From NCBI GenBank assembly GCA_026414765.1, contig JAOAIJ010000022.1, positions 1-64,000 of the forward strand: DNA of 64,000 nucleotides, written 5' to 3'. The notes beneath the pieces were generated by a model. That model searched no databases and was not told the origin of the DNA. It saw nothing but the letters and a program-made list of their open reading frames with translations. The position numbers and the translations under genes were made by a program. Shown one piece after another: positions 1 through 64,000 of the stretch (the stretch's first letter is position 1; each line of letters opens with the position of its first letter). This DNA is from Clostridia bacterium (GTDB lineage Bacteria; Bacillota; Clostridia; Acetivibrionales; DSM-27016).

Positions 1-57
1 GAACCCCGGACCAACCGGTTATGAGCCGGTTGCTCTAACCAACTGAGCTAAAGGCCC
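1..57 (-). tRNA. tRNA-Met (CAU anticodon), truncated by the window edge
   Basis: Read on the minus strand, the gene starts GGGCCTTTAGCTCAG, followed by a D-loop, an anticodon stem with loop CTCATAA (anticodon CAU) and the start of the T-arm GGGGTTC. The 3' end lies outside the window. Elongator tRNA-Met is most likely; a tRNA-Ile with a lysidine-modified CAU anticodon cannot be excluded. It lies 3 bases downstream of tRNA-Asn and is probably co-transcribed with it. Confidence 0.9.
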
Positions 58-60
58 AAA

Positions 61-135
61 TGGCTCCTCAAGTAGGACTCGAACCTACGACCCTGCGGTT
101 AACAGCCGCATGCTCTACCGACTGAGCTATTGAGG
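61..135 (-). tRNA. tRNA-Asn (GUU anticodon)
   Basis: A complete cloverleaf on the minus strand: acceptor stem TCCTCAA, D-arm AGCTCAGTCGGTAGAGC, anticodon loop centred on GTT, T-arm with GGTTCGAGTCC, and an encoded 3' CCA. It is the first gene of a tRNA operon whose promoter lies about 130 bases upstream. Confidence 0.96.
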
Positions 136-265
136 AATATAACTTCCAGGTTTTAAATCACAGGCTATTAATTATGTGATCCTGATCTACACTGTATGTA
201 AGCATAGACTATAAGACCGCCGCTTACTGCCTTTCGCCTGTTGACTTAGCCTAGACACATATAAT

Positions 266-294
266 ATTATACTGATGAGACAGTACTTGGTCAA
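266..294 (-). promoter_or_regulatory. Sigma-A promoter of the tRNA operon
   Basis: On the minus strand, a -35 box TTGACC (289-294) and a -10 box TATAAT (266-271) are separated by exactly 17 bases. It points at tRNA-Asn and tRNA-Met. The 130 bases between it and tRNA-Asn show no further gene and probably form the 5' part of the tRNA precursor. Confidence 0.8.
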
Positions 295-411
295 TATCAG
301 AATTTGTCTATTAGACTATTTTCATCAAATTATCTTCATATTACTAATATTTACGTTTATAATATCCGTATATCTCGGTTTTTCTCAGTGTCGAATTACA
401 TAATGAAGGAT

Positions 412-642
412 TTACTGAACCCTTTTATCTCTATATACAAGCAGTAATTCTCTGAATTTTGTTGCATGCTTTCCTTCATCTTCTGCAAACTTTTTGAATA
501 TTTCTTTTATCTCAGTATCTTCAATTCTTTTTGAATACATTTCAAAATCTCTAACAAGCTCCATTGAATTTTCCCACGCTCTAAGAAGTCTATCATAAGT
601 AGTATATTCAACTTCATTTCTATTCATTTCATCATGTTCCAT
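412..642 (-). CDS. Small ferritin-like / rubrerythrin-like domain protein
   Basis: A 76-residue, highly charged, probably two-helix protein. It carries an ExxR...E pattern and an EDEGKHATKFRELL segment that resembles one half of a ferritin-like four-helix bundle, where Glu and His ligate iron. It could be a short structural relative rather than an enzyme; no second metal half-site is present. The start is placed at the ATG at 642, which follows an AAGGAG box at good spacing; an in-frame ATG eight codons upstream overlaps that box and is unlikely. It is a single-gene unit with no functional partner nearby. The fold assignment is tentative. Confidence 0.6.
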   Translation of the reverse strand: MEHDEMNRNEVEYTTYDRLLRAWENSMELVRDFEMYSKRIEDTEIKEIFKKFAEDEGKHATKFRELLLVYRDKRVQ

Positions 643-867
643 AGTTAACACTCCTTTTTCCGGCAAGTAATTGATACACAGTTTTCATGGCTATAAAGTA
701 CTTCTTTTTATCAGTTTGTTCATATCTTTATAAGCTTTTTTATCAAGATATGAAGTTATTTTTTCTTCTCACGGACTTTTTATCCGTGTCATAATTTAGC
801 TATACATAAAAAATCACTTTTTTTAGTATTTAACAACTTTTGTCGAATAATTTTTATGCGCAGTATA

Positions 868-896
868 TTGATTTTATTCGACATTTTATGTATTAT
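868..896 (+). promoter_or_regulatory. Promoter of a candidate small RNA
   Basis: TTGATT (868-873) and TATTAT (891-896) are spaced by 17 bases on the plus strand. No open reading frame of note follows; the next element is an intrinsic terminator about 80 bases beyond the predicted start site. Confidence 0.6.
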
Positions 897-902
897 AAAT
901 AT

Positions 903-1014
903 GAGTATATTAGTATTACCTGTATATATACATGTAATATGTAATCTAGTTTTAGATTAGAGTACTCCCCTAAGTCCCGTTACATTCCGCTAACAAATGT
1001 ACGGGAATTTTTTT
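903..1014 (+). ncRNA. Candidate small RNA with its own promoter and terminator
   Basis: A roughly 110-base transcription unit is predicted between a TTGATT-N17-TATTAT promoter and a strong hairpin followed by seven T residues. It lies in a 546-base gap between the convergent-side end of rpoD and the ferritin-like gene, and no translated gene fits inside. I do not recognise the RNA family. The transcript is inferred from its ends only. The rest of the gap (643-867 and 1015-1162) shows nothing I can name. Confidence 0.45.
975..1014 (+). terminator. Intrinsic terminator of the candidate small RNA
   Basis: Stem CCCGT-(T bulge)-ACATT paired with AATGTACGGG, then AATTTTTTTG. On the opposite strand no T-run follows the hairpin, so the plus strand is the functional one. 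Confidence 0.8.
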
Positions 1015-1162
1015 GTTCAAAAAAGTGCAATATATCTGGCGCACGTTTTGCTTTTGTCTTTTTCTGCTAGGGTTATCTTTTATTTATGCTGAAAAAATAT
1101 ACTATGAAGCGTTTCAACGAATAGAAATATGGCGAAATAGTTGAACTCTTAGTTCAGACAAT

Positions 1163-1190
1163 AAAAAAAACTCGATATTATTCGAGTTTT
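1163..1190 (-). terminator. Terminator of rpoD
   Basis: On the minus strand, stem AAAACTCGA/TCGAGTTTT with a 6-base loop and a run of T residues immediately after. It overlaps the rpoD stop codon. Confidence 0.8.
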
Positions 1191-2268
1191 AATCTAAGTA
1201 ATCCTTTAGTTTTTTACTTCTGCTTGGATGTCTTAGTTTTCTTAATGCTTTTGCTTCTATCTGACGAATTCTTTCCCTAGTTACATTAAATTCCTTACCA
1301 ACTTCCTCTAAGGTTCTCGCTCTTCCATCATCCAATCCGAACCTTAATCTCAATACCTTTTCCTCTCTGGCTGTAAGCGTATCCAAAACATCAATAAGCT
1401 GTTCCTTCAGCAGTGTGAATGCAGCCGCTTCAGCAGGTGCAGGCGCATCATCATCCGGTATGAAGTCTCCAAGATGACTATCTTCCTCCTCACCTATCGG
1501 AGTTTCTAAAGAGACAGGCTCTTGCGAAATTTTCATGATTTCACGTACTCTGTCCACAGACATATTCATTTCTTTTGCTATTTCTTCCGGTTGCGGTTCT
1601 CTTCCCAATTCCTGTAGTAACTGTCTTGATACCCTTATTAACTTATTTATTGTTTCAACCATATGGACAGGTATTCTTATTGTCCTTGCCTGATCAGCGA
1701 TAGCTCTGGTTATAGCTTGTCTTATCCACCAAGTAGCATAAGTACTAAACTTGTACCCTTTTCTGTAATCGAATTTTTCTACAGCCTTGATAAGACCTAA
1801 ATTACCTTCCTGAATCAAATCAAGGAACAGCATACCTCTACCCACATATCTCTTTGCTATACTCACAACAAGTCTAAGATTTGCTTCAGCTAATCTTCTT
1901 TTAGCTTCAGCATCTCCTTTTTCCATTCTTTGAGCCAGATCTATTTCTTCATCTGCAGATAAAAGGGGTACTTTCCCTATTTCTTTAAGATACATCCTAA
2001 CAGGATCATCTATGCTTATGCCTTCAGGGATAGTAATATTAAGGTCTTCCTCAGTAAGCTGAATATCTTCCATTTCGGCCTCAATATCACCTACTACGTC
2101 AATACCCATATTTTCAACAGTTTCATATATTTTTTCTATCTGATCCGGTTCCAGTTCTATATCTTCAAAGGCATCCATTATTTCCTTATATGTCAGCATG
2201 CCCTTTGACTTTCCTTTTTCAACCAGTTCTTTCAATATTGCTTTTCTGTTTTCATTAATTGGCTTCAT
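1189..2268 (-). CDS. rpoD: Primary RNA polymerase sigma factor RpoD/SigA
   Basis: This is the housekeeping sigma factor that directs RNA polymerase to -10/-35 promoters. The 359 residues show region 1.1 (about 5-75), region 1.2 with [11 protein letters not shown] (about 87-97), region 2 with the melting and -10 recognition helix [17 protein letters not shown], region 3, and region 4 with the -35 helix-turn-helix ([20 protein letters not shown]) near the C-terminus. Length is typical for Firmicutes, which lack the long proteobacterial insert. The start follows AGGAGGGGG. It lies 76 bases downstream of dnaG on the same strand, the classical macromolecular-synthesis pairing, and has its own terminator. 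Confidence 0.98.
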
Positions 2269-2344
2269 CTGTTCCCCCTCCTTTCTCGTAGTACTTTAGT
2301 AGCTGATTTATTGATGTATTTTTTTGCAATGACAGGATTGGTAT

Positions 2345-4135
2345 TCATATCATTTTCCGCTTCATAAGAAGCGAATTTAACTCCGCTTTTAATTTCTCAA
2401 CATCTCCTTTTTCTAGTCTCTCTTCATTCTTCAGGGCTTCAAGTATTTCCTTCTGTCTTTTTTCTATTTTTAACAGTTTAAAGCTTCTTATTTTTTCTGC
2501 TATAGCTTTTCGAGTATCATCAATACTGTTTACTTCATTTATTACTTTAGCATATTCATTTGAGTCAATATTTACTTGTGCATTAAGTAGCTCTGCTGCA
2601 ACTATTGTTTTATTATTCCCCAATCTTTCAAACACAATTTCTGCTAAACTTTTGTTATTTCCTTGACTAAAATCATTAATGGAAATCGAATCTTTAACTA
2701 AGCTGTAAATACTGTTATCAATACATAAAAGTGCTAAAATCATTTTTTCATCTTTGTCAATTTTATTATCAACGCCTATTTCACTGCCTTTGTCCTTATT
2801 AACCTTAAAGTTACTTTGAATTGCAGCAGTTTGCCTGAAGCTTGTCTTGGGTTTTACTCTTTTATATATCTCAGCCCTTAGCGACTCTTCGGAAACGTTA
2901 TAATCCTTAGAAATCTTTTTTAAATACATTTCTCTTTCAACCAGGTTATCAACCTTTGATAAAAGTTCTGCTACCTTATTTAAAAATGTAATTGTCCCTT
3001 CAATACTTTCAGTATTTATTTGATTTTTCAAAATCCTAATTTTATATTCTACAAGTGACAATGCTTTGTCTATCAGCTTCTTGAATTCTTCCGGACCATT
3101 TTTGCTGATAAATTCATCAGGATCCTTACCCTGAGGAATTATCAGCACTTTTACATTGCAGCCGATATCACTCAACAATTCCAATCCCCTGAGTGTAGCA
3201 GCCTGTCCTGCCGTATCTGCATCATATGAAATAATTACTTCTTCTGCATACTTTTTAAGTATTCTTCCCTGACTTTCTGTAAGAGCAGTACCCAGAGAAG
3301 CTACAGAATTTATTATTCCACTCTGATGAAGTGATATAACATCCATATAGCCTTCTACAATAACTAATCTTTTTTCACCTGAATTTTTTGCAATATTTAA
3401 TGCATACAGGTTTCTACCTTTATTATATACAAGCGTTTCAGGGGAATTCATATACTTTGGCAGTGATGAATCCAACACCCTACCGCCGAAACCTATTACA
3501 TTGCCCCTAATATCAAATATGGGGAAAATTACTCTCCCCCTGAATCTATCACAATAGCCACCGTTTTTATTTGATAGTATTAAACCACTTTGCTTAATTT
3601 GGGAAATATCAAATCCTTTTTCTACCAAATACTTATATAGTGAATCCCAATCTTCCAGAGAATACCCTAATCCAAACCTTCTTATAGTGTGTTCACTTAT
3701 TTTTCTTCTTTTTAGATACTGACGCGCATTTTCTCCGGCAGAGTTATTTAGATTATTGAAAAAAAAACGTGCAGCTTCAGTATTTATTTTCAAAATCTCC
3801 TGCTTTATTCTGGCTCTCTCTATTTCTTCACTGCTTTCACCTTCAGGAAGTTGTATATGCGCCCTGTCGGCTAGATGCTTAACCGCCTCTATAAAATCCA
3901 AATTTTCTGCATTCATTACAAAATTTATTACATTTCCACCTTTTCCACACCCAAAACAGTAAAATATCTGTTTTGTGGAAACAACACTGAATGAAGGAGT
4001 CTTTTCCTTATGAAAAGGGCACAGCCCAAAAAAGTCTTTGCCTTTCCTCTCCAACCGGACGTACTCCGATACAACATCAACTATATCATTATTTAACCTG
4101 ACTTCTTCAATAATTTCTTCGGGATAATTATACAT
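2345..4135 (-). CDS. dnaG: DNA primase DnaG
   Basis: It makes RNA primers for replication at the fork together with the replicative helicase. The 596 residues show an N-terminal CHC2 zinc finger (CPFHKEKTPSF...FYCFGCGKGG, about 40-67), the primase core with FGGRVL, the TOPRIM domain with the metal-binding motifs VIVEGYMDV and SYDADTAGQ (about 255-310), and a helical C-terminal helicase-interacting domain that is less conserved. Length is normal. The start follows AAGGAT at short spacing. It is the upstream partner of rpoD. Confidence 0.97.
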   Translation of the reverse strand: MYNYPEEIIEEVRLNNDIVDVVSEYVRLERKGKDFFGLCPFHKEKTPSFSVVSTKQIFYCFGCGKGGNVINFVMNAENLDFIEAVKHLADRAHIQLPEGESSEEIERARIKQEILKINTEAARFFFNNLNNSAGENARQYLKRRKISEHTIRRFGLGYSLEDWDSLYKYLVEKGFDISQIKQSGLILSNKNGGYCDRFRGRVIFPIFDIRGNVIGFGGRVLDSSLPKYMNSPETLVYNKGRNLYALNIAKNSGEKRLVIVEGYMDVISLHQSGIINSVASLGTALTESQGRILKKYAEEVIISYDADTAGQAATLRGLELLSDIGCNVKVLIIPQGKDPDEFISKNGPEEFKKLIDKALSLVEYKIRILKNQINTESIEGTITFLNKVAELLSKVDNLVEREMYLKKISKDYNVSEESLRAEIYKRVKPKTSFRQTAAIQSNFKVNKDKGSEIGVDNKIDKDEKMILALLCIDNSIYSLVKDSISINDFSQGNNKSLAEIVFERLGNNKTIVAAELLNAQVNIDSNEYAKVINEVNSIDDTRKAIAEKIRSFKLLKIEKRQKEILEALKNEERLEKGDVEKLKAELNSLLMKRKMI

Positions 4136-4745
4136 TTCATATCCTTAGATACATATTTCCTTTATTGTATATTTTTATGCTTTCGTAATTTCATTTAATA
4201 TTTGTTCGACATATTTGTTAATAATCCTTCTTTTTTATTAAATAAAATTAAAATTTTAAAGCACTCAAAACAAAATCTCATCTCGTTCCTTATGAGATGA
4301 GAACAAAACCTGATTCACATTTGGAGCAAAACATAAACTGAACGAAATTTATATTCTACATAAAATATTATTTTCCCTTCTTAAAATAAAAATTATTTTA
4401 TTTTTGAATAGCTATTTTGATTCATGCAAAATTAAGATATTCAAAATCAGCTTACATCCTTAAAACCTATACCTGTATATAAAATCCAGTAATAGTCTTG
4501 CATGTTTTTTACAGTTTTATACGTAAACAGGAAATATAACTGACTTCGAATTGATTGAATATACCTGAGTTTGGTAAACAATAGAAGTAGTGAACTCAAT
4601 ATTTTAGTTTTAAGATACTTTTTTATTTCAGACCGGTACTTACAAAAGAATTTATTATTTTGCTGCCCATGGAATTTCGGATTATACCTAAAAGTCTATT
4701 GTGGCATAGATTACAGGAACTATACGTACCCGCTTTTTGGACAAT
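4136..4745. other. 610-base gene-free region upstream of dnaG
   Basis: No convincing gene is seen on either strand. One hairpin is clear: CTCATCTC (4277-4284) paired with GAGATGAG (4294-4301). On the minus strand it is followed by ATTTTGTTTTG, so it could be a weak terminator or an attenuator in the dnaG leader. The rest is very AT-rich, with no promoter I trust. Confidence 0.4.
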
Positions 4746-4783
4746 AAAAAACCCGGGGTGATCAAAATTTTGACCCTACCGGG
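4746..4783 (-). terminator. Terminator of the small DUF6514-like gene
   Basis: On the minus strand, a GC-rich stem (CCCGG..., then GGGTCAAAA paired with TTTTGATCACCC, closing with CGGG) followed by TTTTTTATTG. It lies immediately downstream of the stop codon at 4791. Confidence 0.8.
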
Positions 4784-4790
4784 ATTTATG

Positions 4791-5102
4791 CTAAGTTCCT
4801 ATCATATCATCAAGAATAAAAGGTAATCCTATCGGAGTAACGAAATTCTTAACCATTTTTTCAAAAAGGTCTTTAGTCTTTTCGATATTGCAGGATAGAT
4901 TTTTTACTGCCTTCACTTCATCCTTCATTCCATCAACTTTTTTAATTATTTCTATTCCATATACTTTTTTTCCGGATAGCTCGTCCATATCATCAAGTTT
5001 ACTTTCTATCAAATAATATTCTAATTTCATAGGAGATTTGAAACCGATTATGTGTTCATCCGGTATTAACTCAATTCTTTTTTCTATCAGTCTATTTACC
5101 AT
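4791..5102 (-). CDS. Conserved clostridial protein, DUF6514-like
   Basis: A 103-residue soluble protein with the pattern KLEYYLIES...KKVYGIEIIKK followed by an amphipathic C-terminal half (ETKDLFEKMVKNFVTPIGLPFILDD type). The pattern recalls the clostridial DUF6514 family, which has no known function; I give that from memory with moderate certainty. The start follows AGGGGGG at good spacing. It is monocistronic with a terminator directly after its stop. Confidence 0.65.
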   Translation of the reverse strand: MVNRLIEKRIELIPDEHIIGFKSPMKLEYYLIESKLDDMDELSGKKVYGIEIIKKVDGMKDEVKAVKNLSCNIEKTKDLFEKMVKNFVTPIGLPFILDDMIGT

Positions 5103-5321
5103 CTGAATTCCCCCCTAACTTTTTTCAACTCAATTATATAATATTGCTTTTAAGCTGGCTATTAAAAAGTTTCGCGGGAAATAGCTTATGTTTTCCGTAT
5201 TTCGACAAATCTCTATAAATATTTTGATTATATATGTTTTTTGATATATCCATTTGTCGATTTTTGTACTAAAACAAAAAAACATTTTACAAGTAATTAA
5301 CTTAAAATAATATATAATAAT

Positions 5322-6359
5322 TCATTTTAATTCGAGAATTTTGATTCTGCTGTCAACACTTAAGTCTATATATTTGCTTCCGCATTTTACTAATGGCTTC
5401 GATATGTATCTAGGATTTATGTATATGATTTCTCCTGTCTCTCCGGTATTTAAAACCACAAAATCACCTATATAGTAAGCTGCTATGTTATTCAGGAAAA
5501 CACTTATTACACGCATATCCAATATTCCAAAAGTGTTTTTTTCCATAAGCTCAAGAACCTCAAAAGGTGATTCCTTCCCCCTATACGCTCTGTTTGAAGT
5601 CATAGCATCATATATGTCGGCTACTGCTATTATTTTAGCAAATTCATGTATTTGTGATCCTTTTACTCCCATGGGGTAACCCGTGCCATCTTCTCTCTCA
5701 TGATGCATCAAAACTCCCAAACATATATCTTTACTAAATTTATTAGTACTTTCTAATAACCGGTATCCAAGGGTGGTGTGCTTCTTCATTTCAGCAAATT
5801 CTTCAGTTGTCAGCGGACCTGGTTTGTTTATTATTTCCGGAGATATTTTACTTTTACCCAGGTCATGTAAAAGTCCTGCTTGAATAAGCAGCTTTATCTT
5901 ATCTATGTCAAGCTTAAGCCATTTTCCTATCAGCATGCATAATAAAGAAACATTTACACTGTGCGTATATGTATATTCATCCACACCCCTTATCTCATTT
6001 ATGCAACCCACTATGTCCCTGTTTTCATTTATTCTTATTATAGTTGATTCTGATACATTGTTTACCGCCTCTATATTAATGTTTTTCCCTATAGAAATAT
6101 CGTGCAATATTGATTTTGCTATGTCTATATTCTCATTGTACTGTGCTTTGAAAAGCTCTGCATCGCCAGTCAATAGAATATCAGCAGATTGTTCATATAT
6201 TTTAACTTTCAAAAAACCCAGATTATCGAGTTTTTTTATCAGGTGTGCATCAAGTATAGTATTTTCAGCAACAATCACAGCTCCATACTCATTAAATATG
6301 GTCTCAGCCATTTTCATACCCGGATAGCAGTCTATTACACTCACAAATACTTTTCTCAT
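5322..6359 (-). CDS. HD-GYP domain protein, probable cyclic-di-GMP phosphodiesterase
   Basis: HD-GYP proteins hydrolyse cyclic di-GMP. The 345 residues have an N-terminal DUF3391-like region (about 1-60), then the HD-GYP domain: HS near 132, HDLGKSKI with the catalytic HD at 165-166, H(H)ERxDGTGYP with the GYP signature near 223-230, and DAMTSNRAYR near 255. All expected metal ligands look present, so an active enzyme is likely. A C-terminal tail (about 295-345) has a beta-rich pattern (VVLNTGETGEIIYINP). There is no membrane segment. The start follows AAGGGTG. It stands alone. Confidence 0.9.
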   Translation of the reverse strand: MRKVFVSVIDCYPGMKMAETIFNEYGAVIVAENTILDAHLIKKLDNLGFLKVKIYEQSADILLTGDAELFKAQYNENIDIAKSILHDISIGKNINIEAVNNVSESTIIRINENRDIVGCINEIRGVDEYTYTHSVNVSLLCMLIGKWLKLDIDKIKLLIQAGLLHDLGKSKISPEIINKPGPLTTEEFAEMKKHTTLGYRLLESTNKFSKDICLGVLMHHEREDGTGYPMGVKGSQIHEFAKIIAVADIYDAMTSNRAYRGKESPFEVLELMEKNTFGILDMRVISVFLNNIAAYYIGDFVVLNTGETGEIIYINPRYISKPLVKCGSKYIDLSVDSRIKILELK

Positions 6360-6749
6360 TTCTTCACCCTTGGCTTTTTAAAATGATTAAATCGAATAAA
6401 TATTGGTTTATCATTTTTTTGAGGCATTTTGTAGATTTGTTTAAAAAAATTATAGCACATATGTTTAAAAACAAAAATAAAAATATACTATAATTTTTAT
6501 TATTTCTATTATTTACCTATTATTTCCTTTACGTGATTAACAATACTGGTTTAGCATCTTATTAACATGGCATATTCGCAGAAGATTTTAAAAATGTTAG
6601 ACCAACCCGGGAAAAAGTGAATCAATTTCAATACTAGGCGAGTTCGTATGGTAAACTTTTTACATTGATGGTATATCAACATTATGTTAACATATAGTAG
6701 TTATTCCAACAGCATAACTATATTATTATCCGAAAGGGGGCTTAGATGT
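6360..6749. other. 390-base divergent intergenic region
   Basis: It separates the HD-GYP gene (minus) from the small membrane protein gene (plus), so it must hold both promoters. I see no consensus promoter pair. A short palindrome TTGAT-GGTAT-ATCAA lies about 75 bases before the plus-strand start, and AT-rich tracts fill the rest. Confidence 0.35.
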
Positions 6750-7010
6750 ATGAACAAAGGTATTCAAAAAATATTTACTGAGTTTTACAGGCTTAATTCT
6801 TTCACAAAAACAGTAATCAAGCGCGGTACACAGCTTTGTTTGTTATTGCTGACACTTGGAACGGTAATGATTTTTCTAAACAGGGTACATTTTAGTTATG
6901 ACTCATATTATGAGTTTATAGCTACATCCGTAATAAAAAACAGTTTTATTATTCTTGCTGAAGTGATAGTAGGTGGACTTCTGATAGACTATGTATTCAA
7001 TAAAAAATAA
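6750..7010 (+). CDS. Small two-helix membrane protein of unknown function
   Basis: An 86-residue protein with two predicted membrane helices, one from about 28 to 45 (CLLLLTLGTVMIFL) and one from about 62 to 80 (SFIILAEVIVGGLLIDYVF), joined by a short polar loop; the N-terminal 25 residues are basic and probably cytoplasmic. I do not recognise the family. The start at 6750 follows AAAGGGGG at proper spacing; an upstream in-frame ATG lacks such a site. It is followed directly by a terminator. Confidence 0.7.
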   Translation: MNKGIQKIFTEFYRLNSFTKTVIKRGTQLCLLLLTLGTVMIFLNRVHFSYDSYYEFIATSVIKNSFIILAEVIVGGLLIDYVFNKK

Positions 7011-7044
7011 AGCCGGCCTTTACATAGAGGCTGGCTTATTTTTC
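7010..7044 (+). terminator. Intrinsic terminator, probably shared with panD
   Basis: AAGCCGGCCT pairs with AGGCTGGCTT, followed by ATTTTTC. A G-U wobble in the plus-strand RNA becomes an A-C mismatch on the minus strand, so it fits the plus-strand gene best, but it also sits just beyond the panD stop and has T residues on that side. Confidence 0.75.
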
Positions 7045-7045
7045 A

Positions 7046-7444
7046 TTAGTTATGATCATAATTGATTATCTGTCCATGCTCTTCAGCATTTTTTATATCA
7101 ACAATTGTGTTTTTATCGTTTACGAAAATTATCCTGGGTACAAATTCACTAGCTTCTTTTCTATCAAACAATCCATAAGATATGATTATGATAACATCCC
7201 CCGGGTGTACCAACCTGGCAGCGGCACCATTCAGACAAATCATTCCGCTACCGCGTTCTCCAGGTATTACGTATGTTTCAAACCTGTTTCCATTATTGTT
7301 GTTAACTATCTGCACTTTTTCATTTTTCATAATATCTGCAGCATCCATTAGATTTTCATCTATAGTTATGCTGCCAACATAATTAAGATTTGCTTCAGTG
7401 ACTCTTGCACGATGTATCTTTGACTTCATCAGGTTTATGAACAT
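7046..7444 (-). CDS. panD: Aspartate 1-decarboxylase PanD
   Basis: It makes beta-alanine from aspartate for pantothenate synthesis. The 132-residue proenzyme shows the family N-terminus [22 protein letters not shown]; the self-cleavage Gly-Ser bond falls at residues 24-25, giving the pyruvoyl group on Ser25. The lysine and arginine around residues 7-14 and the [12 protein letters not shown] segment are typical. It is the last gene of panB-panC-panD, 2 bases after panC. Confidence 0.97.
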
Positions 7445-7446
7445 TC

Positions 7447-8292
7447 CTATACCTCCACAATTACATTATCGATCAGCCTTGTATTGCCAAACTTCACTGC
7501 TAGTGCTATCAGTGTCTTTTTCTTAATTGTATTTACCTCTTCAAGACTTTCAGCATCAACTACGCTTATATAATCTACATTTGCAATCTTTTCAGACATT
7601 ATTCTGCTCTTTAAGTACTCTATAACCTTTTCTCCGCTTCTTTCCCCATCCTTAATGATTCCTTCGACCTCAACCAATGACCGTGATAATACTAAAGCAG
7701 CTTTACGCTCTTCTTTTCCCAGATATACATTCCTGGAACTCATAGCCAGTCCATCCTGTTCCCTTATAATCGGGCAGATAACTATTTTCAAATTCATGTT
7801 TAAATCTTTAACCATTTTCTTAACGACAATTACCTGTTGGGCATCCTTCTGTCCAAAGTATGCGTTATCCGGTTCTACTATATTAAAAAGCTTTGCAACA
7901 ACTGTAGTAACGCCCTTGAAATGCCCGGGCCTGGATTTGCCACATAACTTTTCGGTAATCCCCTCAACTGTTACATAGCTCTTATAATCCTCAGGATACA
8001 TCTCCTTGTCTGAAGGAGCAAATATCACATCTACACCGGCTTCTTCCGCTATTTTAGAATCCCTGTCCATATCCCTCGGGTATTTGCTGAAATCCTCATT
8101 TACTCCAAATTGAGTAGGATTAACATAAATACTTAAGACAGTAAAGTCATTGTCATGCTTTGATGCTTTAATCAAAGATGTATGCCCTTCATGCAGGTAT
8201 CCCATGGTTGGAACAAGTCCAATAGATTTACCCTCCTTTTTCCGGGTTCTGACTATAGCCTTCAAGTCGTTTATTGTTTCAATAATCCTCAT
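7447..8292 (-). CDS. panC: Pantothenate synthetase PanC
   Basis: It joins pantoate and beta-alanine using ATP. The 281 residues show the nucleotidyltransferase signature [14 protein letters not shown] with the HxGH motif (about 28-41), YVNPTQF, the pantoate-binding [20 protein letters not shown] segment and the KMSKS-like MSSRN loop. Length is normal for the family. It is the middle gene of the pan operon, 17 bases after panB. Confidence 0.97.
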
Positions 8293-8309
8293 ATATATAC
8301 TCTCCTAAA

Positions 8310-9149
8310 TCAGCATTCTTTTTCCAAACGTTTTATAACTTCATCATCTACAATAAAAGAGTTCTTTTCTGTTGGGAAAACACCACTCTCAACTTCATTT
8401 ATATAGGACTTAACTGCCTCTATCAGAGCTGCACCCATATCTGCATATTTCTTTGTATGCTTTGGAGTAAAATCCCTGAACATACCCAAGATATCCGGTG
8501 TAACAAGAACCTGCCCATCACATCCGGCTCCCGAGCCAATACTGATTGTCGGTATTTCAAGCCTATTGCTGATGAATTCTGCTACTCTGTATGGTACACA
8601 TTCCAGTACAATAGCAAAAACTCCGGCTGATTGAAGCTCAAGTGCATCCCTATAAATCTTCTGTGCAGTTTCATATGTTTTTCCCTGTGCCTTGTGTCCG
8701 CCGAAAATATTCACCGATTGCGGCGTATAACCTAAATGTCCCATAACCGGTATACCTGCACTTATTATACTTTTTATATCTTCAATTACCTCTATTCCAC
8801 CCTCAAGCTTTACAGCTCTGCATCCGCCTTCACTCATAAGCCTTCCTGCATTTTTTACACTTTCATACTTTCCAGTATGATAGGATAAAAACGGCATATC
8901 TCCTACAACCATTGCCCTGGTTGCTCCTCTGGTTACTGCTTTTATGTGGTGCAGCATGTCATCCATTGTAACTCTTACTGTATCCTCATAGCCTAATACA
9001 ACCATTCCAAGAGAATCTCCAACCAGTATTGTGTCTATTCCCGATTCATCCAGAATTTTAGCGGTAGGATAATCATATGCAGTAAGCATCGTTATCTTCT
9101 TTCCGTTCTTTTTAGATTTATTGAAGTCAGCTACTGTAAACTTATTCAT
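8310..9149 (-). CDS. panB: 3-methyl-2-oxobutanoate hydroxymethyltransferase PanB
   Basis: It transfers a hydroxymethyl group from methylenetetrahydrofolate to ketoisovalerate, the first committed step to pantoate. The 279 residues show MLTAYDYPTAKILDESG, the metal-binding VGDSLGMVVLGY, DMPFLSYH, the KLEGG segment, MGHLGYTPQSVN and the catalytic glutamate in VLECVP. It is the first gene of the pan operon and is preceded by a leader of about 310 bases containing an intrinsic terminator, so read-through is probably controlled. Confidence 0.97.
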   Translation of the reverse strand: MNKFTVADFNKSKKNGKKITMLTAYDYPTAKILDESGIDTILVGDSLGMVVLGYEDTVRVTMDDMLHHIKAVTRGATRAMVVGDMPFLSYHTGKYESVKNAGRLMSEGGCRAVKLEGGIEVIEDIKSIISAGIPVMGHLGYTPQSVNIFGGHKAQGKTYETAQKIYRDALELQSAGVFAIVLECVPYRVAEFISNRLEIPTISIGSGAGCDGQVLVTPDILGMFRDFTPKHTKKYADMGAALIEAVKSYINEVESGVFPTEKNSFIVDDEVIKRLEKEC

Positions 9150-9200
9150 CTTCCTGCCTCCGTTTCATGTATTATTTCACTTACAAAGCCTGTTCCCTTC

Positions 9201-9241
9201 GAAAATAAAAATAGACCAACCCATTACAGGATTGGCCTATT
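9201..9241 (-). terminator. Attenuator-like terminator 52 bases upstream of panB
   Basis: In the minus-strand RNA a 13-bp stem forms (AAUAGGCCAAUCC with GGGUUGGUCUAUU) containing two G-U wobbles that would be A-C mismatches in the other strand, so the minus strand is functional. UUUUUAUUUU follows. It lies between a promoter at 9469-9497 and panB. Confidence 0.75.
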
Positions 9242-9462
9242 ATGTATAAGAAACATGAGAAATACTGCGCAACTTTATCATTTCAAATAAATAATATGTT
9301 TATTATTAGGCTTCCTGTCCCTGTCCATTTTAAGTAATCAGATTTTCCCGATCGACTTTTTTTCGGATCAAAGCAGATGCTATAGATTAAACTAAAACTT
9401 AAAATACATTACGTATGGTTCTTTGGCTATGGAAATTTCCAGTCCGTTTTGATACCACCGTT
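9242..9462 (-). promoter_or_regulatory. pan operon leader RNA, candidate pan-motif riboregulator
   Basis: About 220 bases lie between the predicted transcription start and the attenuator, with no open reading frame. A hairpin rich in bulges forms around GGACTGG...CCATAGCC (9422-9442). The described pan RNA motif of Firmicutes lies upstream of panB operons and is a hairpin with bulged A residues, often in tandem; I infer membership from position and general form, not from an alignment. It could also be an independent small RNA ending at the terminator. Confidence 0.45.
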
Positions 9463-9468
9463 TAGATA

Positions 9469-9497
9469 ATATTACCACAATACTTTTTTTTATTCAA
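9469..9497 (-). promoter_or_regulatory. Promoter of the pan operon leader
   Basis: TTGAAT (9492-9497) and TAATAT (9469-9474) with a 17-base spacer on the minus strand, reading towards panB. Confidence 0.6.
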
Positions 9498-9600
9498 GAC
9501 TTTATCCCCATTTAGTATATTACATTAAAATTACAGATTGTATTAATATAAACTTACAAAGTCAGTCTTTCGGGGATAATTACATTAACTGTAGACATAC

Positions 9601-9629
9601 AAAAAGGGCGGATTCTAGTCCGCCCTTTT
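9601..9629 (-). terminator. Terminator of secD-secF
   Basis: Stem AAAGGGCGGA/TCCGCCCTTT with a 6-base loop, 3 bases beyond the secF stop, followed by TTTTTG on the minus strand. Confidence 0.85.
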
Positions 9630-9631
9630 CA

Positions 9632-10579
9632 TTAAGCAGCTTTTCCAGCCGCCCTTTTCTTAACTTTAGCCTCTTGCCACATAGCCCATAAAGGACTTGC
9701 TATAAATATTGTCGAATAAGTACCGCTTAAGAGACCGACAATTAATGGAAAACTGAATTCCTTAACTGACTGGATGTTGTTAATGGATGCAAATATATAC
9801 AGTGTAACAACTGATATCATTACTGTTACTGTAGTATTAATTGATCTTGCCATAGTCTGGGTCACACTGGTATTAACCAACTGTGAATATGGCAATTTTC
9901 TCAGCATCTTTGTGTTCTCTCTTATCCTATCGTATATTACTATAGTGTCATTTATTGAAAATCCTAGTATCGTCAATACCGCAGCGAGGAAAGATTCATT
10001 CAGAGGTAGTTTGAATATCGTATAAACCGCGAACATAACCAATCCGTCATGCAATAAAGCCAGGTTGGCAAACACCGCTGCCGACAATCCTGATATAACA
10101 CTGAATCTCCACCATACATATATTACTATCAGAATTGATGCTATTACTGCAGCTAGTACACCTTTTCTCAGCATTTCCTCTCCAATAAACGGAGCTACGC
10201 TCTGTATCTGCATTTGCGCATCCTGCTTTACCTTATAATCCTTCTTAAGAATATCAACAACCTGGTTCATCTGTTCCCCGGTCAATGTATCCTCTTTTGA
10301 AAGCCTTAATTGTAACATATTTATCTTCTTCTTAGCATCGTCAGGGTTATATGTCTGCATTTTTTGTGCAGTGAATTTTTTACCTATTGCTTTCCCTAAA
10401 GTTGTCTCAATATCTGCAGTTTCATATTTTTCATCGCTCATTTCTATTTGCAATAAGGTTCCGCCCTGGAACTGTATATCAAGCTGTAATCCATTAATCA
10501 GAATACCGGCCAAACCAGAAAGCATCAACAATATTGAAAAGACAAAGAAGTATTTCCTCTTACTGTAAAAATCTATCAT
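9632..10579 (-). CDS. secF: Protein translocase subunit SecF
   Basis: It is a membrane partner of SecD that uses the proton gradient to help release exported proteins from SecYEG. The 315 residues show an N-terminal membrane helix, an external domain with the LQFQGGT motif (LDIQFQGGTLLQIEM), and five further helices with the typical FSINDTIVIYDRIREN segment. The start at 10579 follows AGGAGGTG and overlaps the secD stop codon by four bases (ATGA), so the two are translationally coupled. A longer reading frame upstream lies inside secD and is rejected. Confidence 0.96.
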   Translation of the reverse strand: MIDFYSKRKYFFVFSILLMLSGLAGILINGLQLDIQFQGGTLLQIEMSDEKYETADIETTLGKAIGKKFTAQKMQTYNPDDAKKKINMLQLRLSKEDTLTGEQMNQVVDILKKDYKVKQDAQMQIQSVAPFIGEEMLRKGVLAAVIASILIVIYVWWRFSVISGLSAAVFANLALLHDGLVMFAVYTIFKLPLNESFLAAVLTILGFSINDTIVIYDRIRENTKMLRKLPYSQLVNTSVTQTMARSINTTVTVMISVVTLYIFASINNIQSVKEFSFPLIVGLLSGTYSTIFIASPLWAMWQEAKVKKRAAGKAA

Positions 10580-11877
10580 TTCTGCACCTCCTTCACACCA
10601 TATAGCCAACGGTGCTTAGTAATATCGAAGTTAGCTGCTGTCTTCAGCATGATTCTTGAAGCAGTTATGGCTGTCACGAAGCTTAATAAAACTCCGAGGA
10701 ACAGAGTTACAGCAAAACCTTTTATCGGTCCGGTGCCAAGCCAGTATAAAACTGCTGCTGAAATCATAGTTGTTACATTTGAATCAAGAATAGCAGAAAA
10801 AGCTCTTTTGAATCCCACATCTATGGATGCTCTTAATGTTTTACCGTTCCTTAACTCTTCTCTTATTCTTTCAAAGATAATAACATTTGCATCTACGCCC
10901 ATACCTATCGAGAGTATGATACCAGCGATACCGGGCAGTGTTATAGAATAATCCAGTAGGGAGAGAACCAGAAGCTGGAATATCACAAGACCAAAAAGTG
11001 CAATATTTGCAAATAATCCAGGTAATCTGTAATATATCAACATAAAGAATGCAATCAATATAAATGCAAAAATACCAGCTGTCACAGTTACCTTAAGAGC
11101 ACCTTCTCCAAGCGTAGGTGTTATTGAGTTCAAATCTTTGGCTATCAACCTGAACGGAAGTGAACCTGCTCTTATTGTTGCGGCTAACTCCCCTGCTTCC
11201 TTAGCATCGCGCTGCCCGTTGATTATCGCTTTACCATCGGTAATATGAGCACTGACCTGCGGAGCAACTATAAGCGTATCATCCATGAATATACCTATAC
11301 GTTGATTTAAGAGTCTGCCCGTAGCTTCTGCAAATCTAGTCCTGCCTTCACCGTTCAAATCAAGTGTTACTACTACCTGTCCTGTCTGAGGGTCTGTACC
11401 GACACCGGCATCATTTACATGCTTACCTTCAATAACAATCTTTTTTGTCGGTTTATAGTTTCCCTTTTCATCTACTAAACTTTCGTCAACCTCTTGAAAA
11501 GTCAACAGAGCAGTTTTTCCTATCTGATCCACAGCTTTTTGTGGATTAAAATCCTTTTCTCCTGGTTTATATGGAATTTCAACTATTATTCTTCCATTTT
11601 CATTTTCTGTTGTTATGTTTCTATCATAAATACCTTGTGCATCAAGTCTTTTTTCAATAACTGTCCTTGCTGACGCAAGTTCCTTTTCAGTAGGTTTCAC
11701 ACCTTCCTTAAGATCAGGATATAATGTAGTGGAGATACCACCTCTTATATCGGTACCAAACCTTAAGTTATTTACATCTTCAATTCCTAAAGCAGGCACA
11801 CCAAAGCCTACTGCATAGGTTAAGAGTCCGATTATTAGAATAACCAGAAAGAATTTAACCCCGTTGCTGCCTCTCAT
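10576..11877 (-). CDS. secD: Protein translocase subunit SecD
   Basis: It works with SecF and YajC at the Sec translocon. The 433 residues show an N-terminal helix, the FGTDIRGGI signature (about 38-46), a P1 external domain with the repeated ferredoxin-like pattern, and six membrane helices including GMGVDANVIIFERIREE. The start at 11877 follows AGGGGG; an in-frame extension of 23 codons lacks a site. SecD is shorter than in proteobacteria, as usual in Firmicutes. It lies 96 bases after an HD-domain gene on the same strand. Confidence 0.96.
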   Translation of the reverse strand: MRGSNGVKFFLVILIIGLLTYAVGFGVPALGIEDVNNLRFGTDIRGGISTTLYPDLKEGVKPTEKELASARTVIEKRLDAQGIYDRNITTENENGRIIVEIPYKPGEKDFNPQKAVDQIGKTALLTFQEVDESLVDEKGNYKPTKKIVIEGKHVNDAGVGTDPQTGQVVVTLDLNGEGRTRFAEATGRLLNQRIGIFMDDTLIVAPQVSAHITDGKAIINGQRDAKEAGELAATIRAGSLPFRLIAKDLNSITPTLGEGALKVTVTAGIFAFILIAFFMLIYYRLPGLFANIALFGLVIFQLLVLSLLDYSITLPGIAGIILSIGMGVDANVIIFERIREELRNGKTLRASIDVGFKRAFSAILDSNVTTMISAAVLYWLGTGPIKGFAVTLFLGVLLSFVTAITASRIMLKTAANFDITKHRWLYGVKEVQK

Positions 11878-11973
11878 TTGTAAAATTCCCCCTTTTTTTT
11901 CTTGTCCGCATGACGATATTATATAACTATAGATAGGACGAGTCAATACTAATCAGATGTTATATTAAGCCTT

Positions 11974-12654
11974 TTATAGCAAACGGTTGCCATTAATGAC
12001 TAATTGAAAATTCAGATTTAAAAATGCTGCCGCTCTTCTACTCATTGTCATTCTTGTAAGAAATATTTCAAAATAGTCCATTACAGGACAAATCTTCGTA
12101 TCAATCTCCAACTCCAGAATGGCCGTATCGTTAGCCTTATCGACATATATACGCGAGCTCTCAACAGCATAGTTGACTCTGTCATGTATATCGAAAGTCG
12201 AAATATCATTGTTTCTGACCCTGCTTCTGTGTACATCAGACTTGTCTGCAAGCACCAGTGCAGCTGAAATATTGCTTACAGCCATTCCGGTATTTTCATC
12301 ATGGTTTCCTATTGCAAGCATGATTTCTGCTGCTTCCTTGTACTCCATACCCATTTTGATCAGGATGTTATAAGCCATTATAGCACCTGAATGAGCATGG
12401 TCAGTCCTGTTGATAGCATTGCCTATGTCATGCAGATATCCTGCTATTCTGGCAAGTTCTGTTTCTCTTTCATCGAATCCCAGATCTCTCATTATATTTC
12501 CTGCATTCTTTGATACAAGACCTACATGGCGGAAGGAGTGCTCTGTATATCCCTTAATTTCAAGCTGTTTTTCAGCTATTTCCATAAATGCTTTGACTTC
12601 ATCGTTTTCACTTACTTCTTTTAAACTAATCAAATCTGCAATTCTTCCTCTCAA
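11974..12654 (-). CDS. HD-domain phosphohydrolase of unknown substrate
   Basis: About 226 residues with an HD metal-hydrolase core: H in TEHSFRHVG (about 37-44), the YLHDIGNAINR motif (HD near 76-77), GNHDE (near 119), and D in LVLADKSDVHRSR. These residues match the HD superfamily and suggest a metal-dependent phosphatase or phosphodiesterase. The C-terminal 60 residues look like a separate small domain. The first in-frame start is TTG at 12654 without a clear site; a TTG at 12633 follows AGAGGAAG and may be the real start. A gene of this type often precedes secDF in clostridia, which may mean a link to export, but no function is shown. Confidence 0.8.
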   Translation of the reverse strand: MRGRIADLISLKEVSENDEVKAFMEIAEKQLEIKGYTEHSFRHVGLVSKNAGNIMRDLGFDERETELARIAGYLHDIGNAINRTDHAHSGAIMAYNILIKMGMEYKEAAEIMLAIGNHDENTGMAVSNISAALVLADKSDVHRSRVRNNDISTFDIHDRVNYAVESSRIYVDKANDTAILELEIDTKICPVMDYFEIFLTRMTMSRRAAAFLNLNFQLVINGNRLL

Positions 12655-12712
12655 ATTCTTTTTTTGCTTATTACAATATTGTTAGCAGTAAAAAGATTTT
12701 TATAGAAAAATA

Positions 12713-13219
12713 TTACGGGTTCTTATACTCATCAGCCAGTCTTACATATTCCTCCGAACTGTTTTTTATTTTTTTGATCTCTTCCTCTGTGAGCGTGCGT
12801 TTCACTCTTGCCGGGCTTCCCATAACCAAAGAGCAGTCAGGAATTTCCATCCTGGGTGTGACAACAGCACCTGCACTTATCAGGCAATTATTTCCCACCC
12901 TTGCTTTGTCCAATATAATTGCTCCTATACCTATCAAGCTTTCATTGCCGATAACGCAACTATGGAGAACAGAGCCATGGCCTATCGTAACATTATCCCC
13001 GATTTTTATACAGGTATTCTTTATGCAGTGAAGAGTACTATTATCCTGGATATTTGTATTCTCACCAATACTGATGGCTGCGGTATCTCCCCTTATAACC
13101 GTGTTATACCATACACTTGAGTATTTCCCTATAACTACTTGTCCGATAACAAAGCTGCCAGGTGCTATAAAACATGTATCATGAATCTTTGGGGAATGTT
13201 CTTTATAATTATATATCAT
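12713..13219 (-). CDS. Gamma-carbonic-anhydrase-like hexapeptide-repeat protein (YrdA type)
   Basis: The 168 residues form a left-handed beta-helix of hexapeptide repeats (FVIGQVVIGKYSSVWYNTVIRGDTAAISIG and following). The three zinc histidines of the family are visible as the His in STLHCI and the two in TIGHGSVLHSC, and R-GD in TVIRGD is also conserved. Homologues range from active carbonic anhydrases to uncharacterised metal proteins. A C-terminal helix (EEEIKKIKNSSEEYV) is typical. The start follows AGGAG. It lies just downstream of the SCIFF maturase on the same strand. Confidence 0.88.
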   Translation of the reverse strand: MIYNYKEHSPKIHDTCFIAPGSFVIGQVVIGKYSSVWYNTVIRGDTAAISIGENTNIQDNSTLHCIKNTCIKIGDNVTIGHGSVLHSCVIGNESLIGIGAIILDKARVGNNCLISAGAVVTPRMEIPDCSLVMGSPARVKRTLTEEEIKKIKNSSEEYVRLADEYKNP

Positions 13220-13261
13220 AACTACTCCTTGCTCACTAATAAATAAGCACAGAAATTTCTG

Positions 13262-14608
13262 CTATAGCTCCTGTGCTTTAATCCACAGGGCGCATTCCAC
13301 CCTTTTTTTCTCAAGCTCGCAGCCTACCTTATAGGGTATATCGATATCGTTATTGAACTGGTATGCATTGGCCGCACATCCTCCGCTGCAGTAAAATTTC
13401 GCCCAGCATTCTTTGCATTCTTCCTTTGTATAAATGTTTGATTTTTTGAATCTATCCTGGATTTTGATATCAATAATTCCCTCATTGACATTACCCATTT
13501 TAAAATCATCCATCCCTACAAACTGATGACATGGATATACATCACCTTCAGGAGTGATGGCTATATATTCATGACCCGATCCACAGCCACTAAGTCTTTT
13601 TGTAACACATGGTCCCTGGCTTAAGTCGATCATAAAATGAAAAAAGTTAAAGCCTTTGCCCTGCTTTTCCCTATCTACATATTCCTTAGCCAGTTTTTCA
13701 TATTCGTTGAATAGTAAAGGCAAATCCTCTTCCCTAAGGTCAAATCCCGAATCCTTTGCTGCAACCACCGGCTCAACCGACACTTGTTTAAAGCCTTCAT
13801 CTGCAAGGTGAAGAACATCGCTGGAAAAATCAAGGTTTTCCCTCGTAAATGTTCCTCTCACGTAGTAATTATCCTGGTTTCTTGACTCGGCCATATCCTT
13901 TATCTTTGGTAAAATAGTACTGTACGAACCTGAGCCGTCTACTCTGTATCGCATATTATCATTGGTTTTTTCCCGTCCATCAAGGCTCAAGACAACATTT
14001 CCCATGTTTTCATTTATATACTTCTTATTTTCTTCATTTAATAACAGTGCATTAGTTGTTATTGTAAATCTGAAATTTTTGCTATATTCCTGCTCTTTAC
14101 TTCTTGCATATGTAACTATTTCTTTTACGGTTTCAAAGTTCATTAATGGCTCTCCGCCAAAAAAATCTATCTCCAGATTTCTTCTGTTGCCTGATTTTCT
14201 GATAAGCAAATCAATTGCTTTTTTACCTGTTTCAGGGCTCATAACCGTTCTCTGACCCCCAAAATCTCCTGTGGATGCAAAACAGTATTTGCATCTGAGG
14301 TTACAGTCATGTGATACATGCAAACACAAAGCTTTTACTACTGCTTTTTTGTTTACCAAAGGCAGTATGTCCTTGTACTCATCTGATGAATATAGCTGTC
14401 CTTCTTTTACCAGCTCATTTATTTCAGACAATGCTTCTTTTATCTGAAGACTGTTATACTTTTCAGAAAGTATGTCAACAATTTCTTCGAAGTTATATTG
14501 CTTGTAATAATCAAGAACATCATAAGAAATGTCGTCAAATATATGTACAGCTCCGCTATTTACATCAGCAACAATGTTTGTTCCATACATTTTGAATTTA
14601 TGTATCAT
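13262..14608 (-). CDS. scfB: SCIFF peptide maturase, radical SAM/SPASM thioether-forming enzyme
   Basis: It installs thioether cross-links in the SCIFF peptide using S-adenosylmethionine and iron-sulphur clusters. The 448 residues show an N-terminal precursor-recognition (RRE-like) region (about 1-90), the radical SAM motif CNLRCKYC (about 101-108), and a C-terminal SPASM domain with cysteines at CGSGHEY, VYPCHQF, CKECWAKFYCSGGC and CELEKKRVEC that hold auxiliary clusters. The architecture and length match the characterised clostridial enzyme CteB. It lies downstream of the precursor gene with a terminator between them. The start follows GGGGG. Confidence 0.96.
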   Translation of the reverse strand: MIHKFKMYGTNIVADVNSGAVHIFDDISYDVLDYYKQYNFEEIVDILSEKYNSLQIKEALSEINELVKEGQLYSSDEYKDILPLVNKKAVVKALCLHVSHDCNLRCKYCFASTGDFGGQRTVMSPETGKKAIDLLIRKSGNRRNLEIDFFGGEPLMNFETVKEIVTYARSKEQEYSKNFRFTITTNALLLNEENKKYINENMGNVVLSLDGREKTNDNMRYRVDGSGSYSTILPKIKDMAESRNQDNYYVRGTFTRENLDFSSDVLHLADEGFKQVSVEPVVAAKDSGFDLREEDLPLLFNEYEKLAKEYVDREKQGKGFNFFHFMIDLSQGPCVTKRLSGCGSGHEYIAITPEGDVYPCHQFVGMDDFKMGNVNEGIIDIKIQDRFKKSNIYTKEECKECWAKFYCSGGCAANAYQFNNDIDIPYKVGCELEKKRVECALWIKAQEL

Positions 14609-14660
14609 TCTAATCCCCCAACACTATATTATTAATGAAGTGTTTCAGATCTTCATCGCT

Positions 14661-14703
14661 AAAAAAGTGGAAAGTGAGTAATAATTACATTCACTTTCCA
14701 CTT
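14661..14703 (-). terminator. Terminator/attenuator between SCIFF precursor and maturase genes
   Basis: A perfect 13-bp stem, AAGTGGAAAGTGA (14665-14677) with TCACTTTCCACTT (14691-14703), followed on the minus strand by six T residues. It would let the peptide gene be transcribed in excess over the maturase through partial read-through. Confidence 0.82.
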
Positions 14704-14740
14704 TAATTATGTACATTTGTAATATTTATAGCTTAAATCA

Positions 14741-14881
14741 TTATTTCTTTTCACAGCTCTGATTTGCTACAGTACATGATGTTTTGCATGCAGACTGGCA
14801 TGAAGTTTGACATTCTCCGCATCCGCTGTTGTGCATACTGTCTTTTAATGTTGTTCCATTTATTGTCTTAATATGTTTCAT
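14741..14881 (-). CDS. scfA: SCIFF ribosomal peptide precursor (six cysteines in about 45 residues)
   Basis: A 46-residue precursor with six cysteines at positions 21, 24, 28, 32, 36 and 43 (SGCGECQTSCQSACKTSC then QSC) and the conserved leader MKHIKTINGTTLKDS. This is the hallmark of SCIFF peptides, nearly universal in Clostridia, which are cross-linked by the neighbouring radical SAM enzyme; the biological role is unknown. The start at 14881 follows GGGAGG; upstream in-frame ATGs lack a site. A -10 box TATAAT lies at 14939-14944 on the minus strand, with only a weak -35 box. Confidence 0.96.
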   Translation of the reverse strand: MKHIKTINGTTLKDSMHNSGCGECQTSCQSACKTSCTVANQSCEKK

Positions 14882-15002
14882 TGTTCTTCCTCCCATACAT
14901 TTTTGCAGAATATGAATTATAGTTTTATAGCATAACAAATTATAGCATATAGCAACTTAATTGAAAAGAATTTTTGTCAAATTTATTATAATTTACACCG
15001 CT

Positions 15003-15446
15003 TCAACGTCTTCCACCCCTACTTCTGACACGTGAATTTGCTTTTATATTTATCCCGACTATGCCGCCTATAGACCCGGCCAGAATTCCGATAGCAGTCA
15101 TTGATATCACACTCCTGTTAATGCTTATATCTCTTAAGATAATACTGCTCAGAAAGTATAATACTAATACATATATAAAGCCGACAATTGCACCATTCAA
15201 CCAGCCTTTGCTTCCCACATTCCTGCTGGAAACCATACCGGCTATCAGTATACTCATTACTGTAATTATGATTACTACGGTTGTAATATACTTATCCGGG
15301 AAATCGGTATAAGACAATATCAAAGAAAACAAGAAAAAAGTAGGCAAAGTAAAAGCATAGGCAATAACTAAACCCTTAATTATTGACATCATATCCATTC
15401 TGTTTTTTATAGAATTAGTCAGTCCCTGATTTGCCTGCTTATCCAT
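15003..15446 (-). CDS. TIGR04086-type four-helix membrane protein
   Basis: A 147-residue integral membrane protein with four predicted helices (about 25-45, 55-75, 84-104, 115-137), a glycine-rich last helix (GILAGSIGGIVGI) and a basic C-terminal tail (SRVRSRGGRR). The family (TIGR04086) is restricted to Firmicutes and has no known function; its genes are often found with yajC and the SCIFF genes, as here. The start at 15446 follows GGGGGTG; the ATG five codons upstream overlaps that site. Confidence 0.85.
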   Translation of the reverse strand: MDKQANQGLTNSIKNRMDMMSIIKGLVIAYAFTLPTFFLFSLILSYTDFPDKYITTVVIIITVMSILIAGMVSSRNVGSKGWLNGAIVGFIYVLVLYFLSSIILRDISINRSVISMTAIGILAGSIGGIVGINIKANSRVRSRGGRR

Positions 15447-15645
15447 AAACAACACCCCCATGTTAACTACAATTTATACACGATATAGATTTCCTGACTC
15501 CATAGTGTTGAATGAAGTATGATTTTATCGGTATTTGAAATCTTATCGCTTCATGCTATAGTATAAGTCTATTTGGAGTGTAATTAAGTTAGAACTAAAT
15601 GATTCAAGGCTTCACATGATTTTTACCGCATTCATATACAAGGCC

Positions 15646-15686
15646 TATAAAAATAAAAGCTCTGTAAGTATTTATTCTTACAAAGC
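15646..15686 (-). terminator. Terminator of yajC
   Basis: In minus-strand RNA GCUUUGUAAG pairs fully with CUUACAGAGC (one wobble), then UUUUAUUUUUAU. It lies 15 bases after the yajC stop. Confidence 0.82.
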
Positions 15687-15700
15687 ACTTTATCCTTTTA

Positions 15701-15973
15701 TTAAGCTTCAACCAATTTTTCTACTTCCTTGATTGCCCATCTTTTTACTTTTATCTTAGTTTTTTCAATACCTGACTCGATTGTTATCTCATCATCTTTA
15801 ATGTTTATTACCTTTCCCATGATACCTCCTATAGTAGTGATGTTTTCCCCTACCTTAAGGGCATCAAGCATTTCCCTGGTTTTCTTTTCTCTTCTTCTCT
15901 GTGGAAGAATAAGAATCACATACATTATACCAAACATCAGTACAAGTGGCAGAAAAGTAATTAGTTGTTCCAT
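15701..15973 (-). CDS. yajC: Preprotein translocase accessory subunit YajC
   Basis: A 90-residue single-span membrane protein that associates with SecDF. It has an N-terminal helix (FLPLVLMFGIMYVILI, about 6-22) followed by the family signature PQRRREKKTREMLDALKVGENITTIGGIMG-type segment and a small cytoplasmic beta domain. It lies downstream of tgt, the standard tgt-yajC order, with secD and secF further along the same strand. The start follows GGAGG. Confidence 0.96.
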   Translation of the reverse strand: MEQLITFLPLVLMFGIMYVILILPQRRREKKTREMLDALKVGENITTIGGIMGKVINIKDDEITIESGIEKTKIKVKRWAIKEVEKLVEA

Positions 15974-16097
15974 AAAAAACCTCCTTCATATATTTTCTTA
16001 TTCCTATATTAAATTAACTCGTTGCGATAATACTAAAATTTTATGTATGGAACATATGCAAAGAGGTTATAAAGACTATATATCCAAGCTAGGATAC

Positions 16098-16135
16098 GGC
16101 AAATCAATGTCTGAACGGAGTGAGTCTGATTTGCC
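16098..16135. repeat. Inverted repeat between tgt and yajC
   Basis: GGCAAATCA (16098-16106) is repeated inverted as TGATTTGCC (16127-16135) around a GC-richer 20-base centre. No T-run follows on either strand, so it is not a plain terminator. The surrounding 280-base gap holds no other recognisable element. Confidence 0.5.
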
Positions 16136-16253
16136 CCGAGCTGAATTTAGCAGTGTCTTATACTCACAGCACCAGTTCAAGGAATAAAATTTATCTTTCG
16201 CAACACGTTAAGTTAACTCATATCAACAAGTTAATTTAGACACTATATTACCA

Positions 16254-17399
<1,146 letters not shown>

Positions 17400-17414
17400 T
17401 TAATATCCTTCTAT

Positions 17415-18440
17415 TTATCTTATCAGCATTGCATCTCCGAAACTAAAAAACCTGTACTTCTCTTTTATTGCCAAGTTATAGGCATTTAATACATTTTCTT
17501 TTCCTGCAAATGCACTTACAAGCATTATCAGAGTTGATTCCGGCAGATGAAAATTGGTTATCATGCCGTCAATTATCTTGAATTTATAGCCGGGGTAAAT
17601 AAAAATATCTGTCCATCCGCTTTTAGGATACAGATTTCCTTCTTCCGTACCTGCCGTTTCAAGGACACGGCAGCTTGTCGTCCCTACAGCTATTACCCTT
17701 TTCCCATTTTCTTTTGCCTTATTTATTTTCATGCATGCTTCTTCGTTTATATTAAAAAATTCGGAATGCATTTTATGCTCCAAAACATTTTCAACCTTTA
17801 CAGGCCTGAAAGTACCTAAACCCACATGAAGAGTTACATATGCAATACTTATTCCCCTGTTCTCAAGATCTTCGAGAAGTTCCGTGGTAAAATGCAGACC
17901 TGCAGTAGGTGCTGCTGCAGAACCCTTGTATTTGGAGTACACGGTCTGATAACGTTCTGTATCCTCAAGTCGCTTTGTTATATATGGAGGTAATGGCATT
18001 ATGCCAACCATGTCCAAGATCTGTTCAAAAACACCGTCATATTCGAATCTCGCCAATCTATTTCCTTCATCAACAATGTCAATTATTTCAGCTTTAAGAA
18101 GTCCGTTTCCGAATACAAACCTACTGCCGGGTTTTGCTCTCCTCCCAGGCTTAAGGATTACTTCCCAAATATCTCCGTTTACTTTTTTTAAAAGGACAAA
18201 CTCAATTTTCCCTCCCGAGCCTTCCTTTTCACCAAGAAGTCTTGCAGGAATTACCCTGGTATCATTTAATACAAGGCAATCCCCTTTTTTCATATACCCG
18301 GTTATGTCTTTAAAAAATCTGTGTTCTATCTGTCCCGAATATCTATCCATGACCATTAGCCTTGACATTTTTCTGTCTTTGATAGGCTCCTGAGCTATCA
18401 ATTCTTCCGGTAAATCATAATTAAACTCATTTACATTCAT
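17415..18440 (-). CDS. queA: S-adenosylmethionine:tRNA ribosyltransferase-isomerase QueA
   Basis: It builds epoxyqueuosine on tRNA from the preQ1 base, using the ribosyl part of S-adenosylmethionine. The 341 residues show the family start [14 protein letters not shown], the [19 protein letters not shown] segment, [15 protein letters not shown] and the C-terminal [20 protein letters not shown] motif. Length is typical. The start follows AAAGGTG. It lies upstream of tgt. Confidence 0.97.
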
Positions 18441-18545
18441 AATTTATACACCTTTAGAGCTTCAATACCTTTATATTCGTTTAAATAATACATTAAATAT
18501 CATTTTTTTACAAGGCATCAGCAATGTAAATTTCAATTTATTTCA

Positions 18546-18858
18546 GGAAACTATGAACTAAACAACATTTCAAATTACAATGAGGCTATCGAAGCATTCG
18601 ATAAGGCAATTGAGCTTGACTCTGCAAACACCAGCGCACTTGAGGGAAAAGCATATTCTCTGAGAAGTAATTGCTCATATAAAGAGGCTTAAGAACTTTA
18701 TATCAAACTCCTGGAAAAAGATCTAAAAGACTATTATTTATACATTAAGCTTGAAGAAAGCAGTAGAACTGGATAAAAGCTTCGCAGCAAAAGCTAAAAA
18801 GGAAGATGCCTTCTCCAGTATCCGTAAAACAAAAGCATTTACTACTATAATAAAATAA
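18546..18858 (+). pseudogene. Decayed tetratricopeptide-repeat gene
   Basis: The plus strand encodes a good TPR unit (GNYELNN..YNEAIEAFDKAIELD) followed by SLRSNCSYKEA, then an in-frame TAA at 18690-18692, then a second unit (ELYIKLLEKDLKDYYLY), and in another frame the end of a third unit (KKAVELDKSFAAKAKK) running to a stop at 18856. There is no start codon with a ribosome site. It is therefore a remnant of a TPR protein with a stop and a frameshift, lying in the 476-base gap between queA and the SpoIID-like gene. Confidence 0.75.
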
Positions 18859-18866
18859 TTCAGTAT

Positions 18867-18905
18867 AAAAAATCAGCTATCTCATATGAGATAGCTGATT
18901 TTTTT
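18867..18905. terminator. Bidirectional terminator after the SpoIID-like gene
   Basis: A perfect palindromic stem centred on CTCATATGAG, flanked by AAAAATCAG and CTGATTTTT, with A/T runs on both sides. It ends the minus-strand SpoIID-like gene and also stops any plus-strand transcript through the TPR remnant. Confidence 0.88.
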
Positions 18906-18916
18906 ATAAGCAACTT

Positions 18917-20584
18917 TCACTCTACAGTTACATCTTTATAGTAATACTTAAGTATCTGCTCATATGTGAAACCTGCCTTAGCCATTCCCTTTGCACCCTC
19001 CTGACTCATTCCCACACCATGTCCCCAACCCTTTCCTGTAAAAGTGTAGTTAACAGGAACAGCCTGAACGGTTTTTTTGACGCCATCTTTGCCTATAATA
19101 AGAATGTTCCCTTTTACTGCTGTAGCCTTAACTCCATTTGCAGTCATTACCTTCCTGTTTCCAGCCTGTATTGTCCTTTTAGTGTTATTCAGGGCTTTTA
19201 CAGTGACATCTGCATCGGAAGTCATAGTATACATATTGCTGCTTAGCCCAAAAGCGGTTCTAAATGTCTCCCTAGGGTAAGTATAATTATCTTTTGTTCC
19301 TTTTACTTCAAGCTCAAGTATCCTTTTAGCAGCAGTAAGCTTGTTTATGCTTATGCCTGTAACATCCCCAACATCCCTGCTCTTTGATTTTTTAGTAGTT
19401 TCTGCAATTTTTGCTGCAGTTATAGTCTTTGTCCAGTAATAATGTGAAGATGTATCAGGTTCATATTTATCCTCTACACTTTTTAAATAAGGGTATTCCG
19501 TACCCCATACATTTTCTACGTCTTCTGTCCATCCTCCGCTTGAAGCAAAAAACACAGTAGTCGCGGGCCTTCCGTTATATTTTACTATCTTGCCTTTTGT
19601 TTCATCCACAGCTTTATTTGCAGCAGCTTTCTCTGCGTCATATCCGCCTTTCCCCTCGCTCTGATCCCCATACATCTGACAGTGTGTTTTTGGACATAAA
19701 TCAAAATTCCATTTACTATGCCCCCCAATACGTGTCAATGCATATGTCCTTGCTACCACAGCTTGAGCTTTTAGTGCCTCTGACGGTGAATATGATTCTA
19801 TTTCTTCAGGTACTACCCCATATACATATTGTTCAAAAGGTACAATATTTATAAGTGTCATATCACTACCTGAAAGTCTTCTTATCTCCAGATCCCCTCT
19901 GTATCTTAATCCGTTCACCCTAAATATTTCTCCTGATGTACCTGCTTTCGGATGCAATTGTAACTTATTCACCGAATTTGCAAAAACCATCAATACATTT
20001 CCTGATTTTGATTCTATAACGACCCTGTAGTTATCCGGCTGAACCACACTGCATGTTCCAGTACCGGTTACTGTTTCAACAGCTGCTATTCCAGTCTGAG
20101 CAGATATCTGATCCGGGTAAAAGCCTGTCCATACCTGCCATGCATCAATAAATACCGGATATGCAGTAATTCCTGCCTGTTTAAGTATTTCTACCTGTTG
20201 ACTTGCAGAAATATAATCCGGGTATACACCACCTGCCTGAATATGAAAAGGCCCTATTTTTTCACCTGCAGAAGTTGTTGAAGAAGCAGGGTTATACTCT
20301 GTCAGCTTACCGGAATTGTTCAGATAGTAGCTGTCTTTTCTGATTGCCAGCTCCTCATTGACTTGCTGATCATATATAACATTGAAATTATTGTCCTTGT
20401 AGTATCCAATCTGAAGTCCCCCTTCAGCACTGACAATAAAACTGCTTAATGCTGTGCCCTCGTAAAAGAGTCCTACCCTTACCTTTTCAGGTATTGTTAT
20501 GGTAGCGGCGTATAGGCCCATGCCAGAAAGCATGATTATTACAACCAGAACCAGTGCTAATGCTATCTTTACGTACCTGATCAT
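18917..20584 (-). CDS. SpoIID/LytB-domain cell-wall protein
   Basis: SpoIID/LytB proteins act outside the cell on peptidoglycan, as lytic transglycosylases in sporulation or as amidase enhancers. The 555 residues have an N-terminal membrane or signal helix (IALALVLVVIIMLSGMGLYA), a SPOR-like region (about 110-160), and the SpoIID domain from about 225 with GVVPEEIESYSPSEALKAQA, VVARTYAL, a cysteine pair (LCPKTHCQ), TVFFASSGGWTEDVENVWG and the C-terminal GKGWGHGVGMSQEGAKGM motif. It is longer than SpoIID itself, so it is a paralogue. The start follows GGAGG. The 261 bases upstream hold no further gene. Confidence 0.93.
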   Translation of the reverse strand: MIRYVKIALALVLVVIIMLSGMGLYAATITIPEKVRVGLFYEGTALSSFIVSAEGGLQIGYYKDNNFNVIYDQQVNEELAIRKDSYYLNNSGKLTEYNPASSTTSAGEKIGPFHIQAGGVYPDYISASQQVEILKQAGITAYPVFIDAWQVWTGFYPDQISAQTGIAAVETVTGTGTCSVVQPDNYRVVIESKSGNVLMVFANSVNKLQLHPKAGTSGEIFRVNGLRYRGDLEIRRLSGSDMTLINIVPFEQYVYGVVPEEIESYSPSEALKAQAVVARTYALTRIGGHSKWNFDLCPKTHCQMYGDQSEGKGGYDAEKAAANKAVDETKGKIVKYNGRPATTVFFASSGGWTEDVENVWGTEYPYLKSVEDKYEPDTSSHYYWTKTITAAKIAETTKKSKSRDVGDVTGISINKLTAAKRILELEVKGTKDNYTYPRETFRTAFGLSSNMYTMTSDADVTVKALNNTKRTIQAGNRKVMTANGVKATAVKGNILIIGKDGVKKTVQAVPVNYTFTGKGWGHGVGMSQEGAKGMAKAGFTYEQILKYYYKDVTVE

Positions 20585-20845
20585 TTTGACCTCCGTTTAT
20601 CATATGTAAAATAAATAGTGACTCTAAATAATCTGTTTTCGTTTGTTAATATGACACCTTATATAATATTTCGACGAAATACTATGCTTTCCTTTCGTTT
20701 TTTTCTTTTTTAATATTTTTGTAACATATGTTCTAGGCACTATCCTGAATCAACCTTTCCAGCATTAATGTATCGATAAACCTGTCCTCCATAAACCGAC
20801 TCAAGCCCACGATCGGCGTACAATTTTCATTTATAAACAAAATAT

Positions 20846-20874
20846 TTGACACATATTACCCGAAGTGTTATTAT
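20846..20874 (+). promoter_or_regulatory. Promoter of the lysine-riboswitch/dapA operon
   Basis: TTGACA (20846-20851), a 17-base spacer and TATTAT (20869-20874) on the plus strand. An alternative -10 box TATAAT lies at 20931-20936 but lacks a good -35 box. Confidence 0.75.
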
Positions 20875-20943
20875 TATAAAAACATATAATTCCATATGAA
20901 ATTAAGAGAACTTTTTTATAGTTTGATAAATATAATAGTAATA

Positions 20944-21111
20944 CGATAGAGGTGCGTTTTTCAAAAGTACATGTGCAGAAAATGATGGGATTTAGCGAAG
21001 CATATGAAAAGGGAAAGACGCCGAAGGGGATATATTCCCATAAATATATCCCCTGGTTCTACAGTAAATAGCTGTATAACTGTCATCAAATACCTTGATG
21101 GAGCGCTATCT
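20944..21111 (+). promoter_or_regulatory. Lysine riboswitch (L box)
   Basis: The 168-base leader shows the L-box landmarks: GATAGAGGTGCG at the 5' side of P1, AAAAGTA, GGGAAAGACGCCGAAGGGG, a long P4-like hairpin (GGGGATATATTCCC and pairing arm), an AGCTGTA...TGTCA segment and a closing GGAGCGCTATC that pairs with the 5' side. It is followed by a perfect intrinsic terminator, so lysine should cause premature termination upstream of dapA. Confidence 0.94.
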
Positions 21112-21147
21112 GTTCATTTTACAAAGCATTATGTCAGTTTTGTATTG

Positions 21148-21179
21148 AACTGTTGGTACTTCATACCAACAGTTTTTTT
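21148..21179 (+). terminator. Riboswitch-controlled terminator upstream of dapA
   Basis: AACTGTTGGTA (21148-21158) pairs perfectly with TACCAACAGTT (21164-21174), then a run of seven T residues. An upstream CAGTTTTG could instead pair with part of the 5' arm (CAGTT with AACTG) as the antiterminator. Confidence 0.93.
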
Positions 21180-21236
21180 AGTTTATTTATTTATCATATG
21201 GAAAAATAACTATATCAAAATGAGAGGATGTTTAAA

Positions 21237-22115
21237 ATGAGAAAACCTATCTTTACAGGTTCTTGTGTAGCTGTTGTCACTCCTTTTACCGATGATGGCA
21301 TTGATTTTAGCAAACTTGAAGAACTTATAGAGTTTCAGATCAAGGAAGGTACTGATGCAATCGTAATATGCGGAACTACAGGTGAAGCTTCAACCATGCC
21401 GGACGAAGAGCATAAATCAGCTATAAAGTTTGCAGTAGACAAGGTGAATAAAAGAATCCCTGTAATTGCCGGTACAGGCAGCAACGATACCCGTCATGCT
21501 ATTGAACTCAGCAAATATGCAGAAGAAGTCGGTTCGGATGCTATTCTTACTGTAACACCTTACTATAATAAAACTACACAAAAGGGTTTGTATGAGCATT
21601 TTAAAGTTATAGCAAACAGTATAAAAATACCTGCAATATTATATAATGTTCCTTCAAGAACAAATCTGAATATAAGTCCCGAAACGATAAAGGCACTGTC
21701 AGAAATAGAAAATATTGTTGCTATAAAAGAATGCAATTTTTCTCAGGTAGGAGATATTATTAATCTGTGCGGTGACAACTTCGCCATATATTCAGGTGAA
21801 GATGGTGCTGTCGTACCCTTCCTGTCCATGGGAGGAAAGGGAGTAATTTCGGTCATGGCAAATATTATACCGAAGGATACACATGATATGGTAGTAAAAT
21901 ATCTTAGCGGTGATATTGAAGGCAGCCGGAAACTCCAGCTCAAGACCCTAGATCTGATAAAAGCATTATTTATTGAAGTCAGTCCTGTTCCGGTTAAGAC
22001 CGCTATGAATCTAATGGGAATGAATGTTGGAAAATACCGTATGCCTCTGGTGGATATGAGTGAGAAAAACCTTGAAATACTGAAAGCAGAATTGAAAAAC
22101 TACGGACTTATCTAG
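21237..22115 (+). CDS. dapA: 4-hydroxy-tetrahydrodipicolinate synthase DapA
   Basis: It condenses pyruvate with aspartate semialdehyde, the first committed step to lysine and diaminopimelate. The 292 residues show GTTGEASTM (active-site Thr pair), [14 protein letters not shown], the Tyr of LYNVPSRT and the Schiff-base lysine in VAIKECN (near 163). The start at 21237 follows GAGAGG with correct spacing; an ATG three codons earlier abuts that site. It is controlled by the lysine riboswitch and is first in the dapA-dapB-ACT operon. Confidence 0.97.
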
Positions 22116-22222
22116 TCCTGTTTGCAGCTAAAAGTTTAGTGTTTCGAATATGTATATAAATTACACTTTTTACCTAAATACTAAACAAACACATTAAACT
22201 AAAAGAAGGAAGTGAATATCAA

Positions 22223-22981
22223 ATGATAAATGTATTAATGAGCGGATGCAATGGAAAGATGGGTCAGGTTATTACCAGGCTGGCCTCAGAAGATAATGAA
22301 CTCAAGATAGCGGCAGGATATGATATTAGTAATACTATCAGTAATCCATATCCAGTATTCACTAATATAAGCAGTTGTGATGTAAATGTAGATGTAATCA
22401 TAGATTTTTCTAACCCCGCAGCCTTTGAAAGTCTCCTGGAATTTGCCTTATCAAAAAAAATACCTTTAGTCATGGCAACAACAGGTCTTTCTCAAAGCAA
22501 TATAAAAATGCTTGAATCTGCTTCCAAACAGATTCCAGTATTCTTTTCCGCCAACATGTCACTGGGAGTAAACTTGCTTATAGATCTTGTAAAAAAGGCG
22601 GCAAGAATTCTGGAAAGTAATTTTGATATAGAAATAATAGAAAAACATCATAATCAGAAAGTAGATGCTCCAAGTGGCACTGCTCTTGCAATAGCAGATG
22701 CAATCAACACTGTTCTGGAACAAAAGCATGAGTATATGTACGACAGGCATTCCCGTAGGAAAAAGAGAAGTAAAACTGAAATAGGAATACATGCAGTTCG
22801 GGGTGGAACAATAGTAGGAGATCACTCTGTGATATTCGCCGGCAATGATGAAATAATAGAAATCAACCATACGGCTACGTCTAAGGAAATTTTTGCAGTA
22901 GGAGCTCTGAGAGCGGCAAAGTTCCTGTTTGATAAAAAACCGGGAATATACGATATGGCCAGCCTTATAGGCAAAGATTAA
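22223..22981 (+). CDS. dapB: 4-hydroxy-tetrahydrodipicolinate reductase DapB
   Basis: It is the second enzyme of the lysine branch and uses NAD(P)H. The 252 residues show the dinucleotide-binding start VLMSGCNGKMGQ, IDFSNPAAF, ATTGLSQ, the catalytic HHNQKVDAPSGTA motif with the histidine pair and Lys, and the IGIHAVRGGTIVGDH segment. The start follows AGGAAGTG. It lies 107 bases after dapA on the same strand and is presumably under the same riboswitch. Confidence 0.97.
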   Translation: MINVLMSGCNGKMGQVITRLASEDNELKIAAGYDISNTISNPYPVFTNISSCDVNVDVIIDFSNPAAFESLLEFALSKKIPLVMATTGLSQSNIKMLESASKQIPVFFSANMSLGVNLLIDLVKKAARILESNFDIEIIEKHHNQKVDAPSGTALAIADAINTVLEQKHEYMYDRHSRRKKRSKTEIGIHAVRGGTIVGDHSVIFAGNDEIIEINHTATSKEIFAVGALRAAKFLFDKKPGIYDMASLIGKD

Positions 22982-23073
22982 AGAAGAATACAGAATTAGT
23001 TCGTCCAGCAGCTTAAGCCTAGTCTGTCAAAGCATCTGAGATATTTTTTGAATTGAAAGGAATGATGGTTAAT

Positions 23074-23547
23074 ATGTCTAAAAATCCTGTAACTGATATT
23101 TCTGTTACATATAATGTAGCTTTGGTTACTGTAGATAATCTTCCAAACAACCTGAAGATTATTTCAGATATTTTCAACTCTATAGCCGAGCAAAAAATAA
23201 GTATCGATATGATTAGCCAGGCTCCTCCCTATAGAGGAGTAATAAATATTTCCTTCAGTATTTCAGCCGATGACCTGGTAAAAACTTTAAGCATTTTAAA
23301 TAGCTTTAAAAAAGTAGTTCCCAATCTTAATATCGAAGTAGACTCAGACAATACCAAGCTGTCAGTATATGGAGAATCAATGAAAAATTTACCCGGAGTA
23401 GCAGCAGCACTTTTTACAATTCTTGCTTCAAACGGAATTGAGATAAAGCTGGTTACTACCTCTGAAGTTGATATATCATATCTTATTTATGAAAAAGATG
23501 TAGACAGAGCTATTGAGGCAATAAAAAACAAATATGACATAACATAA
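23074..23547 (+). CDS. Orphan ACT-domain protein related to the regulatory tail of aspartate kinase
   Basis: About 157 residues forming two tandem ACT domains: VALVTVDNLPNNLKIISDIFNSI near the start and LSVYGESMKNLPGVAAALFTILASNGIEI from about 100, ending with the aspartokinase-like VTTSEVDISYLI and a terminal helix. There is no kinase domain. In aspartate kinase these domains bind lysine or threonine. Its place as third gene of a lysine-riboswitch operon suggests an amino-acid sensor or a separately encoded regulatory subunit; this is inference. The start is uncertain: AAAGGA is followed by several in-frame start codons (TTG 23053, ATG 23062, 23065, 23074). Confidence 0.82.
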   Translation: MSKNPVTDISVTYNVALVTVDNLPNNLKIISDIFNSIAEQKISIDMISQAPPYRGVINISFSISADDLVKTLSILNSFKKVVPNLNIEVDSDNTKLSVYGESMKNLPGVAAALFTILASNGIEIKLVTTSEVDISYLIYEKDVDRAIEAIKNKYDIT

Positions 23548-23578
23548 AAGAAACCGCTTAAGCGGTTTCTTTTATGTT
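23541..23578. terminator. Bidirectional terminator after the dap operon
   Basis: A perfect 38-base palindrome centred on CCGCTT/AAGCGG with AAAAGAAA and TTTCTTTT arms. It ends the ACT-domain gene (its stop lies inside) and also faces the convergent YesL-like gene. Confidence 0.88.
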
Positions 23579-23609
23579 TAAATGTATCAAGGCTAACTAT
23601 TAAAGCTTT

Positions 23610-24461
23610 TCATTCCTGAACTACTGCATTTTTACCTGTATTTTCAGCTTTATCAATCATATACTTTTTCAACTTAGGGTATACAAAGAAATTTGTAATA
23701 AGTCCAATTAAACTCATTGTGATTAATGGAAACAGTATAATACCTATTGGAGGATATATAAGGAACGTAATACCCAGAATTAAAGCACATATCACCAAAA
23801 TACCCAGATTAGGCAGAAAGCCGATCAATGCAAATATCAAAGCATTCTTATATATCTGCTTAATACTCAACTTAAATGTAACCATCATTGGGTAAATATA
23901 CATATGCATCATTATATAGGTTATGAACGCTAAGATTAAAAAGCCGCTGGCAAGTGTAAAGAATATGTTGCCATTGTCCTTTCCCATTGTAATGTATATA
24001 TTTATGTCCAGACCGATAACCAGTATAATAAACAGATCAATTATTGACACTATTAACCCCTGTTTCATATTCTTCAATGTATTTTCTTTAAAATCCCACC
24101 AAATAAAAGCATGCTCTTCGCGGGCATAGTTTCTGAGCACATAAGTAAACCCAGCTTGTGCCGGCCCTATTGTTATTAATGGAATACATAAGAAAATTGA
24201 GCCAAAGGCAAACTTCAGCACAAAGTCGATAAAAATACTGTCTGACAACATCTTTCTAAAATAGAAACTGTTAACTATGTAAATCATTGTAATTATAGCC
24301 GGAATATTAAACAAGCAAAAGAGAAGATTCAATCTCATTAAATTCCAGAATTTCCGCCCTAAAATTTCGAAAAACACTTTTATCCTTGGTTTTGGTGGCC
24401 CATCCTTTGGAACGCCAGGCCCATGTTTTGTGTAATCAAAAAGTCCAAAAAAACCTGCCAT
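23610..24461 (-). CDS. YesL-like (DUF624) membrane protein
   Basis: A 283-residue membrane protein with five or six predicted helices. The N-terminus MAGFFGLFDYTKHGPGVPKD and the following FWNLMRLNLLFCLFNIPAI are typical of the DUF624/YesL family, often linked to carbohydrate uptake loci in Firmicutes; no function is proven. The charged C-terminal tail (YPKLKKYMIDKAENTGKNA) is cytoplasmic in most models. The start at 24461 follows AAGGGG; an 18-codon in-frame extension has no site. There are no sugar genes next to it here. Confidence 0.82.
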   Translation of the reverse strand: MAGFFGLFDYTKHGPGVPKDGPPKPRIKVFFEILGRKFWNLMRLNLLFCLFNIPAIITMIYIVNSFYFRKMLSDSIFIDFVLKFAFGSIFLCIPLITIGPAQAGFTYVLRNYAREEHAFIWWDFKENTLKNMKQGLIVSIIDLFIILVIGLDINIYITMGKDNGNIFFTLASGFLILAFITYIMMHMYIYPMMVTFKLSIKQIYKNALIFALIGFLPNLGILVICALILGITFLIYPPIGIILFPLITMSLIGLITNFFVYPKLKKYMIDKAENTGKNAVVQE

Positions 24462-24658
24462 TTTATCTTTCCCCTTTATAGTATAGTAAAAACTTTGCTG
24501 AATAGCAGCAAGCATGTTTAGTAACTAACACATTAATTACTATCAACAATTCATTACTGCATGTGCTGTATGCTATGTCCATTTTACCAATTACTTCTCC
24601 TTTATTCAATACAATTTATTACCATAAGAAGTTTCCGAATTTTTTATACTAAAAAGTA

Positions 24659-24687
24659 TTGACACAATGACCAGATGCTAGTATAAT
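24659..24687 (+). promoter_or_regulatory. Consensus sigma-A promoter of tRNA-Leu
   Basis: TTGACA (24659-24664) and TATAAT (24682-24687) with a 17-base spacer, 31 bases before the tRNA. Both boxes match the consensus perfectly. Confidence 0.92.
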
Positions 24688-24718
24688 TGATTTTGCTGAT
24701 TGAACACAAATTGAATAC

Positions 24719-24801
24719 GCGAGGATGGCGGAACTGGCAGACGCGCACGTTTGAGGGGCGTGTGGGAGACCGTGTGGGTTCAAGTCCCACTCTTCGCACC
24801 A
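24719..24801 (+). tRNA. tRNA-Leu (GAG anticodon)
   Basis: Acceptor stem GCGAGGA/TCTTCGC, D-arm GCGGAACTGGCAGACGC, anticodon stem CACGT/GCGTG around loop TTGAGGG (anticodon GAG), a long variable arm as expected for leucine, T-arm GGGTTCAAGTCCC and an encoded CCA. Confidence 0.96.
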
Positions 24802-24804
24802 AAT

Positions 24805-24837
24805 AGAATCTTTCGAAAAGGAAGATTCTTTTTTTTT
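24805..24837 (+). terminator. Terminator of tRNA-Leu
   Basis: AGAATCTT (24805-24812) pairs with AAGATTCT (24822-24829), followed by nine T residues. Confidence 0.9.
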
Positions 24838-24904
24838 GCCTAGGAAGTGATGTATATGGAAAATTACTGGTGGCAGGATTATGATAATTATCAATAAAAC
24901 TTAA

Positions 24905-24935
24905 ATGGTGCATGGCAAAATCCCCAATGCACCAT
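24905..24935 (-). terminator. Probable terminator of the DUF3795 gene
   Basis: ATGGTGCAT (24905-24913) pairs with ATGCACCAT (24927-24935); on the minus strand TTTAAGTTTTATTG follows, a moderate T-run. Confidence 0.6.
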
Positions 24936-24989
24936 CAAATATAACAAATATCTTTTCCTGGCTTCCTCAGTTCTAAACCCTGGCTTGGT

Positions 24990-25262
24990 TTAGTATTGCA
25001 CTCCTTCTTTCGCCCACTTTTTGCACATTTCAATCCTTGCCCCATTATCGCCATGCTCCTCGTGATAGGAGTATTCGTAAAGCTGCTTGCATGGCATTTC
25101 TGCACACTGACCGCAATGACTGTGACCTTTGTTCTGACAACATACAGCTACAGGACACTCCCCATGAAAAGGATGTCCGTTTGTTTCCACACAACCGCCA
25201 CAATTACATGGTTCCTTATAAGAGCATTCACTGCATAATAGACCACATCTTGATTCCACCAT
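24990..25262 (-). CDS. Cysteine-rich DUF3795-type protein
   Basis: A 90-residue protein with thirteen cysteines and several histidines (CGLLCSECSYKEPCNCGGC; CPVAVCCQNKGHSHCGQCAEMPC). This is the DUF3795 pattern, presumed to bind zinc or an iron-sulphur cluster; no function is known. There is no signal peptide. The start at 25262 follows AAGGTGG. It is a single-gene unit; a decayed gene lies just upstream. Confidence 0.85.
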   Translation of the reverse strand: MVESRCGLLCSECSYKEPCNCGGCVETNGHPFHGECPVAVCCQNKGHSHCGQCAEMPCKQLYEYSYHEEHGDNGARIEMCKKWAKEGVQY

Positions 25263-25308
25263 AGTAAACCACCTTTTTTGCTTTATTCTATCACACTAAA
25301 CAAGACAC

Positions 25309-25482
25309 CTATATGTCATGTTCATAATTCATAATAATTTTTTTGCCTTGTCCTTTTATTTCATCAACCAAATCAATGAGAGCACCGACTCCTGCGGTTC
25401 AACCATACTATTCTTTGGAGTTTGCAAGCTGTCCACGCACTTTTATCAAGCTTATAGCCATCAGCTATGAAAATTCCTCCAT
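25309..25482 (-). pseudogene. Small gene broken by three in-frame stops
   Basis: On the minus strand one frame reads coherently for 57 codons: MEEFS-stop-LMAISLIKVRGQLANSKE-stop-YG-stop-TAGVGALIDLVDEIKGQG and on to a final stop at 25309. The internal stops are TAG, TAG and TGA, each one base from a sensible codon. The two halves look like parts of one helical protein. I do not recognise the family. The mixture of stop types argues for decay rather than recoding. Confidence 0.65.
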
Positions 25483-25509
25483 CACCCCCTGGTGTTTCTT
25501 TCTAATGAT

Positions 25510-25539
25510 AAAAAAAGCCCTCAAGCTAATTCTTGAGGG
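25510..25539 (-). terminator. Terminator of the MATE operon
   Basis: CCCTCAAG/CTTGAGGG with a 6-base loop, followed by TTTTTT on the minus strand, 80 bases after the MATE stop. Confidence 0.85.
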
Positions 25540-25618
25540 TAATTCATAAAATTGAAGCTAACTTTCTTATAATAAATTAACTTCGTTACAAGAGGGAAAC
25601 ATTACTATATGAATTAAG

Positions 25619-27010
25619 TTAATTAATTTGACTTACAAGATTGTTTACCCATTTTCCAGAGAACATCCTTCTTAATCCGAACACAAGTCTGACCACCTCT
25701 TCCAGTGAAAGCAGCAGATAAACCCAGTGTACCGGCAGGTCTAAAACAAATGCAGCTATCAGTCCTGATGGGACTCCAACTATCCATGTGGCAGTTGATT
25801 CCATTGCAAACACATATTTGCTGTCTCCTCCACTTGAAAGTATACCTCCCGCTATAATCATGTTCGATACCTTAACCCATAAGAAGAATGAGAATACTAT
25901 AAGCAAGTATTGAGCATATACTTCCGCTTCTGAAGAGATATTATAAACTTTTATGTAAAACCTTGAAATCAAAATCACTATAGCACCTGATACGGCAGCA
26001 AATGTAATACCGAGCTTTACAATCTTTTTTGCATAAACAATTGCTTTATCCTCTTCGTTTGCTCCTATAGCATTCCCTATAATTACTCCGGCTGCGCATG
26101 AAAGGCCCGAGAGTACTCCTACTGCCAATCCCTGGATTGGAAAAGTAATAGCCATAGCTGTGTATTCACTAGTTCCTATTCTTCCATATATAAGGTTATA
26201 CATTGTTTCTCCAAAAACCCATAACATTTCTGTAAGTAATATCGGGTATGTGGTTTTTACGAAACTGTTTACCAGGGATTTTGACATCCCGCGCATATTT
26301 TTGATAGAAACTGCCCCAGGCAGTTTTAATATGTATATTGAAGAAATAATTATTATTAACTCGATGATACGCGAAATTGTTGTTGCAACAGCTGCTCCTT
26401 CTATGCCAAGCTCCGGGAAACCGAATTTACCGAATATGAAAACATAATTCAAAATAACATTACATACCACTGCTGCCATACTTGCCGCCATCGGGATCTT
26501 GACATGCGCCGTAGATCTTAATATTGATGAATATACAATTGTCAGTGTAGTAGGTATATAACTGTAAGCAACTATCCTCAAAAACTTGACTCCATTAGAT
26601 ATTACTTCTGGATCGGTAGTAAATATACCTACACATGCTTTGGGAGCAAGTATTGCAGCCAGTACGAAAACTACCGTTAATACGCCGCCTACCGATAAAC
26701 CAAGGCCTAGCAATTGTCCTATCTTTTCCTTATCTTTTTTACCCCAGAACTGTGCTGTGTATATTCCTATTCCTGAAGCCAAACCACTCAATATAACTGT
26801 AAGTATGGTTATTACCCTGTTGCTTATACCAACGGCAGCAATTGATGATTCACCAAGCTGGCCTACCATTATCTGATCGGTCATATTAAGGGTCATCATT
26901 ATTATACTTTGAAGAGCGATAGGTATGGAAATCTTCAATATATGCTTATTCATTTCACTGTTTTGTACTTTGTCCAGTCTTTGTCCGTTTTTACTTATTA
27001 ACCCCATCAT
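25619..27010 (-). CDS. MATE-family multidrug efflux transporter
   Basis: A 463-residue membrane protein with about twelve helices in two related halves, and the family patterns ISIPIALQSIIMMTLNMTDQIMVG at the N-terminus and FAMESTATWIVGVPSGL in the second half. MATE pumps export drugs or metabolites with Na+ or H+ antiport. It lies 22 bases downstream of a TrmB-type regulator gene whose promoter carries a perfect palindrome, so it is probably the pump that regulator controls. The start follows GGAG. The substrate is unknown. Confidence 0.94.
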   Translation of the reverse strand: MMGLISKNGQRLDKVQNSEMNKHILKISIPIALQSIIMMTLNMTDQIMVGQLGESSIAAVGISNRVITILTVILSGLASGIGIYTAQFWGKKDKEKIGQLLGLGLSVGGVLTVVFVLAAILAPKACVGIFTTDPEVISNGVKFLRIVAYSYIPTTLTIVYSSILRSTAHVKIPMAASMAAVVCNVILNYVFIFGKFGFPELGIEGAAVATTISRIIELIIIISSIYILKLPGAVSIKNMRGMSKSLVNSFVKTTYPILLTEMLWVFGETMYNLIYGRIGTSEYTAMAITFPIQGLAVGVLSGLSCAAGVIIGNAIGANEEDKAIVYAKKIVKLGITFAAVSGAIVILISRFYIKVYNISSEAEVYAQYLLIVFSFFLWVKVSNMIIAGGILSSGGDSKYVFAMESTATWIVGVPSGLIAAFVLDLPVHWVYLLLSLEEVVRLVFGLRRMFSGKWVNNLVSQIN

Positions 27011-27032
27011 CTTGATTCTCCTTTATTACAAA

Positions 27033-27818
27033 TTAAACATCACTTTCTCTTTCCACTATCGTGTTTAGTAATATATCTTTATCTACTATTTCACCCTTTC
27101 CCCTGTTTTTTAGTCGCAGCATATATACATCATGATGGATATGTTCTGAGACAATCCGCGTAAGAAGCCTGTTTTCAGTAAATATTCCAATATAATCACT
27201 TCTTTGCTCATTGCTGGAAATAAGTGATTTTTTATTATCAACAACAAGCATAAGTCTTTCATCTCCACATTTTTCATAACTATTCCCATGTGAATAAACT
27301 TCTACAGGCAAACCTTTTGTATCAAGTTCCGTAAAGCTGAAAACTATTGTTCTTACCCCTCTGGCATCTGCGTCCAGAATTTCCTTCTTAAATAACTCAA
27401 GATCAAATTCTGTGTTTATATATATTTCTGCTTCTGCATCTTCAATAAGTTCTTTAGTCTTTGTAATTATTTTGTCATAACCTTCAATATTCAGGAATCT
27501 GTTTTCTACAGGCTTTTTATCCATACTCTTAATTTTTTCTCTGACTTTATCTGCCGTTTTTACAAAATCCCTTTTTAGCTGTTCTATCAGAGTTTCCGGA
27601 TCTTTAGGCTCATATTCGCTTGATTCTCCTGGGACAAGGTAAATACAGCCTCTTTGGTTTAGATTATCAAGAGCAGCATATACAGTAGATCTGGAAAGGT
27701 TTAGTATCTTAGCAATTTTGTAGCCGTTAGCTCTACCCTGGCTTACAAGAGTAATATATACCGCAGCTTCAGTCCTGGAAAAATTCAAGCCCATCAGCTC
27801 TTCAATCAAGTCTTCCAT
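27033..27818 (-). CDS. TrmB-type transcriptional regulator
   Basis: A 261-residue regulator with an N-terminal winged helix (about 5-70; LGLNFSRTEAAVYITLVSQG is replaced here by LMGLNFSRTEAAVYIT and ANGYKIAKILNLSRSTVYAALDNL) and a C-terminal effector domain resembling the TrmB/phospholipase-D-like fold. The family responds to sugars in archaea but is broad in bacteria. Its own promoter overlaps a 25-base palindrome, so autoregulation together with the downstream MATE pump is likely. The start follows AAAGGGGG. Confidence 0.9.
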   Translation of the reverse strand: MEDLIEELMGLNFSRTEAAVYITLVSQGRANGYKIAKILNLSRSTVYAALDNLNQRGCIYLVPGESSEYEPKDPETLIEQLKRDFVKTADKVREKIKSMDKKPVENRFLNIEGYDKIITKTKELIEDAEAEIYINTEFDLELFKKEILDADARGVRTIVFSFTELDTKGLPVEVYSHGNSYEKCGDERLMLVVDNKKSLISSNEQRSDYIGIFTENRLLTRIVSEHIHHDVYMLRLKNRGKGEIVDKDILLNTIVERESDV

Positions 27819-27832
27819 AATAGCCCCCTTTC

Positions 27833-27857
27833 TTAGTAGTACATTGTGTACTACTAA
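27833..27857. promoter_or_regulatory. Palindromic operator of the TrmB-MATE operon
   Basis: TTAGTAGTACA, 3 bases, then TGTACTACTAA: a perfect inverted repeat with 11-base arms. It covers the predicted transcription start region between the -10 box and the ribosome site, a repressor position. Confidence 0.82.
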
Positions 27858-27861
27858 CTAT

Positions 27862-27890
27862 ATATTATATTACTATCTCTTCTTTGTCAA
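27862..27890 (-). promoter_or_regulatory. Promoter of the TrmB-MATE operon
   Basis: TTGACA (27885-27890) and TAATAT (27862-27867) with a 17-base spacer on the minus strand, immediately upstream of the operator palindrome. Confidence 0.8.
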
Positions 27891-28108
27891 TACGATAATC
27901 ATATTATCAGTAAAAAATCAGTTCTTTTTCAGCTATATTTCAGTTATAATTCATACTATTTTATCCCAAACCATTTAAAATCCATATTGAAATGCTAAAA
28001 AATTCCATGACTCAGTTCAATATAACCCGTTCTTAACAGTTCATAATTCTAGATATATGAAGACTGTTTAAGATAAACATAAAATTTAAAATAACGGAGG
28101 TAAATCTT

Positions 28109-29041
28109 ATGAAAAAGTTTTTTTCGATATTATTGGTAATATCATTGTTGGTAGTCTCTAGTGTTGGCGTTTTTGCTTATGGCTCTTTTGATCAAACTAT
28201 TTATAACTATTTGAATAATAGAGTTTATACTAATGAAGGTAAAACATATGACGTCAAAATTTTCAAATCAAATCCATCAACCCAATTTGCTACTCCAGTA
28301 CTTTTACAGAATGGCTACAAGAGTTATTTGTCATCTATTAACCCGTCATCATCTTATACAACAGTTGCAAAAGTAAATGGTAATGTTATGCAAAGCTATG
28401 GTTCCTCTGGAACTTCTTTTTATGGATTAGGTTATGTTAATGGCGTACTTTATCAGGATGGTAAAAAGTTAAACAGTGCATCTGATGTTACAGGCCTACA
28501 TTCACAATATTACCCTTGTTTTGTTGTAAAAAACAACGACACAGCAACTGTCAGATGGTTTTCAAATACAAGTGCCTTATCAACAGCACTACCGTATATT
28601 AAGTTTATGATGCCCTCAACTAATTGTTTGGTATATGATTCAAAATCGGTATTTGAAAGCACAGCTGTATATGATGAATACGATGGTGGACTTAGAATAG
28701 CGGACTGGAATAACTTAAGCAATCCTAATTACCATAACAATTATAATACAGCAGTAGACCATGGAACTTCCGCAAATACAAGAACATTTATAGGACATAA
28801 GAAAGATGGATCCTTTATTTTGGTAGTAGTAGATAGCACCGGTAATGGCATGAATTTCAAAGTCGGAGCACAACTAATGGTAGATTTGGAATGCGATTAT
28901 GCCGTAAACCTTGACGGTTCTGACGCTTCGCAAATGAGAGTAGCCTCAGGATATACTAATGGCGCCACAGCTGGTAAAGTAACAACTAATGGAAGCAACT
29001 ATACTTACTATGGTTCTGCATTCTGTATTTATAATAAATAA
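28109..29041 (+). CDS. Secreted NAGPA-like (phosphodiester glycosidase family) protein
   Basis: A 310-residue protein with a clear signal peptide (KKFFSILLVISLLVVSSVGVFA). The C-terminal half fits the NAGPA/DUF2233 fold: TRTFIGHKKDGSFILVVVDS, then GMNFKVGAQLMVDLECDYAVNLDGSDASQM, where family members have NLDGGGSS. The glycine-rich catalytic loop is altered (GSDAS), so activity on sugar phosphodiesters is uncertain. The N-terminal half is Ser/Tyr/Asn-rich. The start follows CGGAGG, and a large palindromic terminator follows. It stands alone between the MATE operon and the ABC exporters. Confidence 0.72.
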   Translation: MKKFFSILLVISLLVVSSVGVFAYGSFDQTIYNYLNNRVYTNEGKTYDVKIFKSNPSTQFATPVLLQNGYKSYLSSINPSSSYTTVAKVNGNVMQSYGSSGTSFYGLGYVNGVLYQDGKKLNSASDVTGLHSQYYPCFVVKNNDTATVRWFSNTSALSTALPYIKFMMPSTNCLVYDSKSVFESTAVYDEYDGGLRIADWNNLSNPNYHNNYNTAVDHGTSANTRTFIGHKKDGSFILVVVDSTGNGMNFKVGAQLMVDLECDYAVNLDGSDASQMRVASGYTNGATAGKVTTNGSNYTYYGSAFCIYNK

Positions 29042-29051
29042 CATTAGCTGT

Positions 29052-29087
29052 TTTTCAGCACTGTTTACATGTAAACAGTGCTGAAAA
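29052..29087 (+). terminator. Terminator of the NAGPA-like gene
   Basis: A perfect 36-base palindrome with 18-base arms (TTTTCAGCACTGTTTACA and its complement). The T-run after it is weak (TCTTTAC), but the hairpin is very stable. Confidence 0.75.
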
Positions 29088-29147
29088 TCTTTACTATAAA
29101 AATATTTGTCCTATTTGTTACAAATAAATTACAATTTTAAAAAAACG

Positions 29148-29177
29148 TTTACAAATCACATAAGTATGGATTATACT
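29148..29177 (+). promoter_or_regulatory. Promoter of the leader peptide/ABC exporter operon
   Basis: TTTACA (29148-29153) and TATACT (29172-29177) with an 18-base spacer. An inverted repeat GTATGGA (29164-29170)/TCCATAC (29200-29206) overlaps its -10 region and start site and may be an operator. Confidence 0.55.
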
Positions 29178-29237
29178 AACAAACGTGGAATAAAAATCTT
29201 CCATACTGTTTAATAAATTAATTAAAAGGAGGTCGCT

Positions 29238-29324
29238 ATGATGAGAATTGTATATTTTAATTTTGTCAATGTTAAAATCAATCATGTAAATATTTCATTG
29301 CGACCTGTTATTAACGCTTTCTAG
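29238..29324 (+). CDS. 28-residue leader peptide upstream of ABC exporters
   Basis: A short reading frame with an excellent ribosome site (AAAAGGAGG, 6 bases before ATG). The peptide begins MMRIVYFNFVNVKI and ends ISLRPVINAF. It is neither a signal peptide nor a known family. Its position between a promoter and an intrinsic terminator, ahead of a heterodimeric ABC exporter, matches the bmrB leader peptide of Bacillus subtilis, where antibiotic-stalled translation induces bmrCD. The sequence itself is not similar as far as I can tell. Confidence 0.65.
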   Translation: MMRIVYFNFVNVKINHVNISLRPVINAF

Positions 29325-29360
29325 CAGTATAGGAAACTCAAACATACTTTCGCTGATAGT

Positions 29361-29390
29361 GCCACAGGTTGTAAAGCCTGTGGCTTTTTT
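29361..29390 (+). terminator. Intrinsic terminator of the leader (attenuator)
   Basis: GCCACAGG (29361-29368) pairs with CCTGTGGC (29377-29384), then TTTTTT. It lies 37 bases after the leader-peptide stop and 131 bases before the first exporter gene. The remaining stretch 29391-29505 shows no gene. Confidence 0.9.
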
Positions 29391-29521
29391 GTTGTCTTTT
29401 ATACTTAGCACATCATTTAATGTCTCAGGCTGGTTCCAAAAACTATAATTTTACTTCTGATGATACTTTAGCTTCGTTGCTATTTAGTTTCAGCATTTGT
29501 TACATTTAAGGAGGTCGGAAT

Positions 29522-31321
29522 ATGAGGAATTTCAAACAACTTCTAAACTTTTTAAAGGGCAACAGACTGATATATTTCGCGGCAGTACTGTCCATATGTC
29601 TTTCTTCCCTGTTTTCTACAACAATACCTGTTGTAATAAGATTTATTATTGACTCGGTTATCGGTACTGAACCAATAGACCTCCCCGCATGGGCCAGGGC
29701 TATTGTTGATTTCTCCGGAGGTAAGAGTTATTTGGTCAGACACCTTTGGATTTGTGGAGCAGTAATCGTACTGCTTACAGCACTTCACGGATTTTTTCTC
29801 TTCCTGAAAGGGCGTTTGGCTGCAATGTCATCAGAGAATTCAGGAAAAATGCTGAGAGAAAAACTTTATAACCATATTATGCATCTTCCTTACGATTTCC
29901 ATGTGAAAAATCATGCCGGGGATTTGATACAACGTTGTACATCTGATGTTGAAACCGTTCAGAATTTTATTTCCTCGCAGTTTGTGGAAATCGGTCAGTC
30001 TGTGACGTCATTCAGCCTGGTGTTTGTTTTTATGCTTTCCATTGATCCTTTATATTCTCTGGTATCTATAGTGCTTGTTCCTTTTATACTTCTTGCAACT
30101 GTAATATTTTTCAGAAGTATGAAAAAAGTATTCAAGCTTACAGATGAGTCTGAAGGCAGAATGACATCTACGCTTCAGGAATCCCTGACAGGCGTCAGAG
30201 TAGTAAAGGCTTTTGGAGCACAAAATTTTGAAACTGACAAATTTGATGAAAAAAATGTGGAATATAGAGATTACATAAAGAAGATACTATACCTTATGTC
30301 AAATTTCTGGTCATCTACAGATTTTCTTTGCCTTACACAGCTCCTGGTAGTCATTATTTCGGGTGTATACTGGACAAATACCGGAAGAATTACACTGGGG
30401 ACACTCGTAGCTTTTATCAGTTATGCCGGTATGCTGATATGGCCTGTAAGACAGTTAGGTCAGGTTTTAGCCTTTATGGGTCAGACTTTTGTGTCATTGA
30501 ACAGGATACAGGAAATACTCGATCATCCTGAGGAAGAAACCCTCGAAAGTGATTTAAGACCCGAAATAAAAGGTGATATTGAGTTTACCGGTTTATCTTT
30601 TGGCTATGATGAAAAAAACCTCATACTCAAAGATCTGTCTTTCAAAATCCAGAGAGGTCAGACTGTTGCGGTACTGGGTGCTACCGGTTCAGGTAAAAGC
30701 TCCATAGTGCATCTGTTAACAAGGCTATATGACTATAAGAAAGGTTCAATAAAAATAGATGGAACCGAATTGAGCAATATCGACAGAAAATGGCTTAGAA
30801 AAAATGTCGGAATAGTATTACAGGAACCGTTTCTTTTTTCAAAATCAATTAAAGAAAACATAAGATTTGGAAAAACAAATGCAACTGATGATGAAATTCA
30901 TACCTCCTCCTCTATCGCAGCTATACATGAGGCAATACAACACTTTGACAACGGTTATGATACCATTGTCGGTGAAAGAGGTGTAACCTTATCAGGAGGA
31001 CAGAGACAAAGAATCGCCATAGCCAGAGCTGTAATACGCGATGTACCGATCCTTATCTTTGATGATTCCTTAAGCGCCGTGGATATGGAAACAGATGCAT
31101 TTATACGAAAAGCACTGAAAAAAAGAAGCCGCCACACCACCACCATTATCATTTCACACCGTATCACCACGCTGGCAGAAGCTGATATCATCCTGGTGCT
31201 GGAAAATGGCCAAATTAAGCAAAAAGGCACGCATAACGAGCTTATTGCAAAGAATGGCTTATATAGGAGAGTATGGGAGCTTCAAAGTTCCCTGGAAAAT
31301 GAACTTGAAAACATAGTATAA
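29522..31321 (+). CDS. ABC exporter half-transporter, BmrC/YheI-like (degenerate catalytic site)
   Basis: A 599-residue half-transporter with a six-helix type IV membrane domain (about 1-320) and an ATPase domain. Walker A is GATGSGKSS, the signature LSGGQRQRIAIARA is canonical, and Walker B reads ILIFDDSLSAVD with Asp where the catalytic Glu normally sits. This is the mark of the non-catalytic subunit in heterodimeric multidrug exporters such as BmrC and TM287. The partner is encoded 46 bases downstream. The start follows AAGGAGG. Induction by the upstream attenuator is likely. Confidence 0.94.
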   Translation: MRNFKQLLNFLKGNRLIYFAAVLSICLSSLFSTTIPVVIRFIIDSVIGTEPIDLPAWARAIVDFSGGKSYLVRHLWICGAVIVLLTALHGFFLFLKGRLAAMSSENSGKMLREKLYNHIMHLPYDFHVKNHAGDLIQRCTSDVETVQNFISSQFVEIGQSVTSFSLVFVFMLSIDPLYSLVSIVLVPFILLATVIFFRSMKKVFKLTDESEGRMTSTLQESLTGVRVVKAFGAQNFETDKFDEKNVEYRDYIKKILYLMSNFWSSTDFLCLTQLLVVIISGVYWTNTGRITLGTLVAFISYAGMLIWPVRQLGQVLAFMGQTFVSLNRIQEILDHPEEETLESDLRPEIKGDIEFTGLSFGYDEKNLILKDLSFKIQRGQTVAVLGATGSGKSSIVHLLTRLYDYKKGSIKIDGTELSNIDRKWLRKNVGIVLQEPFLFSKSIKENIRFGKTNATDDEIHTSSSIAAIHEAIQHFDNGYDTIVGERGVTLSGGQRQRIAIARAVIRDVPILIFDDSLSAVDMETDAFIRKALKKRSRHTTTIIISHRITTLAEADIILVLENGQIKQKGTHNELIAKNGLYRRVWELQSSLENELENIV

Positions 31322-31367
31322 AAACCACTGTTATTATTTGGAAACTTACTAATTGGAGGTGTAATGT

Positions 31368-33209
31368 ATGGAATTTCTGGAAGAACAAGAGTATAAAAAG
31401 CAGCTTGACCTAAGTCTTTGGAAAAAATTAATGAAATTTGTCGTACCATATAAGAAACATTTTGTAATACTGATAATACAAATGATCCTAATAGCAGGAG
31501 TGGATGCCATATTTCCTATTCTGAACAAGCTGGCTATTGATAAATTTGTCATTCCTGGTTCTTTTAAAGGATTTTTACCGTTTTGTATTTTATTGTTTGT
31601 CTTGATTACAGCCCAGGCCGTGAATGTAAAATTTATGATCAAGGTAGCTGGGCATATTGAAACAGGAATTCCATATGATATAAGAAAAGCCGGTTTTGAA
31701 AAATTACAGCGGCTTCCCCTTTCCTACTATGACAAAACCCCGGTAGGATGGCTTATGGCAAGAATGACCTCGGATGTAAAAAGACTGGGTACTACATTAT
31801 CATGGAATCTTGTAGACATGTCATGGGCAATGACTCTTATGTTTCTTATGGCTGTACTCATGCTGATCCTAAACTTGAAACTGGCTCTTCTGGTATTGGC
31901 AACCATACCTGCCCTTATCATAGTAAGTCTGGTTTTTCAACGACTGATCCTTAAGAATTATAGAAAAGTGCGAAAAGTGAACTCACATATAACAAGCTCT
32001 TTTAATGAAGGAATTATGGGAGCCAAAACAATTAAAACACTGGTAAGGGAAAAAGAGAGCTTAAATGAATTCAAAGAGTTAACTTTAGAAATGAGAAAGT
32101 ACTCCGTCAGGTCTGCAGTTATGTCTTCTTTTTACACTCCATTGGTAATACTGCTTGGAAGCATAGGAACAGCCGCAATCATCTGGCGGGGCGGTAATGA
32201 CGTAGCAGCCTTCGGTTCAATATCTTACGGAACATTAGTAGCTTTTCTTTCATATGCGACACAATTTTTTGAGCCTGTAAAACAATTTGCAAGAATTTTC
32301 AGTGAAATACAATATGCTCAAGCTTCAGCCGAGCGCATAATGACACTTATTGAAACAGAAGTTGATATAAAGGATTCGGATAAAGTTATCAGTAAATATG
32401 GAAACTACAAAAACCCTGAAATGCAAAAATGGCCTGAATTGAAAGGTGAAATAGAGTTTAGGGATGTATGCTTTTCCTATAACAAAGAAGAAAAAATACT
32501 CGAAAAATTCAATCTCAGTGTTAAGCCAGGCGAAACAATAGCAATTGTCGGTGAAACAGGTTCAGGCAAAACTACTATAGTTAACCTCGCCTGCCGGTTT
32601 TATGAACCTACAGGCGGCAGTATTCTTATAGATGGAATTGATTATAGGGAGAAGCCTCTTTTATGGCTATACTCCAATCTCGGTTACGTATTACAGGAGC
32701 CACATCTTTTTAGTGGTACCGTCCGCGAAAATATTGCTTATACAAGAACCGATGCGTCAATGGATGAAATTATGAATGCTGCAAAACTCGTAAACGCACA
32801 TGATTTCATCACCCGTCTGGAAAATGGCTATGATACCGATGTAGGAGAGAGAGGAAGTAAGCTGTCTACAGGCCAAAAACAGTTGATTTCTTTTGCCCGT
32901 GCAATACTTGCAAACCCGAAAATATTTGTTCTTGATGAGGCTACTTCTTCTGTTGATACAGAGACAGAACACCTTATAAAAGATGCCATTCAAAACATAT
33001 TAAAGGGCCGCACAAGCTTTATTATTGCCCACAGGCTCTCAACAGTAAAGTCAGCTGACAGAATTCTGGTAATTGAAAAAGGCAATATTATTGAAGACGG
33101 GACACACAAAGATCTTCTGCGCAGGAAAGGTTATTACTACAAGCTGTATACCAACCAGTTCATAGAGGAACAGGAAAACAGTGTTTTCAGTGATGAAAAA
33201 GCAGGATAA
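31368..33209 (+). CDS. ABC exporter half-transporter, BmrD/YheH-like (catalytic subunit)
   Basis: A 613-residue half-transporter: charged N-terminus, six membrane helices (about 25-330), then the ATPase domain with Walker A GETGSGKTT, a degenerate signature LSTGQKQLISFARA (canonical LSGGQ), Walker B FVLDEATSSVD with the catalytic Glu, and the switch histidine in IIAHRLS. With the preceding gene this gives one active and one degenerate ATP site, as in BmrCD. The start follows TTGGAGG. A terminator follows. Substrate unknown; drugs are probable. Confidence 0.94.
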   Translation: MEFLEEQEYKKQLDLSLWKKLMKFVVPYKKHFVILIIQMILIAGVDAIFPILNKLAIDKFVIPGSFKGFLPFCILLFVLITAQAVNVKFMIKVAGHIETGIPYDIRKAGFEKLQRLPLSYYDKTPVGWLMARMTSDVKRLGTTLSWNLVDMSWAMTLMFLMAVLMLILNLKLALLVLATIPALIIVSLVFQRLILKNYRKVRKVNSHITSSFNEGIMGAKTIKTLVREKESLNEFKELTLEMRKYSVRSAVMSSFYTPLVILLGSIGTAAIIWRGGNDVAAFGSISYGTLVAFLSYATQFFEPVKQFARIFSEIQYAQASAERIMTLIETEVDIKDSDKVISKYGNYKNPEMQKWPELKGEIEFRDVCFSYNKEEKILEKFNLSVKPGETIAIVGETGSGKTTIVNLACRFYEPTGGSILIDGIDYREKPLLWLYSNLGYVLQEPHLFSGTVRENIAYTRTDASMDEIMNAAKLVNAHDFITRLENGYDTDVGERGSKLSTGQKQLISFARAILANPKIFVLDEATSSVDTETEHLIKDAIQNILKGRTSFIIAHRLSTVKSADRILVIEKGNIIEDGTHKDLLRRKGYYYKLYTNQFIEEQENSVFSDEKAG

Positions 33210-33243
33210 AAATACAGAGGCGGAAACCCGCCTCTGTATTTTT
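33208..33243. terminator. Bidirectional terminator between the ABC operon and gmhA
   Basis: AAAAATACAGAGGCGG pairs with CCGCCTCTGTATTTTT around a 4-base loop. It ends the exporter operon on plus and, 15 bases from the gmhA stop, the heptose operon on minus. Confidence 0.9.
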
Positions 33244-33257
33244 ATTATTAAGTAAAA

Positions 33258-33902
33258 TTATTGGGGTGTTGTACTGACAGGCATTTCACACGAACATTCT
33301 TTATAAGCTGCAGCTTCATCCTGAGATGTATTGCATCTTTCAAGGAATTCTTTAATTATTTTCATCATAAGATGGTCAAGAATCATGTGAATATCCTCTA
33401 CCTTCTGCATATCATTAACCGGAACCAGTATATGGTGTTTGGTGCTTTCCTTCAGCTTACCCCCGTTAAAGCCCAGTAAAGCTACAGTATCTGCACCTAC
33501 CGAATTGGCGTATTCTATAGCCTGCACTACGTTTTCAGAATTTCCGCTTCCGGAGATTCCGAAAACCAAGTCCCTGGGAGTCAGATAGTTTTCCAACTGA
33601 AACTTGAATATGCTGTCATAGCTGATATCATTTGCAACAGCCATCATCGTGGATACATTATCATTTAGGCATATAAATTTAAATCTTTTTGACAGATTTC
33701 CGCTTACTCCTTTATTAAAATCATTTACAAAGTGTGAAGCTGTAGATGCACTTCCGCCATTTCCGAAAATATAAATCATACCGCCTTTTGCATATACTTC
33801 TATTAGTTTGTTAATAATAAAATTAATACTATTTCTATCCAATTTTTGTAATATGTCCTTCAACTCATCAAAATATGCTTCTATTTCATTTATAAAATTC
33901 AT
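33258..33902 (-). CDS. gmhA: Sedoheptulose 7-phosphate isomerase GmhA-like
   Basis: GmhA converts sedoheptulose 7-phosphate to D-glycero-D-manno-heptose 7-phosphate, the first step to nucleotide-activated heptose. The 214 residues form a SIS domain: IYIFGNGGSASTASHFVNDF (about 41-60), GISGSGNSENVVQAIEYA and a late DIHMILDHLMM helix carrying conserved acidic and His residues. A Cys-containing C-terminal tail of about 25 residues is extra. It is the last gene of a nine-gene operon that also encodes the next heptose enzymes. Confidence 0.9.
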   Translation of the reverse strand: MNFINEIEAYFDELKDILQKLDRNSINFIINKLIEVYAKGGMIYIFGNGGSASTASHFVNDFNKGVSGNLSKRFKFICLNDNVSTMMAVANDISYDSIFKFQLENYLTPRDLVFGISGSGNSENVVQAIEYANSVGADTVALLGFNGGKLKESTKHHILVPVNDMQKVEDIHMILDHLMMKIIKEFLERCNTSQDEAAAYKECSCEMPVSTTPQ

Positions 33903-33953
33903 TTTAGCAACTCCTTATATATATAATTATGATTTTTAATATGTATGGTTGTT

Positions 33954-35243
33954 TCATGTATTAATTATTTTTTTTACAGCTTCCAGCAGATTTTCCGCAT
34001 ACGCTTCCGGTACAACATCAAACTTCTTATCCTTTCCACCCTCACCTCTTGATAGTAGTATGGTCTTCAAGCCTGCATTTTTCCCTGTCTTTATATCAAC
34101 AGTTGTATCTCCTATCAGATATGATTCTGAAAGATCGATATTGTATCTTAATGCTGCTTTCTCTATCATTCCTATAGCCGGTTTTCTGCAAGTACACACA
34201 ATCTTATAGTCCTTATTTTCCCCGGGATATCCTTTATCAGGATGATGTGGACAATAAAGAATATCATCTACATATACCCTGTGCTCTCCCAGATTCGTCT
34301 CAAGTTTTTTATGTATGTTTTCCAACCCCTCAACAGTACACATGTTTCTTGCCACAACCGGCTGATTGGTTACAACAATACTTAAATATTCAGAACTGTT
34401 AAGCATATTAAGTGCAGGATAAACATCATCATATATTTTCAACTGCTCAGGCTCTGATAATAATCCTACATATTTATTAATGGTACCATCTCTGTCGAGA
34501 AAAACAGCCTTTTGCTTTCCTGCCAGATTCCTTTTTGCAGCAACACCTTTCTTAACATGTTCCTGCACAAGCTTATATCTCTCGGGAGTTCCCATATCTT
34601 TTATATACTCGCTGGTCTTATATCCACAAATTCTCCCTTCTATTGCTCTTGCTATAATATTTTTTTCAAGGTCCTGGGCCATGTTTTCCTGGACATAGTC
34701 CAGTATTCCCCTGCTAAAAACAAAAACTCCGGCATTTATACAGTTGTTGTAATAAAAATCTCTTTTTTCACTTTTACCGATTATTCCTTCTACCATGCCT
34801 GCGGCAGTCATTTTTATCACATCACTGTCGTAAGGATGGTCATTGGGATGAACTGCAAGGGATGCCAGACACCCCATTTTCCTGTGAAAACTGATAAACC
34901 TTTCAAAGTCAATATCAAATATCACATCTCCATAAGAAAGAACAAAGTCATCTGTAAGTACATCCTTTAAATAATACAATGCTCCTGCTGTACCAAGCGG
35001 CTGTTGTTCCTCATAGTAGGTAATGTTCACCCCAAACCCTTTTCCGTCTCCAAAATATTCCTTTATTTTATGCCCCAAGTGACCTATGACAAGTATTATT
35101 TCAGTGATGCCTGCACGTTTGTAGTTCTCAACCTGGTATTCCAATACAGGTTTACCGCATATATTTATCAGAGGCTTGGGGATTTCCTCCGTAAGACTGC
35201 CAAGTCTTGTCCCCTTGCCTCCGGCTAAAATGACCGCTTTCAT
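33954..35243 (-). CDS. Fusion of an HddC-like heptose-1-phosphate nucleotidyltransferase and a GmhB-like phosphatase
   Basis: A 429-residue two-domain protein. Residues 1-235 are a sugar nucleotidyltransferase (LAGGKGTRLGSLTEEIPKPLI, then LGTAGALYYLKD, YGDVIFDID and NAGVFVFS). Residues about 245-425 are a HAD phosphatase of the histidinol/heptose-bisphosphate class: FLDRDGTINKY, the TNQP motif, the zinc-type CPHHPDKG...CTCRKP loop and GDTTVDI. Such fusions would remove the 7-phosphate and activate the 1-phosphate of the heptose. The nucleotide (GDP or another) cannot be told from sequence. Confidence 0.88.
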   Translation of the reverse strand: MKAVILAGGKGTRLGSLTEEIPKPLINICGKPVLEYQVENYKRAGITEIILVIGHLGHKIKEYFGDGKGFGVNITYYEEQQPLGTAGALYYLKDVLTDDFVLSYGDVIFDIDFERFISFHRKMGCLASLAVHPNDHPYDSDVIKMTAAGMVEGIIGKSEKRDFYYNNCINAGVFVFSRGILDYVQENMAQDLEKNIIARAIEGRICGYKTSEYIKDMGTPERYKLVQEHVKKGVAAKRNLAGKQKAVFLDRDGTINKYVGLLSEPEQLKIYDDVYPALNMLNSSEYLSIVVTNQPVVARNMCTVEGLENIHKKLETNLGEHRVYVDDILYCPHHPDKGYPGENKDYKIVCTCRKPAIGMIEKAALRYNIDLSESYLIGDTTVDIKTGKNAGLKTILLSRGEGGKDKKFDVVPEAYAENLLEAVKKIINT

Positions 35244-35299
35244 TATCTACCACCTCCTGTAACTGCCCAGTGCTTAACAAATTTTCAATTCTATAGTTT

Positions 35300-36730
35300 T
35301 TACTTCTTCAAAGTCTCTTTATATACATCTATATATTGCCCTACATACTTGTCCCAACCATGGTCCTGAGCCATTCCATTCTTAACAATCTTATTCCACT
35401 CTTCTTTGCGATGATATAGCTTTATAGCCTTGCGTATGGTATACAGCATCACCTTTGCATTGTAATATCTGAAAGTAAAGCCGTTTCCCACTCCTGTTTC
35501 TTCATCATAATCCTGTATGCTGTCGCTTAACCCTCCTGTTTTTCTTACTATAGGCACAGTCCCATATCTCAGTGCTATTAACTGACCTATTCCGCATGGT
35601 TCAAACCTTGATGGCATAAGGAACATATCTGCACCCGCATAAGCCTTGTAAGCAAGATCATCATTGTAAAGAGTGAAGGAAAACTTATCAGGATACTTTT
35701 GTTGAGCCTTCCTGCAGTATTCCTCATAAATCTCATGCCCATCTGAAACAATAACAAACTGGATATCGCTTTTCATCAAATCATCCATAGCATTTCTTAC
35801 AAGATCAAGTCCCTTTTCAGGTATAAGCCTGGAGAAAAGGGAAATAACGGGTACATCTTCTCTCACGGGCAGATTCAGCAGCTTTTGCAATTCCCTTTTG
35901 TTAGTATGTTTTCCTTTCGGGTCTTCCAGACTATAATTGGCAAAAAGCCTTGTATCTGTGGCTGGATTATTAATCTTCATATCCAGTCCGCACAAAACAC
36001 CGTATAAATCCTGTTGACGCTTGCATATCTCTTCATGAAGCGTTGCTCCGCCCTCTTCAGTAGCTATCTCTTTTGCATATGTAGGACTTACTGTCGTAAT
36101 AACGTCAGTATGTAATATACCTGCCTTCATGAAGCTTACCTGTTCATAATAATCTATACCGCGCCTAAGAAATGTTTCCTGATCCATATCCAAAAACTTA
36201 CAATTTTCACCATCAAACACTCCCTGGTAACCAAGGTTATGTATTGTTAATATAGTCTTTATTTTTTCATACAATGGATGGTCATTGCACTTTGATTTAA
36301 GCAGCATGGGAATAAACGCAGTATGCCAATCCTGGCAATGGATTATATCTGGTTTAAATTCCAGTGACGGCAATGCTTCAACTATAGCCTTACACATAAA
36401 TATAAAGCGTTCAGCTTCATCCGGATATCCGTATAAACTATCCCTTCCGAAGTAATGAGGCTGGTTCAGGAAATATACAGGTATATCCTCATACATAGAA
36501 GCTTCAATGCTGTACTGATAGAATTTATTTCCCATTTTAATCTCATTTGCTGCCTCATTAGTTATTTCTTCGGGATAAGGCCTGACAGGTTTATTAAATC
36601 TGGGAACTATGACTCTCACATCCCACCCTTGATTTCTTAGTCCCTTCGGAAGTGAGTAGTTAAAAACCCCCATCGATCCATTTGTAAACGGATATAGCTG
36701 GGTTGTTACAAATAATATTGATTTATTCAT
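35300..36730 (-). CDS. Glycogen/starch synthase-like glycosyltransferase (GT5), copy 1
   Basis: A 476-residue GT-B enzyme of the GlgA type: IIHCQDWHTAFIPMLLK, LTIHNLGYQGVF, VSPTYAKEIAT, SRLIPEKGLDL and the nucleotide-sugar loop PSRFEPCGIGQLIALRYGTVPIVRKTGGLSDSI, which holds the conserved Glu. The N-terminal KTGGLGDV motif of ordinary GlgA, which contacts ADP-glucose, is replaced by NGSMGVFNYS. It may use another donor or acceptor. It lies 37 bases after a second, more divergent copy, within the heptose operon. The symbol glgA is withheld for that reason. Confidence 0.88.
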   Translation of the reverse strand: MNKSILFVTTQLYPFTNGSMGVFNYSLPKGLRNQGWDVRVIVPRFNKPVRPYPEEITNEAANEIKMGNKFYQYSIEASMYEDIPVYFLNQPHYFGRDSLYGYPDEAERFIFMCKAIVEALPSLEFKPDIIHCQDWHTAFIPMLLKSKCNDHPLYEKIKTILTIHNLGYQGVFDGENCKFLDMDQETFLRRGIDYYEQVSFMKAGILHTDVITTVSPTYAKEIATEEGGATLHEEICKRQQDLYGVLCGLDMKINNPATDTRLFANYSLEDPKGKHTNKRELQKLLNLPVREDVPVISLFSRLIPEKGLDLVRNAMDDLMKSDIQFVIVSDGHEIYEEYCRKAQQKYPDKFSFTLYNDDLAYKAYAGADMFLMPSRFEPCGIGQLIALRYGTVPIVRKTGGLSDSIQDYDEETGVGNGFTFRYYNAKVMLYTIRKAIKLYHRKEEWNKIVKNGMAQDHGWDKYVGQYIDVYKETLKK

Positions 36731-36767
36731 TGTGTACCTCCAGAAATTTCAATGTTTACTTCTACAG

Positions 36768-38222
36768 CTATTTACAATCCAATTTCCCATACAGATCGAT
36801 ATATTTCTCTGCCTGTCCTCCAATTCCGAAATCCAGCTGCATGCAATTCTTAACGATTTTTTCCCATTCATCCTTCCGCCCATATACCTTTAAAGCTCTT
36901 CTTACTGTATGGAGAAATATCTTGATAGCAGAAAACCTGTAAGAAAAGCCGGTACCCTTCCCTGTTTTTTCATCATAATCCGCAACCATATTTGAAAGTC
37001 CGCCTGTCTGGCGTACTACAGGGATTGTCCCGTATCTCATTGCAATCATTGCTTTTTCCCCCCATGGCTCACATATAGAAGGCATCATTAAGATATCCGC
37101 AGCTGCAAAAACTTTACATGCAATATCCTTATCATAAGGTAAAATAGAAAAGTTTTTTTCATAGTCCCCGGTTAATGACCGGAAAAATTCTTCATAGATC
37201 AGCTCCTCATCATCCTTACGCCCTTCTTCCTGCGGAAGCATCATTACTACCTGGGTATTGCCTTTAATAATATCCTCCAGAGTATACCTGATAATTTCTC
37301 CTCCCTTTTCGTCCTTCAGCTTTGAGTTCAGGAAGAGCAATGGTATACCTTCGTCGACATTAAAGCCCAATTCTTTCTGGACAGCTTTTTTGTTTTCCCG
37401 TTTGGCAGCAATATTTTCAATACCATAATTAACAGATAATCTATCATCCGATGCAGGATCATATTCTTTAAGGTCAATACCGTTTAAAATACCATATATC
37501 TTGCCTTGCCGGCTTTTTATAACATCTTCAAGAGTCCTCCCGAAAAATTCCGATTCTATCTCGGAAGCATAGCGTGGACTGACAGTTGTTACAGTATCTG
37601 AATAAATCAATCCGGCTTTTAAGAAATTTATCTGGTCATAATAATCAATTCCGTATTGAACCAAAGTCTGCCAGTTCATATCTAGAAACACGCAGTTGTC
37701 CTTGTCAAAGACTCCTTGATTTCCCAAGTCATTAAATGTCAATACAGTTTTTGTATTACGATATATATCTGAAGAATTGTATTTAACTTTCAACAGATAT
37801 GGAATAAATGCAGTTGTCCAATCCTGACAATGAATTATGTCCGGCTTAAATCCGAGAAAAGGAATTGCTTCGGGTACAGCTCTGCTGAAGAATGCAAACC
37901 GTTCGGCATCATCGGCATAATCATATAATCTTTTCCTGTCAAAATAATCTGGTGCATCTATAAAATATATCGTTATCGAATCAAACAGCAGGCTTTTGAT
38001 TTTATACACAACTTCTTTATCATTCATTTTTATTTTCATAACTGCAACTGTATCCATGTTATTTGAATATTTCTGAAGGATATTACTGTTTGCAGGCATT
38101 ATAACTCTAATATCAACGCCTTTCCGTGAGATGTTCTTGACAAATTCCATGTTTATCGCACTGGAAGTAATATCACTCAAAGGGTACAGATGAGAAACGG
38201 CAACGAGAACTGCTTTATTCAT
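36768..38222 (-). CDS. Divergent GT5 glycogen-synthase-like protein, copy 2
   Basis: The 484 residues are collinear with the next gene: HCQDWTTAFIPYLLK, LTFNDLGNQGVFD, VSPRYASEIES and RYGTIPVVRQTGGLSNM. Key places differ: the N-terminal loop reads LSDITSSAINMEF (no KTGGL), the RLxxEKG motif is SKLKDEKG without the Arg, and the donor loop reads ICEPWGEKAMIAM instead of RFEPCGLGQL. It is probably a duplicated subunit with altered or lost activity, perhaps pairing with copy 1. The start is ATG at 38222 with a weak GGGG site. Confidence 0.82.
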   Translation of the reverse strand: MNKAVLVAVSHLYPLSDITSSAINMEFVKNISRKGVDIRVIMPANSNILQKYSNNMDTVAVMKIKMNDKEVVYKIKSLLFDSITIYFIDAPDYFDRKRLYDYADDAERFAFFSRAVPEAIPFLGFKPDIIHCQDWTTAFIPYLLKVKYNSSDIYRNTKTVLTFNDLGNQGVFDKDNCVFLDMNWQTLVQYGIDYYDQINFLKAGLIYSDTVTTVSPRYASEIESEFFGRTLEDVIKSRQGKIYGILNGIDLKEYDPASDDRLSVNYGIENIAAKRENKKAVQKELGFNVDEGIPLLFLNSKLKDEKGGEIIRYTLEDIIKGNTQVVMMLPQEEGRKDDEELIYEEFFRSLTGDYEKNFSILPYDKDIACKVFAAADILMMPSICEPWGEKAMIAMRYGTIPVVRQTGGLSNMVADYDEKTGKGTGFSYRFSAIKIFLHTVRRALKVYGRKDEWEKIVKNCMQLDFGIGGQAEKYIDLYGKLDCK

Positions 38223-38344
38223 TTTTACACCCCTTTTTCTGTCAACTCATAAAAATCAGCATGACGTACCTGGCAAATTAATTCTATATAGCTATACTAT
38301 CTATAAATCTTACCAGGTAGTCACAACTGGAAACTAAATAATTC
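38223..38344 (-). other. Structured gap inside the heptose operon
   Basis: The only gap over 60 bases in the operon. TACCTGG (around 38265-38271) can pair with CCAGGTA (around 38319-38325), enclosing AT-rich palindromic sequence. No T-run follows, so it may be an mRNA-processing or stability element. Confidence 0.35.
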
Positions 38345-39361
38345 TTACGCACTGATTACCTTTTTATAGTCTACAAAGCCGCAATTATCATTGACATTAA
38401 GTATAATTCTGCTTCCATATTTATCAAATGAAACCGGCAATTCCTTGTATTCTTTTAAAGCTTCTCTAACTTTCTGCCTGTTTCCGGGAGGACATAAGAA
38501 AAGGAAATATCCTCCTCCCCCCGCTCCCAGAAGTTTACCACCATAGATTCCTGCTTTTTTAGCAGTTTCATACATCATGTTAATTTCACTATTATAAATT
38601 TTGTTGGAAAGTTTCTTTTTCTCATCCCAGCTTGTATCAAGCATTTCACCTATTTTCTTTATATTCATGTTTAAGAATTCCTTTTCACATGTCATAGCCA
38701 TTTTTTTTAATGTGTCCAAAGCATCAAAATTGTTTCCGATATTCTTCTTCTGGTCAGAAAGCACTGAAGAAGCCTTTCTGGCAATTCCTGTATAGAACAT
38801 CATTGTGTATGAATTCAGTAGTTTATAGCCACTGTTCGAAATGTTGATACTTTCTATATCTACGCTGCTATCCTTATTGAAAAGATATTTTCTGAAACCG
38901 CCAAATGCAGCTGCATACTGATCTTGCTTCCCTATTGGTTCATTTAGCTGATCTATTTCTATTTTGCATGCAAGCTCTGCAAGTTCCCTGGGGCTTTTAA
39001 AATCTCCTTTAAAAGTGAACAGCGAATTCAAGAGACCTACTGTAAATGAACTTGATGATCCAAGGCCACTTCCTTTTGAAGGGATATCTGCTATGCACGT
39101 AATTTCTATACCACAGTCTATCTCTGCAATTCTTAGTGCCTCCCGTATTATTTCATGCTGGATTTCATCTATGTGGTCTACTTCTTCCCTTTTTGAATAA
39201 TGTGCAACAACCTTGTTGTCATATCTGGACTTAACAATAATATAAATATATTTATCAATGGTGGCGCTGAAAACTACTCCACCGTTTACTCCATAATAAT
39301 CCCTTATATCCGTACCTCCACCGAAAAAACTCACTCTTAGAGGTGTTTGACTTATAATCAT
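38345..39361 (-). CDS. hddA: D-glycero-D-manno-heptose 7-phosphate kinase HddA-like (GHMP kinase)
   Basis: HddA phosphorylates heptose 7-phosphate at C1 in the GDP-heptose pathway. The 338 residues show the N-terminal TPLRVSFFGGGTDIRDYY motif typical of HddA, the GHMP ATP loop PSKGSGLGSSSSFTVGLLN (about 92-110), EIDQLNEPIGKQDQYAAAFGG and the C-terminal KLLGAGGGGYFLFL motif. The start at 39361 follows AGGAGG; a longer frame would overlap the upstream HAD gene. It is part of the same operon as gmhA and the nucleotidyltransferase-phosphatase fusion. Confidence 0.92.
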   Translation of the reverse strand: MIISQTPLRVSFFGGGTDIRDYYGVNGGVVFSATIDKYIYIIVKSRYDNKVVAHYSKREEVDHIDEIQHEIIREALRIAEIDCGIEITCIADIPSKGSGLGSSSSFTVGLLNSLFTFKGDFKSPRELAELACKIEIDQLNEPIGKQDQYAAAFGGFRKYLFNKDSSVDIESINISNSGYKLLNSYTMMFYTGIARKASSVLSDQKKNIGNNFDALDTLKKMAMTCEKEFLNMNIKKIGEMLDTSWDEKKKLSNKIYNSEINMMYETAKKAGIYGGKLLGAGGGGYFLFLCPPGNRQKVREALKEYKELPVSFDKYGSRIILNVNDNCGFVDYKKVISA

Positions 39362-39386
39362 ATCTTTTTTATACCTCCTGTATATA

Positions 39387-40076
39387 TTAACTGCTTTCAG
39401 AAAATCTTTTTTCCAAAATAACATTCAATATATTTACGTCTATTTCAGAAAAGTGTGATATTGTTTTGTCAGCCTTTGATAAGTCCTGATTGCCGGAATT
39501 AGGATTTTTAAAGCCGATACATGGCATTCCTGCTTCCAGTGAAGCAATAATTCCGTTACGCGAATCTTCTATTACCACACAATTGGACGGTTTTATACTC
39601 AAAATCCGGGCCGCCTTTAAAAAGATATCCGGTTCCGGCTTTCCTTTTTCAACTTCTTCACCACTGACAACCAAATCAAAGTACCCTTTTATATCCAACT
39701 TATTCAGAATGATATCTATTAGCTTTACAGGAGAAGATGAAGCAATTGCAGTTTTTATTCCTTTTTCTCTCAATTCTCTGATAAGATCCAAAACACCGTC
39801 TATAGGTCTCAGGCTTTCTTGAATACTCATCTGTTTGATCACCTGGTTTTTATGAAATACAAGGAGTTCTTCAACAGTATGCGGCAAGCCGTAGTTGCTC
39901 TTTATTCTATGCCACATTTCTTCCAGAGTTATACCGACAAAGGAGTGATGTTCTGCTTCAGGTATAATTAGACCAAACTTGCCGAATGATTTTCTTTCTA
40001 TTTCGAAATAAATGGGTTCACTGTCTATTATTACTCCATCCATATCAAAAATAACTGCTTTTAGTAAATCTCTCAT
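39387..40076 (-). CDS. HAD hydrolase, beta-phosphoglucomutase/phosphatase-like
   Basis: A 229-residue class IA HAD enzyme: motif I IFDMDGVIIDSE (about 9-20), a helical cap, motif II TAIASSSP, the motif III lysine in KGKPEPDIFLKAA and motif IV VIEDSRNGI. This set occurs in beta-phosphoglucomutase and in small sugar phosphatases; the substrate is unknown. With a neighbouring GH13 enzyme, a role in glucose-1-phosphate or maltose breakdown is plausible. It lies 50 bases after the RibD-like gene. Confidence 0.88.
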   Translation of the reverse strand: MRDLLKAVIFDMDGVIIDSEPIYFEIERKSFGKFGLIIPEAEHHSFVGITLEEMWHRIKSNYGLPHTVEELLVFHKNQVIKQMSIQESLRPIDGVLDLIRELREKGIKTAIASSSPVKLIDIILNKLDIKGYFDLVVSGEEVEKGKPEPDIFLKAARILSIKPSNCVVIEDSRNGIIASLEAGMPCIGFKNPNSGNQDLSKADKTISHFSEIDVNILNVILEKRFSESS

Positions 40077-40126
40077 TTTACCTTCATCTCTCCTTAATAA
40101 ATTAGCTTGATTTCCTGTGGCAGTTT

Positions 40127-40813
40127 TTATGCAACAGGCCTGTCATGCATTGTGTATGCATTTCTTGCAAACCTCAACAGGGTATAATTCTCACGCGGTT
40201 GTATATCGATAATCCTATACTTTTTTGTCGAAGACATGTCTCTGTATCCAATGCCATCAACAAGAGTAATGTTTGATGTTCCGCCGATAATAATGGGAAG
40301 CTGCATGAGAATAATCTCATCAGCCAGATCATTTGCGACAATGCTCCAATTCAGTTGCCCTCCTCCTTCAACCATAACACTTTTTATGTTATGTTGTTCT
40401 TCAAGGCATCTGAACAATTCTTTAAAGTCTAGCTTTTCTTTGCCGCAAACTATATATTGCTTGCCCATTCCGGTAATCAGGTCAGCCTTTTCCTTATCAA
40501 AGCCCTTTTCTGTAGTTGCTACTATGGTCCTGCCCTTATCCACTAAAACATTGGAATCTGGAGGAATATCCATTGTAGATGTCGGAATGATCCTTACCGG
40601 ATTTCTGTTTTCTTCATAACGGTTTGTCAGAAATGGATTATCTGTAATAATTGTTTTTCTTCCTACCATAATTCCATCCACTTTTCCTCTGAATTTATGT
40701 ATAAATTCCAAATCTTCATTACTGAATAATTTAAAAAGATCTTTACTTGAATTTCCTGCTCCTAAAGTCAACTTTCCATCAATAGAAATCTGACTGAATA
40801 TAGTAGTTTTCAT
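40127..40813 (-). CDS. RibD C-terminal-type / Rib7-like pyrimidine reductase
   Basis: A 228-residue member of the dihydrofolate-reductase-like RibD C-terminal family: FSQISIDGKLT, KVDGIMVGRKTIITDNPFLT, RIIPTSTMDIPPDSN and the late VMVEGGGQLNWSIVANDLADEI motif. In riboflavin synthesis this domain reduces the ribosylamino-pyrimidine, with or without a deaminase domain. Here it is alone and in a carbohydrate operon, with no other riboflavin gene near, so its reaction is uncertain. It may reduce a different sugar. Confidence 0.88.
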   Translation of the reverse strand: MKTTIFSQISIDGKLTLGAGNSSKDLFKLFSNEDLEFIHKFRGKVDGIMVGRKTIITDNPFLTNRYEENRNPVRIIPTSTMDIPPDSNVLVDKGRTIVATTEKGFDKEKADLITGMGKQYIVCGKEKLDFKELFRCLEEQHNIKSVMVEGGGQLNWSIVANDLADEIILMQLPIIIGGTSNITLVDGIGYRDMSSTKKYRIIDIQPRENYTLLRFARNAYTMHDRPVA

Positions 40814-40833
40814 AATTTTTCACTCCATTATAG

Positions 40834-41982
40834 TTAATTATATTTTTTGTTCAGATTTTTCGCTCTTTCCTCCATTTGAACTATGACCTCATCCAATTCC
40901 ACTCTTTTGTTCCAGTAGAGATCTATACCAAATTCCAAGACATTCCATGTGTTTGCTGTTTTATTTCCGGGCACAAGTGGATAACCCGCTTTCATTTGCT
41001 CCAATACAACCTTTCTGTTGTAAGTGCTTGTCTTTTCAACCTTATCCAGAGCTGAGGGGACAAGCGGTATTCTATTTACACCGTTAGCCCATCTTATCTG
41101 ACATTCCTCACTGATCATCAGGCTCGCAAACTCTAGCAGATAATCCCTTAAATCAGATTCCAGAGAATTGTTTGGGAACATCAGGCCTATTGAAGATGTG
41201 ACGGGAGTGGAGTTCATTCCTTTTATCGAAGGTATCGCACATACTCCGAGCTTTTCGCCCAGGTTTCCACTGATAAAGTCATACACCCATTCACCGTTGA
41301 CTATTGCTGCAATATCACCGGAATGAAACTTGTCCAGCATTTCATATGAAGCGTTAAAACTTGATATTACTCCTTTACTCATTAAATAATCTATATATGA
41401 AAATGCAGTTTTCACTTTGGAATAGTCAAGTTTTTCCGAATCATTATCAACAACAGGCCAGGTACCACAAGCAGATAGTATCGGCAGTAACCAGTAGGAT
41501 TGGTTTACATCTGTAGATGCAGGTATAAACCCTTCTGATAACAGTTCACCGGATATCTCCTCCAGCTCTTCCCAACTTTCAGGGGCTTTGCCTAATATAT
41601 CCTTATTGTAATACATTATAAGATGATTACCCCCAAGAACGGGAAGCCCAAACTGTCTGCCGTTCATGTTCATTGTTTGAAGCATTTTTTCCGGAATTAT
41701 CCCCTTATAAAGCTTACCAGGAACATCAGAGCATAAAGCATTTTTACCGAGCAGTGACAAATCCGACGGTACAAAAGCCATATGAGGCCCTTCGCCTGTT
41801 ATATATATGCTGTCAATCCTCTCTACCATTTCCTTAAGACTCATAACTTCCGGTTTTATACTTACTCCATATTTATTTGAAAAATCATTGCAGATTTCTT
41901 CAAGTACATTTTTTGACAGATCTCCCGGACCATCAAACTCATGCCATATGACAATTTCTTTTTCATTTCTTTGTACTGACAT
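40834..41982 (-). CDS. Cytosolic maltose-binding-type solute-binding protein (no signal peptide)
   Basis: A 382-residue protein with the fold of family 1 extracellular solute-binding proteins: EIVIWHEFDGPGDLSK at the start, MYYNKDILGKAPESWEEL, the FHSGDIAAIVNGEWVYDF segment and a helical C-lobe. Known relatives are exported lipoproteins; this one begins directly with the mature domain, with no hydrophobic segment or lipobox in any in-frame extension. No permease or ATPase genes are near. It may be an intracellular oligosaccharide sensor or carrier. The start at 41982 follows GGGAG; an ATG six codons earlier has no site. Confidence 0.85.
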   Translation of the reverse strand: MSVQRNEKEIVIWHEFDGPGDLSKNVLEEICNDFSNKYGVSIKPEVMSLKEMVERIDSIYITGEGPHMAFVPSDLSLLGKNALCSDVPGKLYKGIIPEKMLQTMNMNGRQFGLPVLGGNHLIMYYNKDILGKAPESWEELEEISGELLSEGFIPASTDVNQSYWLLPILSACGTWPVVDNDSEKLDYSKVKTAFSYIDYLMSKGVISSFNASYEMLDKFHSGDIAAIVNGEWVYDFISGNLGEKLGVCAIPSIKGMNSTPVTSSIGLMFPNNSLESDLRDYLLEFASLMISEECQIRWANGVNRIPLVPSALDKVEKTSTYNRKVVLEQMKAGYPLVPGNKTANTWNVLEFGIDLYWNKRVELDEVIVQMEERAKNLNKKYN

Positions 41983-42006
41983 CTTCGTTCTCCCTTCCAT
42001 TATTTG

Positions 42007-43941
42007 CTAATACTTAACTGCAACGATTGCCTGTCCAGGCTTTAAAACTATACAGTCTGTTAATTTTTTGTCAATACTGTTTAAATGAGTGTCGGCAAGG
42101 ATTCTTAGTTCTTTTATACCAGAAAATACCTTTTCCAGATTGACATTAATCTCATTGTCCATGTTTAAGTTAAAACAGCAAACAAGCATTTTTTGTTTTT
42201 GTACATATGCATAAATAATTATATCTTCTGGTGTTTCCGGTATAGTAAAGTTATCCGGCTTTATCAGGCCAAGGTATTCTTTTCTTATCGAATACAAACG
42301 TCTTAATAATAAATTCATATCTTCTGCATACTGATTTGTCCAGTCTATTTTTATCTTGTTAAAAAATGCTCTAGGTATCTCAGCACCGTTTGTATTATCT
42401 GCCAATCCACAATTTAAAGGCTGCTTTTCATTTACCTCAAAGCCTGTTGTTATGTAGGGAACAGCATTTGGAAGGAAGTAATTGAACACCCCCATCATCC
42501 TTGCTAGATTAATACCCCCGTTTCTGCTTGTAATCCTTGGAGTATCTGCTGTCTCTGCACATGCGAAAATATTGATTTCCAATGACGGCAGCTCTTTTAA
42601 GTAATCTACAAGTGTTTTCTTACTGATTTTGGACATAATGTTCCAACCGCTACCAAGCATTATGTTGTATCCGCTGCTTTTTGCCTTCTTATGGTTTGAA
42701 TTGAACAAATCCTCACTGATAAGGATTGCATCAGGTTTTATTTTTTTGACTACATTAAACAAATGCTGAAGCAGAGGAACCGGGAGCGTGTGCCCTATAT
42801 CAACTCTGAAACCGTCGAGTCCGTAAACTTCCATATCATGTCGAAGTACTTCTTCAAAAATATCCCACAAACCCTGATTTGGTATACCTGCAGGAAAAAT
42901 ATTGCCTTTAATGGTATCAAACATAATGTAAGGAGCCTGATCAGCTTTAAGATACTTTTGCACCGAAGGTGTCACATCCATAAAAAGACGCAGGAATGTT
43001 GTATCTGTCCATATTGGCTGTACGTCATTTATCCAGTCCGAGTGTGCAGGCGAAGTAGTTATTTTCATTTCAAGTTCTACTAATGTAAGTAAATCCTCTC
43101 CGGTTTCCCTGGACATCTGCTTTATTCTTTCCCACAATTCGGGATTCAGCTTATCGGGAGAATGCGAAAATTTCTCAAGGTGTACTGCTGTCTCACAGGA
43201 GTTATATATAATATCAATTTTCTCAGGAGTACATTCTTCAAAAAAGCCTAATTCCGGTATTTCTGGTGGCTTAAATCCTTCTATATGCTCAATTTTTATC
43301 CAATATACCCAATCCGGATGCTTTTCTATCAAATCACTGTTTCTCGCTGTTACCCTTGGTATAAAGTCGTGCACTACCTTAATGCCCATAAGGTGACATG
43401 CCTCTATCAAAGCAGCAAATTCTCTCTTAATATCGAAATCTACCATCCCGTCAAGCAAATCATCATGCAGGTTCGGATCCAGTTCAAAGTAGTTTTGTAT
43501 CGCATATGGAGATCCTATATCGCCTTTTTGATTCAGCGTACTGTATTTTGTGACAGGCAGGACATAAAGAATATCTACTCCATAATTCTTTAGCATAGGT
43601 AAAAGAATAATTGTTCTTAAGAAAGTACCTGATTCAATTTTGCCATCGTCATTATAATCCCATGCAGTTGAATATCTTACAAGTGAATTGTAAATGACGC
43701 TTTTGCTTAAATCATTATTTTCATGAAATAAGCCGGACTTCTCCCCATCAAGTATATAGTCAATACACGCTTTAATAAATGCATAGGGATTTACAGATAT
43801 TTCTCCATTCTTTTGATCCAGAACATCTTTATATCCTATAGTATTCCATATGGAAGGTATCCAAAACGATTTATGTGCAACCGATTGCATTTCCTCTAAA
43901 TACAAATATACATTATTTAAATTTTTTGTTTTGTTAATCAA
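42007..43941 (-). CDS. Cytosolic GH13 alpha-amylase-family enzyme, unusual subgroup
   Basis: A 644-residue GH13 protein without a signal peptide. The catalytic set is present: GFRVDIGH with Arg379 and the nucleophile Asp381, the acid/base Glu410 in LISEDLF, and the third carboxylate Asp466 in AETADTPR. Region I is HDFIPR rather than DVVINH, and the usual His before the third Asp is Ala. These traits recall the GlgE-like and related maltosyl-transferring branches, but specificity cannot be assigned. It starts with TTG after AAGGGGAAG and is the first gene of the heptose/GT5 operon. A LacI-type palindrome lies inside its beginning. Confidence 0.85.
   Translation of the reverse strand: MINKTKNLNNVYLYLEEMQSVAHKSFWIPSIWNTIGYKDVLDQKNGEISVNPYAFIKACIDYILDGEKSGLFHENNDLSKSVIYNSLVRYSTAWDYNDDGKIESGTFLRTIILLPMLKNYGVDILYVLPVTKYSTLNQKGDIGSPYAIQNYFELDPNLHDDLLDGMVDFDIKREFAALIEACHLMGIKVVHDFIPRVTARNSDLIEKHPDWVYWIKIEHIEGFKPPEIPELGFFEECTPEKIDIIYNSCETAVHLEKFSHSPDKLNPELWERIKQMSRETGEDLLTLVELEMKITTSPAHSDWINDVQPIWTDTTFLRLFMDVTPSVQKYLKADQAPYIMFDTIKGNIFPAGIPNQGLWDIFEEVLRHDMEVYGLDGFRVDIGHTLPVPLLQHLFNVVKKIKPDAILISEDLFNSNHKKAKSSGYNIMLGSGWNIMSKISKKTLVDYLKELPSLEINIFACAETADTPRITSRNGGINLARMMGVFNYFLPNAVPYITTGFEVNEKQPLNCGLADNTNGAEIPRAFFNKIKIDWTNQYAEDMNLLLRRLYSIRKEYLGLIKPDNFTIPETPEDIIIYAYVQKQKMLVCCFNLNMDNEINVNLEKVFSGIKELRILADTHLNSIDKKLTDCIVLKPGQAIVAVKY
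43876..43889. promoter_or_regulatory. LacI-type operator inside the start of the GH13 gene
   Basis: TGCAACCGATTGCA, a near-perfect palindrome with central CG, about 52 bases inside the coding region. It matches the LacI/CcpA-family pattern and the upstream site at 44167. Confidence 0.55.
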
Positions 43942-44166
43942 ACTTTTTTCACTTCCCCTTTAAAATATTTCATGTAGACACTTCGGTTATTATGGTTTTA
44001 TGAATAACCTTTAAGACTGCATGACTACTAAGATTGTAGCAAAGTTTATAAAAGAATCAGCTTATACTAATAATGGATTTTAATTTGGTTAATTAACTAT
44101 TTTTCTTTTTTAAAGGGCTTATACTAATTAATATTTCAATCCCAAGAATAATACTAAACATTAAAT

Positions 44167-44182
44167 ATGCAACCGCTTGCAT
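44167..44182. promoter_or_regulatory. LacI-type operator upstream of the heptose/GT5 operon
   Basis: ATGCAACCGCTTGCAT: arms ATGCAA/TTGCAT around CCGC, the standard LacI-family operator form. It is 226 bases before the GH13 start and 292 bases from a second such site, suitable for looping. The 275-base gap around it (43942-44216) holds no gene. No LacI-type regulator is encoded in this window. Confidence 0.65.
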
Positions 44183-44216
44183 TTGTTTTTAAAAAATTTT
44201 ATTTTCTTTCTCTGAC

Positions 44217-45254
44217 TTATAACATAAGAGCGGTTTTTATGGTCTCACAACTTACTGCACATCTGGTATCCAAGTCATATCCAAGAAGTTCATTTATAGC
44301 TTCTTTATATTCTTCCAGCGGGTATTTTCTCGTTACCAGTTTATTCAGATCAGGCAATGTCGAAGCAAATTGGATTGTTGTCTCAAACAGCTGATTATAT
44401 TCGCCCAGCCCCAAAATTTTTATTCCGTTTGATAAATATTTTGCAGGTGAAAAGGTAAATTTGTAATTCGGATTAATCCCCAAGAGTACAATCCTACCCC
44501 CGCGTTCTATATATTCTTCAGCAAATTCAAGCTGATTACCGATTGCATCTATAACCAGATCAAATTTACGACCAGAATTAATTTTATAAACTGTTTCAAC
44601 ACTTAGCATTTCCGGACTGAAAGCATAGTCTGATATAGTTTTTGCATATTTAAGTCTAAACTCACTTTTTTCCGTTGCAGCTGTCAATCGGGACAGTTTT
44701 TTTGATGCCATCTGGCACAGCATTCCCATTGGTCCTGATCCAAGTACAAGGACAGAATCATCAACACTTATTTCTGCTTTCATCAGATTATGCAGTACAC
44801 AAGCTAGAGGCTCAATCATCAAAGCCGTCTCCCAGCTCATATTGTCGGGTATTCTATAAACATATTTATCTTCACAGACAAAATATTCAGCAAAAGTTCC
44901 ATGTATATTCAGCCCGGCGATGTCAAACCCTCCAGTACGGCCGCCATTACACAGATTGGTTGCACCTCTCCTGCAATAATAGCAATTGCCGCAGTATTGA
45001 TTAGGATCTATGACAACTCTGTCTCCAACTTTTATATCTCCGACTTTTTCTCCGACTCCGGTTACTGTACCTACAGCTTCATGCCCTCTTATGACTTCAG
45101 GTGCTTCCTGTTCTTTTCCTGCAATTAAAGCAAGATCTGTTCCACATATTCCTGTAAGGTGTATTTTAATCTTTACCTGGTTTGGAGTTTTTATTTCCGG
45201 TTCTGCTACCTCAGTTTTTCTAAGTTTGTTTTCTGACCATATTAAGGCTTTCAT
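44217..45254 (-). CDS. Zinc-dependent medium-chain alcohol/sorbitol dehydrogenase
   Basis: A 345-residue MDR-family dehydrogenase: catalytic zinc residues in GICGTDLALI and GHEAVGTV, structural zinc lobe CGNCYYCRRGATNLC (about 90-104), IEPLACVLHN, and the Rossmann motif VLGSGPMGMLCQ. Such enzymes oxidise polyols or threonine with NAD(P). The start at 45254 follows GGGAGG. A perfect 16-base palindrome lies 36 bases upstream. It is upstream of the carbohydrate operon on the same strand but separated by 275 bases with operators, so it is probably a separate unit. Confidence 0.9.
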   Translation of the reverse strand: MKALIWSENKLRKTEVAEPEIKTPNQVKIKIHLTGICGTDLALIAGKEQEAPEVIRGHEAVGTVTGVGEKVGDIKVGDRVVIDPNQYCGNCYYCRRGATNLCNGGRTGGFDIAGLNIHGTFAEYFVCEDKYVYRIPDNMSWETALMIEPLACVLHNLMKAEISVDDSVLVLGSGPMGMLCQMASKKLSRLTAATEKSEFRLKYAKTISDYAFSPEMLSVETVYKINSGRKFDLVIDAIGNQLEFAEEYIERGGRIVLLGINPNYKFTFSPAKYLSNGIKILGLGEYNQLFETTIQFASTLPDLNKLVTRKYPLEEYKEAINELLGYDLDTRCAVSCETIKTALML

Positions 45255-45289
45255 TATATCGCCTCCCTTCAAAACATCAATTATCAAAA

Positions 45290-45305
45290 GTTACATATAT
45301 GTAAC
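45290..45305. promoter_or_regulatory. Palindromic operator candidate upstream of the dehydrogenase
   Basis: GTTACATATATGTAAC is a perfect 16-base palindrome, 36 bases before the dehydrogenase start and 48 bases after the end of the helix-turn-helix gene upstream. It may bind a dimeric repressor, possibly the neighbouring DNA-binding protein. Confidence 0.55.
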
Positions 45306-45353
45306 AGTTCAGGCTATATGTTATTAAGACTGTATACTTCTCTAAATTCATTA

Positions 45354-45917
45354 TTAAGCTGGCTTAACCTCTTTATAAAAAACTGTATCCGGCTCATTTG
45401 TATCAAATATTCCATTGTTTTCTTTTTCATACTTTTTTTGAAGCTTTATATCTAGATCGTTTCTCTTATGTTTTAGGCTTTGCTTTGTATATCCCATCGA
45501 ATATACCAGCTTATACAGGCTTCCCGGATGGTACTCTATTCTGAAATTTTCCCTGATCCATTGCGCTAATAGTCTCATACTCCAGATATCACGGTCTAAA
45601 CCGCATTCTCTTGGTGAATGGATTAATATTTCCTGCAATATCTGCTTTTGATCCGGCGATAAATAACTTTTTCTATTGCTGTGTGTTTTACTGTAAAGCC
45701 CATGCACACTGTTTTCATTATACCTATGTATCCAAAGTCTTACTGTAGCATCAGATTTATGAAGATTTGCCGCTACCTGAAGACTTGTTTGTCCATCCCA
45801 TGTTTGCAAGATGGCAAGAAGCTTAATCTTTATTTTTGCATCTGTACACTTATTATAAACAGCCTTGAGTTCTTCATAAGGCATATGATTTTCATTAATA
45901 TTAAGTTTTTTTCTCAT
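45354..45917 (-). CDS. Transposase-derived helix-turn-helix protein (IS630-type N-terminal half)
   Basis: A 187-residue protein with a homeodomain-like helix-turn-helix (QVAANLHKSDATVRLWIHRYNENSVHGLYSK, about 55-85) and a winged-helix region (SPDQKQILQEILIHSPRECGLDRDIWSMRLLAQWI) as in the DNA-binding half of IS630-family transposases. The DDE catalytic half is absent: the protein stops after KKYEKEN and a short tail, and no remnant follows. No inverted terminal repeats are seen. It may be a domesticated DNA-binding protein. The start at 45917 follows GAAAGG; an ATG ten codons upstream has only a distant AGGAGG. Confidence 0.72.
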   Translation of the reverse strand: MRKKLNINENHMPYEELKAVYNKCTDAKIKIKLLAILQTWDGQTSLQVAANLHKSDATVRLWIHRYNENSVHGLYSKTHSNRKSYLSPDQKQILQEILIHSPRECGLDRDIWSMRLLAQWIRENFRIEYHPGSLYKLVYSMGYTKQSLKHKRNDLDIKLQKKYEKENNGIFDTNEPDTVFYKEVKPA

Positions 45918-45947
45918 GATATCAGGCCTTTCGGTTATTTTATCCAT

Positions 45948-46603
45948 TACTGCAACTAGTACTTTTTATCATCCACCTCCTGAAACCCCTTTCAATTGCA
46001 GATGTTTTTGGGCATATTTTGCAAAGAATAATATAGATTAATAGTTTTTGGTAATTAGTTTTCTACATTCTAAAAATTAGTATAAGCTGTATTCAATTTT
46101 GAATTTGCTAATAATATAAATAACTAAAGATAATAAACATTACGTTTATGTATATTAATTTGTTATTTTTATTAGCAGTTTCATAGCCTGATATATACAT
46201 TATGTTAATATAATAACATACCTGTTACATAATGTTGAATTTTACAACATTTGTATTAACACTGTCAAGAAATTTTTGTTAACTTTCTGTTAGTTTTTTT
46301 ATTGTATTAACCAAGTTCGGTTTATGTACACAAATGTTCACTTACACTTTTAGTTAAAGTTATTCTATTTTTATTTGAAAAATATTAATTATAACTTAAT
46401 TTGATAAAAAATGAAGTAATTCGAATTGAAATAGAGTCCAAAAGAAATAGCATGTAGTAACGCGTTTTGACATATATATACATTTGTGTGAAAATGAATA
46501 TCAAATATTAAGGATAACTTAAGGATAAGGAAAAGTTACCTTAAATAATACAAGATAAAATTAATCTTGTAAGCAAAAAATATGACTAAAAGGAGAGACT
46601 ACC
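45948..46603. other. 656-base divergent intergenic region
   Basis: On the minus strand TTGACA (46263-46268) with TAAAAT (46239-46244), spacer 18, could drive the helix-turn-helix gene. On the plus strand TTGACA (46467-46472) with GAAAAT (46490-46495), spacer 17, could drive the protease gene. A hairpin ACAAGAT/ATCTTGT lies about 40 bases before the protease start. No gene is seen; the rest is AT-rich. Confidence 0.5.
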
Positions 46604-49600
46604 ATGAAAAAAATTTTATTAAGGAAAATATCTGCACTTTTTATAGTAGTAGTATTTCTGGCTGTATCACTAGCCCTACCTTATAATTCCGTCTATGCTG
46701 CTTCAGTCAATACTATTCCTGCTGCAGAATACCAGATTTCAAAGGTCTATTCCGGTTTTAAACTGATTTCATCAAAAAGTATGCCTGATTTAAACTCTAC
46801 CGTTATGATGTTCAGCCATGTAAAAACCGGAGCCAGATTAATGTTTGTAAAAAACAATGATAATGAAAGATCTTTTTCTATCAGCTTCCGTACACCTACT
46901 ACTGACGATACAGGCGTAAATCATATTATAGAACATTCTGTTCTAAACGGTTCAAAAAATTATCCGTCAAAATCTCCATTCGCGGAAATGCTGAAACGTT
47001 CTCTTGGCACATTTATAAATGCAATGACTTCATCAGATTTTACTATCTATCCTGTCTCCAGCGTAAATGAAACAGATCTTAAAAACCTTATGGGAGTATA
47101 TCTGGATGCAGTATTTTATCCAAATCTGCATACTGAACAAAATATATTTAATCAGGAAGCATGGAGGTATACCCTTGATTCCAAGGATTCAAAACTTTCA
47201 ATAAACGGTATTGTATATAACGAAATGAAGGGAAATTACTCTAATTCAAAATATGTTCTGGACAAGGAAATTACAAAGTCATTATTGTCAGAATCATCCT
47301 ACAAATGGGATGCCGGCGGAAACCCTGAAGCTATTCCTACACTTACATGGGATAAGCTAAAAGCTGTACACAAGAAATACTATACTCCTTCAAACAGTTA
47401 TATTTACCTTTATGGAAATCTTGATATAGGTAAATATCTTGAATTTATTGACAAAAACTACTTGAGTAAATTCTCGAAAGTAACTACTGATAGTTCAATA
47501 AAATCACAAAAGGCCTTCAAGAAGGCAGTAGAGAAAGTAGCGTTCTATCCTGTTCCAAGTAATGAAAGCTTAGATAGAAAAACCTACCTGGCACTTAACT
47601 TTGTTACAGGTACAATAACAGACAAAGAGCTAATGACAGGCATGGATTACTTGAGCTATCTCCTTATGGGTTCAGAAAGTTCGCCTTTGAAGAAAGCCTT
47701 GCAGGATAGCGGTATAGCCGATAACATTACTTACTCATTTAGCAATGATTCTTTACAGCCTGTTTTGTCATTTATTGCAGAAAATTCCGATGAATCTTCC
47801 AAGACAACCTTTAAAAAAGTAATAACTGACACCCTTAATAAAGTAGTCAAAACAGGTTTTTCAAAGGATTTGATCAATCAAACATTCGCTCAATATGATC
47901 TTAGCAAACGTATTCAAAAAATATCATCAATGAAGGGGCTATCCATAAATATCAATATTATGAAGCAATGGGTTCATGACACAGACCCTACTATATATAT
48001 GAATAATTCCGATTCTGAGGCAAAAATCAGAAAACTTGCGGATAAAAAGTATTTTGAAAATCTTATTAACAAATATTTGCTTTCAAATACTCACAGCTCA
48101 TTAGTCATACTTAAGCCCTCAGCCGGAATGGAAGAAAAAAATGAAAAAACACGTTCCGAAAAATTGGAAAATTATAAGAAAAAGCTTGATGCTAAAGCTA
48201 TATCAGCTCTAATAAAAGGAACCGAGAATTTTAAAGCATGGCAGGATAAGCCCGATTCTGCAGAGGCTCTGGCTAAAATACCCAGACTGTCTGTAAAAGA
48301 CATAAAACCTGAATTACCTGACCTGACTGTAAATACTGAAAAGCTTTCCGGTGTTGAGGTACTTTCACATACAGTACCCCTAAACGGAGTTTCATCAATC
48401 AATATGTATTTTGATACTTCAAGAGTACCACAGGACAAATTGCACTATATGAATCTGCTTGCATCCCTCCTTGGTAATCTTGATACAAAGAAATATAAGC
48501 AGGAAGACCTGAGTAACATAGTAAACCTTTATAGCAGCGGAATATACTTTGGTGCTTCTGTAGCAACAAATTCGAAAAATCCTGATTTGTATAAGCCAGT
48601 AATGGCTGTTTCCTTACTGACTCTTAATAATAATGTTTCAAAATCACTGGAATTAACTGAAGAAATAATAAATAACACTGTCTTTACCAATAAGGCGAAA
48701 ATCAAACAGATTATTCAGCAAAACAAAATGTATATGCAGCAGATGTACGCCTCGGGAAGCGGAATGTACTCATCACTTAAGCTTCAAGCTTACTTTTCTG
48801 AAGCCGGGCGTTATATAGAGAATCTTATGGGACCCGGGTACTATACATTTCTAAGGGATATTGAAAAGAATTTTGACAAAAATTCGGATGAAATAGTAAA
48901 AAACCTTCAGGAAACCTATTCTTCAGTATTTAACAAAAATGGCCTTATAGCGAGCCATAGTGGAGATGCCTCCGGGTATACTGCTTTTAAGAGTAACCTG
49001 GAAAAAATTATTTCGAAAGTAAATTCAGAAGAATTATCTGTTCAAACATACAAATTTGATGTTCCCGACAAAAATCTGGCTCTTCCCCTACCTGTAAAAG
49101 TACAAACAGTGATACAGGGCGGCGATTTTTCAAAGGAAAATTATAAATATAGTGGGAAAATGCTTGTTCTGCAAAAAATCCTTAATATGGAATATTTATG
49201 GAAGAGCATCCGCACTTCCGGCGGTGCTTACGGTTTTAATATTGACTTTTCTCCAAACGGCTTAATGTCTATAATGTCAATACGGGATCCGAACTTAAGT
49301 GAGACACTTGAGGCATTCAAGGGAGCTGTTAAGTTCTTAAAAGAGTTTAATCCGACTGAAGATGAAATGGAGAATTTTGTTATCGGAACTATTAGTGAAT
49401 TCCTGAAAATAAAAAGTATGGGGCCTCTATATGAAGGCTCGATTTGCGACAACTTGTACCTCTCAGGACTTACAGCATCCGACATGCTTACTTGGATGAA
49501 TGAAGTACTTGATACAAAAGCTGAAGATATTAGGGGTTATGCGGAAATGCTGGATAAAGTCGTGAAACAGGATGTATATTATGTGGAAGGCTCTAAAGAA

Positions 49601-49654
49601 AAAATAGAAGAAAATAAAGATTTATTTACCAGATTGGATTCTATTGGAAAATAA
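46604..49654 (+). CDS. Secreted M16C-type metalloprotease (presequence-protease-like)
   Basis: A 1016-residue exported zinc protease. The signal peptide is clear (basic KKILLRKIS, then ALFIVVVFLAVSLALPY, cleavage near VYAAS). The inverted zinc motif HIIEHSVLNGS (HxxEH, about 108-118) and the downstream ligand Glu in GIVYNEMKG are present, followed by the M16C-associated domain and a second, inactive M16-like half. Family members degrade peptides inside a closed chamber. The start follows AGGAGAG. It is monocistronic with a terminator. Confidence 0.93.
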   Translation: MKKILLRKISALFIVVVFLAVSLALPYNSVYAASVNTIPAAEYQISKVYSGFKLISSKSMPDLNSTVMMFSHVKTGARLMFVKNNDNERSFSISFRTPTTDDTGVNHIIEHSVLNGSKNYPSKSPFAEMLKRSLGTFINAMTSSDFTIYPVSSVNETDLKNLMGVYLDAVFYPNLHTEQNIFNQEAWRYTLDSKDSKLSINGIVYNEMKGNYSNSKYVLDKEITKSLLSESSYKWDAGGNPEAIPTLTWDKLKAVHKKYYTPSNSYIYLYGNLDIGKYLEFIDKNYLSKFSKVTTDSSIKSQKAFKKAVEKVAFYPVPSNESLDRKTYLALNFVTGTITDKELMTGMDYLSYLLMGSESSPLKKALQDSGIADNITYSFSNDSLQPVLSFIAENSDESSKTTFKKVITDTLNKVVKTGFSKDLINQTFAQYDLSKRIQKISSMKGLSININIMKQWVHDTDPTIYMNNSDSEAKIRKLADKKYFENLINKYLLSNTHSSLVILKPSAGMEEKNEKTRSEKLENYKKKLDAKAISALIKGTENFKAWQDKPDSAEALAKIPRLSVKDIKPELPDLTVNTEKLSGVEVLSHTVPLNGVSSINMYFDTSRVPQDKLHYMNLLASLLGNLDTKKYKQEDLSNIVNLYSSGIYFGASVATNSKNPDLYKPVMAVSLLTLNNNVSKSLELTEEIINNTVFTNKAKIKQIIQQNKMYMQQMYASGSGMYSSLKLQAYFSEAGRYIENLMGPGYYTFLRDIEKNFDKNSDEIVKNLQETYSSVFNKNGLIASHSGDASGYTAFKSNLEKIISKVNSEELSVQTYKFDVPDKNLALPLPVKVQTVIQGGDFSKENYKYSGKMLVLQKILNMEYLWKSIRTSGGAYGFNIDFSPNGLMSIMSIRDPNLSETLEAFKGAVKFLKEFNPTEDEMENFVIGTISEFLKIKSMGPLYEGSICDNLYLSGLTASDMLTWMNEVLDTKAEDIRGYAEMLDKVVKQDVYYVEGSKEKIEENKDLFTRLDSIGK

Positions 49655-49670
49655 TTTATCGTGTTATTTC

Positions 49671-49716
49671 TTAAGAGGCTGATATTTATTACTGTCAGCC
49701 TCTTAATTCTTATTAT
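49671..49716 (+). terminator. Terminator of the M16C protease gene
   Basis: TTAAGAGGCTGA (49671-49682) pairs with TCAGCCTCTTAA (49695-49706), followed by TTCTTATT, a modest T-run. Confidence 0.7.
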
Positions 49717-49766
49717 AGCTTAGTCCTTACTTCCTTATAGATTTTTGCATTTCCAAGACACTCATC

Positions 49767-49795
49767 TTGCATTTCTGAATATAATGTATTATAAT
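49767..49795 (+). promoter_or_regulatory. Promoter of the small Cys-rich protein
   Basis: TTGCAT (49767-49772) and TATAAT (49790-49795) with a 17-base spacer, 43 bases before the start codon. Confidence 0.75.
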
Positions 49796-49837
49796 AAATA
49801 CATTAACGTATTGTTCCTAATGCAAGGAGGTATTAGC

Positions 49838-49993
49838 ATGTTACACTGCAGGTATTGTAATTACCTAATAACTTATCCGCACAAAAACGAATCCACCAAT
49901 GTCGAAACATTCATATGTGAATATGCAAATCTTTCACTTCCGGTTGACTTCGAAGAACAGAATGATGAGTATCCATGCTGCAAGAAAACATGA
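49838..49993 (+). CDS. Small Cys-containing protein of unknown function
   Basis: A 51-residue protein beginning MLHCRYCNYLI with a CxxC pair, a single Cys in TFICEYANLSL and a CC pair near the end (YPCCKKT). It may bind zinc as a minimal zinc-ribbon-like fold. The start follows AGGAGG at 49838; a longer frame upstream overlaps the promoter and is rejected. I do not recognise the family. Confidence 0.7.
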   Translation: MLHCRYCNYLITYPHKNESTNVETFICEYANLSLPVDFEEQNDEYPCCKKT

Positions 49994-50041
49994 CTATTTT
50001 ATTTACCTGCTTGTCACATAAAAAACTAAACAGATTAATAG

Positions 50042-50103
50042 ATAGGGGTACATCCTCATAGGGTGCGGACTCATTGCTGCACCCTATGAGGATGTACCCC
50101 TAT
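50042..50103. repeat. Perfect 25-bp inverted repeat with a 12-base loop
   Basis: ATAGGGGTACATCCTCATAG continuing to GGTGC (50042-50066) is repeated inverted at 50079-50103. It lies between the small Cys protein gene and the convergent recO. No T-run follows on either strand. It is much longer and more GC-rich than local terminators and looks like an extragenic palindromic or MITE-like element. Confidence 0.85.
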
Positions 50104-50118
50104 TGTACAAACCTTCAT

Positions 50119-50874
50119 TCATATGGGATTTTCCAGCTCTTTTATGAAATCAAGCTTTTTATACTCACGTTCCAGTCTATCTTTTATATACCTTTTAGAT
50201 ATTCTTCCTAACTCATCTAGGATATGAGGAGCTAAATCGAAGCTGTACAAATCTTCAAATCTGGTATGAACTATGTGCCTTAGCGCCCTTAAAGCTCCCT
50301 GAGACAATTCTACTGCATTAGAATCTTTTGTTCTACATCCGCCGCATATAGTACCGCACTTCCTAAAGCTGAAAAAATATTTTAAATCTGCGTTGCATTC
50401 GTTACACTCCATACACTCTTTGACGTATGGGGCATATCCGATTATTGACATAAATCTTATTTCAAAAATCCTTATTAAAAGTTCAGGTGATTTCCCAGTC
50501 TTCGCAAGCATATGAAGTGTATTCAAAAAAAGCTGCAGCACTTTAGCTGCAGGCTGATTTTCTTGAATCACATCGTTTACAAGGTCTACCATATGAGCTG
50601 AATAAGTAAGCTTGAAAACATCATTTCTTATCTCATAGAAGGGCTCTATGATATCTGCACTGCTTATAGAATACATATCTTTTCCCTTATAAAGTACAAA
50701 ATCGCAATAACATAAAAATTGCGTAGCAGCTGCAAATTTATTTTTTGGCCTTCTTGCACCTTTGGCACTGCCTGTAAGTTTTCCATGACTTCTCGAAAAG
50801 ATAGTTACTATCTTGTCAGCCTCACCGGTATTGATTTCTTTTAGAATTATACCCTTTGTCTTTACATACCCCAT
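50119..50874 (-). CDS. recO: DNA repair protein RecO
   Basis: RecO helps load RecA at gaps in the RecFOR pathway. The 251 residues show the N-terminal OB fold (KTKGIILKEINTGEADKIVTIFSRSHGK), the helical middle and a zinc motif CMECNECNAD...CGTICGGC. Length is normal. It ends the conserved yqfC-to-recO block and is last after era and yqzL. Confidence 0.95.
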   Translation of the reverse strand: MGYVKTKGIILKEINTGEADKIVTIFSRSHGKLTGSAKGARRPKNKFAAATQFLCYCDFVLYKGKDMYSISSADIIEPFYEIRNDVFKLTYSAHMVDLVNDVIQENQPAAKVLQLFLNTLHMLAKTGKSPELLIRIFEIRFMSIIGYAPYVKECMECNECNADLKYFFSFRKCGTICGGCRTKDSNAVELSQGALRALRHIVHTRFEDLYSFDLAPHILDELGRISKRYIKDRLEREYKKLDFIKELENPI

Positions 50875-50939
50875 AATACAATCCTTTTATTCCTACCCAG
50901 ATAAAAATAATAGACATTATTTTTTATTTGGATAAAACT

Positions 50940-51083
50940 CTAATTGGAAACACTAGCCGCTTCCTCTTCGGCAATACTGCTGTCCTGTTTTATCCGGTTT
51001 TTCTCTTCAATTTCCTTAAAAAATACATAAGCATCAAGACTTCCAGTGTTTTCGAATGTTTTCCAGACAAATTCTCTAAGCAT
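50940..51083 (-). CDS. yqzL: YqzL-family small protein
   Basis: A 47-residue protein too short for ordinary gene calling. It begins MLREFVWKTFENTGSLDAYV, matching the YqzL family of Firmicutes (MLRxFxWxxFxxTGxxxAYL type), and lies between era and recO exactly as in Bacillus subtilis. The rest is charged (FFKEIEEKNRIKQ). The start follows AAGGGGG. Function is unknown. Confidence 0.88.
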   Translation of the reverse strand: MLREFVWKTFENTGSLDAYVFFKEIEEKNRIKQDSSIAEEEAASVSN

Positions 51084-51232
51084 TTTTTTAGTCCCCCTTT
51101 TATCCTTTGTAACCACATTATTAGGTTACTCTAAATTAGGTTTTGTATACTTGTAAATTTTTATTTAAGGAAACCGCTTATTGTTTGATTTGTCTGTTGT
51201 TGTTACAGTTTTTCGAATCGAAAAATATACAT

Positions 51233-52123
51233 TTATTTTTCGTAACCAAGAGTTTTCAGCATATTTGAATTATTTCTCCAATCAGTTTTTACTTTTACCC
51301 ATAGTTCCAGAAACACTTTTGAGCCTAGAAGCTTTTCACTCTCTACCCTCGCCAAACTTCCGATTTTCTTTAACATTTTTCCTTCCTTGCCTATCAATAT
51401 TCCTTTATGTGTGTCTTTTTCACAATAGATATTTGCCTGAATAGCTACCAGTTGCTTTTCTTCCCTTTCCTTAAAAGAAATCACCTCTACACCTACACCA
51501 TGTGGAACTTCATCTTTGATAAGATGCAGTATTTTCTCCCTGATAATTTCTGCCACTATAGCCTTTTCCGGCTGATCAGTCAGCATGTCGTCCGGAAAAT
51601 ACTTTGGACCTTCGGGTAACATTTTTCTTATTTGCTTTAGTATAATTTCTGTACCCTCGTTGTTTATCGCCGATACAGGTATTATTTCTTTAAATTCCAT
51701 CAGCTTACTATAGTTTGTGATTACCTCCAGCAGTTGTTCTTTCTTTATCAGATCAATTTTATTTATAATTAGAAAAACCGGCGTTTTTAGGCTCTTTAAC
51801 TGCTCAATGATATATTCGTCCCCTGAACCTGGAGTAGTATCAGTAGCTTCAACCAAAAAAAATACTGCATCTACTTCACTCAATGTATTCTGAGCCGTAT
51901 TCACCATGTATTGTCCAAGTTTTGTTTTGGGTTTATGTATTCCCGGAGTATCAATAAAAACAATCTGTGTATTCTCATCGGTTATAACTGTTTTTATTGA
52001 ATTCCTTGTAGTTTGAGGTTTGTCCGAAATAATCGCAATTTTTTCGCCTGCCAGTTTGTTCATCAGTGTAGATTTTCCCACATTTGGCCTTCCTATAATT
52101 GTCACGAAACCTGATTTAAACAT
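51233..52123 (-). CDS. era: GTPase Era
   Basis: Era is a GTPase that binds 16S rRNA in 30S assembly. The 296 residues show G1 GRPNVGKSTL (about 10-19), G2 with QTTRNSIKT, G3 DTPGIHKPK, G4 NKIDLI, and the C-terminal KH domain with HKGILIGKEGKMLKKIG. Length is typical. Gene order with cdd upstream and yqzL-recO downstream is conserved. Confidence 0.97.
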   Translation of the reverse strand: MFKSGFVTIIGRPNVGKSTLMNKLAGEKIAIISDKPQTTRNSIKTVITDENTQIVFIDTPGIHKPKTKLGQYMVNTAQNTLSEVDAVFFLVEATDTTPGSGDEYIIEQLKSLKTPVFLIINKIDLIKKEQLLEVITNYSKLMEFKEIIPVSAINNEGTEIILKQIRKMLPEGPKYFPDDMLTDQPEKAIVAEIIREKILHLIKDEVPHGVGVEVISFKEREEKQLVAIQANIYCEKDTHKGILIGKEGKMLKKIGSLARVESEKLLGSKVFLELWVKVKTDWRNNSNMLKTLGYEK

Positions 52124-52227
52124 AATTCCTCCTTAAACATTTACAAACTCCCCCTCTTTATGAAGAATAGAACCATTCCTATTTATTTTTATCTTCAAAA
52201 GAGAGATGTATTGCTTGTCAAACAGCC

Positions 52228-52629
52228 TTACCTGATCTTTCTGAAGGCCTGGGGCAGCAGCTCATCCAGTCTGTATATCCTATAGCTGCCATTAATACTG
52301 GTACATATAATTTCCATATCATCAGAACCAAACTCTGCAAGTACCTGTCTGCATATGCCGCATGGATACACCAATTCTTCACTGTCACTGGCCACAGCAA
52401 TCGCCTTAACAGTAGTATTCCCCTCTGAAACAGCTTTATAAACTGCTGTGCGCTCAGCACAACATGTTGCACCATAGGTTGCGTTTTCAATATTTACTCC
52501 CGTATATATGCTGCCGTTTTCAGTAACCAATGCAGCTCCTACCCTGAAGCCGGAGTATGGTGCATATGCTTTCTCTTTTGTCTTTACTGCCATTTCTATC
52601 AGTTTGCTGTAATCCGTTTTCTGTCCCAT
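52228..52629 (-). CDS. cdd: Cytidine deaminase
   Basis: It deaminates cytidine and deoxycytidine in nucleoside salvage. The 133 residues show YSGFRVGAALV, the zinc motif CAERTAVYKAVSEG (Cys and the catalytic Glu) and PCGICRQVLAEF with two zinc cysteines. It has the short homotetrameric form. The start follows AGGAGG. It lies between the DgkA fusion and era, the usual position. Confidence 0.96.
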   Translation of the reverse strand: MGQKTDYSKLIEMAVKTKEKAYAPYSGFRVGAALVTENGSIYTGVNIENATYGATCCAERTAVYKAVSEGNTTVKAIAVASDSEELVYPCGICRQVLAEFGSDDMEIICTSINGSYRIYRLDELLPQAFRKIR

Positions 52630-52689
52630 AAAAACCTCCTGAAATATTATGATTCTGGTGTATTTTGTGTTGGCTTATCTATAATATTA

Positions 52690-53391
52690 TCATCTATAGA
52701 ATAACTGAAACAATAACAAAGTTACCAATGTACCAAGCAATGCTCCTGCAATAACTTCCAAAATACTATGTATCTTTGATTCAAGTCTGCTTTGTACCAC
52801 CAGTAATGATATTATCAGACACAAAACCGTTATTTTTGCATCCTTAGTCAGTAAAGCTATCGCAGTCGTTAAAGAAAAGGATATTGCAGAATGTCCACTC
52901 GGCATTCCGCCTTTCAGAGGACTGCCTTTACCAAAATAAGCCTTTATGACTAAAACGGATATTATCGTAATAATTAAAGCAATTACAGTCAAGTGAATAG
53001 GTGATTGTCCTACTCTGACCAGACCGATTTCCAAATCTGTGGATACTTTGTCAAAAAATATAAAGTAAGCTACTATTAAAGAAACGAAAGCCGATACCAA
53101 TACAGCTCCTGCGGCAACATCTTTTACTACCTTTGCTTTAGGATGATAAACATCAACTATGATATCGACTACAGCTTCCATTGCAGTGTTAAACAGCTCA
53201 CATACAATAACAAAACCTATGGTAAGGCAAACTACCAGAAAATCTACCCTGCTCAGCTTATAAAAGAGACTGAGTATTATTATGCCCACGGCTGCTATTA
53301 TATGGATTTTTATATTGCGTTCATTTTTAATGGCGTAAATAATGCCATTAATAGCGTTATTGAAGCTATCAATCAGGTTTTTGTTCTTCAT
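52690..53391 (-). CDS. Undecaprenol/diacylglycerol kinase (DgkA) fused to a PAP2 phosphatase
   Basis: A 233-residue membrane protein of two parts. Residues 1-115 match the Gram-positive DgkA/UdpK kinase: NAINGIIYAIKNERNIKIH, the catalytic-type ELFNTAMEAVVD and KDVAAGAVLV. Residues about 125-233 match a PAP2-type phosphatase with GGMPSGHSAISFS and a third motif SRLESKIHSILEV (Glu replacing the usual Asp). Opposite activities, phosphorylation and dephosphorylation of a lipid, would sit in one chain. It lies in the slot of dgkA between ybeY and cdd. The fused form is seen in some clostridia. Confidence 0.9.
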   Translation of the reverse strand: MKNKNLIDSFNNAINGIIYAIKNERNIKIHIIAAVGIIILSLFYKLSRVDFLVVCLTIGFVIVCELFNTAMEAVVDIIVDVYHPKAKVVKDVAAGAVLVSAFVSLIVAYFIFFDKVSTDLEIGLVRVGQSPIHLTVIALIITIISVLVIKAYFGKGSPLKGGMPSGHSAISFSLTTAIALLTKDAKITVLCLIISLLVVQSRLESKIHSILEVIAGALLGTLVTLLLFQLFYR

Positions 53392-53406
53392 TGGAGAATT
53401 TTACCC

Positions 53407-53892
53407 TCATCTTTTCAAGTTCATAATTCCCAAAACACTTTCTTGTTTGGATATCATCCTCTGCTCCTGTCCGTTGTCTTCGTGGTCATACCCCAATAAG
53501 TGGAAAATACCATGAGTTACAAGAAAAGCCAGTTCTCTTTCGAAAGAATGCCCGTATTCTTCAGCTTGCCGTATAGTGGTATCAATAGAAATCACTATAT
53601 CACCAAGCAACAGGAGATTTTCATCCAGATCAAAATCCCCTTCATGGGATATTATCCTACCCTCCGTCATGTTTACCATAGGAAAGGATAATACATCTGT
53701 TGATTTGTCTATATTTCTTTGTTCTGCATTTATCTCTCTTATCCTGTTATCATCAACCAGCATTATGCTGACTTCCGAAGGTATTCTAAAACCTTCAGCA
53801 TCAAGGCTCATTGCTACAGCATTCTTAATTATTTCATATGTTCTGTCAGCAATCTCATGCTTTTCCTGCAGGTTCTCTATTATTATTTCCAT
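53407..53892 (-). CDS. ybeY: Endoribonuclease YbeY
   Basis: YbeY is a zinc-dependent RNase for rRNA maturation and ribosome quality control. The 161 residues carry the signature HGIFHLLGYDHE (HxxxHxxxxxH) near 125-136 and the STDVLSFPM segment. The start overlaps the end of pgpH by 38 bases; GGGAG lies 10 bases before the ATG, inside pgpH, which supports the overlap. Confidence 0.95.
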   Translation of the reverse strand: MEIIIENLQEKHEIADRTYEIIKNAVAMSLDAEGFRIPSEVSIMLVDDNRIREINAEQRNIDKSTDVLSFPMVNMTEGRIISHEGDFDLDENLLLLGDIVISIDTTIRQAEEYGHSFERELAFLVTHGIFHLLGYDHEDNGQEQRMISKQESVLGIMNLKR

Positions 53893-56149
53893 TCAGCACT
53901 CTCCCATTCTCTTCCTGCTGAGTTCTGTCCTTTTCGCCTTCGCTATCTTCAGATGCTTCAGACTTTGCAGGTTCATTTGCCACAGTCCTAAGCTTTACTT
54001 CCGGGTATTCCTCTCTTTCATGGAAAAAACCGCTTAATACCTTCATAAAGCTCTTTGCTACATCATCAAGATCCTTTAAGGTCAAACTGCATAAATCCAA
54101 CTGCCCGTCATCCAGCTTGTCCTTTATTATTTTCCTTACTAATCCTTCGATTTTTCCTTCTGTCTTATCAATCATAGACCTTACTGCAGCTTCTACCGAA
54201 TCGGCAAGCATCACAACCGCAGCTTCCTTTGAAGCAGGTTTTGGTCCTTCATATCTGAAATTTTCCTGCTTTACTTCCTCTCCCTTTTCATTTTTTTTAG
54301 CTTTATGAAAGAAATAAGCAACCAAGGTCGTCCCATGATGCTGACTGATTATCTCTCTAACCGCCAAAGGTATTTTGTATTTCTTTGCCAAATCTACCCC
54401 ATCATGAGTATGTGAAGTTATTACAAGCGTGCTTAAATTTGCTGTCATCCGGTCATGTGGATTTTCAGACAGCTGATTTTCCTTAAAAAAGCCTGGCCTT
54501 TTAAGCTTCCCTATATCGTGAAAATACGCACCAACTCTTGCCAAAAGGGCATTTCCGCCAATCGCCTCAGTCGCTACTTCAGCCAGGTTTCCTACCATCA
54601 AGCTGTGATGATAAGTACCGGGTGCTTCCATCAACAACCTCTTTACCAATGGCTGATTTGGGTTTGCCAGCTCCAGTAACTTCAGCGGTGTTATTACATT
54701 AAACACACTTTCCCAGAAAGGCAGAGTTCCTAATGCCAGCACAATGGTCAATACACCGTTTATTGATACAATCGCTATATCGGTTAATACAGTAGAGTAG
54801 CTATATTTATTTATTATCCCTATAGCTGTGATTATTAGTACATTAAATAAAGCTATAAATATTCCAGACATGAACAACCTGTTTCTTTGATTTGCCTTAG
54901 CGATAATAAAAGCCGCTAATGTCCCACTAATCAGTGCCATGTACAGAAAATCCAACTGACCTTTTGTCATAAGCGCAATAGCTACAGTCAAAATGACATT
55001 AACGATTATGGCAAGCTTCAAATCCAGTAAAATAGATATCAGAATTACAGCAATAAGGCTTGGTATAGCCAGAGCAGAATGTTCATATACACCGTTAGTA
55101 AAACTATAAACACCTCTGGCAATAGCCAGAGTAAGGATAATTATGACAAACAGCAGTATAAGTTCGCTTCTATTATACAATATTTTTTTGCAGAAATGGT
55201 TCATATATAAAACCAGTAAAAATGCTAATAGCAAGAGTATTATTAGTACACCTGCAGCAAGAGCGAAATCAAAATTACTTTCTTCAAGAAGGTTTAGCTC
55301 TTTTAGAATATCATACTTTTCAGTAGTAATAACCTCATTTACACTGATTAATCTTTCATTCTTCTTTATAATAACTTTTTTGTTTTCTAATACATCATTG
55401 TATGCATCTTGTTTTTGAGCTTTTGTCAATTCATAATCAATAGTTTTGTTTGGTTCTAGTATTTCCTTTAGAAGTATTTCCCCTATGTTTTTCAGATTTT
55501 GACTTAGCTCTATACTTTCAAGCTCGTTTTGTGCTTCAAGGATTTTCTCTGCAAGATTATCGTTGGTAATATCTTGTGTAACAATATCGGTTACAACGGC
55601 TTCAACAGCCTCCTTGAATTTATTAATATCGCTTTTGTTTACACGGATCAGATTACTTACCTGTTCAAAAGAAAGCTTCAAGCCAAATTCTTTGACTTTT
55701 TTGTTCAAATCTGCTGCCGCTACATTTCTTTCTCTTTCAAGGAATTCTTCGTAGTTTCTTGTCCTCCTTGTAATTCCCTGATCTTGCAAGCTCTCTTCTA
55801 CGCTGCCCCGAGCATTTTCAACAATTTTTATAAATTCTCCGGCACGGTTTCTTATTTCTATTGAAGCTCCCTTTATTTCTCTCATAACGGAAGGAACTGC
55901 CTCTGAAGCCAATTCAGCGTTTTTTACGGTTTTTATCCTGTCTTCTATATCACGGCCGGCAGTAATATTATATTTAGAAATTTCGCCTACTTTTAAATTG
56001 TATCTTTCCGGGGTAGCTCCACTTTGTATTATAAAAAAAGCAATGACAATAGTAATTACTCCTGCTATTACCCTTTGAAAACTTTTATTTTTAAAATATG
56101 ATTTAGTCAATGCTGCGACCGAATTCTTTTTATCTTTAGAAGTAAACAT
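53855..56149 (-). CDS. pgpH: 7TM-HD domain cyclic-di-AMP phosphodiesterase PgpH-like
   Basis: A 764-residue membrane protein: an N-terminal helix (about 24-44), a large external 7TMR-HDED domain (about 50-300), seven membrane helices (about 305-500) and a cytosolic HD domain with HHSLMVGNLAE, FHDIGKLKRPGFF, TSHTHDG and SQHHGTTLVAYF. PgpH hydrolyses cyclic di-AMP. The tail of about 40 residues is acidic and low complexity. It lies between phoH and ybeY, as in Bacillus (yqfF). Confidence 0.95.
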   Translation of the reverse strand: MFTSKDKKNSVAALTKSYFKNKSFQRVIAGVITIVIAFFIIQSGATPERYNLKVGEISKYNITAGRDIEDRIKTVKNAELASEAVPSVMREIKGASIEIRNRAGEFIKIVENARGSVEESLQDQGITRRTRNYEEFLERERNVAAADLNKKVKEFGLKLSFEQVSNLIRVNKSDINKFKEAVEAVVTDIVTQDITNDNLAEKILEAQNELESIELSQNLKNIGEILLKEILEPNKTIDYELTKAQKQDAYNDVLENKKVIIKKNERLISVNEVITTEKYDILKELNLLEESNFDFALAAGVLIILLLLAFLLVLYMNHFCKKILYNRSELILLFVIIILTLAIARGVYSFTNGVYEHSALAIPSLIAVILISILLDLKLAIIVNVILTVAIALMTKGQLDFLYMALISGTLAAFIIAKANQRNRLFMSGIFIALFNVLIITAIGIINKYSYSTVLTDIAIVSINGVLTIVLALGTLPFWESVFNVITPLKLLELANPNQPLVKRLLMEAPGTYHHSLMVGNLAEVATEAIGGNALLARVGAYFHDIGKLKRPGFFKENQLSENPHDRMTANLSTLVITSHTHDGVDLAKKYKIPLAVREIISQHHGTTLVAYFFHKAKKNEKGEEVKQENFRYEGPKPASKEAAVVMLADSVEAAVRSMIDKTEGKIEGLVRKIIKDKLDDGQLDLCSLTLKDLDDVAKSFMKVLSGFFHEREEYPEVKLRTVANEPAKSEASEDSEGEKDRTQQEENGRVLNGNNNREPAGKA

Positions 56150-56170
56150 CAGCTGCCCCCCTAAATTTCT

Positions 56171-57163
56171 CTACTTGTTCAATTTTTGCTTATCAAATGC
56201 CTCATAAGCTTTTATTATCTGTTGAACCAGTTCATGCCTCACAACATCTTTTTCTGTTAAGTGTATAAATTCTATACCATTAATGTTTTTCAATATCTTA
56301 CTAACTTCTTTTAAACCTGATTTTTTTTCTCCGGGCAGGTCTATCTGTGTTACATCTCCTGTAACAACCACTTTTGAACCAAAGCCTATACGCGTCAGAA
56401 ACATCTTCATCTGCTCAGGAGTGGTGTTCTGCGCTTCATCAAGTATTATAAATGAATCATCCAGTGTTCTTCCACTCATGTATGCAAGAGGTGCAACTTC
56501 TATCATACCACGTTCCAGATATTTCTGATAGGTCTCTGCTCCCATTATTTCGTAAAGGGCGTCATATAACGGTTTCAGATAAGGGTCAACTTTATTCTGA
56601 AGATCTCCCGGTAAAAACCCCAATTTTTCCCCTGCTTCTACAGCAGGACGTGTTAAGATTATTCTGTTGATCTCTTTGTTTCTAAAAGCTGTTACCGCCA
56701 TAGCGACTGCAAGAAAAGTCTTTCCTGTTCCTGCAGGACCTATTCCGAATACAATGTCATTTCCTTTTATTGCATCTACATAAAGTTTTTGTCCATGTGT
56801 TTTGTATTTTATCTGTCTGCCTCTTGCAGTGAGGCAAATGTAATCGGTTAAGTAACCATCCGCTTTTTCAAGTTGGTCTTCACCTGCAAGCTGAACCAGG
56901 TAACTAACATTTTGTTTGGTAATTATGTCTCCCCTGGAAGCTATTTCTATAAGCCGTTGTATTATCATCTTTGCTTTTTCCGCGCCATCGCTTATACCGC
57001 TTATTCTAATCGAATCATCTCTTGAAATCACTTTTACATCGAAAGCATTTTCAATAATGTGAATATTTTCATCAAAATTTCCAAAAAGGTTCATTGCATG
57101 TTCTATACGGTCGAAAGCAACCGTTTTTTCCACATGGTTATCTTTATTTGAATTGTTAATCAA
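56171..57163 (-). CDS. phoH: PhoH-family ATPase
   Basis: The 330 residues have an N-terminal KH-like part (about 1-110) and a PhoH ATPase core with Walker A GPAGTGKTFLAVAMA (about 139-153), RPAVEAGEKLGFLPGD, YMSGRTLDDSFIILDEAQNTTPEQMKMFLTR-type Walker B region and VTGDVTQIDLP. PhoH proteins are linked to RNA metabolism. The start abuts the yqfD stop, implying coupling. Symbol by family; phosphate control is not implied. Confidence 0.95.
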   Translation of the reverse strand: MINNSNKDNHVEKTVAFDRIEHAMNLFGNFDENIHIIENAFDVKVISRDDSIRISGISDGAEKAKMIIQRLIEIASRGDIITKQNVSYLVQLAGEDQLEKADGYLTDYICLTARGRQIKYKTHGQKLYVDAIKGNDIVFGIGPAGTGKTFLAVAMAVTAFRNKEINRIILTRPAVEAGEKLGFLPGDLQNKVDPYLKPLYDALYEIMGAETYQKYLERGMIEVAPLAYMSGRTLDDSFIILDEAQNTTPEQMKMFLTRIGFGSKVVVTGDVTQIDLPGEKKSGLKEVSKILKNINGIEFIHLTEKDVVRHELVQQIIKAYEAFDKQKLNK

Positions 57164-58360
57164 TTAGTTTCCCCCTATCTTTTCTTTTATCCCTATGTTT
57201 TCCAGACATTCAACTACAACACTGGCTATCAGACCGCCATCATCCTTTTCAATAAAATCAAGCTCACGCTTAACTACCTTTGCCTCTTCGGAAATCTGAT
57301 CGGCAGCTTCTTTATAGGCTTTGTCTGCTGCTATTCTTTTTGCTTCTTCCAAGTCTATTTCTCTCTCAACTAGCTGATTTTCATAGTACCTGTCGACTAC
57401 CACACCAAATGGTAAAATCAAATCTTCTCCAATAGAAAGCTTTTTCTTAATTTCTATTCTATCATAGTTTTCATAAAGTTTTGATTTATGGAACAACTTA
57501 ATTGGTTTTGAAAATAAAACCAGTGTATAGTTATCCTTTTTTTTACCGGTTCTGACTTTCTCCTGAATCTTCATATTTACCGGCACTCTGCTTTCATACC
57601 AGGTCCTCGCGAGAACCTCACCTGTTGAGTGCACATATTTGGGCGCAACTTCTTTATTTTCACTGATAAGAGTACCTGAGATAAGCACTTGTCCTTTAGT
57701 GACAGTGTCCCCGACCTTTATTGACTTCTGTCCAATTTTTGCGGTTATTGATTTTACTACACCGTCTCTGTATGCTATAATATCACAAGGTTCGTCCTTT
57801 GGTATCAGCTGAGGCGGCTTTACACGCTCAACCACCGTAACTTTTATTTTAGTCCCCTTTAATGCAACTCCAATCCAGGACAACTCCTTTATTTCCAGCA
57901 TCATGTTGTCAGCTATCTTATTAGTGTCCACTCTGAATTTGAATGATCCCGGCCTGGCTCCATACAAAGCAAGCTTATCAATCAGTATCTGTGAATCCAC
58001 CTTATTATTGCCATATATTTCCACAGCCCAAATAAATGATGTCAGCACATAAAACAAAAAAGCAAATGCAAACGCTCCCAAAATAAAGGTTTTTCTACTT
58101 CTATACCGATTCAGTAAAAATGGCATACCACGTTTTTTTAGTATTTTTGCTCTGCATCTGGTTTTTTTGATTACAGGCCTTAACATTTTAAAACCCTTAA
58201 TACTTACTTTAAGGGTCATGCTGCTATCTTTATGCCTGTTAATATCCCATAGGAATATTTGCCGGTGTATGCAAATATTGATAAATTTCTCTAAAAAATA
58301 GCCTTCGACTAATATAATAACATATCCCCGTAGATAATTCCACAGCCTGAGAAGTAACAT
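57164..58360 (-). CDS. yqfD: Sporulation protein YqfD
   Basis: A 398-residue protein made in the mother cell during sporulation in Bacillus, needed for spore development together with YqfC. It has an amphipathic N-terminal region, a single membrane helix at about 94-114 (TFILGAFAFAFLFYVLTSFIW) and a large extracytoplasmic domain with repeated beta segments and KVGDTVTKGQVLISG. Only the order yqfC-yqfD-phoH and the general pattern are used here. The start follows no strong site; an ATG further in cannot be excluded. Confidence 0.92.
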   Translation of the reverse strand: MLLLRLWNYLRGYVIILVEGYFLEKFINICIHRQIFLWDINRHKDSSMTLKVSIKGFKMLRPVIKKTRCRAKILKKRGMPFLLNRYRSRKTFILGAFAFAFLFYVLTSFIWAVEIYGNNKVDSQILIDKLALYGARPGSFKFRVDTNKIADNMMLEIKELSWIGVALKGTKIKVTVVERVKPPQLIPKDEPCDIIAYRDGVVKSITAKIGQKSIKVGDTVTKGQVLISGTLISENKEVAPKYVHSTGEVLARTWYESRVPVNMKIQEKVRTGKKKDNYTLVLFSKPIKLFHKSKLYENYDRIEIKKKLSIGEDLILPFGVVVDRYYENQLVEREIDLEEAKRIAADKAYKEAADQISEEAKVVKRELDFIEKDDGGLIASVVVECLENIGIKEKIGGN

Positions 58361-58376
58361 CCTGACTCACACACCC

Positions 58377-58688
58377 CTATTCTAAAAATTCCAAAGTGAT
58401 TACTTTCCCGTCAATCATAATGTCTTCTGAAGTGATTTCCTTAATTATCAGGTTATTACCCTGAATTTTTATTATTCCCATACCGGTATTTACTCTAATT
58501 CTGTTTGTGTCATATTCTATTATCCCTTTATAGTTTTCAATAATCATATTGCTGTTTCCGAGCATAACCAGCTTAGGAATATCTAGCACAACCTCTTTAG
58601 GGAGTTCTAAAACCTCCGTCATTTTTTCTTTTAAGTTCAACTTTTGTTCTTCTTCCTTGTTTTTTTTCCTTCGACTGTCTTTTCTCAT
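58377..58688 (-). CDS. yqfC: Sporulation protein YqfC
   Basis: A 103-residue protein with a basic N-terminus (MRKDSRRKKNKEEEQK) and the YqfC/YabP core: VVLDIPKLVMLGNSNMIIENYKGI, INTGMGIIKIQGNNLIIKEI-like beta strands and a C-terminal strand ending in EFLE. The start at 58688 lies 10-12 bases after GGGGGG; a GTG five codons earlier overlaps that site. It is the first gene of the yqf block. Confidence 0.92.
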   Translation of the reverse strand: MRKDSRRKKNKEEEQKLNLKEKMTEVLELPKEVVLDIPKLVMLGNSNMIIENYKGIIEYDTNRIRVNTGMGIIKIQGNNLIIKEITSEDIMIDGKVITLEFLE

Positions 58689-58757
58689 GGACAACAATAT
58701 CACCCCCCAACTTTATGCAGATAGCCATATACAATACTGAATATTCCGGTACGCGCG

Positions 58758-59717
58758 CTAGTCTTTTTTTTCTTCCTGCGGTTTGCTGCTATCGGTCTTT
58801 AATAAATCCAACGGATTTCCAATGCTATACCCAGCTTCCTTCGCACCTTTTATTATTCTGTCCAAAGCATCTGCATTATCTTTCGAAACTGCATGCAACA
58901 AAAGCACGGCACCGTTATGCAGATTTCTCATTACTATGTTGTAAGCATAATCAGCACCTCTTACCTTATCCCTGTACCAATCATCATATGCAAAACTCCA
59001 GAACATATTACAGTAACCAAGCTTTTGTGCAACAGCCAGTGTTCTCTCACTATATTCTCCTTTTGGAGGCCTGAGAAATTTCATGCTTTTCCCGAATTTT
59101 TCATTGAAAGCCCTGTCCAGGCCTACAAGTTCTTCTTCTATCTCCTTATCGCCTATCTCAGGAAGACTGGGATGGTGAATTGTATGATTTCCAACTTCAT
59201 GCCCTTCTTCTACCATTCTTCTGACCAGATCCTGGTGCTCCTTCAAATACGGACCTGTAATAAAGAAAACTGCTTTTGCATTATTTTCTCTAAGTGTGTC
59301 TAATATTTTCCCTGTATATCCGTTTTCATAGCCTTCATCAAAGGTAATATATATATTTTTTTTCTTGATATCCCCAAGAAATACTCCCCCATACCTGGAC
59401 AGCAGCTGAGGTGCTCCAGGGTCCGCATCAGGAGTCATGTTTTCCGGTTTACGTGCAATTCCCCACCTTAATACCTTATTGCTGTACTGTCCGTCTTGTG
59501 AAATCTGAATTGTTTCGATGGTATTCTCCTGGTATTGGTAGTCATTGCCTTCTGAAAGCCTGCCGCTTATTTCATTACTAAAATCCAGATCATCCTCATT
59601 TGCAGAATACACCCCTCCTAAGTCCGATAAACCGGTATTTATTTTATAGTGCCCGCATCCTGGTAATACTGCCAGGAAAAGAAATAGAGAAAATATAATG
59701 ATACATGCTCTTTTCAT
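58758..59717 (-). CDS. Lipoprotein polysaccharide deacetylase, PdaA-like
   Basis: A 319-residue NodB-fold enzyme with a lipoprotein signal (LFLFLAVLPGC, lipidated Cys near 21). The catalytic motif is TFDEGYENGYT, with Glu replacing the second Asp of ordinary NodB proteins, a PdaA hallmark; the histidines of GNHTIHHPSLPEI bind the metal, and RPPKGEYSERTL follows. PdaA deacetylates muramic acid for spore cortex lactam formation. The start follows GGAGG. It lies beside the sporulation genes yqfC and yqfD but has its own unit. Confidence 0.9.
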   Translation of the reverse strand: MKRACIIIFSLFLFLAVLPGCGHYKINTGLSDLGGVYSANEDDLDFSNEISGRLSEGNDYQYQENTIETIQISQDGQYSNKVLRWGIARKPENMTPDADPGAPQLLSRYGGVFLGDIKKKNIYITFDEGYENGYTGKILDTLRENNAKAVFFITGPYLKEHQDLVRRMVEEGHEVGNHTIHHPSLPEIGDKEIEEELVGLDRAFNEKFGKSMKFLRPPKGEYSERTLAVAQKLGYCNMFWSFAYDDWYRDKVRGADYAYNIVMRNLHNGAVLLLHAVSKDNADALDRIIKGAKEAGYSIGNPLDLLKTDSSKPQEEKKD

Positions 59718-59746
59718 TAATAAAACAACCTCCGTATAACAAAATA

Positions 59747-59799
59747 AAGCCCTGAATAGTGTACTTTAATTTATTCATTAGTACACTGATTCAAGGCTT
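59747..59799 (-). terminator. Terminator of the DUF881 operon
   Basis: In minus-strand RNA AAGCCUUGAAUCAGUGUACU pairs with AGUACACUAUUCAGGGCUU (one bulge, one wobble), then UUAUUUUG. The hairpin loop is about 14 bases. Confidence 0.72.
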
Positions 59800-59927
59800 A
59801 ATACAGACAGCAGCAGGATATATGCTCAGAAATTCATATGGCAATTTACTAGTATTCTCCGGCTGTGTTTCTTATATCTATATATATTTAAATAGGCTAC
59901 AAAAAATAACAATGTATTGAAAGTGTA

Positions 59928-60635
59928 TTATTTATCTTTAACCGGCGTGAGCAGGTTATTTTTGATAACAGTTCCGTCATCCCTGACTCCGGGTATTACA
60001 ACTTCCTCAGATTTTTCTATTTTTACCTTTAACTCATATTCTTCCAGTTTTTCTATTACGCCATCCATTATCCTCAAAGCACGTTCCAGTTTGTCCGGAT
60101 CCGCTATTGCCTTTATTTCAAAGGGAGGAAGCATTTGACGCTGGTTGACCATGATATACTTTCCTGCTGCTCTTACTTCGCTCATTGCAACCAGTCTTTC
60201 ATTGTTAATTGATATTGCTTGAGCGTCTGAGGCTCTCAACTCATTTATTACACTTAAGATATCATCGTCAAGAACTTCTGCTTCATCCGTGCTGTCTATA
60301 GTAATAACAATACCCTTACCCTTTACTTTTACAAGACCTGCAACCATTCTTACTCTTTCAAGCTCATTATATAGTTTTTTGGTTTCCTCACTGATATTAC
60401 CTCTGGTACGCTCAAACTCTATGTTCTCCAGAATAAGCTCCTCATTCCTCTTTTTGAGGTCTTCAACCTTCTTCTTCTCTGCAATCAGTTCATCTGTTAT
60501 GTCTTCGAGCCGCTTGTTGTTGCTGCTTGCCATCTTCTCATTATAATTGATACTCCTGTACTGCCAGGAAATAACTACTCCTAATATTATGCATACCAAT
60601 GTCAACGCAATATTCCTGTACAATCTGACGCTCAT
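59928..60635 (-). CDS. DUF881 membrane-anchored coiled-coil protein, copy 2
   Basis: A 235-residue protein with an N-terminal helix (NIALTLVCIILGVVISW), a coiled coil (about 30-90) and the DUF881 domain: AGLVKVKGKGIVITIDS, DDILSVINELRASDAQAISINNERLVAMSEVRAAG and PFEIKAIADPDKLERAL. DUF881 proteins occur near cell-division genes in Firmicutes and Actinobacteria; no function is proven. It overlaps copy 1 by four bases. Confidence 0.9.
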   Translation of the reverse strand: MSVRLYRNIALTLVCIILGVVISWQYRSINYNEKMASSNNKRLEDITDELIAEKKKVEDLKKRNEELILENIEFERTRGNISEETKKLYNELERVRMVAGLVKVKGKGIVITIDSTDEAEVLDDDILSVINELRASDAQAISINNERLVAMSEVRAAGKYIMVNQRQMLPPFEIKAIADPDKLERALRIMDGVIEKLEEYELKVKIEKSEEVVIPGVRDDGTVIKNNLLTPVKDK

Positions 60636-61381
60636 TTTTTCACTACCTCCAGGCCTGTTAATAAATCATCTATTTTATAATTGTATTTTTCAATTATTAT
60701 TTCCTCTGATTTAGCAATCTCAACCTTTATCTCGAAGTTCTTCAGTTCATTAACTATTCTGCTTTTTTCAAGTACTTCCGTCAATAACGCAGGATTTCCT
60801 ATCGCCTTTATTTCAAAAGGAACCGGGTATCTGTTTTTATTTATCTTTATTGTTGGTCCGGCACATACCAACTCACTATTAGCAATAAGTCTTTCGCCAC
60901 TCACTGAAATTGCTTGTGCCCCTGCTTTTTTCAATTCATTGCAAACTCCTACTACATCAGAATCATGTATTATAAAGTATTCAGGATGCGTAGTATCCCT
61001 GGCTGGTGCATCATTGAGAGTAATAATTACGCCACTCCCTTTCACATCCGTAAGGCCTGCTACTATCTTGAACCGTTCAAGCTCTGTTCCCAGCCAGTTC
61101 AAATAATTATTACTTTTATTATCTTCCGAAAATTCCTTCAGATATTTCTCTTTCTTCTTTTCATTGACAGCAATCTGATTTTTTAGTTCTTCAACTTTTT
61201 GTTTTTCCTTCTCGAGCTGCAGCATATAATTATCTATACGCATAGCTGTTGTAGTCTTTTCTTTTTTCATCATCAAGACACTTCTGCTCTGCATAGTTAT
61301 AAGCACACCCAATAACAAGAATGCAAGAAAAAAAATGAGCTTCTTATCAAGTCCCGGAAGTATTTTATTTTTATGATGCAT
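60632..61381 (-). CDS. DUF881 membrane-anchored coiled-coil protein, copy 1
   Basis: A 249-residue paralogue of the next gene: N-terminal helix (LIFFLAFLLLGVLITMQ), coiled coil (about 45-85), then AGLTDVKGSGVIITLND, HDSDVVGVCNELKKAGAQAISVSGERLIANSELVCAG and PFEIKAIGNPALLTEVL. The two paralogues are probably one translationally coupled pair, perhaps a complex at the membrane. The 205 bases upstream separate it from a divergent gene. Confidence 0.9.
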   Translation of the reverse strand: MHHKNKILPGLDKKLIFFLAFLLLGVLITMQSRSVLMMKKEKTTTAMRIDNYMLQLEKEKQKVEELKNQIAVNEKKKEKYLKEFSEDNKSNNYLNWLGTELERFKIVAGLTDVKGSGVIITLNDAPARDTTHPEYFIIHDSDVVGVCNELKKAGAQAISVSGERLIANSELVCAGPTIKINKNRYPVPFEIKAIGNPALLTEVLEKSRIVNELKNFEIKVEIAKSEEIIIEKYNYKIDDLLTGLEVVKK

Positions 61382-61586
61382 ATCAACATCATCCTTTAAT
61401 CAGCTATTTATTCAAGAAACATTATCAACACTTGTTTTTCTAACCTGTACTGTAACCTTATTTATTATTTAATTCTACTATAAATTCTTTTTATTTCAAG
61501 TAAAACCGGAAAATTACCAGTTAATGTATATTTGAAACACATAAATGTATATATTAGTTTAGATATGAAAAAAGGGACTGTTAATA

Positions 61587-62456
61587 ATGAAATTTTTTTT
61601 AGTTAATCTTAGCTCCAAATATAAAGGTATAAAGTATTTCCCATTTATACTAGTATTTTTGTTTGTCCTATGTATAAATATTGTATTCTTTTCCATACTG
61701 AATTTTCAGCATGATTCTTCACTTCGTTTGATACAAAGCTCTTCAGGATCGAGTAAGACTGAGAATGAGAAAGTAAAGGTTGCCATAGTAATTGATGATT
61801 TCGGTCAAAGCAGAAGCGGTATACGGGAAATGATGAGTATTGACAGACATTTGACATTTGCTGTTATGCCATTCCTCACTTATTCACAAACTGATGCAGA
61901 AACTGCTTATAGAAAAGGTTATGAAGTAATTGTCCACCTGCCTATGGAGCCAAATAAAGGTAAAGCCAGCTGGCTAGGTCCAAGACCTATTCTTACTGCC
62001 CTAAATGATGATGAAGTTCAAAAAATCGTAATTGATGCATTTGAAAGCGTCCCTCTTGCCGCAGGTGCAAACATACATATGGGTTCGAAGGCGAGTGAAA
62101 ACGAACGTATAATGTCAGATATACTAGATATAATCAAAATAAAAGGAGTTTATTTTCTCGACAGCAAAACCAGCAGCAAGGATATTGCACGCAAGATAGC
62201 TGAGTCTAAAGGTGTTTTGTTTTTTGAACGTGATGTTTTTCTTGATGGTACTCAGTCAAAAGATTTTATAAAAAAGCGCTTGAAGCAAGCAGGGGAAATT
62301 GCTTTAAAACGTGGATATTCAATTGCTATCGGACATGTAGGAACTGAAGGTGGAAAAGTAACTGCAGATGCAATCCTAGAAACACTTTCTTGGTTTGATG
62401 ATCACAATATTGAGCTTGTTTATGTTTCAGAGCTTTTTAGCAGTTCCGTCAAATAA
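61587..62456 (+). CDS. Divergent polysaccharide deacetylase family protein (PF04748 type)
   Basis: A 289-residue protein with an N-terminal membrane helix (YFPFILVFLFVLCINIVFFSI, about 17-37) and an external domain with the divergent deacetylase patterns KVAIVIDDFGQS, LTFAVMPFL, YEVIVHLPMEPN, NIHMGSKASEN, FLDSKTSS and IAIGHVGTEG. The conserved DD pair and histidines suggest a metal enzyme acting on wall or envelope carbohydrate. It lies divergent from the DUF881 pair. Confidence 0.9.
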   Translation: MKFFLVNLSSKYKGIKYFPFILVFLFVLCINIVFFSILNFQHDSSLRLIQSSSGSSKTENEKVKVAIVIDDFGQSRSGIREMMSIDRHLTFAVMPFLTYSQTDAETAYRKGYEVIVHLPMEPNKGKASWLGPRPILTALNDDEVQKIVIDAFESVPLAAGANIHMGSKASENERIMSDILDIIKIKGVYFLDSKTSSKDIARKIAESKGVLFFERDVFLDGTQSKDFIKKRLKQAGEIALKRGYSIAIGHVGTEGGKVTADAILETLSWFDDHNIELVYVSELFSSSVK

Positions 62457-62571
62457 TATATAAACCATCTTGTTGCATTGGCTGATTATACTACGAGTTT
62501 CATTCTAATAGCATATATTAAGATATTTTATTTTTTTATTGTATGGATATACTATTTCTGAGGTGATTTAC

Positions 62572-63204
62572 TTGTCAAAGGGCAAACTTTTAGAAAATCT
62601 ATTATTTAAAGATATCAGCATTTCTTTGAAGCATGTTTTGGATAATTCAAAGGCTGATAGTGGTGGTGAAAGGGATATAAATTTTTTAAACTATCTTGTT
62701 GAAAACAAGCTGGTTATTATGTCTGAAGCAGTGTTGAAACGCTCTGCTACGGATATCGTAGAGGAATACTATCTTGAAAGATATAAAAAAATGAATTATG
62801 AAAGTGACAGGCACTTTCTATGCAGGACAGTAATACAGGATGAACTGCAAAAGCTTGGTATTAAGACCCTGAGCGATATAGAAGCAGGTAATTTTGACAT
62901 TTTACGCTCAAGCAGCAACTATGATATCGTCCTGGAAGATTTCAGCGCAATAATAGATGTCGGTCTTACTCCGGCAAGAAACTATTTCAGAGGCTTGACT
63001 GATTTAAAGGTAAAACATTACCTTCTGACCTCCTACTTTGATGACTATATGGATGATATCATTTTCAGTGTATTTTCCAGAAGTAATGATAATGATTTCC
63101 TTGAAGCAGTCAGGGATTATCAGGAGGGTTTTAAACTTTATACACCACAGCAGCAGCAAAGAGGTGATGAAAGAATGTACTATAATCATCCTGAAATCCA
63201 GTAA
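62572..63204 (+). CDS. Protein of unknown function
   Basis: A 210-residue soluble protein that I do not recognise. An early helical part (about 1-80) is followed by CRTVIQDELQKLGIKTLSDIEAG, NYDIVLEDFSAIIDVGLTPARNYFRGL and HYLLTSYFDDYMDDIIFSVFSRS. The order Glu...Asp-hydrophobic...Val-Gly-Leu resembles the layout of a PD-(D/E)xK nuclease core, but the lysine is missing, so this is only a hint. The start is TTG at 62572 after GAGGTG. It is followed by another unknown gene 93 bases on. Confidence 0.75.
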   Translation: MSKGKLLENLLFKDISISLKHVLDNSKADSGGERDINFLNYLVENKLVIMSEAVLKRSATDIVEEYYLERYKKMNYESDRHFLCRTVIQDELQKLGIKTLSDIEAGNFDILRSSSNYDIVLEDFSAIIDVGLTPARNYFRGLTDLKVKHYLLTSYFDDYMDDIIFSVFSRSNDNDFLEAVRDYQEGFKLYTPQQQQRGDERMYYNHPEIQ

Positions 63205-63297
63205 AATGTTGTTTTACTTCCCGGATTGTTGGTATAATACCTAATATAAATTCAAATCTGAATGTAGATAAGGGAATTTTGAACAGGAGGGTATTAT

Positions 63298-63630
63298 ATG
63301 TTTTATCATATCAGATTTCAGACAGGAGAAACTTTAGATATTATCAAGGAAATGAAAAAAGGTAATATTCCATGTATGGATGTTGCTGATTCAGATGAAT
63401 TGAACTGGTTTATTTCTCAATTGGAGAAACACGGCATATACAAGGTAGAAGGAATTCCTTATGATAAAAACGCGAGGGATAGGATAAACGAACCGGAATT
63501 TGAATTCAGAATAGCATTTTCAGACAAGCCACTCACATCTGAAAATGCTGCTGAAGAGGGATTAATGTATATTGATTTTTATTTTGAGCCATTTATTGAA
63601 GAAACTTATGATCCTGTAGGCGAGATGTAG
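63298..63630 (+). CDS. Small acidic protein of unknown function
   Basis: A 110-residue acidic soluble protein beginning MFYHIRFQTGETLDIIKEM, with FEFRIAFSDKPLT and a C-terminal MYIDFYFEPFIEE strand. The family is not recognised. The start follows ACAGGAGGG. It may be co-transcribed with the unknown gene upstream and ends at a strong terminator. Confidence 0.75.
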   Translation: MFYHIRFQTGETLDIIKEMKKGNIPCMDVADSDELNWFISQLEKHGIYKVEGIPYDKNARDRINEPEFEFRIAFSDKPLTSENAAEEGLMYIDFYFEPFIEETYDPVGEM

Positions 63631-63642
63631 AGGTTTTATTCA

Positions 63643-63677
63643 ACAAGACGTCAGTACATGCTGACGTCTTGTTTTTT
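63643..63677 (+). terminator. Terminator of the two unknown genes
   Basis: ACAAGACGTCAG pairs perfectly with CTGACGTCTTGT around a 6-base loop, followed by TTTTTT. Confidence 0.92.
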
Positions 63678-63716
63678 AGTGTTACATTATTTGAAAAAAA
63701 TTAGTTAAGTATTTGT

Positions 63717-64000
63717 TCAGCTGCGGCTGATTTCTCTTATTTTATTCACGTATATATTACTCAATTCCTCTGCGAACTCTGCATTATAGCTCTCACTTAT
63801 GACTCTGCACATAGGTTCTTCCGCGTCAGGAAGTACCAGTACCCATCCCTGATCCTGATATACTTTTACTCCTTCTAGTGTTTCTATACTATTAACGTTT
63901 TCATCCTGTATTATTTGTCTGATTACTTTTCCTTTAGCATCCCACGGACATTCTACTTCCCTTTTGTTTATATAGAAATCCGGTATCATATCTACTAGGT
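63717..64000 (-). CDS. C-terminal end of a sugar-1-phosphate nucleotidyltransferase/phosphomannomutase-like protein (partial)
   Basis: The reading frame continues past the window edge (codons for Leu-Val-Asp precede the internal Met). The visible 94 residues, with ECPWDAKGKVIRQIIQDEN, LEGVKVYQDQGWVLVLPDAEEPMCRV and the terminal helix, match the last domain of alpha-D-phosphohexomutases and of the clostridial fusion of mannose-1-phosphate guanylyltransferase with a phosphomannomutase. The N-terminal domains lie outside. If the fusion is right it could supply GDP-sugars. Confidence 0.75.
   Translation of the reverse strand, partial: LVDMIPDFYINKREVECPWDAKGKVIRQIIQDENVNSIETLEGVKVYQDQGWVLVLPDAEEPMCRVISESYNAEFAEELSNIYVNKIREISRS

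Follow-up and report, generated by a model that had tools for sequence, protein, structure and literature searches.

What is made by a run of genes in which a GH13 enzyme, a cytosolic binding protein and a RibD-type reductase share an operon with two glycogen-synthase-like (GT5) proteins and a predicted set of heptose-activating enzymes? The run lies in a 64,000-nucleotide stretch of DNA from a Clostridia bacterium, referred to here as the window. We found no description of this gene combination in the open-licence PubMed Central literature. A sequence-only reading had placed nine open reading frames on the minus strand, and both their positions and their family assignments hold when checked against the ORF list and domain profiles. 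From gene families and neighbourhoods we consider it probable that these genes form a biosynthetic cluster whose product is an amino- or iminosugar oligosaccharide destined for export, combined in this genome with a heptose/GT5 module.

Results and Discussion

The features that enter the argument are as follows, with the basis of each assignment in parentheses.

44217..45287, minus strand, MDR zinc-type dehydrogenase (ADH_N/ADH_zinc_N), GsnA/GutB1-like (Pfam PF08240/PF00107)
44169..44180, no strand assigned, LacI/MalR-type operator-like site between dehydrogenase and GH13 genes (GCAANCGNTTGC match)
43877..43888, no strand assigned, second LacI/MalR-type operator-like site, within the GH13 start (GCAANCGNTTGC match)
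42007..43941, minus strand, GH13 maltosyltransferase-type transglycosylase, TTG start (family profile, catalytic triad)
40834..42000, minus strand, MalE-like solute-binding protein (SBP) without signal peptide, cytosolic (domain profiles)
40127..40813, minus strand, stand-alone RibD-type reductase, GsnB-like (RibD_C the sole Pfam domain)
39387..40076, minus strand, HAD phosphatase (identity to the P. polymyxa cluster HAD)
38345..39361, minus strand, HddA-type GHMP kinase, heptose 7-phosphate kinase (ORF open from 39424; NCBIfam HddA)
36768..38222, minus strand, GT5-B, degenerate glycogen-synthase-like protein (residue replacements)
35300..36730, minus strand, GT5-A, glycogen-synthase-like, catalytic residues present, KTGGL donor motif absent (alignment, tree)
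33954..35243, minus strand, HddC-GmhB fusion, sugar-1-phosphate nucleotidyltransferase and heptose bisphosphate phosphatase (domain profiles)
33258..33902, minus strand, GmhA, sedoheptulose 7-phosphate isomerase (TIGR00441)
27033..27818, minus strand, TrmB-type sugar regulator adjoining the MATE gene, not certain to belong to the system (PF01978, 60.6 bits)
25619..27010, minus strand, MATE exporter of the system's kind (MatE domain; identity to the C8 MATE)

From GH13 to GmhA the intergenic gaps are 6, 20, 50, -38, 122, 37, 56 and 51 bases, where the HAD/HddA value of -38 would change to about +25 with an HddA start at 39361, a position preceded by AGGAGG. The operon had been described as having no exporter, which is correct for the nine genes but not for their surroundings, since the MATE gene (27010-25619) lies 6.2 kb downstream on the same strand and its product is 61% identical over 447 aa to the MATE protein of a sister cluster on contig C8. 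The consensus GCAANCGNTTGC, which we take to be that of a LacI/MalR-type operator, has three matches in the window against 0.03 expected; the sites are not conserved, and L135 and L136 are the sole relatives with such a site a short way upstream of the dehydrogenase gene.

A conserved five-gene core

Related clusters were collected by searching with the GH13 and SBP proteins, and 51 distinct ones were compared, with flanks covered to at most about 10 kb on each side. The dehydrogenase and GH13 genes are present in all 51, the SBP in 50, the RibD-type reductase in 49 and MATE in 47; two incomplete clusters are cut contigs (L057, L058), L066 ends ahead of MATE and L047 has no MATE gene in the DNA covered. 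Since it occurs in every one of these clusters, the dehydrogenase at 45287-44217, 275 bases upstream of the nine-gene run on the same strand, is counted as part of the conserved set, outside the nine genes. Among 40 loci picked by the SBP, 39 hold all five genes, and the grouping of this core is therefore more than chance; 16 of the 40 had also been collected through GH13, and 23 of the 24 new ones have all five. Core-type systems occur in 38 of 344 sampled Paenibacillus-family genomes and in some clostridia.

Around the core, other genes come and go. A system-type HAD is missing from 43 of the 51 clusters in the DNA covered (L066 has a HAD of another kind), and the C8 sister cluster has neither a dehydrogenase nor a HAD of the window's kind across 30 kb. 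In 3 of the 51 clusters PurF accompanies the core (the one scanned, from L047, scores 480 bits with TIGR01134, cut-off 350); it is not found in the window. Two amine-directed enzymes are further optional partners: an AAC(3)-like enzyme in 5 of 51 (AAC(3) domain read for L069) and, in 8 of 51, an NRPS of the C8 kind (C8 and L063, where the domains were read, have C-A-T-BtrH_N). Heptose or GT5 genes, in contrast, are found in none of the 51 within the flanks covered, and these parts are joined to the core in this genome only. The idea of a conserved nine-gene heptose-glucan unit is therefore rejected, as the conserved partners are dehydrogenase, GH13, SBP, RibD and MATE; the sequence-only reading had named the RibD, HAD and binding proteins and had missed the dehydrogenase and the match to an iminosugar pathway.

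In viral contigs 22 stretches matched the GH13-pair pattern and none encoded a relative. A plasmid search with the RibD-type protein returned 13 records (26-33% identity) that either lack annotation or are labelled as riboflavin enzymes or deaminase; no gsn-like cluster was recognised among them. A search with the dehydrogenase returned 32 records, including the P. polymyxa GutB1 and, at 39%, a match in Embleya. The Embleya plasmid stretch was set aside, its HAD match being 28% and RibD and GH13 matches being absent.

The heptose and GT5 genes

All four heptose domains score below their NCBIfam cut-offs (in bits, score/cut-off: GmhA, TIGR00441, 112/209; HddA 170/600; HddC 101/300; GmhB 139/178), and the nucleotidyltransferase half of the HddC-GmhB fusion scores best with a mannose-1-phosphate guanylyltransferase model, so that the nucleotide, and even the sugar, could differ from those predicted. 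HddC-GmhB-like fusions at E <= 1e-50 occur in 10 of 391 genomes of the class, this one included. The expectation that heptose and GT5 genes would be conserved neighbours is not borne out in the nine other loci, where the listed ORFs include no full GT5, no SBP of this kind and no system GH13; in L218 a 215-aa ORF gives a 29% match to GT5-A. The surroundings of these nine loci are polysaccharide-like, NRPS or unclear.

In order to judge the GT5 proteins we compared nine residues, in what we take to be E. coli numbering, with H161, R300, K305 and E377 assumed to be catalytic. All nine are present in 29 of 29 ordinary GT5 proteins of relatives. GT5-A keeps the four catalytic residues, whereas in GT5-B K15, G17, G18, H161, N162, R300 and C379 are replaced and K305 and E377 kept. 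The KTGGL donor motif is lost in both; its K and both G are kept in those 29 ordinary GT5 proteins and in the GT5 proteins of C8 and L142, the latter of which may still use ADP-glucose. In the GT5 tree GT5-A is sister to GT5-B (99/97), and the pair groups with the SBP-linked GT5s of C8 and L142 (100/99). The residue changes and the system-linked lineage support the view that neither protein is an ordinary glycogen synthase. The operon had also been said to lack a GT9 heptosyltransferase, and none is found in the whole genome (96.9% complete). Taken together, these two results leave a GT5 acting on activated heptose plausible, with a precedent in AcbS of the acarbose cluster, described as a GT5-like enzyme using GDP-valienol (PMC9200736).

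Do these genes serve the same product as the core? Two unrelated modules could share one operon, an iminosugar unit (dehydrogenase, GH13, SBP, RibD, HAD, MATE) and a heptose/GT5 unit for another glycan, as the restriction of the heptose genes with core to this genome and the settings of the nine other fusion loci would suggest. We regard this as unlikely, because GT5-A and GT5-B group with GT5 genes that adjoin the SBP in C8 and L142, which ties them to the system, and because HddA, flanked by HAD and GT5-B, is separated from them by about 25 and 122 bases. The share of the heptose genes in the product rests on operon position, since they are joined to the core only here.

The core enzymes

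By family and published description the RibD-type reductase, phosphatase and dehydrogenase match the pathway from phosphoribosylamine to the iminosugar galactosyrin, for which the PurF-GsnB-GsnC-GsnA sequence has been reconstituted in vitro (PMC11844564). The RibD-type protein, which gives 122 bits to 2azn, is predicted to convert phosphoribosylamine to 1-amino-1-deoxyribitol 5-phosphate; another RibD_C protein of the same genome, on C43, lies in a frame of 378 aa, which is as long as a bifunctional RibD. The HAD protein, predicted to dephosphorylate the aminopolyol phosphate, is 53% identical over 208 aa to the HAD of the P. polymyxa plasmid aminotransferase-gutB1-HAD cluster, as compared with 28-30% for four flanking HADs, and in the tree the P. 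polymyxa protein falls among the system HADs. At a threshold of 1e-5 the window contains no match to the azasugar aminotransferase of P. polymyxa.

The dehydrogenase is a predicted aminopolyol dehydrogenase that would make the carbonyl for ring closure, the role published for GutB1 (PMC8382821). A tree separates 13 cluster dehydrogenases, the Embleya protein and GutB1 from five generic MDRs and an S. mirabilis MDR that carries no annotation (95/88); the branch leading to GutB1 is long, and by plain identity GutB1 is no closer to the window protein (33%) than are the generic MDRs (29-33%). The product might instead be a glycoside of open-chain aminoribitol, or some other metabolite derived from the RibD step, formed without ring closure, with the AAC(3)-like and NRPS-BtrH enzymes acylating the free amine ahead of that step, and no dehydrogenase is seen in the 30 kb C8 stretch. 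We hold this to be quite unlikely given the universal presence of the dehydrogenase in the 51 clusters and its grouping with GutB1.

The GH13 enzyme matches the T. maritima maltosyltransferase type by nearly whole-length family homology and by its triad. Its family profile A5 (built from 19 rows, of which 6 are ordinary relatives) scores 611 bits with 1gju/1gjw over profile columns 7-594 of 645, the next PDB match being 87 bits, and D381, E410 and D466 are invariant in 19 of 19 aligned sequences. Seven of nine ordinary GH13 relatives examined adjoin a glucan-phosphorylase-like gene. The MalE-like SBP matches MBP entries at about 100 bits; a hydrophobic N-terminus is present in 0 of 48 readable system SBPs versus 16 of 16 ordinary ones, and in L149 the GH13 and SBP are fused. 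In a by-eye comparison, using what we presume to be MBP ligand-residue numbering, the aromatic residues that stack seem to be retained and several polar ones to differ, an observation too weak to be used.

An intracellular glucan capped with or containing heptose, which the cytosolic binding protein would sense, is a highly improbable product of the operon. Four heptose activities, two GT5 genes, a MalE-like SBP without signal peptide and the lack of a GT9 in the genome would fit it, but the heptose genes are found in none of the 51 related clusters within the flanks covered and a storage glucan needs neither RibD, dehydrogenase and MATE nor the optional PurF, AAC(3)-like and NRPS-BtrH partners, of which it leaves PurF, the two amine-directed enzymes and MATE in the sister clusters unexplained.

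Proposed pathway and significance

Our best reading of the exported amino- or iminosugar oligosaccharide is a maltosylated iminosugar or aminopolyol that would resemble acarbose. Phosphoribosylamine derived from PurF would be reduced by the RibD-type enzyme to 1-amino-1-deoxyribitol 5-phosphate, the HAD protein would strip the phosphate, and the dehydrogenase would oxidise a secondary hydroxyl, allowing the amine to close a pyrrolidine-type ring. The GH13 enzyme would shift a maltosyl unit from glycogen or maltodextrin to this core, with either the glucan or the product bound meanwhile by the cytosolic MalE-like protein; modification of the core and maltosylation could occur in either order. 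In this genome only, GmhA, HddA, GmhB and HddC would supply D-glycero-D-manno-heptose in nucleotide-activated form, probably as the GDP sugar, and heptose or another sugar would be added by GT5-A, which may have the degenerate GT5-B as its partner. The MATE pump would export the product, whose likely targets would be starch- or glycogen-degrading enzymes of competitors. More tentatively, we entertain as possible rather than likely a new acarbose-like class of pseudo-oligosaccharides that starts from a purine-pathway amine, in which a maltosylated iminosugar is built up on a soluble cytosolic protein of the maltose-binding type and extended with heptose by a GT5 whose donor has changed from ADP-glucose to GDP-heptose, with its degenerate twin as partner.

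Sugar-mimic compounds, among them acarbose, miglitol and galactosyrin, tend to inhibit glycosidases. If our reading is correct, the combination of dehydrogenase, maltosyltransferase-type GH13, cytosolic binding protein, RibD-type reductase and MATE would be a genome signature for undescribed sugar-mimic natural products, glycogen-synthase relatives would, after acarbose, have been recruited into natural product assembly in a further case, and the cytosolic maltose-binding-type protein would gain a testable job.

Comparison with known systems

The gsn cluster of Pseudomonas syringae is described as having five genes, GsnA-E, with GsnD of unknown function, and shares with the window a RibD-type reductase, a phosphatase, a PF00107 dehydrogenase and a transporter, to which a phosphoribosylamine start and the lack of an aminotransferase may be added; the excerpted text of that paper names no GH13, SBP, GT5 or heptose genes, all of which the window has (PMC11844564). 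This likeness is one of protein families and published description. The azasugar clusters (GabT1-YktC1-GutB1 and the P. polymyxa aminotransferase-GutB1-HAD) have a dehydrogenase of the same superfamily and, in P. polymyxa, the 53% identical HAD, but they carry an aminotransferase, whose place the RibD-type reductase would take in the window (PMC8382821).

With the T. maritima maltosyltransferase (1gju/1gjw) the GH13 enzyme shares homology over nearly its whole length and the triad; its gene lies instead among amine-sugar genes and beside that of a cytosolic binding protein. All four activities of the GDP-heptose pathway (GmhA, HddA, GmhB, HddC) are predicted in the window, where HddC and GmhB are fused, scores fall below curated cut-offs and the genome has no GT9 that we could find.

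No cyclitol (valiolone) synthase domain is present among the nine operon proteins or the dehydrogenase. In the acarbose cluster AcbI and AcbS exceed 700 aa, as against 476 and 484 aa for the GT5 proteins of the window, and the C7 unit is valienol where the window's would be heptose; the acarbose system likewise has two GT5-like enzymes, a maltose building block, a GDP-activated C7 donor for one of the two and an amine in the product (PMC9200736).

Gene Organization of the Operon

All nine open reading frames of the minus-strand run described in the sequence-only reading (GH13 enzyme, MalE-like solute-binding protein (SBP), RibD-type reductase, HAD phosphatase, HddA, GT5-B, GT5-A, HddC-GmhB fusion and GmhA) were found as stated, with HddA most likely starting at 39361, behind AGGAGG, so that an overlap with the HAD gene is not necessary. 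The observation is confirmed and enlarged, while the interpretation attached to it, that the GT5 proteins could use activated heptose or that a heptose-capped intracellular glucan is made and sensed by the SBP, was borne out in part only. The flanking genes are:

45287-44217, operon strand, zinc-type dehydrogenase (ADH), 275 bases before the nine-gene run
29522-33209, opposite strand, two convergent ABC-exporter-like genes, read by eye
27818-27033, operon strand, TrmB-type regulator, downstream, past the two convergent genes
27010-25619, operon strand, MATE exporter, downstream, past the two convergent genes

A 197-residue HTH_32/HTH_33 protein encoded at 45947-45354, upstream of the dehydrogenase, resembles part of a transposase. 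Matches to a LacI/MalR-type operator consensus number three in the window versus 0.03 expected, one before the GH13 gene, one within its start and a third at 11979-11990, far from the operon; such sites are not conserved among the clusters of relatives.

A Core Shared by Related Clusters

A GH13-pair scan of named genomes returned 30 loci. Two of these, at 26-27% identity, were dropped; the other 28 are 46-60% identical and come from Paenibacillus, Fontibacillus, Cohnella, other Paenibacillaceae, Clostridium and Lachnospiraceae. Used alone, the window SBP matched only its own genome among the 58 of the order, whereas a profile of 16 SBPs matched 2 of the 391 class genomes, 4 of 206 in the family of genome G428 and 38 of 344 in that of genome G451, which includes Paenibacillus, Fontibacillus and Cohnella. 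A phylum sample gave matches under 1e-40 in 18 of 398, with more than 500 bits in the window's own genome and G451 alone; the other 16 (140-176 bits) are ordinary SBPs, hydrophobic N-terminus present.

The comparison of gene content took in 68 loci: the 28 from named genomes plus 40 further stretches (genome G832 and all 39 matches from the G451-family search). Setting aside 16 repeats, recognized by an identical 300-base stretch, and locus L142, where SBP and GT5 are present without RibD and GH13, leaves 51 distinct clusters, covered to at most ~10 kb per side with a few contigs short. Within these limits ADH and GH13 occur in 51, SBP in 50, RibD in 49 and MATE in 47, and heptose or GT5 genes in none. 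GH13 presence in the first 28 loci is the outcome of selection; among loci picked by SBP, the four other core genes all accompany it in 39/40, and all five are present in 23 of the 24 loci that are new relative to the named set.

Accessory genes are system-type HAD (8 clusters; the raw total of 12 includes four flanking HADs at 28-30% identity), NRPS like that of the sister cluster described below (8), AAC(3)-like acetyltransferase (5), MFS (4) and PurF (3), the last adjoining the core in L047 (C. weizhouense), L051 (C. cibarium) and L132 (same genus as C. weizhouense). The AAC(3)-like gene lies within the system operon at L069:9617-10408, the one locus where the domain was read, and also in L066, L070, L071 and L072, the five hosts being Lachnospiraceae MAGs and one Clostridium MAG; its enzyme may modify the product or protect against it.

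On C8, another contig of the window's genome, a sister cluster has GH13, SBP and RibD-type reductase 63%, 44% and 64% identical to those of the window, together with MATE, one GT5, a second GH13 and an NRPS (L025:3329-8173) of domains C-A-T-BtrH_N, the BtrH-like domain C-terminal. No dehydrogenase or HAD of the operon's kind was found in this 30 kb stretch. The common part is therefore the GH13-SBP-RibD trio, heptose genes excluded.

GH13 Enzyme and Cytosolic Binding Protein

A GH13 profile of 19 sequences, six of them ordinary relatives, matched the Thermotoga maritima maltosyltransferase at 611 bits, the next PDB entry at 87, and the three catalytic residues are invariant in all 19. Of nine ordinary relatives whose surroundings were inspected, seven adjoin a glucan-phosphorylase-like ORF (one Pfam-confirmed); L034 and the second C8 GH13 have no such neighbor. 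A hydrophobic N-terminus is absent from all 48 system SBPs, out of 54, whose sequence could be read there (12-residue mean hydropathy at most 0.87), versus 16/16 ordinary SBPs that have one (lowest mean 2.7), and L149:9380-12502 encodes GH13 and SBP fused in a single 1,040-residue ORF. The missing hydrophobic N-terminus and this fusion argue for a cytosolic SBP that would bind glucan and assist the transferase rather than serve in uptake.

GT5 Pair and Heptose Genes

K15, G17, G18, H161, N162, R300, K305, E377 and C379 (E. coli numbering) are invariant in a reference set of 29 GT5 sequences from 29 relatives, drawn from 34 genomes with a match (own included; second copies unused). GT5-A is missing K15 and G18, and GT5-B K15, G17, G18, H161, N162, R300 and C379. 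The two are sisters in the tree (99/97) and share one side of a 100/99 branch with the C8 and L142 GT5s, also without GT5-B. At L142:8573-11237 a cytosolic SBP adjoins a GT5 63% identical to that of C8; the genome (G1092) also carries a full cluster at another site. GT5 is thus a recurrent but rare partner of the system. Since all nine residues except N162 are retained, the C8 and L142 GT5s may still use ADP-glucose.

No GT9 was found in the window's own genome (96.9% complete). HddC-GmhB-like fusions occur in 10/391 class genomes, the window's own included, and the other nine loci have polysaccharide-like, NRPS or unclear settings (by eye; L213 by Pfam). Among ORFs inspected at these nine there was no SBP of this kind, system GH13 or full GT5; L218 has a 29% GT5-A match to a 215-residue ORF. 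The heptose cassette therefore looks recruited into this operon. L213:1-12831 and L214:6533-19946, from two genomes of the window's order, place fused HddC-GmhB, GmhA and HddA with an NRPS-like gene. By Pfam, L213 additionally encodes an M20 peptidase and a NeuB-like protein; such loci may direct synthesis of a peptide that bears heptose.

Comparison with Known Pathways

We found no published description of this gene combination in the open-licence literature, the scope of our search. Two GT5-like enzymes act in acarbose biosynthesis, and one of them, AcbS, takes as substrate the C7 unit valienol in its GDP-activated form, GDP-valienol (PMC9200736); by this analogy, heptose transfer by GT5-A would be reasonable.

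The window HAD is 53% identical over 208 residues to the phosphatase of a P. polymyxa plasmid aminotransferase-gutB1-HAD cluster, which falls inside the system HADs in a tree; the four flanking HADs reach 28-30% only. A dehydrogenase tree (window, 12 chosen clusters, GutB1 and an Embleya protein; outside, five generic MDRs and one from S. mirabilis) separates the cluster enzymes, GutB1 and the Embleya protein from the MDRs at 95/88, with GutB1 on a long branch and at a plain identity of 33%, no higher than some generic MDRs.

In the galactosyrin pathway, PurF, GsnB (RibD-type reductase), GsnC (phosphatase) and GsnA (PF00107 dehydrogenase) are reported to convert PRPP to an iminosugar in vitro (PMC11844564). 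An amine-bearing product fits the AAC(3)-like and NRPS-BtrH genes of sister clusters, and its export fits the MATE gene; against the overall reading given next stand the C8 cluster, with no dehydrogenase of this kind in its 30 kb, the GutB1 identity and the KTGGL donor motif kept in C8 and L142. The window too has a RibD-type reductase, HAD and dehydrogenase, matched to GsnA-C at the level of enzyme kind, and our best reading is an iminosugar core of galactosyrin type that would be decorated with maltosyl and, in this operon, extended through the GT5 and heptose genes.
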